Shown piece after piece: positions 1 through 64,000 of a DNA stretch of 64,000 bases. The notes under the pieces are model-generated. The model ran no database searches. It was not told the origin of the DNA and worked only from the letters and a program-made list of their open reading frames with translations. How positions within the stretch are numbered: position 1 is the first letter of the stretch; every line of letters starts with the position of its first letter. This stretch comes from Paracyclopina nana. Its lineage: Eukaryota > Arthropoda > Copepoda > Cyclopoida > Cyclopettidae. The position numbers and the translations under genes are program-made. Location: contig JAGUCH010000004.1 of the NCBI GenBank assembly GCA_019096065.1, positions 4,340,001 through 4,404,000 on the forward strand, given 5' to 3'.

Positions 1-38
1 AGCAAAACATGCCTTTTTTTTAAGTTGCATGAGGCTGA

Positions 39-44
39 TTTAAT
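39..44 (-). terminator. poly(A) signal ATTAAA for bestrophin
   Basis: On the minus strand an ATTAAA hexamer lies about 55 bases beyond the bestrophin stop codon. It is the only good poly(A) signal visible before the window edge. Cleavage position not determined. Confidence 0.4.
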
Positions 45-99
45 TTCCCGATGCAGATCCTTGCTGCTGTGTACGCAACTTCCTCAATAAGATCTAGTT

Positions 100-1190
100 T
101 TATTTGTGCACAAGAGGCACGACTTCAATTTGTGAATCATGGATCAGAACATGACCGACTCTTAAATGCCTCTCCAAAAGGCCACTCAAGTGAAAGTTGA
201 CCTCGTCTGCTTGCAAAGGATTCTCCATGGAGATGGCTACTTTAAGCCAGCCAATAAAGAAGATCACTTTCAACACTCCAAACAATGGAAAGTAGAGGTC
301 GACGTGTTTGCTGCCAATATCTTGCTCCCCCACGATATTGAGGAGGAAAAAGGAGTAGACTGCAAAGACCACCACAGTTTTATACACAAATGGCACCGGC
401 ACAAGATTGTAATTTTCCACTGTACGAAGGCCGTTCCTGAACCTGTTGAGCTCCCTCCAAATTTCTTTAGCATCATTACCGATAACGTTGCGACTCTTGG
501 CTCTGGAAAAATGGGAAAATTGATTTTTTAGGCAATTACGTCAGGTGAGATAAATAACTTTTTAACATGCATGCAGCCTTCATACCGTTTGACAAGGTTG
601 GCAGCCCAGTTCAGGGGAATCATCCATAGTAATTGACCGGCTGAGTCTCGGTGATGGAGCTGTTTCATCACCTCCTCTGAAATAGCATCTCCATTGTGAA
701 AAAACTCGGATTGCTCTAAATTTGGCAAGCGTTTCTTCAACGCGGGACTGAATCTTCTGAGGCACAAAAGCCATGATAGCATTGCATATCTCATTATTTC
801 ATCTTTCAACTCGCTGGCTGTTGGATGATCGCCAATGGTAACTGCAGTTAAATTGATGGCGAGGCAATCTGGGTCTGGAATGCTGATGAACTGATCCCAC
901 CACCTTTTGGCCACCGTGGTGACATAGAACCCGAGCAGAAATGTCAAATCACGAGACATATTTTGAAGGTTCGAGTTGAGATAATTGACCACTTGACGGA
1001 AAGTTTCTTGCTGCTCATTGCGCATGATGCGGTACATTGCGTTCACTGAATAATAAGCCATCAGGTACAAAGCGAGCTCGGGCAGAACCAATTTTAGGAC
1101 CTGCGTCATTTTGGCCCAAAAGTTGGTCCATTTGCTATGGAAATCACTGTATTCGCTGAAAAACATGCCAAAGTTTGTGCACATTGTCAT
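100..1190 (-). CDS. bestrophin-family chloride channel (two exons, short C-terminus)
   Basis: Bestrophins are pentameric, usually Ca2+-gated anion channels of the plasma membrane or endomembranes. Coding exons are 1190-586 and 502-100; the 605 + 403 nt join in frame to 335 aa. The donor GTATGA and acceptor TTTTTCCAG are visible. Family landmarks in order: the LGFYVTTVAKRWWDQ segment that forms the neck and following helix (about residues 82-97), the IPDPD motif just after it, an RYA motif near 135, then after the splice an ELNRFR helix, PFVYKTVVVFAVYSFFL (TM), and a last hydrophobic segment ending FFIGWLKVAI. The ATG at 1190 matches the usual family start. Odd points: the acidic Ca2+-clasp stretch after the last TM (Glu/Asp-rich in vertebrate BEST1) reads NPLQADEVNF, largely without acids. 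The position aligned with the first hydrophobic neck residue looks like Arg. The protein stops soon after this point without the usual variable tail. A further 3' exon outside the window cannot be excluded. Confidence 0.88.
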
Positions 1191-4100
1191 TTCACGGAAT
1201 AAAAACTAAAGGTTTCACGGCTAGTTAATTTTGGCGACATTAACATAAACTATAATAATGTGCGCTTAAGTGTACGCTGTGTCACGTTTTGAAAACCAAG
1301 GAAGGAAACTTGAAATGGTCCACATTACCAAAGACAATTGCCAAATCCTCGCTTTTTAAATGGATAATATCCCGTTTTGTTAGGACTTGCGAAAAATCTT
1401 TTGTCATTTAATTGCTTCCTTTAGGTGAAATTTCACGAGAAGTTTCATTAGTAGTCTTATGAGCAAAATTGCTCCAGTATTTGAAAATGTGGCATTAATT
1501 AAACTTCACACGATCTGTAAGTGGAATTGCAACACACATATCCCAGTGAATTGTGCATTGTTGATTGCTCCATCATCCATGGTGTTGACCATCGTCCCAT
1601 AAAAATGGCATGTACGTATAGAAAATTGAAGAAGTCAATCATTCTGAAGAGTTTTATTTGCCACTCACTATAGCTTAGCTTAACTTTCTCCAATTAAAAA
1701 ACCGGCGACGAAACTGCTTATTTTAAAGAGAAAAATGCCACATGTCCTGTTAGAGATTCCTCAGCTTTATCCATCTACGCTATAAGATTACGTTATTTTC
1801 TGACCCAAAATTTTCAAGTTTCCTGTTCACGAAATTCTAATTTTCACGTGGATTGATAATTCATCTCCGCAAATTCGAGTGGGAGGGGGTGACATTGGCT
1901 TTACAGCTTCCGAAAATCCTAGCTGCTGCTGCCTCAGGCGAAAATTTGCATTTAGTTTTGTATATTTAGTAGCTTCTCATTCATCAAGGGTTTCATTTTC
2001 ACCTACTAGCTGTACGGACCATCCACGATAAGCTTTGGCCTTGTGAATAGAATAAGTGTAAGATTCGGAATAACGATATGCATTGCTTGTGGTTTTTGCT
2101 TCATTTTTCCTCAATGACAAATTCACTCTAACGATTTTGCTAGGCTTCATGCTTTTTTAATTGGCGTTGAGTCATTTACCCCCTAGCAAATTTGCAAAAA
2201 AAAATATTTATCATTAAGGAAAATGCATTTCTTATAAATAGCCTTTTCATAAAAAATAAATATTTGGTGGCCGGATGGAATGGGTGTGTTTTAAGCAGGA
2301 AATGGAAGGAGTAAAAAAGTGCCAATATTGGGGGCGTGCAATTTATGTGAGCATAGTTCACTTGTCTGCCTTTTAGTGATGGTACTCTGTCTTCTTCATG
2401 GACACTTTTCATCATTGTCTCATTACAAAAATTCGTCACAGTCGCAAAATGTCCGGCATGATGAAAAAAATCCACTTCCTTTTAGATTGTTCTTAGCTGA
2501 GGAGCCTTCCACAGCGGCAGTCTTGATTTCTCAATTCTGCAATAATTGATGAAGGAATTTTTCATGATAGAGCCGCCGCGAGCCAGACATTGCTTTGGAA
2601 AATCTACCTCCCACATCGAAATCTGGCTCTCAAAATCGATCAGAAAAATCTGGTCAAGCATTAAAACCAAAAAGTCTGGTTGGGTCACCGGCATTCTGTC
2701 ATTAAGGGATGTTACTAAAGCGCCCTCTGTAATTTTGTTATTATTTACAAACCAATCACATTGATAAAAAATGCAGGTGGCGCTTCATGCAAAAATGAAT
2801 GATTATAGGTGACCCAACACGCATTTATAAAATAGGCTGAAATCAAATTATCCTGTTCTTTGAGAAGCCGTTGTACCGGGCGATGTCACACCTTTTTATG
2901 AAATATTCAAAGCGTACGTGATTTAATGAATTTTGTGAGCGCATCACCTCAACAGCCAATGATTGCTGCGGTTCTCCACTTTGCATAACTAATTGCATAC
3001 AATTTCTTACATTTGGCCTGGGCTTGTTCATCATCTGAGCGAGGAAGGTGCGCAAGCGCGACGCAATAGATGAACGCGAGCCCTAATGTGTCATCACCAT
3101 GATGCATGCATGAGCGTTTTTTTCCAAAGATCATAAGAGCAAACAAAGCATTTTTCTATCGACTTCTCAAACCTGAGAACCTCGCCTGCGCAAGCATAGT
3201 TGCTGTTTCTTAGGAATGCGGCGCCCAAATTATGGAAGATGGGGGGCCAGGGGCCCTGATGGAATTCAGGTTGAAGATGTACATCATGATTTTAGCAAAG
3301 TGGACAAGATGAACATCGAGATTACACTTGGCTTGAAGCAAACAGTAAAATGCCCATTTTTTACCCAGGGAAGTAATTCTGTAAATCTACTACTCACTTT
3401 ATTGAGCTCACTTTGAGGCTTTTAGAGTTATCAAAACTGGCCCAGGGTATATAGAATAAAAGTGCCACAAAAGGTAATAAATTCGAATTACTTAAGCTAC
3501 ACGATAACTGGAAAGTTGTCCTCAAAAAAGCCTTGGTTTTGTCAGTGTCCCTCCACCCATAAATTGTCAAAAAGACCTTGTGATACAGAAAAAATGTGAT
3601 ATATGCTATTCACTGTGAAACGTTGTGAAGCTAAAGAAGGACACACAATCAACCCCCTAATGGTTAAAGAACTTTTCCTTTTCGCTTTAGCTACTATTTG
3701 GGTGACTAGTATTGAAAACATGGTTGATTATGGTAGCTGCAATCTGACGTTCCATTAGAGTGTGTGTGTGTTTGCGTCCTTGGATAAGGAATTTCAAGTT
3801 GGCTTGGACCAATTTCTATTGGTCACAAAATAAATAAATCCTTCTTTTCGCCGAGACTGCAAGGCAATTTCTTGGTGGACTTGACATGAAATAATGAGAA
3901 CCGTTTCAAAATGGCATTTTATGGCCTCTGCATGGTAACACCGGCTATTGTCTGGCCACGTATACGTAGTAGTATCCTTCTTATAGCCATTTTTCTCTTT
4001 GTAGATCTTGCAATTTTCCCCTCGTTGCATTTCTTTCATTGTGACGCCTAATTGCATCTCCCTATATTACTTTTACAAGAGTAAGTGGCTAAATGTAGTG

Positions 4101-5104
4101 GGACTTAGATATGTAGCAGCTTGCTGCGATATAACCGTATATTCGTACATTCTTGGCTGATTTCAATAATTAGGTTGATGAATGGACGTCATTTGTGAGT
4201 TGGCCTTCCACTGCTTATTCAAGGTTTGCCCAGTTCGTTGTTTAATGCTCAAACACAAAGTGGGTACATATAATCGGATTTGCGCGCAACAGCGGCTAGA
4301 GGAATCGCAATTATATGCTCAACGCTATACACAGAGGTCGACCGCGGTCCAACCACTCGAGGGTAAAAATAGCTCGCAATCGTAACTTAAAAAAAGATAA
4401 TCGTTCTGTCAATGCTACGAGATTGAAAATGGGTGCTTTGGGCATGGTAATTTGGGAATTACGGTGCATTCTGCGCGTCTGGACACCGAATCACCATACA
4501 TTATAATGAGGAAGTTTGCGGTGGTTTTTACTGCGAATATGCAAGCTATTCTCACTTCTCAAAATTCTTGCTAATGAGGTCCACGTTTTTTCAGTTTCCA
4601 TTTGCGCACCAAAATGAAGCTGGTAGTATGTAACTCTCACGTTTTTTTGCTAGTTGACCTCAAGACTGAGGTATAAAAAGAGGCCAAAGTTCTCGCAGCA
4701 AACAAGCTTGAAGTGGTATATTATCACAGAGTACACATATAATAATGTATGACATACAGTAATTGCACAAATACGCGCGCGAGGCTGCAAAATTCTACTC
4801 TTAAAATGTAATTTGGGCAATGTAATTAAGTTTCAGCGGAAATGCTACGATAAATAGCGTTCATTGTCAAAATGATTTTCTACAATGGTTTCAGTTTACG
4901 AACCACTATCTCAAATTGCAGCACCCACACATAAAAAATTAATTGATAGGCTCGAATGTTGATGATTATTCTGGGATCACATGATGGTTTTTCTCCAAAG
5001 AAGAAGAAGAAGAATCTTGGCAACAACGGAGATGGATGAGAGTCACGACAACTTCAACTACTCGGTCAAGCCCAAAATTTTTGAACAAACGAACTCTTGA
5101 TTGC
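1191..5104. other. intergenic, no gene recognised
   Basis: About 3.9 kb between bestrophin and the next minus-strand ORF. Only short open frames without family motifs or paired splice sites were seen. The 5' flank of bestrophin is at the low-coordinate end. Two CTCF-like motifs (AGCGCCCTCTG near 2719 and CAGGTGGCGCT near 2774) lie about 50 bp apart. No tRNA, repeat array or transposon ends were noticed. Confidence 0.6.
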
Positions 5105-6130
5105 TCATGACTTTTTGGAAAACAATTGGTTCCAAAAGGAGGGCTTCTTCTTCTTCATCTTTGCGTTATCAGTCCCGTTAACTTGGCGACCTTTAACATC
5201 ATTGGTGATGTGAACCTCTTGGATGTCCAAGCTCTGAATTTGATCCGCGGTGGCCAGGATCATGTCCTTTTCACTCTCAGCACTGTCGTAGCCTCCACAA
5301 GAAGAGCTGTCACTGATCAAGTACTTTGTTGGTATAGCACTGCTGCCGCTACTTCTGTCTCTGACAACTTTGGAAGCTCGGTTTTCACTGGGCGGACTCT
5401 GCCCCGGATCAGTTCCATGGCCGGAGTCACGATCCTCGCACTTGAGCAGATCCAGTAGCTTGGCATCGTTCACGGCCTTCTTTTTCGGGTCAAAGTTGAG
5501 CCTGTTCAAGTTCTCGAGGTTGCTGTCATCCTGCTTGTCATCCTGCACCACAAAAGCTTGCTGCAAGTCTCGCATGATTTTCTTACGAATGGTCTTCTTC
5601 ATGGACAAGTGCCGATCCAAATGCCTCACGTCCCGCTCAGTGATGGTCTTTGAATAGTTCCTCTCGCTCTTCTTCTTTCTCTTCTTTCTGCGTCCGGATG
5701 TGGCATCCACTTCGTCTTCATCCACTTCACTGGAGCATAGAGACTTGGCCCCATGACCTCTGGTTTTCGCTGCTGGGTCAATGAAGTTCCCGGGCAGCTT
5801 GCTGTAGAACTTGTCATAGGTCCGTGGTCTGTCGCAAGGACTGGACCGGTCACACCATCTATGCAATAAATCTTGGTGTCGGGTGGACCAATTGACATGC
5901 ACGTTATTGGATAGTTGCTGCTGGCTGGTATATCTATAATTGTCTTCCGGAGATCCTCCCCCGATGGAGAAAATGTTCCAGACATCAGGGATCTGTCTGT
6001 CCATCATCAAGATATGGATTTCTGACCGTTGTAACAGGTGTGTTTCTCCCAATAATTTTCTACCTGTTTCTTTCCACTCGGTCGATCTTGGTGGAACTGA
6101 CTCTTTCGAGATGTTCGAACGCTTACTCAT
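5105..6130 (-). CDS. uncharacterised 341-aa ORF (single exon or 3' terminal exon)
   Basis: I do not recognise this protein. It is open for 341 codons from the ATG at 6130, with an in-frame TAG a few codons upstream. Composition changes along it: a polar N-terminal third; a basic, NLS-like run GRRKKRKKKSE near residue 145; a charged, probably helical block containing RHLDRHLSMKKTIRKKIMRD (about 168-188); a Ser/Asp-rich region (SDSSSCGGYDSAESEKD); and a basic-aromatic end MKKKKPSFWNQLFSKKS. No signal peptide or TM segment is visible. It lies 660 bp beyond the Dscam stop on the same strand. It could be an independent gene or an alternative last exon of Dscam reached through an acceptor-like TAG just upstream. 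The charged block and the C-terminal motif look selected rather than random, but no homolog is claimed. Confidence 0.5.
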   Translation of the reverse strand: MSKRSNISKESVPPRSTEWKETGRKLLGETHLLQRSEIHILMMDRQIPDVWNIFSIGGGSPEDNYRYTSQQQLSNNVHVNWSTRHQDLLHRWCDRSSPCDRPRTYDKFYSKLPGNFIDPAAKTRGHGAKSLCSSEVDEDEVDATSGRRKKRKKKSERNYSKTITERDVRHLDRHLSMKKTIRKKIMRDLQQAFVVQDDKQDDSNLENLNRLNFDPKKKAVNDAKLLDLLKCEDRDSGHGTDPGQSPPSENRASKVVRDRSSGSSAIPTKYLISDSSSCGGYDSAESEKDMILATADQIQSLDIQEVHITNDVKGRQVNGTDNAKMKKKKPSFWNQLFSKKS

Positions 6131-6794
6131 ACCGCTTAGTAGACGGGCCAGCCAACGACTCTAACCTGGATTAGGCTCACGCCCGCCACCACTCCTGTGC
6201 ACCTGTACAACCTTAGAGTGGTCCGAACTTGGCTAGAAGAATCAGTATATAGCAGAGTGGGTAAGGGCTCAAAATCTGGCTAGCTCGCGGCTACTGCAAC
6301 TTTTGTTAAATCAAGTGAAATTTGGAGGCATCAATTTTCATCTCTTTTTGCCTCATCAAGGACTTTTTACCTCTTGGCTAATGTCCCGCTCACAATGGCA
6401 ATTCTTGATTTTTTTCATGAATGATGGCATAGCTCTATTGCAACGCATGGTCATAAAAAACACTTACTATAGCAGAAGAACGACTACAGCATCTGGCCTA
6501 TAAAAAAGTATTAGGCTTAATAGTCTCCCAAGGAATTTCTCCCCAGGGTGGACCAGTCTGACCATTAATGTGGCCAACAATATTATTCCAAGCCACTTTT
6601 TGCGCCGCATACAGCAAGAATAGAGAAACCCAACAACCTCTTTTTTCTTACCCTCTTGGCGCCCACTTTATTGGTATTATTACTGTTGGTGCACAATCAC
6701 AGCCTTGTCATATGAGAAAACAGTGGGGTCAAAGGCTAAAAAAACCAACAATCTTCGGGTGACACAGTTATACAAACGACTGGGGGAAGACTTT
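6131..6794. other. spacer between the 341-aa ORF and the Dscam stop
   Basis: About 660 bp holding the expected Dscam 3' UTR or an intron to a downstream exon. No canonical AATAAA on the minus strand was seen close to the Dscam stop, so the 3' end of the transcript is unresolved. Confidence 0.4.
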
Positions 6795-9700
6795 TCACAG
6801 ATCAAACTGTTGCCTATATCTCAAGGCACTATATCTGTTCAAGTTGTTCCTCATCTCCTGCAACTGAGCACTTGAGGAATCCATAGCCCTAGCTGATGCT
6901 GCAGCAGCAGCGGCAGAGTTGGCCAACATCTCGTTGCGAGTGTCCCCACTCGTGTCAGTGTCGTAATCCTCGCTTTCACTATATGGCTTTCGCCTGAGTC
7001 GATGATTTCTCCCGAGTGAGAGGGTATATTCTTTCGAGTCCTGAAAAAATATTATCATTTCAGAGTAAACATGTTTTCCCGAATGCACTTAATACTTCTT
7101 GGCTAATAGCCTAATATCCTCAAGGGTATATATACTATGGGTAGCAGAATGTGGGTCAACGAAGGATTTGCCACACAAATAAGTGCTATCATTAATTACC
7201 ATAGTTGCCGCTGCATTCATGAACTTTTGCTGCTGGTATTCTGTCATCTCAAGATTCTTCATTCTGCCCAGTGTGGCACATCGACTGTTGCCTCCCTTGA
7301 ATGAGTTCCTCGTCGCCACGAGAGTAGCTGTATTGGCATAGGGACACGCGTCAGTATTCATGTGGTCGCCATTATTAAGCCTTTTCAGTCGGTCCACCGT
7401 GTCAAAGCCTTTTCTCGCAGAGTTTGCATCCGTCGTAAATGGGGGCACAGGGGGCTGTTTCCTTTGAATTGTTGCATAGAGCTGGTGCTCAATAAGGTTT
7501 TGCCGGTTCTCAATCGTGCAAGACTTTGGGATTTCGCCATATCCCACCGGACCGTGAGTTGGGTGCTCTGCAAATATGCATTATTTATTTATATCAAATA
7601 ATTTACTATACAACAAAGTCCGCCTTACTGGTTTTCCGCAGGCAAATGCAAACTCCGATGGAAGCGAGGACGAGACAGAGCGAAGAGATAAGGATCAGGA
7701 GGACGCTGCGAATTCCGATCCCTTTAATGACATGGTCAAAATTGCTGTCAGCCTCGTTTCCATAATGGGCCGCACCGGAGTAATTTTCGGCCAGCGTCTC
7801 CGTCGAATACCTGTGGAGCGAAAGTGACAATCACCAATTAAAACTGAAATTAATTGGTTTCATCCAAGATCATAGAGACACCGCGCGCGCGTCGTATATG
7901 TCTTCAGATATATATAATCAGCTTTGTATAATACGATAGCCATCTGATGCGTACTACGAGCACGAATTATATTATGTGGTGCTACGCTGCAGAATCACAT
8001 CAAAGCCATACATAACAACGAACGTGACTAACCTCATCGAGGTCGATCCAGCGTGGTTATGAGCCGTAACCTTCAGCTCGTAGTCCGTGTCGGGAGCCAG
8101 ACCACGAATGCTATATCTGGCCTGAGGCTGTAAATCGTTCGTCACGGTGATCCAGTTGTCAGCCGAGGCCAATCTGTACTCGATGACAAAGTAGAGGATG
8201 GGGCAGTTGTGGTCATCCCACTGGTCCAGTCGGAGGCTCAAAAAGGTCGTGTTGGCCACTATGAAGTCGTATGCGGAGGCTGGGGCCGTGGGCCGGCTGC
8301 CTAGTGTCCTCGTCGTGAGAACCTGCGAGGCTGGGCTAGCTCCCATGCTATTAAAAAGGACCACGTACACGTGGTACTCCCTGCCGCAGTTCAAGTTGGT
8401 CAACTCGTGCTCCACCTGGTGCCAGCCCAACTCCTCATTCACCCACTCTCCATAAGTCATTTTGTAGTTGACGGCTACCCTATTGATAGGGCTTTGACCG
8501 TCGTCAGTAATCCTCCAGCGGATAGTCAGCGAAGAGGCTGTCGTTTGAGTCACGTGGACGTTGGCAGCCTTCGGAGGTTCTACATAAATGAAGAGAAAAT
8601 CCAGTGAGGATTACAGCAACGACGGCACCCCATGATAAATGACTGCTTTAAAATATTCAATTACGCATAGATGTAGGGTAGTAATAATATACCTTGCACA
8701 TGTACTTGGTAGGAAATGCTATCCGTGCCAAGTGTGTTCTCCACGTAGCAGGTGTAGTTCCCGTTGTTCTTCTCACGACTCACGGCCTCCATAAAAGCAC
8801 TGGTCTGGCCATAGGACGACCTCTGCTGCAGCCAGCCGGGCTCATGATTATTGTAGAACCACTTGGCTCCGGATGGCATTGGCTCGCCGACAAAGCTGCA
8901 TGGGAGGTTCAAGGCCGACCTTGAGGGGATATAGACCTCGTCTCCTAGGGACGTGATCCTGGCATGCACCCTGTCCGATGGCGTTTCGGTGATCACTATC
9001 GAGCTGGATCCCTCCCCAGCCGAGGTGACAGCCGTGACCCAGAATTGGTATTGCCTATCCGGCACGAGATCCTCGATGGTAATCCACCTGACGTCGGCTG
9101 GCCTCGTATATTTGTTGTGGCTGTGGTCCATCAAAATTGAAGTGTGGATGTGTCTGAAACGTAATATCGGATGATCCCTCGCCTCATTTTTCACACGAGT
9201 TCGCAAGTGTTATCAAAAAAAAGGGAGGGAGATATATCCTGGCCGGATCTATGTACAGAATAGTCCACCTTGGGTCACCGAACCGACATGAGGTCCCTAC
9301 TAATAGTAATTTATGGTACTACCACTATATCTGCCCTCGTTGGCCTCGTTTCCGCGAACGATTTCGGGGGTGACTTTAGCGCAAATGGTCTGTCTGGGGC
9401 AGCAGCACCTGGAGCTGACCCAGGGACCATGGGGAACCAAGCTGCCTCGGCTATGGCCATAGGAACTGGATCTTCCGGAGCCGGAGACTACGCTTCTAAT
9501 TACAAGACGCCCAATTTCACTCAGTACACGCAGCAGGATTTCAAGGAGTTTATGCCCAACTACCAGGACATGATGAACACGACAATGAGTGCTATGGGTG
9601 GAGGAGGCAGCCAAAGCAGCATGGGAGCAGCTGCGAGCTTCACCAACTTCACATCTGTCAATGTCATGCTGAAAGGCTTCATGGACCTTCAAAAAGAGCA

Positions 9701-12700
9701 GCTTGCCGTGGAAAAGGCCAAAGCTGATGCCTCGCGGGCAAAACTGGACTTGGCCCTGCAACAACACGATGACTATGCTTATGATGATGAAGATGACACC
9801 AAGCAAAGTAGGAAGAGAAGGTCTGTGCCCCTTTCAGGAGGTAAAGGTTGCATAGAAAGTACTCAATGCTGGCCTCGAGTCCAAATCCAGCTTTCTTTAT
9901 ATAGGGACCTCGAAGGAGGCCGAAGGCTTAGCTTTACCTTTAAGCTCGCTGTCATCAGCCACCCAGGGAATTGCTGTGCTTAAGACGGCAGCCTCCACTT
10001 TACTAGGGGAGGACAAACTTTTCTTCAATAGGTATCAACCAGCTTTTATTATATGCTATATAGTAGCGGTACACAAAGTGTATATACGTAAGGGCCACAT
10101 CAAACAAAAAGGGATTTATCGGGCTGCTGTGTGGTGAAAGCGCGTTTCTTCGGCTTTCTCATTAGAAATAAAAGGAGATCTCTCGCGGATTTCAACAACC
10201 TAAGCCGATTTATCTTTGCTCCTAAAAAGAAGACGGCTCCTTCCTGCCATTGCAGCAAACTAAGTGCTCAAAGACATGTCTGGCAATTTTGGCAATTTAC
10301 TCCAGCAGCTCAGGAAAATGCTTGCCACTAGATGGCGTTGATTACCAATTAATTAAGCGCCATCTAGCGTGCAAAAATTAGCATTGCCCGAGTCTTAATA
10401 ATAATAAAAAAATGCAGCACATTTTAAGAGGCTTTTGGTTATAACAAGCTGTCTGACGACAGCAACCTCAGCAATAGGCCAAAAAAAGGAAACTTTGATC
10501 CATTCTAGCGTAAAGCCACGTCAGGGTTGGAAAGTCCGACAAGTATCGGGAAATTGGGGCAAATCTGCAAACAACTGGATGGACGGTGGCGGAGGAGGAG
10601 ATGCCTCGTCCAAATGGGGATCTGGCATGAGTGGGAAGCAGAGCAGTCAAAAGAAACGCAGAGGCGGCTGGTTCAGAGATACTCAAAGTGCTGGACCTCC
10701 ACAAGGTGGAAATGGTCAAGCCGCAGTAGCAGCAGGAGGAGATGGTGGTGAATTTTCCCATATACACGTTTAATTTAGCGAGCCAAAGTGAAAACTTTGC
10801 CCACTTTTTATTTAGGCCCAGCTGGAGGTAAAAACTTTTGGTCTAATTTCGGCTCAATGTTCACAGCAGCGGGAGGACCAACGGGAGGTGATGCCGCTGC
10901 TGGTAAGACAAATGGAGGTGGCCAAACTTGGTCAAACTCTGGTAGCAGTGGGTCGCCGCCTGAGGCTCCCGCATGGGGTGGTGGCAGCAGCTCTGGTGGA
11001 TCAAGTTTTCAGCCAGATGCTAATTCGGGAGGTCAACAAAGCGGTGCTGCTGCGAGTTCGCCCTATATGGCTCAAGGTAAACATCATTGTCCAAAAAAAG
11101 TGAGCCCTATATATACTCCTGCACTAGAATTACCTACCTTAATTAAGCAAGCATATGATCAACAAGAGGACTACTACTGATGCTGCTACTCATTTGTGAT
11201 TGAAAAAGAAAGCATCATCAGCTTTCTTCCTTTGGGGATTTCGTCTCACATTTTTCATGTACACACACACTAGTGTAGAGCACTAATTATGAATAGTCAG
11301 ACTAGTACGTAGCTTAATGCTAGCTACTGCATACAGTAGCTGTTTTTACTACTATGGGTGTATGGCGCTACGAAATACGAGCTGCATAAATGTAAATTAT
11401 GAAGCCCCCAGGGACTCTCAAAACATTTTTTTTCGGTCTCTCCTCCTCTTACAAAAAAACGAAGTAGCTAGTCTCAGATATAGGCGAAGGACTATATGCA
11501 TGTATTACGACAATTTGTGGCAAAGGAGCTGGCTGACTTAGGTGAAAATGGGTAGCCACCAATTTTTCCATTACTGAGGGCTACCCTTGAGACCTGGCAA
11601 TATCCACATTAGATTGCACTGCTTGTTTAGTGCGTACACACTCAACACACAGCAAAGTCAACAACATCATGATGAAAACTTCGAAAGCTAAAGGCCAAAT
11701 CGCCTCAGGCCTGGCTTCTGCCTAAAAAGCATAAAATTCCCATTTTTCAGGCTCCGCTGGTGTGAGTGGAGGCAGCTTTCCAGGAGGGCCTCCTCCTCCA
11801 CCGTCTCCTCAACAGGGAAATCAGAGGAGATCTTTGCCAGGCCTTGCTGCTTACCCTGTTCACGGAGCCGTGACATTGTCAAACGTTCCAAAAGAGCCAC
11901 CAACCATGATGTCTGCCTACAACGACAACATACCCAACCTGTCTTTCTCGCTGAGCCCTAAAAAACCAGCAGCAGACGCTTTTGAGGAGCCAGATGAAAG
12001 TAGTGAAAGTCAACCGGCTATGAAAGAGGAACCTGGTCGTCTGTTGATGACTGCGCCAACCTCATCAGGAGGATACTTGATGCCACCACCACCAACTTCA
12101 TATAGACCGACATATGTGCAAATGGCAGCAGAACCGCCAACCGTTCTCCGGTTAAGGCCGATAGTAGCTAGACCTAGTAAGTTTCAGCCCTTTGCATACC
12201 AAATGGCTCAAATTCCCTTTGAAAAATTAAAAGTCAAAGTCGTGCAGGGTCAACTGAGAGATGCACTCAATTTTTGCTGCAGCGCCCTCTAGAATTTTCC
12301 GTCTCTGATTTGACGTAATTATTTAATTGAATTTTATAGAGGTCGCTTTTGAAATTAATGCATAATACTCAGAATGACCCAGCCCGTTTTAATTCTAAAA
12401 AAGCAAAAACGTTCAAGATTCGCTTCTATATAGCATTTGATAGCGTAAGTGTGCTTGCTTTTATGTCTGGACAAACTGATATCCCAAATTGGAGGAAGGA
12501 TCTCCGTAAGAGTAACATAAATGGTTGGATCTTCCATTTCAGATGTTCCACTTGCAAGCAGCAGCAGCAGTGGTGGTGGTCCCCATTTTGTCTACTATTA
12601 CGATGGCATATCAGCACCCGGTAGCACCGCAATACTGGAGGAAGAAAGCATCGATAATGGCCCAATTTTGGTCCAACAGCCTACTCCGTCTTTTGTCTAT

Positions 12701-15700
12701 CAGCGATCGCGGAAGGCCGCGGTGGCCACCGATGAGGATCCACTTGTCATCTCCATGACAGATGGCACCGACAACAAGAAGATCATGGTCGACCCAAAGC
12801 ACGGTGTCCTCATCAGTACGAGCGCCGAAACGCGGAGAAAAAAGCGATCTGTGGACGAAGAAGATGATGATAATGATGTGCCATCAACTACATCTTCCAC
12901 AGAGGCTACCAGTGTAACTACAGCCACCACTGACCCAACCGAACTGCCAAAAGAAGAAGAAGGAGGAGAAAACGAGGACCCGAACGGACACAGACACGGG
13001 AAGGAGAACCATTTCAAAAGCGAGAAGATGGAGGCCATGATGAAGCCATTTATGTCCTCGGCCTCGTCCTTCCCGTTTTTCAACAGCAGGTCATCGAGGC
13101 GAGTGAAAATCGACTTTGTGCAAAATGGAGGAGAATTGCCCGAGGGCTCGGTGGAGACCATCAGCGCAGGAGGGGGCAAAGCACCAGGACACCACGAAGG
13201 AGGAGGCCTCACTGTGAAGGTAAAGGATACTGGCAAAGGCAGCGGCAAACGAGCTTTGGAGGCAAGAAAAACACTCAATTTCTACTTCACGTGGTGATTC
13301 TTGTTGTTGCAGATCCAAATACCCCCAAAATTGCATGGCCACTATCTGTTCGACTGAGAGAAATACACCAATTGCTGTCTAATTTTTTCCCTCCTCGCCG
13401 GCCCATTTTGTCTTTGCGAAATTTGATCCTACCGTAAGTAGATGTGATAGCGCTCCACAATCCCATTGGCAGGGTCTGGTGGCAGCCATGAGACAACCAC
13501 TGATCGCGGCGATTTCACCACAGCCTTGATTGCTTTCGGCGCACCAGGAACTGCAAACAGAGGCAGGCAAAAAAGAGAGTTAGCAATGAATTCTTCGATT
13601 CCATTTCCAGCTGAAGAGTTCAATTTCCGAAAGCAATATTTATGACACGCGCTGCTACAGAGCATTAGCATAATTTACCGTCAGTAAGAGTGATGCAGGA
13701 GACGGGAAATGAGTATTTTCCATCACCGCCCTGAGTGAAAGCCAGGACTTGGATGCTGTAGTTGGAGAACTTTTCAAGATGGTCGAGCACCGTCGTCACG
13801 GTAGATAACCGAGTCGTCTTGGGCACCATCAAAGAGCTCACGGGTGGCCTTGAGTCGGGCACAGGGGCATACAGTACTTTATACCCCTTAATCAGCCCGT
13901 TGCGGACGTGCGGTTGCGGAGGGTGCCAGCTGACCTGGATCGTTGTGGAGGTGAGGGCCACACAGTGGACTTTTTCCGGCGGCCCATCTGGAGCTGCGCG
14001 GAGAAGACAAAGAATAATTATTTCGTGGGATATGACAAATGACAGCGGAATGCTTTTTTGTACCATCTTCTTGAGTCTGTCCAATGCTTGGGATGGACAA
14101 TGGTCCCTCGCCAAACGAGTTGACCGCTTGGACGACAATCTCGTATTTGGCATACTTGCGCAGCCTTCGGATCACGAATCGCGAGCCGCCCACGTCATAC
14201 TCGAGCTTGTCGACATCGACAAAGCGATAATTGGGGGAGCTGAGCAAAAAACGCGAGATTAATGGATTCTTGGCCGAATTCCTCATGAACTCACTTGTAT
14301 TCTCGGTAGCCGAGGTTGTAACGAGAAACGACCCCGTAGAGCAGTTTGGCCTCCGGATCGTCCCACGTGACCTCCAAGCTTGTCGATGTGAGCCCAGTGA
14401 TGCGAACATTACGAGGTGGGCCTCCCGGCCTCTCTCCGTCCGTGACAAACTAGAATTAATTCCATGTCAGCCCTAGAGTCCCATGGGAGCAAAGTAGTAC
14501 ACCATTATACCTGTAGCACTTTGCCATCCTTGCTTTTGCCCAATTGGTTTTCGGCAAACACCCGCAAGTGGTAGACAGTCCAAGGCCGCAAATTGGTCAC
14601 CAGGGTCTCGGACATGTGGCCAGGTAGAATATTTTGCTTCCCTTGCGGAAACCACTCCTCTGCAAAATAGATTTTATAGTGAACATCAATGATTTGCTTA
14701 ATTGTAGCCGCTGTAATGTTTGCTCAGAGGCTTGAGAAAAACACACATTATTCTATTTGGAGTAGACTTAAGGGTCATAAATGAATTGGGAAAGTGTCTC
14801 TTATTAAAGCCACTATTTGTCAAGATGACGAGCTTTCTTTTTTGCTTCGCGAGCAAAAAACCATAAGTTAGTCATATACAATGTTGTAATTGGTGGTGAC
14901 CCAAAAAATTACTTTTTCCCCTCTTGTAATGAATTTTTAACGAGATCTTTGAAGTGGGCTTTTTCCTTTTAGGCTAAGTAAGCCTAAAATCTGCTTACCT
15001 ACCTAGCATCAAGATTCTAAGAATATTTGCTTCTCAGTGAAAGTCTAATTAAAATAGGAATTAAGCTTCTCATCATGCAATTCAGGAAGAACTTAAGAAG
15101 AAGGCTTAATGCCAGCTTACTATTAAATGGAGAGCATCATCCACTTAAAAAAAGGCCAGTTCAAAGGCCACTGTTATTGGAAAATGGACAGAAATGCTGC
15201 TTCCTTCCTAGCTGGATTCGAGAATAAAGGCCATGCATACTCGCAACAAGGCTAAATTGGATTTATTCATTGTGCAAGCTTACATGATGACGACTTCAAT
15301 TCTAGCTCAGGTGAGGAGAAATACACTTCACATTTTGCACAAAGCCTTTGAAGTTGGAAAAGAATAATGAATTGAAGAGAACTGCCACTGCGTACATAAG
15401 TATAGAGGCTAAAATGTGCTAGTGAGTGATGAAAAGTTTTGCAAGAAAAGGAGCTGGTTAGTTAAGCTCTGGCATATCTAAAAAAGGTAAATCAAAGTGA
15501 AAGCGAGATTGCTTTCTCCTCATGCAAAGGGAAACTCGCGACATTCTGCAGCAGCTCAAAAACTTTTGAAGTGCATTTTCATCTTCATAGCGTAAAAGTG
15601 AGCACTGTGGCTTCTGGCTGGAAATCCAATTTGCTCTAATCAACTTGATTCATGATGAAGATGATCCGGAGCAGCGAAAAAAGTTTGGTTCTTACCCGAC

Positions 15701-18700
15701 TGTTCCTTCCACTGAACGACAAGCCTGTCAACGGCCGGCGAGGCCATTTCGACGCTCCAGGCCACCTTGACGCTCCGGCTTTGGATGTCCAAAATGCTCA
15801 GATTCTGGGGCGTTGGCGGCGGCTCTGCAAAGGCAATTTGACTCTTTTATTGCGGCCAAATTGGATGAAAATGCAAATATACTGCTAGCATACCCCAAAT
15901 CGTAACATCGATGCTAAAGTGAGACGTCCCGAATGCATTGGAGGCCTGGCATGAATATCGGCCTGCGTCCTCTTGAACAGCATCGCCAATCCGCAGCTTC
16001 GAAGTCACCCTTTCCAACTCGCGTATTTCGGTGGTGCTCGACTTGCCCGGAAGGGTCAGGTAATCCTTGCCATCTTTGGCCCACTTGATGCTGAAGCAGA
16101 AACAAAACTTTATCAATCTCTGCCCGATAGAATAAGCGATGAAAGATTCATATCAATCACAAACTTTTTCCCACTCCTTCACGAAGAAGGTATACATACA
16201 GGCTAGCTGCTCTCTCAATTGAGAACGGTTTAATAGAGGAGAGCGTCAACCTCCGGAGCTTGCTGCAGCCCAACTTTTGACATAAATTAGATATAGGTGC
16301 CCTACTTTTGTTACCACGGATATACGGTGAGGCTGTGCGGTCAAAAGCACCCTCAGCAAGATATAGTGTATACAGCCTTCTGTTCATGATGAGAGGTGTT
16401 GCATTGTGACCAGGTCATGCTACAACAGTAGCAAAACCACAACCCTCGTGGCCTTTATGCTTGACAAGCAAGAGCTCCCGGCGTTCAATGTAATTAGATT
16501 GGGGGAGCTTTTGATGCTACCATGCTCCAATGCTACATATAAACTAAATAAAGGTGTAAGTGCCATTTCAAAGAGCGTTGGCTATATTGGGGCAATTTTC
16601 TTTCTCTCGAGGAGAAATACACCATAAAAGTAAATTTGGACCATCACCTTGAGGCATGCAGTAATGGTGTGTGTGTGAGCTCTTCTCTGCTCATTTACCA
16701 GGCAGTTTGCAAAGCCCTTGGCTTCTTCGGCCAACTACTATGTATGGTACAGGCTGTTAAACAGCTTAATGAAGACAAGCATTTTCGCCTAGCTTCTTTC
16801 CCAATATACCGCTATACTAGCTAGTGTGCTTTAATTAAAACCCAACACGATCGAGGAGCTAGAGTAGGATCAAGTTGATAGTGTATGGCTATGCTCTTTT
16901 GGTCAGAGAAGTGGCAGCAAATCCAGCCGCGAGCAGCAGCATGGGCATTTTACGGTCAGTGCGCTGAAAAAGCCCCTGAAAAAGACTCGCTCTACCGAGA
17001 TTGACATGACTTTGAACAGGGTCAGACAGGCTCAAAGTGTTTGAATTCTTCGAATCAAAGCTCTATTCTCACTTGATGTGGTCGTCTCCAGCCGCCTCAC
17101 ACACGAGCTCCAGAGTTTCCCCTGTTCTGCCAGTGACAGGACCAGCGTGAGCAACATCAAATTTCGGAGGGGCTGCAATGGAAAAAGGGTGAGATGAGAA
17201 GAAAGCCGCCACTAATTAGAGAGAACTTACCGTTGATTTTGAGTGCCACCATCTTGCCAATCGGTTCGTTGACTCCATTGTCAGCCTCACAAATGAACTT
17301 GCCCTCATCAGCCTCCACGGCCTTGGAGATGAGCAGAGTGCCGTTGATGAGGAGACGGTAATTCCTGTACACTGGCCTCCGTTGATTAAGCTCCAATACT
17401 GGATGAGTCGACTGAGCTAATCCTCCCGCGTGATCTAAGCGCAACCGTATATGAAATTGGCGTATGAGAAAAGTAATCGTTTCACCATACCCGAAGTCAA
17501 TCTCTTCCAAGTGATGGTGGGCTCGGGAACTCCGGACACTCGACAGGGAAAGAACACATCTTGACCTTCGACAGCCTCCATATCGTGAGGCTTGACGATC
17601 CACTCGGGAGGAACTAGAACAAACATTGCATGAGATTGATTTCATCATACTATATTGTAGCAGTAGTATTTGTGCAGTAGCTCTTTCTAGCATAAATAAT
17701 GGTGCAAGTGCTCTTTGGTGCAATGATAAGGAAATTACGATTAGAAAGCTGTGGAGGAGAGGGGCAAGTTTTCGGCTTTTCCGCCACGCGGGTACCAGAG
17801 TGCAAAGTTTAATTGGACTTTTGCGAAGAAAAGTTGCCAGCACACACATCTATATACCATGTTATATATAGTGGCTGGCAAACTTCGGGTCAATTCCCAG
17901 GGCGAAAATTGGAGTTTTAGCAACTCCTGACAAGTGGTCACAATTAGAAGACTCACCTCGTATGGCCAATACGTCCGACCTCGTGAAGCTGGCCACCGCA
18001 TTGGAGGCCACACAGCTGTAGTTGCCAGCGTGGGTGGTCTCCAAAAACGAGATGGCCAAGAGGGACGTGAACTCGTCGATCCGACGCACTTGGATTCCCA
18101 GCGTGCTTTTGAGAGGCTCCAATTTGACTCCATCCTTCCACCACTCGACCTCGAGAGGCTGGTCGCCCTCGGTCACGGCGCAAATCACCCGCAGCCTCTT
18201 GCCACGGGTCAGATTTTTGGGGAAGGTGAACCGCTCCACAAGCGGAGAAACTTAAAAGGTAATCGTGATGGGTGCGCGCGCGTAATAGCAATAATACCAG
18301 CGTGAATGACGATTTGAGTGCTCTTATAACATTGTGCGAGAGAAAGCAAGTGCAGCTAAAGATGGCATGTATGCGATGATGGTGATGATGATAACAATAA
18401 TCAGTGCAGCATAATTATGGTGATGTGCAAAAAGTGCAGTGGTGCGTTTGTGCGTAAGAAGCCGGCCTCCTACCCTTAACTCTGAGCATTTGCGAGTGCT
18501 GCGCCAGCCCCGCGAAATTCTCAGCCACACACGTGAAATTGGCGTTGTGCTCCGGCCTCAGGTTGTCAATCCTCAGGACGGACTCGTAGTGGCCGATTTC
18601 AGTGATGCTGATCCCCGAGGCTGCAGCCTCCGGAGTGAGCAACTGGTCATGCCTGTACCACTTCAAGGTCAGCGGGAGGTCGCCGTCCGTCACGGAGCAC

Positions 18701-21700
18701 AACATGGACACTCTTTGGCCCAGACGCAAGTGCTCACCCACTGTGAACTTATTGATGGTGGGAGGGACTTTTGTGTTTTGTGTGTAAAGAATGAGAATGG
18801 TTATTTCGGCCTTCATCATGTGATTTGCGGTGGCGCGCGCATTGCTTTATGGCCTTTTTCTTGTAGCCAATTTAATGAAGGGCTGGCATGAAATGGATCC
18901 GGAAATGCGGGTCTTACCTATGACTTTCAATTGGCCTGATTGTGTGGCCGCGTTGCCCTGTCGGTTGGTGGCAGTGCATGCGTAAATCCCCGCGTCTTTT
19001 CTCACCACCTTGCTTATGGCGAGGGTTCCATTAGCGAAAACCGCGTGTCTCCTCTCCATGGGAAGGGAGCGTCCTTCTGTAATACACAATGCAGAACAGA
19101 GGCATAATAGTATGCTAATGCAATATTGCATAGAACACTACATACATAGTATAAATGGGGAAGAAGACACAACTGCTGCTGCCATCACATTAGAGTATCA
19201 TAGAAATGCAATTTGCCGCACACCAGCTGCTCGCACGATCAGGAAGCCGCTTTTAATATTCAAATTTTCAGGCCAATTTGGAGTAAGCTTTCGTACTCGA
19301 AATGATGCTGTTTTTTTGTGGCTGGCTTAAGGTAGTGTAAATTCAAGTCCTGGGGGACTTTTGAAAAAAGCTCGACTTTCTAATAATAATACATTATCCG
19401 TGACACACACATTTTTAGCAAGGGCTACGCGCGAGATGGATAGCGTGTAGAACTATAACCATAGTATACCATATACCACGCCGCTGTCAAGGCCGGCACA
19501 CAATTAATCTTTTTGCGACACTACACAGTAGTAGTAGTAGTGTGGGAGCAGCCAGTGGGCCCAACTGATGCAAATTTCCCACAATCGACTTGAGAGAAGA
19601 GCAAAAAGAAAATGGCGCGATGTGGACAGAATTACTGGCAGTAACACTAGAGATAAGCGATATGGAAGAACATAAAGGCTTTCGCAGATTGCATCGAGCG
19701 CGCGCGAGAAGAGCTGCGCGCCACTCCCAAATGGACAAATACGTTCGTCTTGGGGAGCAGAAAAAATGTGAATTAGCCAAAGTCTTTTGAGGGGGCCAAG
19801 AAGAAAATGATGCTTGTCATAGGCGAGAAAAGAGGGGTCAGTGGTGCGAAAAACAACAAAAATACAGCTTGGCCAGCGCTTGCTTCCGGATGACCAGGCA
19901 TCAATGCATTGTCAGAAGCATGAAGCCATTCCAAAAGTGTTCTTTTCACCATGTGGCGTAGCATGGCATGCATGTCAAGGAAAATATTTTGCTTAGCAGG
20001 AATCTCAAGCAGCTCGGGAAAAATTGGGAATTGCCAATCTGAAGATGACAGCAGCCTAAGAGGCATTTTTGAGCAGCCTCGTCCGGGCCTCAAGATATCC
20101 ATCCTCTCCTCCTACCTTGAGGGCAAAATGATGCTACTACATATATGGTCACTATGCTAGGAAGCTTAGCTACTGAGGTATAAATATACAGGGAGCAACG
20201 AAGTAACGCGCGCAGGATATGTGTGTCAAAGCAACGTAAAGTGAAGGGGGATCACAATATGGCCAACCAGTATAATGTTCTGTTGACATGGATGATGGGA
20301 GGGAAAAAGGCAGTCTATGGTGGTGTATGAGAAATCTTTTCAAAAGACGACGACGTCGCATGGGAAGAAGGTTTTTGAAACCGCAGCAGCTGAGCAAAAT
20401 ACTTTCTACTAGGATAGAGGCCGGTTTGCTTACCCTTGGTCCAAGTGATTTTTTCTATAGGATACCCACTAACGGGACAGACGACAGAAAACTCCCTGCC
20501 AACTACAGCTCGCAGTTCGCCAAGTGGGTGGACATGCGGAGGGCCTTGAAAGAAAGCCACATTATTATTATTGTTGCAACAATGCCTTTTTCCTCCACGA
20601 AAAAAAAGAGCTGTTACCATAAATATTAAGCCTCGCGGAGTGGGCCATGACACCCGCCCGATTTTCAGCCAGACACTCGTAAAGGCCACCGTCTTGCACG
20701 TCAACTCTGCTAATATTCACGTGGCTAACGACCTCTCCGTGGAGCGTAACATATTGGCCGATGAGAATTCTGCAAATAAGAGATTCTTTATAGCAGCGGA
20801 GGGTTAGTGCAAATGCCATTTCATATTATTCCTTCCGATAAAAGTTGGCGGAAAGTTCAGATTGCTTTGCCAAAGGTAGACAGACGCATTGGGCCGCTGC
20901 CGAAATATGTATAGAAAAGAGCCTTGGCCAAGCCCTTTATATACTATAGCAGCAGTAGCAGTATGGAACGCGTGCATGCAGTAGTAAAAGGAGAAAAAAG
21001 GGAGAGAGGAAGTGGAGGGCCATTTCCAGGAACAATTTGAGAACTTTGCGATTGACGGATCAAGTCCACGAAAAGGATAGAAACGACGACTTCTTCTTCT
21101 TCGCCTCCTCAGTTTTTCAATTCAACATACCCAGGGGTCTGTGGAAGTTCGTTGCCGTTGAGTGACCACGTAATTTTCGGGGTGGGACTTCCTCTCGCGG
21201 AACATTTGAGCGATACCAAAGGGCCTGGTTGCAAGGTCTGGTCGATGAATCGGTAGGTCATGATTGGGGCCGCATCTGAAAATGGAAACCAGATTGCTAC
21301 TGACCAACACAATGACGTTGACACAATCCATTTAAAGCGCGTATATTGTAATATAGCATGGTTTTGTATGTAGTAGACCTAGTGCGCGCGACCTTTAAAT
21401 CTCAATTTGGTGAGTAGCCCTTTTTTAGCGAGGATGGACCGTGAGGCCGCGTGATGGATCAGCCAATTACTCCTCGTGTCGACCTCGATCCTCAGCCTCC
21501 CATTCCTCTTTGTTGCTGCTGTGCTTTTCCGATAAACTCTATATGTGCTGCCATTACTATATTATATACTAGTAGTAGGCTCAAAAGGGGAGAAAAAGTG
21601 TCGCGCGCATGCAGCAATACGCGAGCACCATCAGTCTTAATTGACCAAATTACCTCCAAGGCGAAGCTCCGAGGCTGCCTGAGCCTCCTGGGAGCCTCGG

Positions 21701-24700
21701 GTGACGAAGCACTGATACATGCCATAATCGTCCCTTTCAAGGTTGAAAATCTGCAGCGTTTGACGGTTGGCAACAATTCGATGATGATTTGGCAACGTTT
21801 GTCCGTCCTTCATCCACGTGATTGCGCTTCGATCACGGTCCTCAGTTAAACATTCCAGCCTCGCCTGCCGACCAATATCGATAATTTGCTCCGATGGCAC
21901 CACGTCTGCAACACGAGCGAGTTTCCAAACTTATTAAAAAGTACAGAAAAGAAGCTACCGTTTCACGAGTGGCATATATATAGTACAGAGTGAAAGCAGT
22001 TTCTTCCTCTTTTGAGCTTGCAGAGCGGAGAAAAGAGAAAAAAGTTTTTGTCTCAATATTTCAGTACAGCCAAGTGCCAGAGGTAAGTCAAAAAGTTTTG
22101 GCGACAGACTGGAGCGCAGGGCAAAACCTTGAAGAAGTGAAAGCTATTCAAAAGGGGGGAAATGGAATGCTGTTGTTCTTCGCATGTGTAGACTATTAGT
22201 TCATGTTCCATATAATGATGTGTTATGTGTCTTATTTACCAACAGAGATGGCAGAGGCAATGTCCAGGTTCATCGTGAGGCTCACTTCCCCGCCCTCGTT
22301 TCGAGCAGTACACCGATATTGGCCGCTATCATCTTCCTGCAAATGGATACAAATGGATCTTACAAGAGCGAGATATGCCTCCGCATGTATTGATCAAGCC
22401 AAAGTTGTTGTAAATATACGCGGTTACATGCCTAATGATGCCTTGGCACGAAACCCAACTCAGTAGTGGCCCTTCTTTTACTATTCAACCCTTTGTGTGT
22501 GTGTGTACCAGAGTCAAGTATTATCCACTTCTTGGCTGCTGCCAACTTGTTGAGCAACTCCGGCCAGCATAGTCTTACTAATTGATGATAGCTGCTTCTC
22601 CACGTGGCGGAGGGCAAGATTATTCTAATATCTTAACCACACAGCTCAGAGAATCCTCCTCCTCCACTCGAGATTAAAGCTGGAATAGCAGTTGGGGTGC
22701 TCGTGGTATGACCTAAAAAGCTGTTTGAGCTACGCTAGCTACGATTTAGACTGCTTCTTTGAGGAAATGGCAATCCATCCACTCGCGCAGAGGCTGTTGG
22801 AACAATGAGTGGTCTAATAATGTCAGCTGCAAATCAACGCCAACAATGTCACCAGTTCAGTGAGAGGAGAGGGAAAAATTCCCCGACAAATTGGTCGGAA
22901 TGACACTGCGCGACGTCGACAAACGACTTCTTCGCTATTGTCCTTTGCATTGTGAGCGTCTCGCTCCTTCCACTCCCACCACGTTTCAAGTTTTCTTTAG
23001 AAAAATGTGGAAGAAGCTTTCCTTTATTCGCACGAGCTCGGAGCAGCCAGCAAAATGATCCCCGAGAGGCTCATTTGTACCTACTATAGCGGAGCTGCTT
23101 ACTGTTTGAATAAGGGTGCGCGAGAGGGCTAATATGTATGGAAATTGAAATGATACTCACTTTGAGCGAATCGATGACAAGGATGCCACCAGACAAGTAG
23201 ATTTTGCTGGTGCGGGCGACTGGCTCCAGCAGATTATTGCGGACTCGAAACCAGCTACATAATAATGGATCATTGTTATTTTTGGGAGAGGGGGAAAAGT
23301 GATGATGTATAAGGTGGCATTGCGACTCTCACCTGAAAGCAGGGGGAGGATTGCTTTGAACATTGCATGCCAAAACGCCCGTCTCATCTTTTTGGTAGGA
23401 GTAATAGAGGTCTTGGTGCATGAGCTCCCTCGGCTTCGAGGGCAATCCGGTGTCTGCAGAAAAAGAAAGCAAGTTGCAATTAATATATATACGAATCTGC
23501 ACGGCAAGACGACTTTCTAAAATGTCCCATGGGACTCGACACTTACTGTCGATCGTCAAGTGGAAAGGCGGACTTGATTCCTCCAGACTGGTGAGTGAAT
23601 TCACGACCAAGCATGAATACGGCACTCCTGCGTCGTTTTCATCGGCCCGTAAAACGTGAAGGTCACCCGAGGGCAGCACGTGATATTTTCCATCTGCGAA
23701 TGAAAACATAGTGAATTAAGACGCACAAAACTTATGCCATGGCATGCTAAGACTCTGGCTTACGCTGTCTAATAATCCTAACCATTTGGCAACAGATGCA
23801 TGGAAGATTTGGGCGACATCCCCCTTCACCAATGGTGTAGTTGCTTCAATAATTAACTAAGGAATCTCGAGGAGGATGGTAAAAGGGGCAAAAAGTCCCC
23901 CACCATCTTGACTAGCTCCTCCGATCTTCAGCGAGCTAATGCTGCTACTGTGTTTACCCCATGATGATCGAGACAGTCGTGATCGTGTGCCACTAATAAA
24001 GGGATTTGGCTCGCGAAATTACTGCTGCCAGTTTAAATTATTTCCAAGATAAAATAATGGCACATAAGGAGAAATGATGGTAATGCAGCAGCTCGCGGAG
24101 ATTCGTTTTGTCATGCCAACCACGTACAATTTGTGGCACACAATGTTGTTGGTTGGCAATACATTTTCGCAATTGTTTCAGACTATGCAGAAGTGTATTA
24201 GCAGGCAACGTAGCCTGTTATTAGCTCTCTCGACACTTTTAATGACCCTTGCAACTATGTGGAACAGCAGCAAAAGCGAGATAGTCCAAAAAATGAGTGG
24301 GCTACTATACTGCTACTGGCAAATTTATGCATATAGGGCTCTCGAGCCATTTCATGTTTATTTCTCTATTTAGCACTTTTATTCTGGCTAAAAGAAAGCT
24401 CGACTTGCACTTATTCCAATGCTAAGAAAATCCCAAGAAAGAATTTGGCCCATTTTGCATGGTCGATTTTATGGCTCAAACGTGAGCATTGTTCATATCT
24501 GGCATGGAAAAAATCCCCAACTAAAAGTCCGTTTTCCCCCCACTAACAATGTGTACCATGTACTAGTACAGGCGAAATCAGGCCCAACTGATGAAGATGA
24601 TAAGAGAATGTGTCAGATTACCTCCTCTTGACGAGGGATAGAGCCTCGTTGTGCCTCGGGTCCAAGAGATGATTTTGGTGTAAGGAGACGCTGATTGGGG

Positions 24701-27700
24701 AACCTGACACCGCAGCACGGCGGTGTTGAACTTCAAAACGGGCTCGCCCTGCACTCGGACCGATACATAGTCGGGCAGCACTGCAAAAGTAGAAATAATT
24801 GACAGGTTGGTATACACACACTCGAAGCATTGCTACCATGACCAATAATAATGGAAAGCACTCCATACATGCGACTGTATTTACGCGTCCAGCTGCCACT
24901 TGAGTAAGACACATGACAGCTTTGAGGGGGGAGCGAAGAGAGAAGGGGGTTTGATTATTATTATTAATATGCTGTACTCTTGCATCGTAATACCAATTAT
25001 GCAGCGCGCAGGGGGGTCTCGTAAGTGAGTTCTTGACGCAAGTTTTGCATGCTAAAATCACCAAATCTGTTTGTCTAAGCCTAGGTGGCGCTAGTAGTTC
25101 TTACTACATAGCGCGTGAGCTCAAGTGACGTGTCAGTCATGGAAGCAAGCGGGCTAATCTCACGCGTCTCCAACAGAGCTCCTAGATAAGTTCTGTCTTT
25201 TTTTAAAAAAGTATGCAATTTGGGCACTTTTTGATAATTTAAGGCTGGTTAAGGAAATTTTTGGAAGTGAAATCCACAGAATTCTATTGAAATTTTGTCT
25301 TGAAGCCTACCACAGCTCAGTCAGACTGTGTGCTATAGTAAAGCAGCGATAAGAACTCACCTTATTACTATAGATCATCTTGGCAGCGCGCTTCTAATAA
25401 CCAATTCGACTTGAGATACACAGAGCGCGGATACAACGCGTGGCGGACAATATTGTGCGATACAGCAGTGTAAGGGAAGGAAGTGATCATTAGTGAGATC
25501 TGCAACTATGATTGGATGGCAGGAAATTGACTCTGCCAACTTGTGAGCTAATAATCCCGGCATATCAATCTCTGCTCTAGCTCTGCTTTAGCCTCTCTCG
25601 AACATACAATAAATCTTAGAATGTAAACAACTTTCTCTATGGAGCGTGCTAATGTTCTCCTCGTTTTAATTGTCTCTAATCTGTCATTAAAACTACGACT
25701 ACGACTGCTGGCAGCTTGGAAGAAGAGAAAAGACCAATATTCGCTGTAGCTGAATAGTAGCGAGGCCATAATTCTCGTCGTGTGTGTAGTACAGTTCAGC
25801 TCAGTGTAGCGTGATGGAACGAGTTCTTTGCTTACTAAAGACTTCACTAATGGTCTCGTGAAACAAACGTGAGAAGTAGGAAAAGAGAAAAAGATGCCAA
25901 GCTGGGCTGAATTTAGTAGACCTTCGTCACACAGCCGCGCGCGTTAGAAAGCCAGCGAAATGGCCTTTTATATGTACGAACGCAGCTTCTTTCGTCACAT
26001 GTCCGCCAAAGTCAAAGGCCTTCTTCTTCTCCTTGGCAGGGAACGCGCGTTACCAGGGGGAGATGAGCCCACTTTTGCATTCACTTTGACGTATCCTAGC
26101 ATAATCCAGTCTTTTTCCCATTCAAGACCTAACTTGCGAGAGCCTCGATCTTTAGCTGCCTCCACAAAAGAAGAGGACATTTAACAAGAGAAGACCTCTT
26201 CATTAATGATCACCGAAATGAAACACAAGTTTCTCTGTAGCTCTCCTTTGAAGTATACACTGAGCTGTGGAGTGGAAAGGGTTCATTCTGCACCGAAAAT
26301 AATGCCGCCCCCTTTCTTCTTCTTTTTTTTTGCTCCCTTTGCTACTTAGTGCATGTACGCATTGCTCCCCCGAAATGCAAACTAGAAAAGTGCCTTCATA
26401 AGTCCGCTTCAAAATTGGAGCAAGATAAAAAATTAAAATGGCACTTCTTCCAGACTTCCTGCTCAGCTAGCGTATCCTACTAAATAGTTGATAAACGATG
26501 CAAAAAGTTGCACATGCGAAAAACTACACATTCATAGCAAATTGAACCGGCTTCGGGCAGGCAAAAAGGGGAGAGATGTCATTTTTGGCTACCCCCTCGC
26601 GAGTTCTGCTCGTCGCTCTTTGAAACGAGGTTACCATAAAGAAGAAGTTCCTCAACAACAAATTTATGGGCCAAGTCATGTAAGATGCTCCTGCAGTGAT
26701 GATTCCGGAGAATGTCGTGACAAGACTGCATTTGCAACGGCGACCTAAACTACTCTAATAGCATACACACTATACGAAAGGGGGGCATTTTTAAAGCAGA
26801 TGACGAGAACATTAAAAGGCTGGGCTCTCATATCCATGCGGAAATGAGGATTTTTTCCCGAAAGAGATTTTTAACGTGGCTTTTAGCCGTATATATATGA
26901 TTTCATTCCTTTGAAGGTTGAGCCAGATTTGTGTGTTGTCTAAGTTTTCGGCTTTTTTGCCCCAGCTTCTTCTTTCAAAAGCTGGTGAGAAATGATTTCT
27001 CCGTTTCGGACAGCAAGGCTAGAAGAAGGATTAGTTTCCCCAGCTATAGTATAGCGAATCTCTTTATCACACTTGCAGACAAAAGTTTGTTTTGCCATTT
27101 GGCACACAAGGACTACTACTACTACAGCATAGAGCAGTCCTTGCTTTGGATGGGCTATAATGTATGAGAGTGTGGGAGATGGGAAGAAGGCAAAAAAAGT
27201 TGCCATACTTCAGTTCCCCCATATTTATGGCTATAAGCCATAAACTATGATGTAGTTGTAGTAGTTACAACGCTTCGCAAAAGCTAGCGCGTGGTGGATC
27301 TACTACCACTTGCCTGGTTTCACAGTGATGACTGGAGACACGATTTTGCCGTAGGCATTGGAAGCTCTGCACCTCACTCGTGACTCGTGGTGCAGTGACG
27401 AGTGGTGCAAGAATCCTGCGTTGTCCTGGGTGAAAGGCAGCAAGTAGAGGGATCCATTGTGTAGTTGGCTGCATGTGAACGAAATCCAATAAAAATTGAA
27501 TGTGCATTGCCTACTAGGTGGGAAATTATTACCTTGCCAACGAAGGGTGGATGGAGAGAATGTTGCCATTCTGGTCGACCCAATCGATGATGGGTGGAGG
27601 ATCACCGCGAGCCACGCAGTCCAAGATGAGGCCAGTGTTGTTGGAATAGAGCACGATTGGTGGTGGCGTTTTCACAAAAGCGGGCCCAAAAGCTCGAACA

Positions 27701-27750
27701 ATGGCAGCCATTTGCAGCACCCTCAACAAGACCACCTCCAACTTCATCAT
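6795..27750 (-). CDS. Dscam: Dscam-family Ig/FN3 cell-adhesion receptor (Dscam2/Dscam-L-like)
   Basis: Homophilic neuronal recognition receptor. Coding exons, 5' to 3' (high coordinate first): 27750-27533, 27468-27314 (Ig1); 24780-24622, 23693-23547 (Ig2); 23453-23333, 23254-23161, 22336-22240 (Ig3); 21905-21654 (Ig4); 21275-21131, 20769-20618 (Ig5); 20544-20434, 19076-18918 (Ig6); 18767-18474 or 18250-17957 (Ig7, two copies); 17613-17491, 17434-17231 (Ig8); 17172-17073, 16090-15894 (Ig9); 15824-15696, 14659-14511 (FN1); 14449-14295, 14239-14064 (FN2); 13993-13679 (FN3); 13550-13433 (FN4 start); 9153-8693 (FN4 end and Ig10); 8579-8033 (FN5-6); 7810-7629 (TM); 7567-7200; 7040-6795. With one Ig7 copy they sum to 5574 nt (1857 aa) in frame. 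Diagnostic strings include VGREFSVVCPVSGYPI (Ig6) and AHNHAGST (FN6). The TM helix is LLILISSLCLVLASIGVCIC. The tail contains YSESEDYDTDTSGD. The ATG at 27750 is tentative, because an acceptor at 27768 suggests an upstream exon. The C-terminus is also uncertain. Confidence 0.93.
7089..7199 (-). other. alternative Dscam tail extension (read-through of the exon at 7567-7200)
   Basis: The first cytoplasmic exon can be cut at ATG|GTAATT (7200/7199), giving phase 0 to the next exon at 7040. If that donor is ignored, the frame stays open for another 36 codons to a TAA at 7089, ending YTLEDIRLLAKKY. The late donor AA|GTATTA near 7094 gives the wrong phase for the long open frame of the last exon. 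Two C-termini are therefore possible, and the sequence alone does not decide. Confidence 0.45.
9231..9238 (+). promoter_or_regulatory. candidate TATA element of the nested gene
   Basis: GATATATC lies about 50 bases upstream of the nested-gene ATG (9288) and only about 80 bases from the edge of the Dscam exon at 9153. It is the only TATA-like sequence in that short interval. A start further upstream, inside the Dscam exon, is possible. Confidence 0.25.
9288..13357 (+). CDS. orphan secreted Gly/Ser/Ala-rich precursor nested antisense in a Dscam intron
   Basis: Not recognised. Exons 9288-9840, about 10463-10747, 10816-11076, 11751-12176, 12543-13219 and 13313-13357 join to 748 aa; the junctions are phase 1 except the last, which is phase 0. 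The ATG at 9288 begins a signal peptide (MRSLLIVIYGTTTISALVGL, probable cleavage after VSA). Next come NFT, NTT and NFT glycosylation sequons, an Ala/Lys/Leu helix (LQKEQLAVEKAKADASRAKL), an acidic DDYAYDDEDD run and a furin-type RKRR-S site. Exons 2-3 are Gly/Ser/Asn/Trp-rich (NWGKSANNWMDGGGGGD); exon 4 is Pro-rich (GGPPPPPSPQQG); exon 5 has a second furin-type site RRKKRS followed by an acidic and Thr/Ser mucin-like stretch. If the 93-nt last intron is not removed, the protein instead ends at 13297 (LNFYFTW). The start of exon 2 is the weakest junction. Composition suggests an extracellular matrix, cuticle or processed precursor protein; this is inference only. Confidence 0.62.
10325..10370. 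promoter_or_regulatory. inverted pair of CTCF-like motifs
   Basis: CCACTAGATGGCGT (10325-10338) faces an inverted copy AGCGCCATCTAGCGT (10356-10370) across an AT-rich 17-bp spacer with AATTAATT. The first agrees with the published CTCF core (CCASYAGRKGGCRS, quoted from memory) at all but the last position; the second agrees less well. They sit inside intron 1 of the nested gene, hence also inside a Dscam intron. Binding is inferred, not shown. Confidence 0.4.
17957..18250 (-). other. Dscam Ig7 exon, copy B (294 nt, phase 1-1)
   Basis: Encodes a second Ig7-type domain: VSPLVERFTFPKN, then VTEGDQPLEVEWWKDG, ending FTRSDVLAIR. Acceptor TTTTAAG and donor GTGAGT are present. Standard arthropod Dscam has one domain of this type between the Ig6 and Ig8 equivalents. 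The two copies are therefore best read as alternatives, although including both would also stay in frame and add a 98-residue domain. Confidence 0.85.
18474..18767 (-). other. Dscam Ig7 exon, copy A (294 nt, phase 1-1)
   Basis: Encodes a whole Ig domain starting VPPTINKFTVGEH and carrying SVTDGDLPLTLKWY, the GDLPL-W signature of Dscam Ig7. It enters and leaves in phase 1, with acceptor ACAAAAG and donor GTAGGA. The intron before it is only about 150 nt and the intron to copy B 223 nt. Length, phase and signature match copy B exactly. Confidence 0.85.
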
Positions 27751-27768
27751 GAGGATGATGAGGATGCC

Positions 27769-30700
27769 TGAAAGTAGAAAGGGAAAAAAATCAGAGCTCT
27801 CAACATATCAGAGTTGAAAGGGCTCATGGGACCGAATTTGGAAGCATCTTCCGCGAGGAGAAAAATAATGGCCGCACCCAAATGGATGAAAAAACCATGT
27901 CCCGCATTTCAAACGCTCCTACACATGGTTCTGATTGGCATGCTTAGGAGATGTGCACATGCTAAAAATAAATAGTTTGGATGCCCTGAATTGTCTGGCA
28001 TTTTTCAACCATTAAAGCAGCTCGAGAAAAGAGGGGAGACTTTCAATTCCAGCCTCTATATAAACTGTATATTGAGAGGAAGTGAGGGAGGAGAAGACGT
28101 GGTCGGGCATATCATCATGTGTAACGTGAGTTGACGGCTACCAGAGCAATATATGGCGAAAAAGAGGCAGAAATTGCCATTTATTTCGCCCTCGGGCATG
28201 CGGTTGACCCTAAGCTAAGCTCACACTATATTGATGATCTAATCTTGGAGTTTTCCTCTTGGACGAGGCGGAGGAGGACGACGATTGCCTGCGAGCGTTT
28301 GGGTTGAGCTCAATTTCTGGGCCGAGATATTCAGTCGAATCTGCTTAACGAGGCTTGCTATGGCATTGTATCCTTTGCTTTGCTGCTCGGTTATATCACA
28401 TAATGCGCTTTCCTACTCCGACAAATGAGGTGAACGTAATGCCTCCAGATTTAACTTCTATATGTAGTGCAGCTTTCTGCGAAAATGCGCTTAATATACA
28501 TGCATTATCTTCTAGTCGAGTTGCTCAATAGGTACGCGGCATACATTTATGCCTTTGGTTTTTAGCATTATGGTATGTTGTATTCAGTTACCACATAAAT
28601 AAGATACAGCTGTAGCTAAGTGTACTTTATGAGGAGAAGAGCAATATATTAGACTGGAAAAAGCTAAATCCTCACCAAGTTCGCGAAAATGCCAGAGCAA
28701 CATAAAGTAGCATCAAATCTAGGCCCTTCGGTTTAGCAGCAGCTTAATACGGGATATATATGGTATTACATGTTATAAATGGACTCGAGTATGTTAAAAA
28801 GCAGAGAAAAGCGAAGGTGAGCTCACACACGACTGCTCACGCCTCTCCCAGTGATTTTTATTGGAGCGTGAGAGGAATTGGCTTTACTCTCGCGCGAGCC
28901 ACACTCAGACACATTTTCATGCTGGTGGCCATTATGTAGATCATCTCATGGTTACCAAGCAAAACTGACATTTCCTTGAATAACAACAATTCCTTGTTCT
29001 TTTCTTGCTCTGCCTCGCCAAGTCAGCCATGGAACATGCAAATGAGCAGATCTGGCAACGCAAGCGCGCGCGCGCGGTCAAAAACACTACAAAAATACTA
29101 GCTTCAATTGTCCAGAGTCTCAATGGAGTCATCTACATTGATGCTAAGAGCTGATGTATGGCTTAGCACAACCACATGGCATTTAGGATAATAGCGTGAT
29201 CTGCAGATGTGCAATTCATGCAAATGTACACATAGCAGCTCTCACGTGAAATAAATGCACTTTCTTAGCGGCCGCCGAAACGCGTCATCCATCATTTTTC
29301 CTATTAAATGCAATCATTTGCATTATTGCTAGTATCATCATCTCTCCGAGATTGAAACAAGCGCACCGAAAACATTCTGACCACGTACCGCATTATAGTC
29401 TATAGGCACACAAATAACGGGGCGCATCCTGGGGGTCGTTGAGGCCGAGGCAGGACACAGCAGGGAATCCACCTTGGGGAAATCTACGCGCACGTCGCGC
29501 TACATCGTGATTTTTTGCCCCATTTGTTCGCGCGGCTCTTTCTCCACACTGCGAAGATTGAATACGACCAGGGCAAGGAAATCCCCGGTCCTTAAGATTA
29601 AGTTTTTCCCCTTGAGCAGCAAAACCCCGGAGCTAGTGGCTGAAAATCAGATATATTGGAACATTGGACAGCAGCACTATATGATTGAACAAAAGTTAGC
29701 CCAGTTTCGATGGAAGAAAAGGGGCTTTCTAATGCAATGTATCTTCCTCTCCTTAAAAAGGAGGAAACTTCTCCTGCTGCTGACTACTTACTTGCGTACC
29801 GAAAATGCTACAACAAAAAGAATGTGTGAAAGCAGTTGCAGCAGAGGAAAATTTGCCACATAGCAGATCTCTATTGAGAGGAGAACACAAAGGCAGCAGT
29901 TCCATGCTATAATAGCAAACAGGGGCTCCTTCCATTCCAGCCTACTTTTTTCCCTCAACTTTGAGAGGGTGCAGCAGCGAAAGATCAACCTCCGGAGGTT
30001 GATGATGAGATCTGAGAGAATCCTGAGATAGATGAATGTGCCTTGGCACATGAACTCATGCGTCCAGCTCACTTTGTCACTGAGTATATATAAAGTAATG
30101 GGTTGTTGGCCTTTGGACTTGTCCTGCTGCTGATTTAATCAGCCCCTCTTTTTGCCAAAAGCTAGAGAAATATAGTGTTGATCTAGGCTGCTGCTGCTGC
30201 TGCACTCCAATCATTTGACCCGTTTCCACCGACCAGACAGACAGACCCTTCGGCACACTACAGCCTTTTTTCTCCCGTCGTCGTCTTCCCCCAAAACACC
30301 CGCATTGTGAAAGCTAGCTGCTCCTGCTGCTCTCCAGGACTGCATATGATAATGTAATTTGTAAATGTGATCCTCCGCACGACGAGCTGCACGCGGGATG
30401 ATGCTGATTCATCGTTTTTCGAGCTCACGCAGAGAACTTTTCAACACCACCAGGTGCTCATTTTTTTGTCTCAGCACAGGGTCAGCCTCCATGTAGTCCC
30501 GAGGGAAATTCGGTAAAGCTGCCATATTTTCATGCCATTCTTCAACAGCGCGACAAAAATGAAAACCCTCTTCTGTAGAGAATATGCTAAGGCATATGCG
30601 ACGATGTCGAGTGTTGGAGACCAGGCTATCAATACCGCATTCCCATAGCAAGCTAGCTTCCTTTGGCTTTCACATATTGCTATTCTACATAAAGAGCCAC

Positions 30701-33700
30701 CGAAGAATCCCTGAAAGCACAAGGACATTCACAATAATCGAATCACAGCTTCTCCTCCTGCTGCCGTGAATGCTATGCTACTACTAAAGCACTATTTTAG
30801 CCACAACTAGTTATAGTTTTTGGGTAGGAGCAGCGGCGGCGGAGGGACATTAGCCTAATAATTTATGGGGGTACACACACGCCATACATGGGTCATGTCA
30901 ACTAGGTAAGACCGCACCATCAATTCTCGCCGGCTTTAGCAGGGACACACACGTTGTCGTCGTCGTCGACGTCATCATGTGCAAAATGGTATTGCATGCA
31001 AAGATCCACACCTGGCCATGTATATGCTACAACAATACGTAGCTAGTATGTAAGAGGAAAAAAGTGTAATTACACCACCGACGCGAGCAGTATATTTGCC
31101 TTCGTATCGGAGTAAATTGCTCTTGTGTCTAATGAGGCCGCACCATGTGTCGACGTAATCAACCTTTAGTGCTGCTGACGCGACCTCAACTTTTATGGGC
31201 GGATCCTTGTTGAACATTGAGGCGTGGCACTTCTACTCTAGCACATACGTACGGCTACCTTGAAACAAGGCTCTTGTTTCACACATTGCTATTATTCCGT
31301 GGAGCCATAAATTCCCCTTACACACACATGGAAAAAAGCAGCTGGCTGCGAGCTAGGCCATCAGCTACTATGTTGCGCTAATGCCTTTCCGCAAATAAAT
31401 AACGTCAAGCCCTTTGTGGAATATGGTAGAACGGGAGTCACGGGATCACACTTTGCCCTATGAATGCAACTGGTAATTGACATTTACTCAGAGCCTCGCT
31501 CACATGCGAAGATATAATAACAATCGCAATAATCATGGCACGAAAATTGCTCCTAGCAGAAATCATTTTGCTGCTGCTTTGCTTGCTCACCACTACCACC
31601 ACCAAAAGAAAGCAGTGCATAATGAGCAAGCCAGTCATCACACAGACAGTTGGACATCAAAGCAGCCAGCTCTTCCAATTTGGTGCAGCTACATCTCTGT
31701 GTTTCTGTGAGCGAGTGGAAACAAAGAAGAGATCCATTTATGCAATTTCTGACCATATGCAGCCACTTTTTACGCAAGAAAGCCATCAACGAAAGCGCGC
31801 ACTAATTTCAGTGATGAGAAAATGGAGTAATTACGCGTGTATGCCCCAAGGTACATGGCAGTGTCTTTCCCAGTTCCACTACTCATGCTGTAAAAGAGAA
31901 CCGCAACACACTTTTTGACCTCGAGGAGACCACTTTCACATGTGTGCCTGTAATTGAGGTGAATAAAAGGTATACTGCTACTGCACCACATCAGTCGAAA
32001 GTAATTACGCTGGCTGTACTATTTCCAGGGGCAGAAATACGTGCAGCAAACAAAAGACAGCTTGGTTTCGTCAAGTCATGACAGGCTGGTGACAAAGTGG
32101 TTGCCACTCCTTATGACAGCTGCCATGTAGAAACAAGTAATACCTTGAAGGGTGGCAGTGAAGAATTGCAAATAGAGAGATACAGCCGAGGCGAAAGAAA
32201 GCCATATTACTGCTGATAATAATGGCCATGATGAGTGCGATTGCTTCTCCACCCGATCAATTACTATTTGGGCCGACACATCATTACCATCACTTTTTTG
32301 CAGCTCTCACTGCAATGATTTATGATGTGAAGTATCTTCAGCAAAGGCAGCAAAAAAGCACGCTTTTTCAAATACATCTTCTGCAGCTTTAGCAGGAAGA
32401 AAACAAAGAGGCTGGCTGGCGAAAACACCCACGCCAGCAGCAGCAGCACCAACATCATCATCATTCTAGCCAGCAGCGTAATCAGGAAATGCCCGGAAAA
32501 AAAGGTCATGGCTGTATTGACTTGTATCCACATTAGACGAGGAAGGATGAAAAATAGTTTCTTTCTTTTTGGCTGTATTAATAGAATTTCTCCTGCGCTG
32601 TCAATCATTTAATAAGTCAAATGAAAACTTTTGATGACGATTATCTTCGTCCTCGTGATGATCTAACAAAAAGTTTTCCAATTCTGAACTCCACTTTGTT
32701 CTGCCTATCTTCCTTCATAAATGGTTTCGCGTGCAGCTTCAAAAGAACACACACACATATATACACTGATGATACAACCAGCAAGCTTTCACTTTTGGGC
32801 TGATGGACAACACTTTTGCTGACGAGAAAAATCCACTAGATTTTTATAGTGGTGTACGGCAACAAAGTTTTGCCCATTGTTGTTGTATAGTGTGGCTTTT
32901 CCCTTTCCAAGTGAATGATCTTGTCCAGAGCTCTGTAGGGTACTTTTTATATGCGGCAGCAGAACATTCAAGATGGCTCCTACTAATCAACTGTTACGCT
33001 CCCCCCTACAACACGAATGAGCACCAGACTTAATCACATTGTCGTGGCTGATACTTTTGATCAAGAATCCCATCTGCATCACCAATGATATGAAAGAGAG
33101 CCACCACCACCCAGAGACCAAAGCAAATATTGGCCAGATACTTGAATTGCGAGACAATTCACCACTCTCTCTCATTGATGAAATTGCATTCAGATGGAGA
33201 AAAGAAGCGTGAAATAGACTTATACTACTTGCTTTCACTTACGCGCACACACAGAGAGAACCATAGTCATTCATGCATCATAAGTTACATCAAAGTCACG
33301 ATCTACCGAGTGCATTTTTCGCTTGAAATTCAGTGGTGCCGCGCGCTGCACAGTCAAATCGAAGAAAGCCTTGGAAACGAGCGAGGCTGGAGGCTGCCAC
33401 AACTGCAAAAGTGCCTTATAGCACCAAGGAAGAAACCTAATTTAGAGGATCTTTCCTGCTTCAAATAACAGTCATCTTTAATGAAAAGCCAAAGCACATA
33501 AATAATGCATGATGCTCGCAATATCTTCTGTGTCACATTGAGCCAAAAATAGAAGAAATACAAAAGTAATTTGGAATTGGCTTGAGCATAAAAAATCTCG
33601 TTGTATCCCAAGTACTCCTCTATACTATATGCCATTCAAAAAAGGATATGCGAGTTACTCACATCATCGAAGCAAAAGAAATCCACTTTGAATGGTTTTC

Positions 33701-34495
33701 TTTTATAGACTTCTCACTTCTTCTTTTCTTATGTGAAGTGAAAAGGCCTTCTCAGGCTAAAGCGAAAACGAGGCTACATGTAGCGTACGCAAGCCAATAT
33801 TTCTGACAAACCATTCCAGAAAATTAGCCTCTTCTTTGCACTGCGGCAGACTTGGACATGTCCACATACGCCACACGCAAAAAAGGCCACTACAGAATAA
33901 CAGTTTTCGCTAAAAATTGAACCTGCGCTCTGATAAAGAAAAAGCTATAAAGATTGCATTTCTGGCAGAAAGCTCGATTTACCTGCAAGGAGGCTTGTGA
34001 ACATGCATAAAAGGTGTCATTGTAAAACACAATCACGGCGATCATTTGCCGGATGAATGAGCGCCAATCGAAATGAGAGAGAGCGAGCGAGAGATCTCGA
34101 AGCTGCCTTTGCAGCTTTGCTGACATCATCATCATTGAAGAAGAAGACGAAGCGGAAAGGTGCAGTAAAGCTATCAGTCAAAAAATCGATAGATCACTTG
34201 AGCTACTTAACTGTCGCGCAACAGCACAAAATAAATTGACTACGTTGGGAAAAGTGAGTCACGACAGTCACGCAATTCATATCGCAGAATGCATTTGAAG
34301 CATTAATAACTAAGAGGCCAAACTGTTTGCCTTCAGCTAACAAGTATAACATTGACCTTATTATAAGCAATCCCTGCCTGGATTTCGCGGCCCTCTTCAA
34401 GGCGGACCGCGACGCTATAAAATAAGGGAAAAATCCGCTTACAGAATTCCGATAATTAGCCCTGAGCCACATCTACCAGTTAGGGTACAGAATGC

Positions 34496-34498
<3 letters not shown>
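27769..34498. other. Dscam upstream region, no coding gene supported
   Basis: About 6.7 kb upstream of the first recognised Dscam exon. An acceptor (TACTTTCAG) directly before 27768 implies that at least one 5' exon lies in or beyond this stretch, but I could not locate it. Short open frames occur on both strands without motifs. A minus-strand stretch near 30410-30540, with reading frame NFPRDYMEADPVLRQKNEHL, looks mildly coding-like but has no partner exon. A (CG)n run lies near 29070 and a (CTG)5 run near 30190. Confidence 0.5.
29984..30003. repeat. perfect 20-bp palindrome
   Basis: ATCAACCTCCGGAGGTTGAT is a perfect 20-bp inverted palindrome centred on CCGG. A related partial copy, TCAACCTCCGGAG, occurs near 16246 in a Dscam intron. 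Function unknown; it could be a dimeric transcription-factor site. Confidence 0.7.

Positions 34499-34559
<61 letters not shown>
34499..34559. repeat. (AC)n microsatellite
   Basis: About 30 uninterrupted AC units. A simple dinucleotide repeat, likely length-polymorphic and a likely site of assembly error. Confidence 0.97.
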
Positions 34560-34563
<4 letters not shown>

Positions 34564-37370
34564 TTTTCGGAATTGAGCGGCAAGGGCCTTGGCTTTGAAA
34601 TGTGACGCTGCCGAAGAGACCAAAACTATCACACCTGACTTGACAAAGCCCAGCAAACATTGGGAGAAGAAGATGGCCGAGTACCACAAGCATGCTCCTC
34701 TATATGCCATATCCTCTTTGTGCTAGAAACATGGAAGCTCTTGCCACTGAAGTAGAAAATCTGCTGGCGGCCCAGGAAATGGCTTCATCCCTCTCAATTA
34801 TTCATTCAGAGCCTTAAGAGCAAAGAATCTCTTACTACTTTGCCATGCTGTCATCCACCGAGCTCAGAGAAAAATTGATTTCCAAACAACATTTGCGACG
34901 GGCCTTTGAAGCACAACAGGAGAGGGCAGCCACCGCATGAAAAAGTTTTTCCTTTCGCTACTGACCCTTTTGAATTTCAGCGGCCATCATCATTTTTGTG
35001 GCTTTGCCATCTAAGCCGGAGCTTGAAAGGAAGCTGAGGCCAGCAGCATTGTCATCCGCGGGGGAGGACAACCCTCTTAGGCATCGTTTGCTATGCGAAA
35101 CTTTTACAGATAATCCCGAGAAATGGTGTAAGTGCTCCTCTCCTTTTCTACACTATAGTTCTAAGCAAGGCTGCTGCTGTTTTAGCACATTTGCCATAAA
35201 AGCTGGGACGACAACGACGTATTGGAGCTATAGCTGGCCTGGCTTCTTCATAAAAATGCACTGTTTGCAAAACAACAACTGGGCTGGCATACACAGCAAG
35301 CTATATGACTGGATAAAGCTATATATCAAGACATGTACACATATTTTCATGCCTTGGCGAACTTTACGACGAAGCGGCCCAAATTGACCAGCTCTGCTAG
35401 ACGATGCGCGATGTGCTGTGTAGTTGGCTCATTCTCGCACTTTAATGAGCTGAATTTCAAGTGTTTGCAACTCTTCGCTGCTGCCAACGGAGACGAGTTA
35501 ATTTGAGAAAAGCAGCGAAAGAAGAAACTTTCCTACTAATGCCACATTGTACTGAAATGTACTCGCATTAAAGGGACTTACCACGCTGTTTCAAAAGCGT
35601 CCACTTCTGCTCCTCTGATCTAGCAGAAAAAAAGGCCAAAAAGTTGAGGTCCCTCGAGAGCAACTTGAAACGAAAGCAAAGGCTGCAGGATTGCACTTTC
35701 TTCGCACATTGTTCCCTATAGAGCTTATTTCATAAAAAGCCACTGACACTCGCACACACAACAGTTGTTCACGCCGCAAAGTCTGCTCAAAAACTGGAGG
35801 AGCGATGACGTGAGAATCGCGATTTGGCGCTCCCTTCCACGAGTAGTCCCATATACTACCAAGATTCTCTGCACACAAAACCGAAAAGTGTTGCTTTCCC
35901 TTGACAATTCGAGCCGCGAGCTGCGCCTTGGCTCCCCGTTTATGCTCATATCAACGCTGCTGTTGCGACGATGATCCTCCACGTGCTTCTGTTGTTATTA
36001 TGCCACTACAATTTCGCAAGAAAAATATGCACCACAAGAATTGGGATGCGCGCTCCTATTCTGACTGCAGCGAAAGATGAATCTCAAAGTCAGACGTGGA
36101 GACTTTCTGCTCCGTGTCATTTCGCCTTGAACTTTCAATTGGAACTAATCTTGTGACACACTTTGAATAACTTTCGGATATTTCATGTGGCTTTGCTATT
36201 ATAACTCCGTGTGTGTGCCACACTATGCCAACTAAATGCAATTTCGGGGCTCTAAGCCACAAAATCCTACATATTGCCATCATCATGGCAAAACATATAG
36301 CATGATATGAAAACGCAAGCAACAGCTCTTGGGTTTTTTTTACTTATTTGGGGAGAAAAATTGTGAGCGGGGCTTATGAGGATTTCCCCACCTCATGAGT
36401 CATAGTTGTCCCTTGCCTCCTGGGAATGCATAAATTCTGGTAATATAACAGCACTGACTACAGGCTGCATGCTCCAAGACAAATAGCTAGCGTGTAATAA
36501 AATGCAAATTGCCACAAAAGAAGTTGCTACTATTACGAGAAGGAAAAACCATGAATTCCCCCCCAACACCCGGACCCTCGGGCTTAAAGAGGCTATTTAC
36601 AACCTCCACGTGCAGAGCCCATAAAATGTCAATTCAAATGGGATTAAATTGTTGGAAATAGGAATTTCATCATCACATTTTACCTCAGATAAGGCCACGG
36701 AAGAGGAGCTTTTTCCATCATCAGGAGGGCGACAGTTGAAGGGCTCTAAAGGCTGTTTATAAATTATTGATCCCCACGTTGATCCAAGGCTATGAGGTCA
36801 CACACAGCTAAATTGTGTGTCTTCTTCATCCTCCTCCAATTCGATCTCATGGTCTTCCCTTCGTGGTTGGTAGCGGCTTCTTCTACTTGGTGAGCAAATA
36901 AATCACAAGTATCATCCTCCTCTACGGGTTTTTGTCCTTCACCAAAACGTGCCAAAAATGTAATGGCGTGAACTCCACCAATATGATTGATTTTGCTCTC
37001 TCTAAATTGGGCACACCAAAGAATTTTTCTCTCTTGAAAACTTTTTCAAGTCAAAGAGATCAGAATTTGAAAACTTACAAGCAGTAGCTGGAGCAGGAGA
37101 CTGGGAGCCATTTCCAGCAGGCTTTTCAGTTGCTAGCAGCCCTTTCTTCGGAAGCCTTCAAGAACACGGATCCTCAATTGCGAAAGCCTAAAATAATCAT
37201 GAGAATACTTGACTGGGAAAATGCTCTAAATTGAGGCGATGAATAAAAAGGAAATTGAGAGTTGCTTTCAGGTCTTACTTAACTTTCCGTTTCAAAGAGT
37301 TTTCCAGCTGATTCGTGCAAAGTCTATATAACAGTTTTCCGTCATTTTGAAACGGGGAAAAACTCACGCG
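34560..37370. other. gene-poor stretch
   Basis: Apart from the possible exon at 34981-35125, nothing is supported here. The right edge contains CTCACGCG (37363-37370), the left target-site duplication of the MITE that follows. Confidence 0.5.
34981..35125 (+). other. possible isolated coding exon
   Basis: A 145-nt interval is bounded by a good acceptor (TTTTGAATTTCAG) and a good donor (AAATG|GTAAGT) and is open in one frame reading SSAGEDNPLRHRLLCETFTD. No matching exon was found on either side and no family is recognised. Chance is a real alternative. Confidence 0.2.
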
Positions 37371-37861
37371 TAGTGATGGAACGAGTTTCAGCTTGGCTTG
37401 AAAGCTTGAAGCTGAAACCCAGCTTGAGCTACATAAGCAAAAAGCTTGGGATCGCTCGAACCAAATTTTGAAAAGCTTGAAAAAGCTTGAAACCCAAAAA
37501 TGCAAAGCTTGAAAAAGCTTGACACCCAAAAAAAACTTAATTCATTTTTAATCTTAAGAAAAAGGTCTGATTTTAAAGTTAACAAATAGTTAAGGGAATG
37601 CAGTACATAATCAAAGTTAAAGCTATTTCTGTCATTTTTTTTTTACATTTTTTGGGCAATTTTGTCAAATCTGGGGTGACTAATCACAATTTTTTATCTT
37701 AAAGTACTAAAAAAGTGAAAAGCTTGAAAAAAGCTTGAAATGTGAAATTTTGAGCTTGAAAAAGCTTGATAATAATTTTCAAAAGCTTGGGATCGCTCGA
37801 ACACTTTTCAAAAAGCTTGAAGCTTGATCAAGCTGAAAATTTCCGGCTCGTTCCATCACTA
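37371..37861. mobile_element. hAT-type MITE with intact 8-bp target-site duplication
   Basis: A 491-bp element begins TAGTGATGGAACGAG (37371-37385) and ends with its exact reverse complement CTCGTTCCATCACTA (37847-37861). It is flanked on both sides by the same octamer CTCACGCG (37363-37370 and 37862-37869). Eight-base duplications and ends of the form YARNG (here TAGTG) are the known hallmarks of the hAT superfamily. The interior is AT-rich, has many AAGCTTGAAA-type subrepeats and a direct repeat AAGCTTGGGATCGCTCGAAC near each end. It encodes no transposase, so it is non-autonomous. Exact termini and duplication suggest a fairly recent insertion. Confidence 0.88.
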
Positions 37862-38057
37862 CTCACGCGCTCTTGTTATGTTTATTTTTCTTAAGTACCC
37901 GTCGACTCGAAAAAGACCTTAAGCTTGATGAAAATTTTTTAGAGACATAAGTAGAGGAAAGCATAAAGAGTAATTGGCAATTGGCAGATGTTTTTTTTCA
38001 TAAAAATGAGCTCGTTTTTAGATCGGCAAAAAAACAGTTTCACTGGTTGTAAAGTAG

Positions 38058-38324
38058 TAGAGATGTAAGTAGCGTACATGCTGAGGGGTCTGAGAAGCGT
38101 TCGCGCTCAAACACCGCCAAAGAAACGTGGGCTTTTTAAAGTTTTACAGTCTAGAATAAGGGAATTCACAATGTTGAAGAAATTATATTGAAAGGAAGGT
38201 TATTTTAAAACCAGGAGCGGGGTGAAGAAGTTTTATTACCAAAATTGTCCATATTTTACCCTCTGGCAGTGTTTGAGCACGAGCGCTTCTCAGCCCCTCA
38301 GCATGTGCGTTACTTACATCTCTA
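38058..38324. mobile_element. second short terminal-inverted-repeat element
   Basis: About 267 bp. The left end TAGAGATGTAAGTAGCGTAC matches the reverse complement of the right end (TAGAGATGTAAGTAACGCAC), and the similarity runs on through CATGCTGAGGGG and GCTCAAACAC for about 65 bp with a few differences. TAGAG ends also fit a hAT-like element, but no 8-bp flanking duplication could be recognised, so it is older or of another superfamily. No coding capacity. Confidence 0.75.
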
Positions 38325-41300
38325 TTATTTTAACTGGTTGTGGACTTGTTGTCTCAGACTGTTTGACTGGTTAGTGATTACTGGTTAGTACTCTCGCTTC
38401 AGTGGAGGTTGCCAAATTGGCATAGGTAATTTTATTGAATCTGCGCATTGAGCAAAGACATGACGCTAATTAAGCAAAAACTTTAAAAAGTTATTTTAAA
38501 AATAAAATTTTTAAAAGGTAATTGTAAAGAAAGATGAAGGCTCTGAAGTTGAAGCAAATTATTTGGAGGTTTGCGCGCGTTGGCCTTGCAATGTCCAGTA
38601 ATCAGTTGTGATTCCATAACATATTATGGGCAGTCCAAAATGATCTTTTATTTCTAGTTGAGAAGATGTGCACCAGACAAAGTACTTTCACGGCAATTTT
38701 CTGTTGCAAACGTTCGTAGCACAATAGGTTTAAAGGCAGTACGCTCTTTGATTCTTCAAAAGTGCACTCAATTAATGAATCCTTGGTTTCCAGCCTAGCA
38801 CAGCAAAAAGTTCGGTGTCCATGCAGCTAGCAAAATTAACAATGCACTTTCTGCGTTCTCTTAAAACGTTTAAAGCTACCAGTAGCCACCAAAATCTACG
38901 GCTCTGCTAGCCATGCATTGAAAATCAGTTAACTGCGCAAGCTTGATCAATAAAAGTTTCCCGTACTTTCATTGAGATCATGGCTAAAACTAAAAAAAAA
39001 AAGATTTGCTATCACTTATCTTGCTATGTATCTAGAGCATTTGGGCTCCTATATTTATATTCATAGGGACCCATGCTTAAAGCCATTCAAGAATAGCCCT
39101 AATGTAGTTCCTAAAGCCTGTATACGTGCATTTACTGTATAAAGTGGGTTTTTTCACTTTTTGGAGCATCGCCGGTGATGAGGGTTTATTTTCTGGAAAT
39201 TCTCGGAATGCTTTTTTTGTTGCCATCATGATTGGCTCTTTCACCAAGGAGCTTTGAAAGAAGCTGACCTCCTCTGAGGACTGTTGATGTTTTCCTGAAG
39301 CAGCTTTCTTAAGTTTCTTCTAAGTAGCCACTAACTCCCTTTTGAATGATAACCCTTCCATAGGAAGATCATGGATTTCTCACTCTCACAATGGCATGTA
39401 ATGCTGGATAGAGAGTTGAGCACCTTGGTTCTGAAATACCATAAATCGACGTGGAAATATGACTTTTACAGCCATATAAGCAACTTCAAGGAAGCAAGCT
39501 GGCAAGGCTGCTGTTTTCATTTTATGCCAGCGTTCACAACCCAAGGCTATAGAAAGCTATGGAATGGAATTCGTACATTAGACCACTTATGAAACAAGAA
39601 TGTAATGAAATATGTGGCGTAATTACTCTTCATATTTTTTTTCTTCATCGAGCTGACTCCACCCCCAACAAAAATGATGGATGGCCCATAATCTCACAAG
39701 AATGCCGCACCACTAATAAAGCTACTCTTGAATCAAATTCTTCTGATGAACCTATTCAAACTTTTTTCCGTGGAAAGCCCCCGAAAGCAGGATTTGAACC
39801 GTGAGCTTTTCCCTTTGCAGCCAATTTAGCAGAGTAGCATAATATTTTAGGAAGGCATGCATACAAAGAAAGCTGCATTTTCTAGCCATCGATTTCGCGC
39901 GTGGTCCTTTAAAATTGACCATTTTAGAGCATGGTAGATCATTTAGGATCTTCTGTTGCACTTTACAAAAGCATGGAGCAAATCGCATTTCATCCAGAAA
40001 GATGTGCGCGTGAGAGGGAGGAGGAGAGGGTCTGGGTTTCTATGGGCTTTATTGGCAATTTCTTTTGAGGAGTCCAGAGGTATTTTTATGGATTAGCTCT
40101 TGGTGTGAAGAAGCGGCTCGCTCTCATCATTGCATCCCCTTGGTGACCAGATGGGTTCTGTCGCGAGCATTCATTGCAAATTGCCATCCATTCTGATGTC
40201 TGGCGGGATCTTTTCCACCCTGCAATACTACAGTGACCAGAACAAGTAATGGGATTACGATTCCATCTCATGAATTCACCACATCACTGAAAGGAGTTGA
40301 TGGAGTAGAGAAATTGGCCTTGTACTGGAAAAAAGACTCCTAGCTACTCGTGGAAAGGACCCATATGTGGCTACATTGCACCTGTGACCTCTAAGATATG
40401 AATAAAGGATCGTCGGTCAAGCCCGCCCCGAAAAAGGCCCATATAGCTATATATACGTAGCCATGGCCTCAAGATTGATGGTGTTTGGCTTGTCATTGAC
40501 ACAAAAGCCATATCCCAAATGTGATGCTAACTTTCTCACACGCGAGCTGGTGACATCATATCCAAAAAGGAGTGGCTGAAGAAAATCAATTAGGTCGGTG
40601 GGAATTTAGAGGCTTGAAGTAATTACCGCACCTTGCGGCGTAAGTCGCGATTGATGGCTTTGCTGCGGCTTAGCAAGATGGATGCGAAAATTTGACCATA
40701 GTAGTAAGAGATATAGCAGCACGTGACAATAAAACCTAGGAAGTCCCTTTTTACAGTCGGACAAAGTTGGCAGTGGAACTGGCTCTTTGGCAAGGCCATC
40801 CCGCTCTGGCTGCTCGCTAATTTTAGCAATGCCATAATCCGAACAAAGGACTGCTCCTACTAGCGAGGATATACGGTCAACCATGAATAATAAGGAACGA
40901 GCTTTTTTATAACTGAGCTAGCTGTACATGGCCGAGGATGGAGTTAATCACAATATTCAATCGGCTTTCGCTTGCGAGAAGAAAGTCTCCCCCCTTCGAA
41001 TATAGCTTCCATGCGAGCATGCTGGTACAGAGCATAATGTCTTGGCAAGAGTCGGATAGTAAATCCGTCTCAAATCCTCCTGCTCTGTACTGTGCGTAGG
41101 AACGACTACGACAAGGACGACAATGGCATAACTATTTTGAAGGCAAGAAGTTCTAGTTTTACTACTATTATGTGTGAGAGAGCATAATTCTCAAACTTAG
41201 CTAGGCCGAAAGGATGAAAGGAGTTGTCGTTGGAAGAGGGGGATTATGCCCAACTCCTTAGCCAGAGATCCGAGTATATAGGGCTGCTGAGGACAATTTT

Positions 41301-41646
41301 CCATTTGATTCTAATAAAGATTTAAAACGTCAGCTCGAGCTAACGCTCGCGTGCATAATGGAATCTTTTTACATTCACATCGTCAGCAAGAAGAAAAGGG
41401 AAGAAAAGAGATGATTGTGCGGCTTTTACTTCAAACAGCCACACTTACTACTAGAGAGAGCCCGCTAGAAAATCCAGCATTGAAGAAAATGGCCTTAGCA
41501 AAAATTAGTAGCGCTGCGCGCACAAGCGACGTAAGAAAAGCGGCACTAATGGCATTAGAGGATTTGCACGCTTAAATGAAGTTTGCTCGAAGTTTAGCTG
41601 CAGAAGTTTAGTTTTAATTTGCAGCAGAGGCGCATAATGATGGGTT
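38325..41646. other. intergenic, no gene recognised
   Basis: About 3.3 kb up to the RING1 3' end. A B-box-like GGTTCAAATCC on the minus strand near 39795 has no convincing tRNA fold around it. Only short, featureless open frames were seen. Confidence 0.5.
41613..41618 (-). terminator. poly(A) signal ATTAAA for RING1
   Basis: A minus-strand ATTAAA begins about 30 bases past the RING1 stop codon. No AATAAA is closer. Confidence 0.4.
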
Positions 41647-42792
41647 TCAAACGCGTTTGAACGAATACAGCATTTCCAAGGGCTTGTTGACCTTCCAGTA
41701 TTTCTCGTTCACTTGGGTCAGCGACAACGATGTCGTCAATGGAGTGATTTGGCCAGGTGCTGGAGACACATAAATGGTTAGATCCTTCACTGAGCCGCCA
41801 GAGGCAGAGGTGGATTCTTTGGAGGAGGCAGTTGCAGGCGATTGGTTGTTGGCCAGATCCAGGGCAATTCGCATGGCTAAGTACTTGCAGAGGTGCTCAA
41901 CTAGAGCCCTTGATGTGGTTTTGATGTAACGTGTGGCATTGTCCTTCATTGACTCAATCACCTCCTTTTGCTCAATGTCAGCTAGCATATCGGGGTGCAG
42001 CCTAAATACTATTTCTATCTCCTGTGAGGACGATCCAGAGGCGCCTGACTCGTCTGCATTTTCATCATTTACAGATGAGTTGAGCGAGGTTGGGGGCTTG
42101 ATTTTCTTCTTTTTCTTCGGGGGAGGAATTGGAGCATCTTCATAGTCTTCATTGTCTCTCCTCCTATCGCCAATAATTGGCGTCAAATGGGGTGAGTCAG
42201 GAAACTCTTCATTATTCTTTTTTCTATTCACTGCCTTGGCATGGGCCATTTGTGCTTTGATTCCGTCTGAAAACAGTTAATCGCGAGATGCTTTTTTGGC
42301 TAAAATTCCTTGTATTACCTTTGATAGAGGCAATGAAGTTTTGACTATGGCTGCGACTGATAGAATCCAAAATGCTTTCTTGGTGTGCCTCATATTCCTC
42401 TCGATTGGGGAAAATTTTCTCCACCAGCTGATCAAAATTAGGGTCAGGTCGCAATGATCGTTTTGAAACGAGCTTTTTTCTACACGTAGGACACTCCTTG
42501 TTACCAGATCTCAGTGCTGTTACAATGCATTCGGCACAAAATCTACAGGACAAAACACATTATGATTCAGAGACATAGACACGAAATAAGACTTTCGTTA
42601 CCGATGAAGACACTCTTTAGTGGTCATGGTGTTGGAGAGCATGTCAAGACAAATGGGACAAGTCAGTTCACTTTGGAGACTACGAGCTGAAACAGCAATT
42701 TCAGTCTCATCTGTGATGGCTTCTTGCGGAGTTCGATGAAGCTCATAAAGAGACAAATCCCAGGTTCGCTCAACTGGATCACTAGCCGACAT
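41647..42792 (-). CDS. RING1: RING1/Sce, Polycomb PRC1 E3 ubiquitin ligase
   Basis: Catalytic subunit of Polycomb repressive complex 1, which mono-ubiquitinates histone H2A in the nucleus. Three exons, 42792-42602, 42542-42319 and 42266-41647, give 344 aa in frame with clean GT-AG introns (42601-42543 and 42318-42267, both under 60 nt). The N-terminal RING is complete: Cys45, Cys48, Cys61, His63, Cys66, Cys69, Cys81, Cys84 (C3HC4), with CPICLDML and the [13 protein letters not shown] strand typical of RING1/RNF2. The [18 protein letters not shown] segment after the RING is equally typical. A Ser/acidic and poly-Lys linker follows ([12 protein letters not shown] near 190), then a C-terminal RAWUL (ubiquitin-like) domain from about 225, ending [14 protein letters not shown]. 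Length matches vertebrate RNF2. Confidence 0.96.
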
Positions 42793-43142
42793 GGCAGAGG
42801 CTTATTTGGAATGAGAACTTAAAAACAGGAAAACGAGCAATGAACAAGAAACGGCGACAATTCCGCAAGTTTTTCAATTCCGAACTCAATGTTGTTGTTT
42901 TCAGAGATGTCATTTGACGCTATCTGAGGTGCAAAAAGACGCCATATTAAATCGTCATTCTTTATAGAAAAGCGCCACAATTTATTTAATGTTAGTCTCA
43001 ATATTCACAGATAACACTGCAATCTTGTAGTAAAAGAAAAACATCAAGTTCGTATGTAGCCTCCTTGTGAATGAAACTGTAAAATTAAATCGTATTCTTA
43101 AAAGTATTTTGAAGAAAAGCTCTTTAAAATTCCTTTTATTTT
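42793..43142. other. RING1 5' flank / MTG1 3' end
   Basis: 350 bp between two minus-strand genes. A minus-strand AATAAA (43140-43135) lies only about 3 bases past the MTG1 stop. The rest presumably holds the RING1 promoter; no TATA box is evident. Confidence 0.4.
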
Positions 43143-47130
<3,988 letters not shown>

Positions 47131-47413
47131 ATGTGTTGGTAAATAAATATAAGCGAGGTTGTGGGTTTTTTCCGCCAAACCGTTGCGGTCATCGATTACT
47201 CTCGGCCGTTTGAGTCGTGGGCGGCCGGCCGAGGGCAGCCGGGCGTTCGCTTTCCGCAATCGACAGCTGAAACTGATTCAAGGCTGGCCCCGTCGTCAGC
47301 AGCAGCGTGATCACCTTTGGCGTTTATTTACTATATTTGTAGTCAAGAAGTCGACTTGAGGCTCCGGAGATCCGTGATTCCAGGTGCGTTGAAGCAGCTC
47401 ATCATCGTCCACC
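47131..47413. promoter_or_regulatory. bidirectional promoter of MTG1 and Elongin B
   Basis: The two start codons diverge across 283 bp. The interval is GC-rich (GGCGGCCGGCCGAGG near 47220) and lacks a clear TATA box, as is common for housekeeping pairs. Confidence 0.5.
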
Positions 47414-47850
47414 ATGGACGTGTTCCTCATGATCCGGCGCAAAAAGTCCACCTTATTCTTGGACGCCAAAGAGAACACGACCGTCGCTGAACTCAAACGA
47501 ATGATCGAAGGCATCACCAAGAAACCACCGGTGGACCAGAGGCTCTTCAATAAGGACGACGTGGTAAGTGAAGCTTTTTCCCTTTTTTCTTTAGAATCGC
47601 CGCGCCGTGAGTCAGCACTTAATCTGTTGCTGCTTTCTAGATTATGGAGGATGACAAGACTCTTGCCGACTACGGACTGACCTCGAGCATGGCCAGGGCT
47701 CAATCTCCTGCGGAGGTTGGCTTGGCCTTCGCTATGGAGGGCGGGATTTTTGAGGATCTGGAAAAGACGCCGTACTCTTCTCCACCGGAGCTGCCAGATG
47801 TAATGAAACCAGGACAAGAGGCCACCACACAAGAGACCACGACTGCTTGA
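47414..47850 (+). CDS. ELOB: Elongin B
   Basis: Ubiquitin-like adaptor that pairs with Elongin C in the RNA polymerase II elongation factor SIII and in Cullin-2/5 (VHL, SOCS-box) ubiquitin ligases. Two exons, 47414-47563 and 47641-47850, split by a 77-nt GTAAGT...CTTTCTAG intron, give 119 aa, against 118 in human. The start MDVFLMIRRKKSTLFLDA, the linker QSPAEVGLAF, and above all the C-terminal SSPPELPDVMKP motif identify it. The ATG at 47414 is the conserved family start. It diverges from MTG1 and converges on the F-box gene downstream. Confidence 0.97.
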
Positions 47851-48257
47851 TCTTAATCTTGAGCTTCGACTGCAGAAGTCTTTAAAGTCACGACACTTAT
47901 TATTATCGTAATACTGTTTGTGAGTGTAAGCAGCAAAATTGATTTTCTTCATTTTCCGCCCCCTCCTTCTTTTTCCGATTGATCCCCTCTCATCACTTTT
48001 TCTTATCAGTTCTTCTGCTAGGGTAGCTGCTTGTACCAGGACACATCATTCTACTCTTAATATATTAGAGCTATTGCTATTTCCATATGCGGTTCCTGGG
48101 GACCCAACAACAGCACACCTATACATGAAATCTCAACTCATCCTGCTACTACCCGCAACTTCTATGTCGACGTTTTATATTATGGAAAAAAATCAACAAC
48201 AATAAAGCAGGAAAAATCTATCCTCTAAGTTGTCAATATGTAAGTGTCATCATCATA
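47851..48257. other. Elongin B 3' UTR, convergent with the F-box gene
   Basis: Holds the Elongin B 3' UTR up to the AATAAA at 48201. The 3' end of the F-box gene on the other strand begins at 48258, so the two transcripts probably overlap tail to tail. Confidence 0.5.
48201..48206 (+). terminator. poly(A) signal AATAAA for Elongin B
   Basis: Canonical AATAAA about 350 bases past the Elongin B stop. Confidence 0.6.
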
Positions 48258-49836
48258 TCACAGGCTTAAGAAATCCAGCATGCACAGCTCGTCCCGCGTG
48301 GCATTCAGCAACTTGGTTGGGGTGATGGCTAAAATCCCTGGGGTTCTGTCGTTGATGCCATCCAGTGCAAAGCTGCATTTTTGAGCACAGTACAAGTAAT
48401 CGTTGTCATCCATAGGCTGCTCGTCCAAGCGGATGATCAAAGCGCCGAAACTTTTCCTATTGACACAGTACGTATGCAAAATAACGCAGTGCTCGTTGAT
48501 CTTCACGTCACACACACGCATGCTCTCCGTGCTCCCACTAAGCGTTGAGTTGATGTAGTCCAGGTTGATCTTAGGCATTGCCACGTTCACCATATTGGCA
48601 TCGGCATCAAAGCGGTACACAATTTGACTTGATATGTTCTTGCACACGGTGCCAACCATATTCTTGTAAACGCCCAAATAGCTGAAAGTATTTTTGGGCT
48701 CAGATAAGCCAGGTGGAGACTCTGCCAGGTCAACCCTGAATTTGGCAACCCCGCTCTCAGCCTCCCACACAAGCAGACATCTCCTATTCAAAAGTCCATA
48801 TACGAGTCCCTCGCTGACGGCCACCTTTTCAAACCATCGAAATGGACAGAAAGAAGTATTGGGGAGCAGAAACTTTTGGGTCTCCTTTCTCACGTTCCAC
48901 ACACAGACTGCAGGAGAATTATCTCTGGACATTTTACCTAAAGGAAATAATTCGAAATTCAGCGCCAAAGCACATTTTTGTAGGGTACCCACCTGGTATT
49001 GCCAAGTGTTTTCCATCACCAGCAATCTCTTCGTGAGGGTAACGCATTTCCTCCACAAGTGGCAAAGAGTGCAGCTTGTCGTACGTACGAATATCATGAG
49101 CTACAATTGTGTTGCTCAGAAGGTCAAATTTGTAGACATGACGACCAAAAATACGCATCAAAGGGAACTGGCCCCAATCTTGACTTCGGTCACGCCATAG
49201 CTCTCGAAATTCGGAATTAGGGCTGAGGTCGATCGCAATCAGCTCTTGAGGTGTGTCTTCACCTATCCCATTGAAGCATAGCACAGCTGTGAACTTAGCT
49301 ACCAGGATTGCACACAAATCAAGGTTGAAAATAGTGTCCGCTTGCAGCTCAAAGTTCAGCGTCTTCTTTTGAGATGTATGGAAACCGTATCCTCTCAAGT
49401 CATAGACAGTCATCGCCCATTGCTTTCGAGTGATTCTACCTTCCAGCAGAGTTAAAGGCTCGGCCATCACCAACTGTCGGGTATCATGACCGACGATGCA
49501 AGCCTCTGAAAAGGGAAGCCTGTGCTCCTTGAAGGAGCAGTTTTTCCAATTATTTGCAACATACAAGTGTAAGAGATAGGAGTGTTTTTCCTTGGCGTGA
49601 TAGTGCTCAAGCTTCGAACTGCACTTTGCGCTCAGCGTTCTTGAGAAGCTGACAATGTCACTTTCTTTGACAATCTTTTCTTTTCGCATGAGGAGCACCC
49701 AAAGGTGGTCGCACCCCAGGAGGTAAAAGAATCTCTGACAAACGTGACTGAGAGCAACCACATCTTTTCCTCTAAGAAACCTGGTGATATGCAGTATGAG
49801 CTCTTCTGGCAAGTCTTTCATGGTAGCACCAGCCAT
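48258..49836 (-). CDS. F-box protein, substrate unknown
   Basis: Probable substrate receptor of an SCF (Skp1-Cullin1-F-box) ubiquitin ligase. Exons 49836-48993 and 48937-48258 join in frame to 507 aa across a 55-nt intron. The N-terminus (residues about 6-50) is an F-box: DLPEELILHITRFLRGKDVV, then LSHVCQRFFYLLGCDHLWVL. The remaining 450 residues repeat short hydrophobic and aromatic strands (for example QWAMTVYDLRGYGF, VCVWNVRKETQKFLLP, LVWEAESGVAKFRVDL) that suggest a beta-propeller, but I see no clear WD or Kelch consensus and assign no subfamily. The ATG at 49836 lies directly behind an acceptor (TTGTTTCAG|AG), so a 5' UTR exon upstream is likely and would fall in the 100 bp before, or inside, the B4GALT7 gene. 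Confidence 0.85.
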
Positions 49837-49936
49837 CTCTGAAACAATATACGGTAGAGATGTTAAAAGCTTAGAATAGCATTTGAGATAAAAGAGAGTG
49901 GAAGGAACCAAGCTTCGCATTTGAGTATAACAGGGC

Positions 49937-50941
49937 TTATTTCTTGGTTGTCTTTTTCCTCTTGATGATCGGAACAATCACATCGTCGTCGCGCACGAGA
50001 TTCTTTGGCTTTTCACGAGGAGGAGCATCACGACAGTCGCACCAAGGAGTTTTCTGACGATCACAGTTAAGAGCAACGCTGACAAGAGTGTAGGGAACGC
50101 CATCAACGCAGTTCTGGAAAACTCGTCCGGATTGGAAAGACACAGAATCGAGGCCTGTCTCGCGGTCACGCTTTCGGGTGACTTCATGCTGGTCGTAACA
50201 CTTGACAAAGTCTCGCTTTCGACTTTTGCTAGAATGGAAATGCCTGAATGTGTCTTGCTTGCCAGTCGTCAGGTTGGAAGGTCTTTGAATACTGAGCCCA
50301 GCATCTAACAGCCTCCGGTGAAACTCGTCGTCCTCGAGCCCCCAGCCCCAATAACGGTTACTCATTCCATTGACTAGACGATAATGGTCTCTCGTGATGA
50401 GCAGAATCCCACCCAAAAATGTGGAGTAGTCGTACTTTGGATGGTATCCCGGAGCAGCGACGTGGAACGGTCCCTTGTCGGGAAACGAATAAGGCAGCTT
50501 GGGATTCAATGGCACCAGATCTACATCATGGAGGGCAACGTAGTCACAGTTGGGACTTCCCAATCTCTCCAGCTCGAGTTCACTCTTGATAAAGCCAGCA
50601 TTAATTAGCGAAGCACGGTTGAAGCGTAGCGTGTCGATTTGATTGATGACAAATATGGCATGAGCGATTGACTGATGGCTAAGGAATTGGCTAATTGTTG
50701 GCACAAACTCATTCAACTCCTCAAAACGGTCCCGAAATGGAATGAGAATGCAAAGGAAGTGATCCCCTTTCTCTTTTGGTGGACTAGCGATGACATGGGA
50801 TAAAGGGGACGAGTCCGAAAATCGACATGAGCCGCTCTCCTCCAGAGGGAACAATGTCATCACAAGGACCAAAACAAGACAGCAAATGAGGCAAAGCACA
50901 CAGAGGCGAAATGTGACGAGAAAATTTTTTCGCGTCAACAT
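49937..50941 (-). CDS. B4GALT7: xylosylprotein beta-1,4-galactosyltransferase 7
   Basis: Golgi type II membrane enzyme that adds the first galactose to xylose in the proteoglycan linker tetrasaccharide, starting heparan and chondroitin sulfate chains. Intronless, 334 aa. A short basic cytoplasmic tail (MLTRKNF) precedes a single TM anchor (LCVLCLICCLVLVLVMTLF). The catalytic region has IPFRDRFEELNEF, the metal-binding DVD in HDVDLVPLN (about residue 140), the LGGILLI strand, and the acceptor-site signature WGWGLEDDEFHRR (about 195-208). The C-terminal CVDGVPYTLVSVALNCD also matches the family. It ends with a basic, Lys-rich tail. The ATG at 50941 gives the expected anchor topology. Confidence 0.96.
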   Translation of the reverse strand: MLTRKNFLVTFRLCVLCLICCLVLVLVMTLFPLEESGSCRFSDSSPLSHVIASPPKEKGDHFLCILIPFRDRFEELNEFVPTISQFLSHQSIAHAIFVINQIDTLRFNRASLINAGFIKSELELERLGSPNCDYVALHDVDLVPLNPKLPYSFPDKGPFHVAAPGYHPKYDYSTFLGGILLITRDHYRLVNGMSNRYWGWGLEDDEFHRRLLDAGLSIQRPSNLTTGKQDTFRHFHSSKSRKRDFVKCYDQHEVTRKRDRETGLDSVSFQSGRVFQNCVDGVPYTLVSVALNCDRQKTPWCDCRDAPPREKPKNLVRDDDVIVPIIKRKKTTKK

Positions 50942-51621
50942 GCTTCTTCAGACACCTTCGAGGAGGTCACATTTCTATCACTTTCATGGAATAGTCCCAA
51001 ATCTGGATGAAGTTCACTTCACTCTTCAGCTGTCTGATTTTTGTTATCGCTAAATAACGCCAATCGCGCAATCGCGCAGCTCACCCAACTTTACATTTTT
51101 TAGCTGCTTCTCGCTTCTGCTGCAGCTGAGCCCCTGAGCATGAGTGGCAGCAGCCGAGTAAGGCAGAGTTGCATAGCTATCACTAAAAATGCAAATTTTC
51201 GAGTTTCGACTATTTTGTTGCATCCCATTCACTTTAGCAAAAAAGCAATTCAGGTAATTTATTTCACTGCTCCAAAATCATGCAGACCAGCGTTGCTATG
51301 TTCGACAAAAAATATTAAGCCTTAATTTGACTTGTACGGTACACTTTGATTTTTCTCGTTAAATTGCTTATTTGCATACATTTATGCGAATTTTAGGCGT
51401 CAATTTTAATTTTTTCTCTTCGATTAATCACAAACTCAATCGTTCACAGCTACATTAGACAGTGAAATGAGCTGCAAAGCGGTTAAACGTGTGATTTTCG
51501 TCTTGGATCGTGGTAACTTTCGAAATGGCATACTCAGCAGAAATCCGTTGCAGCCGGCCGCTTCAACTCAACGTTTGCTCCAGTAAATTTTTAGCCTGCA
51601 TCTTCCTCTCAAGACATCAGC
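50942..51621. other. intergenic between B4GALT7 and FKBP12
   Basis: 680 bp between divergent start codons, so it should hold both promoters and 5' UTRs. No TATA box or other clear element was picked out. Confidence 0.4.
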
Positions 51622-52006
51622 ATGGGCGTTGACATCGAAATCATGAGCCCTGGCGACGGTGCCACCTACCCCAAGGCTGGCCAAAAGGTCACGTGTCACT
51701 ATGTGCTCACACTGACTAATGGCAAAAAAATTGACTCATCGCGAGACCGTGGCAAGCCCTTCGAGTTCACTGTTGGTCGAGGAGAGGTAAAAACACAAAT
51801 TACAGCTTCACATGGCTTCTCCTTACCGATTTCGAAATTACCAGGTCATTGCCGGATGGGATAACGGCCTAACCAAGATGTCCATCGGCGAACGCGCCAA
51901 GCTGACCATTTCACCCGACATGGGCTATGGAGCCAAGGGAGTTCCTGGTTGCATTCCGCCTAATTCGACTCTGGTGTTTGACGTCGAGCTCCTTAAAGTG
52001 ACGTAA
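51622..52006 (+). CDS. FKBP1A: FKBP12-type peptidyl-prolyl isomerase
   Basis: Cytosolic cis-trans prolyl isomerase, the FK506/rapamycin receptor and a regulator of ryanodine and TGF-beta receptors. Two exons, 51622-51786 and 51845-52006, with a 58-nt intron, give 108 aa, exactly the usual FKBP12 length. Binding-pocket residues are mostly kept: Tyr in CHYVL, Asp in [14 protein letters not shown], the EVIAGW turn with Trp59, Tyr82 in MGYGAKG, Ile91 in CIPP and the C-terminal [10 protein letters not shown]. Differences from human include Ile for Phe36, Val for His87 and Cys for Ile90. The conserved start MGV fixes the ATG. Confidence 0.97.
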
Positions 52007-52256
52007 TTGATTGCATGGTGTTCAGGGATGAACTAGATGAGAGGAAAATTCACGAACTTCTCCCCCGTAATAATTTAATTGATTCGCTCTAACAATTCAA
52101 TCAACCATTTACTCTATATGTCTGCACAAACATGATCACTTAGTGCACCTCGGCTAATTTTTTATTAGCTATTTGTCTCCTATAAGAATCTAATACTATA
52201 GTTACTTTTTTTTCTCATGCTGCTGTGGCAGTTTGCAGTTCACCCTAAAAGCAACA

Positions 52257-52262
52257 AATAAA
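52257..52262 (+). terminator. poly(A) signal AATAAA for FKBP12
   Basis: AATAAA about 250 bases past the FKBP12 stop. Confidence 0.55.
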
Positions 52263-52431
52263 ATTTGAACCACACCTTGCTTAAAATCTTGAGATGCTTC
52301 AAGTTAGCTAAGAACTTATCTGTCTCTACGGGAGAGGGAGTAAAAGTGCAGTCTAGGCCATAAAAGCGTAAATATTTAAAGCGAGTATTTTGTTCCAGCT
52401 CGATCAGGTATGAGGATATAGTTATTTATTT

Positions 52432-52608
52432 CGAGCTGGGGCACGTAAAGTAGGGTCATTAAATAGCTGAGCGAGGATTTTAAAATGGGAAAACTCGAGT
52501 ACAGCTTTACTAGCCCGAGCCTGCAAGGGCTGTAATTGTACGAGTGTTTTTCCATTTTAAAATCCTCGCTCAGCTATTTAATGACCCTACTTTACGTGCC
52601 CCAGCTCG
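52432..52608. mobile_element. foldback (MITE-like) inverted repeat
   Basis: Two arms of about 66 bp (52432-52497 and 52541-52608) are almost exact reverse complements, starting CGAGCTGGGGCACGTAAAGT, around a 44-bp spacer. A transcript would form a long hairpin. There is no coding content and no clear target duplication. It sits just beyond the FKBP12 3' UTR. Confidence 0.8.
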
Positions 52609-52786
52609 GAATATACAATTTTATATACTGTAATACGATTTTCGAGTGTTTTATTGAAGTTACCGGGCTGGCCCGTGCCCTTGAAAATGCTGCTCGGTTT
52701 TTAGTTGCTTCACTGGCTCTCATGCGCTAGCATCCTGTGGTTTGGGAGCAATAAAATAGACTTTTAAGATTCATTATTGCAGTTGT

Positions 52787-52858
52787 GCTCCTATGGCACA
52801 ATGGTTAGAGTGCTGGGCTCTTAACTCAGTTGTCTAGGGTTCAAACCCCAGTCATACC
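52787..52858 (+). tRNA. tRNA-like unit, Lys(CTT)-like, degenerate acceptor stem
   Basis: An A box (TGGCACAATGG), an anticodon arm CTGGG-CTCTTAA-CTCAG with anticodon CTT, and a B box (GGTTCAAACCC) are correctly spaced. A T-run follows within 10 bases, as for a Pol III unit. The acceptor strands GCTCCTA and TCATACC do not pair, and the T stem has mismatches, so this is a tRNA pseudogene or SINE-like head rather than a working tRNA. Confidence 0.5.
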
Positions 52859-52930
52859 TTAACTTTTTTTATTTCTTTATCTGGCATAAGTCATGGTAAA
52901 GTCCTGTTCATAGCATGCAATTTTCATGTT

Positions 52931-53002
52931 GTTTCAGTAGCTCAGTGGTTAGACTATTGGAATGCTGATCCAACAGTCTGAGGTTCAAACCTAGGATAAT
53001 CC
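52931..53002 (+). tRNA. tRNA-like unit, anticodon GCT, degenerate acceptor stem
   Basis: A box TAGCTCAGTGG, perfect anticodon stem TTGGA-ATGCTGA-TCCAA (anticodon GCT, Ser, but without the long variable arm of serine tRNAs), B box GGTTCAAACCT, and TTTTTT shortly after. The acceptor ends GTTTCAG and ATAATCC do not pair. Likely a tRNA-derived Pol III unit. Confidence 0.5.
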
Positions 53003-53299
53003 TCTCTTTTTTCTAACTTCTTGGGAATTTGGATTAGTTCCATGGAATATGAGGGACATTAAATTACTTAAAATCCCTCAAATTTGATTCCAGGGCCATT
53101 AAGTATTTTATATGATGGAAAGCAATTTTCGCATGTATAATTCAGTTTACCAATTTGTCTCAGTTCATATTACTGCACATATATAAAAGCTCTGACGTTT
53201 TACTTTATCAAGTGACACACATTATAAAGTATTTTATAAGGTGTGTTGCTCCTCTGTTTGACCAGAGACCATGATATTGTAGAAAAAAGGAGAAAAAAT

Positions 53300-53371
53300 G
53301 CCTTGAATGGGAATTGAACCCTGATCATCTAGATTACGAGTCCAACGCCCTACTAACTGAGCTACCAATAC
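53300..53371 (-). tRNA. tRNA-like unit, Thr(CGT)-like, nearly intact
   Basis: On the minus strand: acceptor GTATTGG pairs with TCAAGGC at six of seven positions (wobbles included), D stem GCTC/GGGC, anticodon loop CTCGTAA (CGT), B box GGTTCAATTCC and a TTTTTT terminator (53298-53293). Two T-stem pairs are mismatched. The best tRNA candidate of the three. Confidence 0.55.
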
Positions 53372-53675
53372 AGACAGAATAATCATTGTCAGAATTCCTT
53401 CTTATTCTTCTTCTCAGCTGAGCTAAGCTTAGTAGAACAGTAGAGCCTTTTCAGAGGTACCAGACAAAACTTAATCTAACACATCTTTTAGCCCCAAAAA
53501 ATGCCAAATTATAAATGAACAATTTTTTAATTGATTGATTAAAACTTTCTGTTACTCTTGCACTACTGAGGGCCTATCAACACTAGCCTTCAAGTAATGG
53601 ATCAGGTGCTAAGTCAAGATCGCCTGGTCTGGTAACTTCATTAACATTTGAAAATTACTTTCCATCATATAAAAT

Positions 53676-53875
53676 CGTATATATATGTAAACAAATTATA
53701 AAACAGGCTTACAAAACATCTGAGCTCATTTTGCAAAGTAAAAATCTCGTTGCATTACTTGGCTCTCGCAAGCTCGAGCCCGCAAAAATGCCACTCGATT
53801 TCTACTTTACAAAATTTGCTCAGCTATTTTATTAGCTTGTTTTATAAATTGTTTACATATATAAATAGATATAAT
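53676..53875. mobile_element. second foldback element in the cluster
   Basis: Arms of about 75 bp: TATATATGTAAACAAATTAT on the left, with an inverted counterpart ending at about 53875 (ATTGTTTACATATATAAATA). The interior pair TTTTGCAAAGTAAAAATC / inverted TTTTGTAAAGTAGAAATC continues the match. Arms are more diverged than in the element at 52432, so it is older. No coding content. Confidence 0.65.
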
Positions 53876-54060
53876 ATCCCCCAAATTGCTTAGAAAGAAC
53901 AGTGATATAAAAGAGCTGAGTCGGATCGGTAAACTGAATTATAACACGAGGAAATCGTATTACAGTATATAAAATGTTTGAGTACGTGTTGCTATATGCT
54001 CATAGGATTACCGGGGCTAAATAGTTCATGGTGTTTACCAAGTTCAGTGTATTTAAGTTG

Positions 54061-54066
54061 TTTATT
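54061..54066 (-). terminator. poly(A) signal AATAAA for the E-Syt-like gene
   Basis: Minus-strand AATAAA about 35 bases past the stop at 54099. Confidence 0.6.
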
Positions 54067-54098
54067 ATTGCTCTAAATGTTATGGAATCGACATCTCA

Positions 54099-55739
54099 TT
54101 AAGTCAGATTTTTGAGAGATACTTGATAGAGTGACAGGGATACGGATAGAGTCGTCTCTGTCTCCTTGTCAAGAAGTATATCCAAATCCTTAAATGTTTC
54201 GTCTCCAAAATCTTTCAAGTACACTTTGGTAGCTTCCCCTATCCACGATCTTCCAGAACAATTCCATACCTTGAGCTCAAGGCAGGAATTTACATCTCTG
54301 ATATTTTCAACAAACATCAAAGTGCCTTCATTGATGTTGGTTATATTTTTAGATGCTAGGGGCTCAAGTGAGGTCCATTCCTCCACCTTTCCATTTTCCC
54401 TTTGATGCATGTAGATGTAAACTTCAGGCTTGGTTGCCACTCTTCCATCTAGTTGCCCTAAGAAAATGCTCAAAACTCCATACGGTTTTGCAACTTCGGC
54501 TGAATCCCGTCGCTTGTTTGAGACGGGAATAGCTTCAAACTCAATTTTGACACGGCCTTCAGAGTCCTCGAAGTTGTACCAGTCGTAAATTTTCTGAGCT
54601 TTGCTTATGTTTGCTACAAGTTCAGTTACTTTGCCAATTTGTATCTTGTACTCGTTGAAAATGGTCACGACCACTTTTTGCTTGTACACATGCTCGACCG
54701 GGAAGATTTTCTCAAAGCCCAAATTTTTTGGGCATTTTTTAGCGTCAGAGCAAAAGTTTTGCGTCTGACCTCCCATGCAAATTGTGGCATACCTAATGGG
54801 CTCTTTCTGGGAAGTGCAGTAGGTAGTTTCGTCTGTGGAATGGTCGATTTCTTCGACAGCAACTCGAATGAGCATCAAAGGAGCAAGCATTAGAGCTCTG
54901 CTGTTAAATTGGGTCTTCACAGGAAAATGCTCCCTTAATGGCTTCACTATTGATAGTGGAAGCTTGATAGGTAGCATCAACATTCTAGGCAAAACCATAC
55001 GTTTTAGAAGCTTGACATTAACAATGTGCATCACCATCTCATCAAACCCGGGTATGTCAGCGATACCCTCTAGCCTTGAAATACTGCAGTCATAAGATGG
55101 TGGCTCAATAAAGCTAAATTGCACACCCGATATTATCGGTAGATGATGTGTCCAATTCTTCAAAACAACTCTCATGTGCGCATCTTTCACTTTCACATCT
55201 TTGACCACCACTGGAATCTCCAGCAGCTTTTCATCAAACGAAATGCTGATGAGAGCATTTCCATCATAATTTGCAACTATGTCCATAAGCAGATTATTGT
55301 TCTCGATCCAGGACTCAATTGACTTCAATCTGGGCGCTTGATCGCCAATATGAAAATCATTGAGATGTACTGTTCCAAAAATTCCCAATTTGTTTTTGAG
55401 TTCCTCAACAATTAATGGCCAGATCTCTTCGCGAAAGCGGGTGTTGAAGTAAGTGCGATAATTAAGCCACATCTTCTTGATGATTACGTTTACCCATTCG
55501 GCTGAATTGCTCTTGCTCTGATTTCTGCCACTGATTTTGCAAAAAGATTGGACGCCTACATGATTTCTTCCGGGGTGGCTACGAAGATGGTGGTCTTTAA
55601 AGGCTATGTAGAAAGCTCGCACAATGAGCCCAACAGGAATGCCGAGCGCAAATCCGCCATAAAGAGTAGAATAGTACACAATCGCAATAGATGCGAGTTT
55701 AAGTAAGATTTTCTGGTCTTTGTACGTTAAAGAAAACAT
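54099..55739 (-). CDS. extended-synaptotagmin-like SMP/C2 lipid-transfer protein (intronless)
   Basis: Single-exon 546-aa protein. The N-terminus has a hydrophobic hairpin (KLASIAIVYYSTLYGGFALG, then IPVGLIVRAFYIAF) like the ER anchor of extended synaptotagmins. Residues about 78-275 form an SMP lipid-transfer domain: EWVNVIIKKMW, then HLNDFHIGDQAPRLKSIESW, the HMRVVLKNWTHHLPIISGVQ strand and GIADIPGFDEMV. Two C2-like regions follow (about 310-430 and 435-546; CMGGQTQNF and the GVLSIFLGQLDG start), but the Asp residues that bind Ca2+ in typical C2 domains are mostly missing. It is shorter than usual E-Syts and lacks introns, so it may be an old retrocopy or a lineage-specific member. Its start codon lies 180 bp from that of TRMT6, divergent. 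Expected role: tethering and lipid exchange at ER contact sites. Confidence 0.82.
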   Translation of the reverse strand: MFSLTYKDQKILLKLASIAIVYYSTLYGGFALGIPVGLIVRAFYIAFKDHHLRSHPGRNHVGVQSFCKISGRNQSKSNSAEWVNVIIKKMWLNYRTYFNTRFREEIWPLIVEELKNKLGIFGTVHLNDFHIGDQAPRLKSIESWIENNNLLMDIVANYDGNALISISFDEKLLEIPVVVKDVKVKDAHMRVVLKNWTHHLPIISGVQFSFIEPPSYDCSISRLEGIADIPGFDEMVMHIVNVKLLKRMVLPRMLMLPIKLPLSIVKPLREHFPVKTQFNSRALMLAPLMLIRVAVEEIDHSTDETTYCTSQKEPIRYATICMGGQTQNFCSDAKKCPKNLGFEKIFPVEHVYKQKVVVTIFNEYKIQIGKVTELVANISKAQKIYDWYNFEDSEGRVKIEFEAIPVSNKRRDSAEVAKPYGVLSIFLGQLDGRVATKPEVYIYMHQRENGKVEEWTSLEPLASKNITNINEGTLMFVENIRDVNSCLELKVWNCSGRSWIGEATKVYLKDFGDETFKDLDILLDKETETTLSVSLSLYQVSLKNLT

Positions 55740-55919
55740 CTTCCATTAACGTTCTCCAATTTGACGCAAAAAATTGATCATGGTATAGAGAGGTTGCGCT
55801 GCGAGTTTTTACCGAATTTCCGCATTGATAACAAAAACAAAACAACGTTTCCCGCATGTTGAAGCTGAATATCTTGAAGCAAGCATTGAGTTCAAATTGT
55901 TAAAGTTATCAGCACGGAA
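55740..55919. promoter_or_regulatory. divergent promoter of the E-Syt-like gene and TRMT6
   Basis: 180 bp between two divergent ATGs with no TATA box seen. It must carry both core promoters or short 5' UTRs. Confidence 0.45.
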
Positions 55920-57203
55920 ATGGATGTCATCAAGGACGGAGAGATTGTAGTGATTCAGCGTCACAACTACATGAGAACTCAAAGGCTCTCTGCCTCTAAG
56001 AATTGTCAAGTTCAGCTTGGCCGTGATAGCATTGAGATGAAAAACATTTTGGGTCACCCTTACGGCACAGCGTTCAAAATGGTCCCCCATGACGCGAAGA
56101 AGAAATGGTGGAAAGTTGAAAAGACCGACGATGTCATTGACTTTGAGGCTCTTTTCTTGGGGGAGAACGAACCGAGTGGAGAGGACAATCGCAACATTTG
56201 TGATTCCAACACAGACGCTCAGGGGCTGAAGCGTGAGCAAATTGAGGCCATGAAAGAGGAACGTGTTGATGGGGTGGAAATAGTGGAGCAGCTCATTGAA
56301 AATAGCGCTAGTTTTCACCAAAAGACCAAATTTTCTCAAGCCAAATTCCTGAAGAAGAAGGCGAAAAAGTACTTTCAGTACGTGGTGATCAAGAAGCCCA
56401 GCATCCGACTCTTGATGCAGATCAACTACAAAAACGATCCGATGAAAATGATGAACCTAAGGGTCGACACCCTTGCTCAGTTGATGAACAACGCAAACAT
56501 AAGATCAGGCGGAAAGTACATGATTTACGAGACAGGCTGTCAAGGGATCATCATTGCGGCTGCTTTAGAACGCTTAGGGTTGGATCCCAAAGGAAAATTA
56601 GTGCACATTTTCCAGACTGGAAATCCCCAGACCACTAGCCTTGCTGCCATGAATTTTGGAAACGACTTGCTGGCTAATTTGACCACTATCAACATGTACC
56701 ACTTGAGGTCCCTAGAGCAAGGAAAAGACATCACTAACATGCACGGTGCTAACGGCAACTCGGAATCGAACAATGAAGAGCCCAAAGTGCCGGTGAGGCA
56801 AAAGCAACGCGAGGAAAGCATCAAAACTTATGAGATGATGAAGTCCTGTAAATTGGATGGTCTCATAATAGCCTGCAAGCAGCACCCAACCAACATCCTA
56901 TTAGCACTTGTCAAGTACTTGGCATACTCTAGGCCATTCGTAGTGTTCTCTCCTTACAAAGAGCCTCTTCTAGATGCTTATACAGCGATCAAAGAAACTG
57001 GAAAAACAGTCATGGTCACCATGAGTGAAACTTGGCTTCGCAATTACCAAGTTCTGCCGGATCGCAGTCACCCTGAAGTGCTCATGTCTGGAGGAGGAGG
57101 CTACATTTTGAGTGGTATTTACGTAGACAATGCCGATCCTGAAAATGGAGCTGGCAATGATGAAGACCAATCATCGCAGAATAAAAGAATGCGCTCACAA
57201 TAG
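55920..57203 (+). CDS. TRMT6: TRMT6 (Gcd10), non-catalytic subunit of tRNA m1A58 methyltransferase
   Basis: Partner of TRMT61A in the nuclear complex that makes 1-methyladenosine at position 58 of tRNAs. Intronless, 427 aa. The N-terminal domain has GEIVVIQRHNYMR. The middle helical region has GLKREQIEAMKEE, then KFSQAKFLKKKAKKYFQYVV and the signature RVDTLAQLMNNANIRSGGKY. The Rossmann-like C-terminal domain has YETGCQGIIIAAALERLG, then SCKLDGLIIACKQHPTNIL, RPFVVFSPYKEPLLDAY, SETWLRNYQVLPDRSHP and the final MSGGGGYILSGI. These strings are characteristic of the family. The protein is somewhat shorter than human TRMT6 (497). An ATTAAA (57219) follows the stop, and the first NUDT1 ATG is only 61 bases away. 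Confidence 0.95.
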   Translation: MDVIKDGEIVVIQRHNYMRTQRLSASKNCQVQLGRDSIEMKNILGHPYGTAFKMVPHDAKKKWWKVEKTDDVIDFEALFLGENEPSGEDNRNICDSNTDAQGLKREQIEAMKEERVDGVEIVEQLIENSASFHQKTKFSQAKFLKKKAKKYFQYVVIKKPSIRLLMQINYKNDPMKMMNLRVDTLAQLMNNANIRSGGKYMIYETGCQGIIIAAALERLGLDPKGKLVHIFQTGNPQTTSLAAMNFGNDLLANLTTINMYHLRSLEQGKDITNMHGANGNSESNNEEPKVPVRQKQREESIKTYEMMKSCKLDGLIIACKQHPTNILLALVKYLAYSRPFVVFSPYKEPLLDAYTAIKETGKTVMVTMSETWLRNYQVLPDRSHPEVLMSGGGGYILSGIYVDNADPENGAGNDEDQSSQNKRMRSQ

Positions 57204-57218
57204 CTCTAATATTGTGTC

Positions 57219-57224
57219 ATTAAA
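57219..57224 (+). terminator. poly(A) signal ATTAAA for TRMT6
   Basis: ATTAAA 15 bases past the TRMT6 stop and 40 bases before the next start codon. Confidence 0.35.
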
Positions 57225-57264
57225 TATCAAACTGAATACAGCAACATTTTTCATATTGTAGATC

Positions 57265-57753
57265 ATGACGGAGCCTGCTGTGGGCAAAAAAGTACTGACT
57301 CTTGTGTACATCATGAACGAAGATGAAATTTTGCTTGGGCTCAAAAAGCGTGGGTTTGGGCAAGGCAACTGGAATGGCTTTGGAGGCAAAGTAAATGTTG
57401 ATGAAACAATTGTTGCTTGTGCAGTAAGAGAGGTCAAGGAAGAGTGTGGCCTTACATTGCAGGCAGATGATATGGAGCAGATGGCAATCATCGATTTTGA
57501 ATTCAAGGGTGATCCGGTGCATCTAGAAGTGCATGTGTTCAAAGTGGAACGGTTCTCAGGAGAAGTGACGGAGTCAGATGAAATGGCCCCCAAGTGGTTC
57601 AAAATCTCGGAAATTCCTTATGAGAAAATGTGGGTTGATGATGTGATTTGGCACCCTCTTTTTTTCCAAGGTCAAAAGTTTCAAGCCTATTTCCTTTTTG
57701 AGGGTATGGACAAGATCCTTAGCCATTCTCTCGTTCCTGTCCAGCATTTGTAA
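57265..57753 (+). CDS. NUDT1: MTH1-type 8-oxo-dGTP diphosphatase, copy 1
   Basis: Cleans the nucleotide pool by hydrolysing oxidised purine nucleoside triphosphates. Intronless, 162 aa (human 156). The Nudix box GX5EX7REUXEEXGU is complete at residues 41-63: Gly41, Glu47, Arg55-Glu56-Val57, Glu59-Glu60, Gly62. MTH1-specific strings are present: GFGQGNWNGFGGK, DFEFKGDP, ESDEMAPKWF and KMWVDDVIWHP. In the last, Asp125-Asp126 correspond to the base-recognising Asp119-Asp120 of human MTH1. It starts 61 bases after the TRMT6 stop on the same strand. A near-identical fold follows at 58393, so this is half of a tandem duplication. Confidence 0.95.
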   Translation: MTEPAVGKKVLTLVYIMNEDEILLGLKKRGFGQGNWNGFGGKVNVDETIVACAVREVKEECGLTLQADDMEQMAIIDFEFKGDPVHLEVHVFKVERFSGEVTESDEMAPKWFKISEIPYEKMWVDDVIWHPLFFQGQKFQAYFLFEGMDKILSHSLVPVQHL

Positions 57754-58392
57754 TGAGACTACTAAAGCATTATATGCCTTGACATTTCCCATGCTCTTGT
57801 AGCACGTACTAACCATTCCAGTTTTCTTAAGTAACTTTTTGGTATCATCATGAACAACGATAAAAGTGGATATTTGAAAGGAATGTTGTTTTGCATAGTA
57901 AATGATAAAAGCGTTGACGTGCTTCGTACCTTATTTGCTGGTTAAGCGTGACTTTGCTAGCCATTGGTTGCCACGCATTCCTTAAAAGAGTTGCCCAACT
58001 GTCATATTTTTTCATCTGTACGGTTGAAATAAAATGCAGATGGATGAGTGTAACAAAGAATTGTAATGTGTTGTGAAAAGTAATTAGCCTGCTATTATTT
58101 TGAGCGTTGCATTAGCTAAGTACTCCGATGTAAGATTCTTATCAAGGAAGTGATCATTAGCCAAGTATTGACAACACCCTTGACCTATGTTTATTCTAAA
58201 AAAGTTGTTAAAATGCGTGCTTCATTACATAAAAATTCAACCCATATAGCCCATATAAAAAACTTGCTAATGACTCATTCTTCATATTGAATGAATGGCC
58301 GTTTTACGTTACTTTGTTGAGCGTGTGAGCGGAAGATAAGAAACCTCAATGAATGCAAGCAAACATCGTCTGGACATTTCACTCTGAATAGT
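57754..58392. other. spacer between the NUDT1 copies
   Basis: About 640 bp containing the copy 1 3' UTR (AATAAA at 58028) and the presumed promoter of copy 2. No homology to the 5' flank of copy 1 was obvious. Confidence 0.4.
58028..58033 (+). terminator. poly(A) signal AATAAA for NUDT1 copy 1
   Basis: AATAAA about 275 bases past the stop. Confidence 0.5.
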
Positions 58393-58887
58393 ATGGAAGC
58401 GCAAACAGAGCAAAAAAAGGTGTTTACTCTTGTCTATGTAATGGAAGAGGATGAAGTTTTGCTTGGGCTCAAAAAACGTGGGCTGGGACAAGGAAAGTGG
58501 AATGGTTTTGGAGGCAAGCCTGATGTTGGTGAGACAATTGTTGATTGCGCAGTTCGGGAGGTGAAAGAAGAATGTGGCCTCTCATTGAACCCGGCTGATT
58601 TGGAGCTTATGGCAATCATTGATTTCGAATTCAAGGGTGACCCAGTTCGGTTTGAGCAGCATGTCTTCAGAGTCTATCGTTTTAGTGGCAACCCGAGCGA
58701 GTCTGACGAAATGGAGCCAAAGTGGTATAAAATCTCAGAAATGCCATATGCGGCAATGTGGGCAGATCAACCGGTTTGGCATCCCTCTTTTTTTGGAGGG
58801 CAGAAATTTCGAGCTCATTTCCTTTTTGAGGGTACCGAGAAGATGTTGAGTCATTCCCTCGTGCCCGTGCAGCATTTGTACATTTGA
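58393..58887 (+). CDS. MTH1-type Nudix hydrolase, copy 2 (altered base-recognition residue)
   Basis: Tandem paralog of the preceding gene, intronless, 164 aa, roughly 70% identical at protein level by eye and aligned without gaps. The Nudix box is intact (Gly41, Glu47, Arg55-Glu56, Glu59-Glu60, Gly62). The MTH1 frame is kept (GLGQGKWNGFGGK, DFEFKGDP, ESDEMEPKWY), but the motif that recognises the oxidised base reads AMWADQPVWHP: Asp125 is kept and the second Asp is Gln126. Catalysis should remain; substrate preference may differ. The C-terminus gains two residues (HLYI). Convergent with the transgelin gene downstream. Confidence 0.93.
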   Translation: MEAQTEQKKVFTLVYVMEEDEVLLGLKKRGLGQGKWNGFGGKPDVGETIVDCAVREVKEECGLSLNPADLELMAIIDFEFKGDPVRFEQHVFRVYRFSGNPSESDEMEPKWYKISEMPYAAMWADQPVWHPSFFGGQKFRAHFLFEGTEKMLSHSLVPVQHLYI

Positions 58888-59284
58888 CCACCATATTTGC
58901 ATCATCTGGTTTGACGAGTGCATAAAAAGGCAGCATCACGAGTGCCAGAATCAATCCATCATTTATTTTTCGTGACACGATGATTGCTACTTACAAAATA
59001 CAATAAAAAGGCATGTTGGTGTTGAAAAAATGCAGCTTCCAGATAAATACTACACGGTTCGCGTGGCAAGTGGGAAAATGATAGAGTTCATTATATATCG
59101 ATTGTTTTGCTTCTTTTTTGTATCTTCATCCCCGTTCGTTTGTTTGTTCGTTGGAAAGCAGTAAATTGTTGGCTGATTGTGTGATAACGAGGCTCTATAG
59201 GATATTTCCACGTGTGTTTTCACGAACGATGTTGCAGCTTTTCAAACTCTGTAATTATAGACGTGGCTCTTTTCTCTGTGTCTA
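58888..59284. other. shared convergent 3' region
   Basis: About 400 bp of 3' UTR of NUDT1 copy 2 (plus) and transgelin (minus). No other feature seen. Confidence 0.45.
59002..59007 (+). terminator. poly(A) signal AATAAA for NUDT1 copy 2
   Basis: AATAAA about 115 bases past the stop. A minus-strand AATAAA at 58967-58962 may serve the convergent transgelin gene, so the two 3' ends probably overlap. Confidence 0.5.
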
Positions 59285-60932
59285 TTAAATGTTATCTTGC
59301 TCATTACCATCGGGTCTGATTTGGCGGCCAGTTCCATAAGCGGTCATACCGGCCTGGCTGGCTCCCTTGTTCGATCCGTACTGAAGGCCAATCACAGACT
59401 GACCGGCCTTTAGCGTGGCCTCGTCGAATTCGCGCTTGTTCTGCGTGGCCATTTTCTTGCCAATGACTGGGCCGTCGTAGCCTTTCTTCTGGGCAACTCC
59501 GCCCAACGCGTAAAAGTTGTCCACGATCATATAGAGGTTTTTGGCCTCGTAAAGGTCATTCACTTGGAACAGATCTTGGGCAGCCAGGCCGTAGGCCTCA
59601 CAGCCTTTGAGATACAACTCGATGTTCTCCCTCTGCTTGAAGGGTGTGTTCAGGGTGTTGATTTTTTTCACAGAACCTGGCTGAAGCCTATTGATGAGCC
59701 TGAAAAATGCCAATTAAAACCTTTCGTTTGGAATGCCCTTAATATAAATATTGACATACTCGCAAATGAGGGTTCCATCCTTGAGGATGACTCCAAACTC
59801 ATTTTGATCACTGATTTGGCTGCCTTGAGGGTAGCTGATTTTCTTGTCGGTCACGGCCTCAATCCAGTCCAAGCATTCTTGCGCGCGTTCCAGGCTAAAT
59901 TTGGCTGCAGACTGGAATAAAAAAATCGCTCGGGCTCAATATATGGCATTGCGGAAGGGACATAAACATAGTGCGCAAACGGCAGGAATCTGCCATAGAT
60001 GGCGCTGCATAAAAGGGGACTTCTTCTATAAACATAAAAGCCGTTGGGCTGCTGAAAAGCAGATTATTGGGCTGCAGCTCGTAGATGACAGGCCCTTAAC
60101 CTGAGCTCGTTTGTGCCTCCATTATAAATTACTGATAAGAGATAACAAGCAAATGGGGCCGAAAATGGCCAATCGGAGTATTTTTCGCCCCTCGCAGCGA
60201 AGATAAGAGGTGCATTTTTGAAAGAAGGAAAAAAGACCGCATGGCTTCTATTTTCGAAAATATGCATTTGGGTTCTATATGCCACACAGCTAGCTTCCTT
60301 ATCTGCGATAATTTCAAGTGGCCAGCTTCATCCATAGTGACTTGATTGAGTCCTAGGCACTTGCAAGGTCACCCACTATCCTTATACGCGCGTTCCTTGC
60401 GCACACCATACCAACAAATGGACCTTTACTGCATTTTTGGCTAGAAGCTTCCGACTGTAGTTGTAGAACATCGAGTCAAGTAAAAAAAACGCGAGGAAAA
60501 ATTTCCGCCCAAAATGCAAAGTTGCGGCTCCCACGCGCTCACAAAGCATGGTTACTTCGAAAAAACCGTATATCTCCACCCTCGAGCTTGCATCTCCAAA
60601 TGCATCTTAACCTTGCAGCTTTGCGAGCAATTTTTGGAAATTGTTACTGCTTCCTTCCTTTTGTCAATGCTAATGAAAAGAATAGCAATTGTGCAATTCA
60701 CGTGTCTACCTCAAAACAGAGTATCTTGCAGTTTTGTCAATTGTCATTAAAGGTCGGATTTCACTTGTGAATCATCCAGTGCAGCTGAATTGCTTTGTTG
60801 AAAAATGTCTCAACCCCGAGGAATTTCCTGCTGCTGACGACCGCATTTTTGTAATCAGTAATGTTCTCATATGCTCTTTACCTTTAGAGCACACTCCCGA
60901 CTAAGTCCATAGGCTGGCCCGCTGTAAGCCAT
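59285..60932 (-). CDS. transgelin / muscle protein 20 (Chd64-Mp20 family)
   Basis: Actin-binding calponin-family protein of muscle and other contractile cells. Three exons, 60932-60882, 59911-59760 and 59699-59285, total 618 nt (205 aa) in frame. Exon 1 encodes MAYSGPAYGLSRECALK, the conserved N-terminus of transgelins and myophilin. Exon 2 begins the single calponin-homology domain (AKFSLERAQECLDWIEAVTD, then EFGVILKDGTLICE). Exon 3 completes it (LINRLQPGSVKKINTL, DLFQVNDLYEAKNLYMIVDN) and carries the C-terminal calponin/CLIK repeat VIGLQYGSNKGASQAGMTAY. Closest in memory to Drosophila Chd64. The first intron is about 970 nt; the second is 60 nt with GTATGT...TTTTTCAG. Confidence 0.96.
59993..60008 (+). 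promoter_or_regulatory. CTCF-like motif in transgelin intron 1
   Basis: CCATAGATGGCGCTGC contains the TAGATGGCGC core shared with the pair at 10325-10370. One base is missing relative to the full CTCF consensus. Binding is not shown. Confidence 0.3.
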
Positions 60933-63900
60933 GATTGTTGTCACTCTGATTGAAAGACCGCGAGGCTGCAGGTGGAATGAGGTCGCCAAAACGTGAAGAG
61001 GCCTCTACCTCTGGGAGCAACGACTGGAAACGACTGAGGCTACGATGACTTAGTCGGCGACGGCCTTAGCGAAGCCAGCCTAGACACTGCTGCACTACAC
61101 CAAGGCACCGCGCGGAGCGCGCATTTGCATCGACTCCATACGGACAATGGGCTACTAAAAAAGCGACATTGACAGCTCGTAAACCGCAATATATGCGCGT
61201 AGTTTATCGTGCATCGCATGCATGCAGCTTGTAAGTTGTTGCCTCAAATCCGCTTGAAACGGATTCCGCGTTGTTCATTAAATTCAGCTTTTAACGGGAG
61301 TGACTCAATTTTTCCGTTATCAAAGCGTGCTATTTTGCCGTAGCATGATTAATTCATCCTCAAGGATTAAAGCTAAGGAAAAATGCAACGAGTAATTTGT
61401 TCGCGAATCCAAACTTATGCGATGATCGAGCACTTTTAATCGCGGCTGAATCATCGAGCAGTTCGAATGTTAGGCCGTTTTCCGTGGCATATGGTCGATA
61501 CAAGTGTAGTTTTCATGACATCATGCGTTTCTTTTGATGCTTATCTGTCGCCGCGTCGATTTTGTTCGCGTGAGTCCGCGCCCCCAAATCCATCCTGGGA
61601 TCGAGCGAGCTAATCTTGAGCACCTCTTTTAAGGCATCGAAGGTAGCGAGCGAGGGAGGGCTCGCGCCGACCTATGACTCATCCTGGATACCCTCCACCA
61701 TCTCTTCCGTCATCTCCACCACCAATGCAATGGACCATTGTCAACGCGAATCCCCAATTTGACCGTGAAATTAACCATATTGCAGGCGCGTTAACTAGGC
61801 TGCTGGTCGATCCTAATTATTGGCGAGGTCATATTCTCGCTCATTGGCTATAATGTAGCCTCCTTAGTTCGGCCCAAACGATTCCTCTTGGCTACTATAA
61901 GAACTAAACTACAGAATCGTAGATAAGGCGCGCTTGCAACTTTCGCCTTCTCGATAAATAGGAAGATTTCAAACGCAAATCACCAAACCTTTCGTGTTTT
62001 TAATATATGCCTATGTGCGCTCGAATGAAAGCTTGGCTTATTTTACTAAATCATGACTTTTTTTAATTGAGCTTACATGTAAGACATTTTTTTCGCGTGG
62101 ATTTTTGCAATGGTATGCGCTGAACGGAATTAGAGAATGCAATGCGTCGTCTAGGCTACCATATTTCAGCGGGTCAAAATGCATGCAGGCATGTAAGAAA
62201 AATTTTTCAAGCTTCGCTGAAAGTGAAAGAGCTATACCTTCCAAAAAGCTTCATTTGACGCGCGCGCAGGAATGATGCATTTCCATATCGCGAAGTGAGC
62301 AATAGCGGAAAGCGCTCTAATTATCGCAGTACTAGTGCGGGAAAGCTTGACTTGCTACGTTGACAAAGTGGATTTGCCTCCTATAGCTATCATAACATGA
62401 GCTCTGTCTGTTTCGGCAGAAATGGACCAGATTTTACTATCAATGTTGTTTCGAACTCTTGATGTTCTAATTTCGTAATGCAAATTTTAAATGAATGTCA
62501 GGAGTGAACGGTGTATCATCGGTTCTATGCCATAAAAGCTAGCTAGGCTTTCCTTTTCCAGTTCCTCTTCTCTAATAGTGCCATTTTAAGCAAAGAAAGT
62601 GCTCTTCTCTTCATGTGCAGCCATCCTTTCTTTGTTCTCAAACGTCCTTGGCCTTTTTGCGAAAATCTTTACCTCGCGGAGTTGCGCGCGCGCGCATCCG
62701 CAGAAGTGACAGCGTGCGAAATCGGGTCTTTTTGCACGCGTCGCCAAGGCCGTGGTGGCGAGCATCCTCCGTCCGTCGGCGGAGAGAGAGGTCATTGCAG
62801 CCTTCAAATCATCGATCAGCGGAATTTCGAGAAAGCTCCACCTCAAAAGTCGAACGAGGCCGAAGAAGAGAAGCTGCAAGTTGGAGGCTGAGTGACCTCG
62901 TTCTTAGCGTGTCGAGGTCATTGGCCGGTGTTGCCAGGCGGTTGACCTCGCGCTAAAAAAGCGCATTTTTTACCTGAGGGGAAAGGAGAGCATAATACTC
63001 TCCGAGGGCCGTGGCTTGGGCCCCTCGCGGAGAGGGTGGAGGCCGTTTGAAGGACGTTTTGCGAGGGGAGCCTCGGTAGAGAGATAGGGCGGCCTCTTTG
63101 TCGTGCTCGCCAAGGTCGTCCAAGGAGGGGAACGCGAACCCTTCTTGCGCAATGCCAGCTTCGCTGCCTTTCGCGCACCTACTACTCTACTTCTACGGTG
63201 CTTGAGGAGCTCTCTACATATTAAGGCTGCGATGCGGAGCGAGCCTTTTCACATGCATCTGGCTGCAGCTTCTGTCTTGCCATTACGGTCACCATAATGC
63301 TCTAATGCTCATTATCAGAAAATCTTCATTATCTCATAAACTCGTCCATTTCGATGGTTTTCGGATTTTTAGCCAGCAGAACGGGGAGCCAAAAACTGCG
63401 ACGCCTCGAACTTGTCGAAGCACCAACGTATTTCGAATGCCTTCCTGATTATGGATATAGTCGATAAGGACGCATGATTATTGGCGTTCGCGGCCTCTCG
63501 GGCCAGCGAAGTGGCATTCGCACGTGCTCTCTCCTATTATACACACACATGCTCTCTTCTTCTCCTTTTGCAATTGCGGAGGGCGGGTAATCATGGAGGC
63601 TACTACAATTCGGGAAACGAGGACATGCTTCTCAACGTGGACTCGTCCACGCGCGGGGAGAGAGCAACATGGACTCGTCCTCGCGAGGGAGGAGGGGGCG
63701 TGCCCCGCACGCCACCCTCCTTTTCACGCGTGACCTCGAAAGCGCGCGGCACGCGCCTCCTTCGCATGAGGGTAAATGAGGTCGAACCATCCTCGCGGCT
63801 CGCGCTACATAATGGCTACATTGTTGCGCTTCACGCTCGCCGAGCTAAAAAGCACTGAAGCTAGGAAAGGGGATCGAGGTCGTAGACCACTTTTGCGATT

Positions 63901-64000
63901 TGTCTCTTTGCAAAGGGGAGCGGCTACCCTTAATATATGCATATGCGAGGGAAAACCGTCATATAGGTCAACAACAACAGCGAGGTTATTTATCGCGAGT
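60933..64000. other. transgelin 5' flank and unassigned sequence
   Basis: About 3 kb without a supportable gene. It becomes GC- and CpG-richer from about 62.6 kb (runs such as GTTGCGCGCGCGCGC near 62683), where overlapping open frames exist on both strands. They have low-complexity, Arg-rich or unrelated composition, no motifs and mostly non-ATG starts. Possibly the promoter or CpG-rich start of a gene beyond the window edge. Confidence 0.5.

Follow-up and report, generated by a model that had tools for sequence, protein, structure and literature searches.

The window (the whole 64,000-nucleotide stretch of DNA that was analysed) carries a Dscam gene on the minus strand and, inside one of its introns, a candidate gene on the plus strand with its ATG at 9288 and a stop codon ending at 13357. 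Pfam profiles place the host domains in the order split fn3, Ig, and DSCAM C-terminal Fn3-like model, and the split fn3 is one that we take to be FN4 from the canonical Dscam domain order. The host and nested exons are listed below, with percentiles from splice-site tables that were not trained on this genome.

8033..8579, minus strand: host Dscam exon, FN5 and FN6 (fn3 7.6e-24; FN3_DSCAM-DSCAML_C 3.6e-31)
8693..9153, minus strand: host Dscam exon, FN4 second half and Ig10 (fn3 profile positions 42-82; Ig_3/I-set)
9154..13432, minus strand: host Dscam intron within FN4, 4,279 bp, with fn3 halves on both sides (acceptor 9154 at the 92.7th percentile, donor 13432 at the 97.7th)
13433..13550, minus strand: host Dscam exon, FN4 first half (match to fn3 profile positions 2-36 at E 0.00046; its 20.8 bits fall short of the curated cut-off, 25)
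9288..9840, plus strand: candidate exon 1, with signal peptide, three sequons, helix and first furin-type site (239-codon stop-free run; phase 1 end, donor 9841 at the 98.0th percentile)
10463..10747, plus strand: candidate exon 2, Gly/Ser/Trp-rich, start uncertain (10463, 10509 and 10535 among others; 121-codon stop-free run; donor 10748 at the 95.9th percentile)
10816..11076, plus strand: candidate exon 3, Gly/Ser-rich (acceptor and donor both at the 98.5th percentile)
11751..12176, plus strand: candidate exon 4, Pro-rich (acceptor at the 99.7th percentile, donor at the 98.5th)
12543..13219, plus strand: candidate exon 5, with second furin-type site and an acidic, Thr/Ser-rich mucin-like stretch (258-codon stop-free run; acceptor at the 97.7th percentile, donor at the 98.7th)
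13313..13357, plus strand: candidate exon 6, final 14 residues and stop (acceptor at the 99.9th percentile)

The whole coding sequence lies inside a single intron of another gene, as expected of a nested gene, and the fn3 halves flanking that intron bear out the initial annotation, which had placed the candidate on the opposite strand in the intron splitting FN4. The coding span takes up 4,070 of the 4,279 intron bases (~95%). Measured to the Dscam exon edges at 9153 and 13433 (minus strand), it leaves 134 and 75 intronic bases uncovered, practically the 135 and 75 bp claimed earlier. Neither AATAAA nor ATTAAA was found on the plus strand between the nested stop and 14803.

The initial annotation had joined the six exons in frame as a 748-aa protein. 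Introns 2-5 stand, with splice sites between the 95.9th and 99.9th percentiles, where 10 of 11 Dscam controls fall at 92.7-98.7, but the proposed start of exon 2 is less secure, its acceptor at 10462 reaching only the 80th percentile. The last intron (13220-13312), which had been marked for checking, has its donor at the 98.7th and its acceptor at the 99.9th percentile; our scoring script for spliced frames favoured reading through it, and we kept the intron in the model because both sites score very high. In the 724-aa model, introns 1-4 are all phase 1 by exon lengths. The best acceptor near exon 2 (10508, 93rd percentile) cannot be joined in frame to the good donor at 9841, and the script proposed, at all four settings, an extra exon at 9905-10133 within intron 1, which adds two Cys to the joined protein and requires a donor at the 90.3rd percentile. 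Because the exon 1-exon 2 junction is weak, protein length ranges from 705 to ~840 aa over the models tried, and the FN4 intron could hold two genes, one consisting of exon 1 alone (perhaps read on to the stop at 9981-9983) and the other of exons 2-6. The lack of a good in-frame acceptor for donor 9841, plus-strand AATAAA motifs at 10167 and 10403, and the exon 2 frame, which by eye resembles a hydrophobic leader in its upstream stretch, all point that way. However, that frame has no ATG until ~10579, donor 9841 itself stands at the 98th percentile, about two AATAAA motifs are expected by chance over such a length (our own estimate), and exon 1 read beyond 9840 gains four Cys in ~46 residues, whereas the remainder is free of Cys. 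We consider a pair of genes unlikely, and exon 1 would join exon 2 in a single transcript.

The predicted protein carries the following features.

9288..9356, plus strand: probable signal peptide, residues 1-23 (top hydropathy window of the protein at residues 4-18; cleavage point by eye)
9645..9779, plus strand: predicted long helix, residues 120-164 (block means reach pLDDT 87 in AlphaFold2 run without alignment)
9810..9821, plus strand: furin-type site RKRR before S, residue 175 (pattern match)
12743..12790, plus strand: weakly predicted beta hairpin (AlphaFold2 without alignment, block means 45-55, low confidence)
12836..12847, plus strand: furin-type site RKKR before S, residue 583 (pattern match)

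The signal peptide, sequons and furin-type sites of the initial annotation were thus recovered, as a hydrophobic N-terminus, 4 N-glycosylation sequons and RKRR-S and RKKR-S at residues 175 and 583, the only two R-X-[KR]-R matches; the first of these is present only when donor 9841 is used. Besides the signal peptide, the nested protein showed no other stretch hydrophobic enough for a transmembrane segment, so that it is predicted to have no membrane span (both judged by hydropathy only). In keeping with the helix described earlier, one helix was predicted, the sole confident part of the exon 1 fold, and exon 5 folded alone gave no confidence (mean pLDDT 41), both with AlphaFold2 run without alignment, a mode that often fails. 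The 724 residues include 96 Gly, 88 Ser, 70 Ala and 60 Pro, and the protein is probably largely disordered.

We searched for relatives of the protein at several levels. Three protein pieces and the whole intron DNA, used as queries against the animal's own genome, returned only the self-match and no paralogue. The nested protein had no significant Pfam match (only MCM3_WHD, E 7.5, at a maximum E of 10) and no NCBIfam match up to E 1. Against the PDB, exons 5-6 gave 7 sequences up to E 1 (best E 0.2) and exons 1-4 gave 18 (best E 0.068), none significant; all 18 of the latter were prion proteins (E 0.068-0.88) aligned to the first ~140 query residues, which we took as a composition match and not as evidence of a prion-like protein. 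An R&R cuticle protein was likewise rejected, as PF00379 (chitin_bind_4) was not among the matches of the nested protein at a maximum E of 10; the same domain has 69 matching places in the genome, a number that points to an arthropod. A search of the genome for COX1 gave no match. Viral contigs gave 29 pattern matches to the 724-aa protein, and bacterial and archaeal contigs 95 to exons 5-6 (241 residues), with 0 confirmed in either of these collections, which are not meant for arthropods. On the strength of its own genome, Pfam, NCBIfam and the PDB, the protein is a candidate orphan, the label it bore in the initial annotation.

A signal peptide, two furin-type sites and more dibasic pairs would also suit a prohormone or neuropeptide precursor from which active peptides are freed at dibasic sites. 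The short repeated peptides with amidation sites between dibasic sites that mark neuropeptide precursors were not found in the nested protein: the favoured model lacks both peptide repeats and a Gly-Lys-Arg amidation site (partly judged by eye), GKR appearing only with the last intron retained. Further, the furin-type cuts would give pieces of more than 100 residues and the composition is matrix-like, which makes a prohormone quite improbable.

Several tests indicate that the open frames are coding. Stop-free runs reach 258, 239 and 185 codons, and each of the top six ranks was matched in 0 of 1000 dinucleotide shuffles. The nested frame has 0 Cys codons in 724, as against 20-37 in the five other frames, a mean of 21.6 and a minimum of 9 in 2000 shuffles, and 101 per 5,687 codons in kinase matches from the same genome. 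None of 200 shuffles reached the spliced-frame score of 704, whichever of four settings was used (shuffle maximum 289, mean 133). Synonymous codon choice gave no support (z 1.2, matched by 114 of 1000 random recodings; the frame ranked 5th of six). The training set for the bias comprised 23 kinase loci, after 7 of 30 with in-frame stops had been left out, and some further long ORFs in the window also scored low. On the full codon score, exons 2-4 fell below background and the whole gene was the best of six frames. The negative codon-bias result, together with long opposite-strand frames of 193 and 177 codons and a spliced-frame score of 270 for the minus strand of the FN4 intron, above the shuffle mean, could mean that composition, or antisense to some other sequence, has produced the open frames as a by-product; yet in run lengths, in scarcity of Cys and in spliced-frame score the nested frame goes beyond all shuffles, and 270 stays below the shuffle maximum, leaving a by-product very unlikely. 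The plus-strand open frame at 9288-13357 is mostly confirmed, at the level of sequence, as a coding gene. Our main reading, to which we give a probability of about 0.55, is a real protein-coding gene nested antisense in one Dscam intron and making a secreted, Cys-free precursor, probably largely without folded domains, in line with the secreted, twice-cleavable antisense precursor first proposed.

Under this nested-gene reading, the gene would be transcribed from a promoter adjoining the Dscam splice acceptor, and its product would enter the secretory pathway via the signal peptide. Furin-like convertases, whose proprotein-convertase P domain has 8 matching places in the genome, would then cut the precursor at the two furin-type sites into three chains, of which the N-terminal one would be helical and form the main glycosylated part, the middle one would have ~400 residues and be rich in Gly, Ser, Pro and Trp, and the C-terminal one would be acidic and mucin-like. 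The composition by itself suggests that the released chains may contribute to extracellular matrix (cuticle, eggshell, silk or glue). The nested gene and Dscam would be expressed separately, each probably used by different cells. Among known systems, the product of Drosophila Pcp is a secreted cuticle protein, and Drosophila dec-1 encodes an eggshell precursor that is secreted and then cleaved into several chains, much as proposed here for the nested protein.

Pcp sits within a single intron of Gart (ade3) on the complementary strand, a placement like that of the nested gene (PMC3160391); host and protein differ, and the nested protein has no listed chitin_bind_4 match. 2mit, within a tim2 intron of Drosophila, is likewise an opposite-strand nested coding gene whose product takes a membrane route, but 2MIT is described as a transmembrane protein with leucine-rich repeats that has relatives among other insects (PMC3786989), and the nested protein showed neither such a domain among its listed matches nor a second membrane-like stretch. 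Another likeness, in protein type, is C. elegans DPY-6, described in PMC13225626 as mucin-like, largely disordered, secreted and part of an apical extracellular matrix; unlike the Cys-free nested protein it has a cysteine cradle domain, and the furin cleavage mentioned there concerns furrow collagens.

Gene-within-gene layouts of this kind are common in animals. Nested genes make up ~6% of fly genes (PMC3786989), and since opposite-strand placement is the usual form of nesting, as stated in PMC8467205 and PMC3786989, it is unsurprising in itself. We found no publication uniting nested gene, intron, opposite strand and Dscam; only the nested protein itself, not the layout, may be new. The overlapping antisense transcripts proposed in the initial annotation are forced with the Dscam pre-mRNA only, since the coding exons lie wholly within one intron, and the mature mRNAs need not overlap, although the nested stop is followed by no plus-strand AATAAA or ATTAAA up to 14803. 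An effect on the host, with the transcription or promoter of the nested gene impeding excision of the FN4 intron so that a shortened, soluble Dscam results, would fit the tight coding span, a start 134 bases from the Dscam acceptor, a stop that the Dscam reading frame encounters directly at the FN4 donor, AATAAA or ATTAAA motifs on the minus strand of the intron and nested-gene interference reported in Drosophila (PMC8467205). Yet this is an argument from geometry, the majority of nested genes reportedly have no functional relation to their hosts (PMC3160391) and no link was found between 2mit and tim2 (PMC3786989), so that we hold it highly unlikely. Barely credible to us is the fuller version, a lineage-restricted matrix precursor of no known family retained in Dscam since its transcription sets Dscam shortening at the FN4 intron, with matrix building and full-length Dscam mutually exclusive per cell. 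If confirmed, the nested gene would extend by one the set of secreted precursors that are furin-processed and probably disordered, here tightly nested in a gene of interest for both nervous system and immunity, and this tightness would make it a clean site for testing the effect of an antisense nested gene on host splicing. Separately, an NPC2-type match was identified at one place in the genome.

We identified six open exons on the plus strand at 9288-13357 that can be joined in frame and that probably constitute a gene, nested in an intron of a Dscam gene on the minus strand. The host was assigned to Dscam because a profile search of the minus strand identified one half of an fn3 domain in each of the exons flanking the nested gene (the first half scoring under the Pfam cut-off), followed by Ig and then the DSCAM C-terminal Fn3-like model. 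The nested coding span occupies 4,070 bp of the host intron:

9154-13432, minus strand, Dscam intron splitting the fn3 domain (4,279 bp)

In a motif scan, Ig-like motifs extended along the minus strand to ~22.4 kb, and the Ig-like frames of the Dscam part at 7092-22393 were single, with no obvious duplicated variable-exon arrays.

The longest plus-strand stop-free runs in the host intron were 258, 239, 185, 166, 133, and 121 codons, and none of 1,000 dinucleotide shuffles attained the real length at any of these six ranks. Cysteine provided a separate test, since the exons had been chosen for openness and not for cysteine: the gene frame has 0 Cys codons in 724, the five other frames 20, 37, 31, 20, and 34, and 2,000 shuffles a mean of 21.6 (minimum 9). 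The best spliced frame found by dynamic programming scored 704 in the real intron and 270 on its minus strand, compared with 200 shuffles that averaged 133 and peaked at 289; none of these attained the real score, here or at three other settings. Of 56 intron-sized windows, each overlapping the next by half and together covering both strands, 3 scored above 704, all on the minus strand at 42.8-51.4 kb, the region of a polyubiquitin array and other long ORFs. Within the Dscam span, the five plus-strand windows that avoid the gene scored at most 240, so no second nested gene was seen there. The array and the frames with domain matches elsewhere were as follows:

531-1205, minus strand, Bestrophin frame
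41650-42276, minus strand, RAWUL frame
44159-45781, minus strand, polyubiquitin array (by eye, seven ubiquitin units head-to-tail)
48937-49977, minus strand, F-box frame
49940-50947, minus strand, Glyco_transf_7 (galactosyltransferase-type) frame

Splice sites were scored with general weight tables for animals and ranked against all 6,310 GT and 8,264 AG in the window. The donors of introns 2-5 fell at the 95.9th, 98.5th, 98.5th, and 98.7th percentiles and the acceptors at the 98.5th, 99.7th, 97.7th, and 99.9th, with 10 of 11 control Dscam sites of the region at 92.7-98.7; the eleventh (14063, at 80.8) is perhaps not a true site, and four more GT or AG in the scanned stretches (17.1 to 66.9) were taken as not true sites. 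The last intron (13220-13312), doubted in the initial annotation, is thus likely, its donor (98.7th) and acceptor (99.9th) scoring at or above the level of the controls.

The exon 2 start, likewise doubted, has more than one candidate. The donor of intron 1 at 9841 is strong (98.0th percentile), whereas the acceptors in frame with it are weak (10462 at the 80.4th, 10534 at the 17.3rd). For the acceptor at 10508 (93.2nd), the frame is kept only by a donor at 9821 (94.0th), which would remove the first furin-type site, or by an extra exon that introduces cysteine. Within 9841-10508, strong acceptor-like AG (at least the 98.5th percentile) lie at 9904, 10031, and 10255, without strong donors. The length of 748 residues first proposed is that of an exon 2 starting at 10463; a start at 10535 gives 724, and the remaining splice combinations yielded 705 to ~840 (the upper figure being arithmetic on one exon set from the spliced-frame search). 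Relative to the 748-residue version, the top-scoring model from the spliced-frame search has an extra exon within intron 1 and reads through the last intron. In the 724-residue model, exon lengths place introns 1-4 in phase 1, and exons 2-4 each have a length divisible by three; the frame would thus survive the skipping of any one of these three exons.

Codon choice counts against the gene reading. In a synonymous test trained on 23 of 30 kinase loci (7 left out for in-frame stops), the gene scored -0.086 versus -0.112 (sd 0.021) for background recoding; 114 of 1,000 random recodings attained the gene's score, and its frame ranked fifth of six behind a top minus-strand frame (0.041). The full codon score placed the gene frame first of six (-0.093 versus -0.110 to -0.209), with exons 2-4 under background (-0.213, -0.360, and -0.275). 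A 548-codon ORF at 54099 bearing a Pfam domain also scored low (-0.126), so the power of the synonymous test is small in this case. Frames in that part of the window included:

54102-55745, minus strand, SMP-domain (synaptotagmin-like, lipid-binding) frame
55890-57200, plus strand, Gcd10p-family frame, head to head with the SMP frame (~145 bp between open frames)
57265-57750 and 58324-58884, plus strand, neighbouring NUDIX-domain frames, similar by eye

The predicted protein has a hydrophobic N-terminus, no other stretch of transmembrane strength, four N-glycosylation sequons, and furin-type sites at residues 175 (RKRR-S) and 583 (RKKR-S). Its 724 residues include 96 Gly, 88 Ser, 70 Ala, 60 Pro, and no Cys, a composition that suits cuticle, eggshell, silk, or glue, and the absence of cysteine speaks against a hormone or enzyme folded by disulfides. 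Folded without alignment, exon 5 alone had a mean pLDDT of 41 and exon 1 minus its signal peptide 58, with one helix at residues 120-164 (block means up to 87); folded in this way, such low confidence is weak evidence for disorder. Beyond the sequence motifs, we infer from this anatomy a precursor that would be secreted and glycosylated, cut by furin-like enzymes into three chains, and assembled as these chains into a matrix. The genome has 8 places matching a convertase P domain.

As initially noted, no family was recognized: the searches identified no paralogue in the own genome, no relative in Pfam (a single line, E 7.5) or NCBIfam, and no PDB chain at a significant E-value, and the predicted protein matches no known family in these collections. 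Viral contigs, and prokaryote contigs queried with exons 5-6 only, yielded no relative. One PDB search returned 18 prion sequences (E 0.068-0.88), read as a match of composition, and a second returned 7 others (E 0.2-0.99).

The nested layout is of a known, ordinary kind, as nesting in fly, human, and mouse is commonly on opposite strands: excerpts of PMC3786989 give ~6% of fly genes as nested, often on the opposite strand, with no functional link apparent between 2mit and its host, and excerpts of PMC8467205 give opposite-strand shares of simple nested pairs of 74.3% in human and 77.8% in mouse, and cite a fly study with evidence for transcriptional interference. Interference between the nested gene and Dscam would be a fair conjecture. 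The antisense overlap proposed at first is certain for the Dscam pre-mRNA and not certain for the mature mRNAs. From the stop to 14803, the plus strand has neither AATAAA nor ATTAAA, and by eye AATACA lies directly past the stop. If this hexamer serves as a poly(A) signal, as it could, no overlap of the mature mRNAs is required; if it is not used, the nested 3' end would enter the antisense of Dscam exons.

Across the whole genome, we identified one NPC2/Der p 2-type place (E 1e-5), few compared with mites, versus 69 chitin_bind_4 places.
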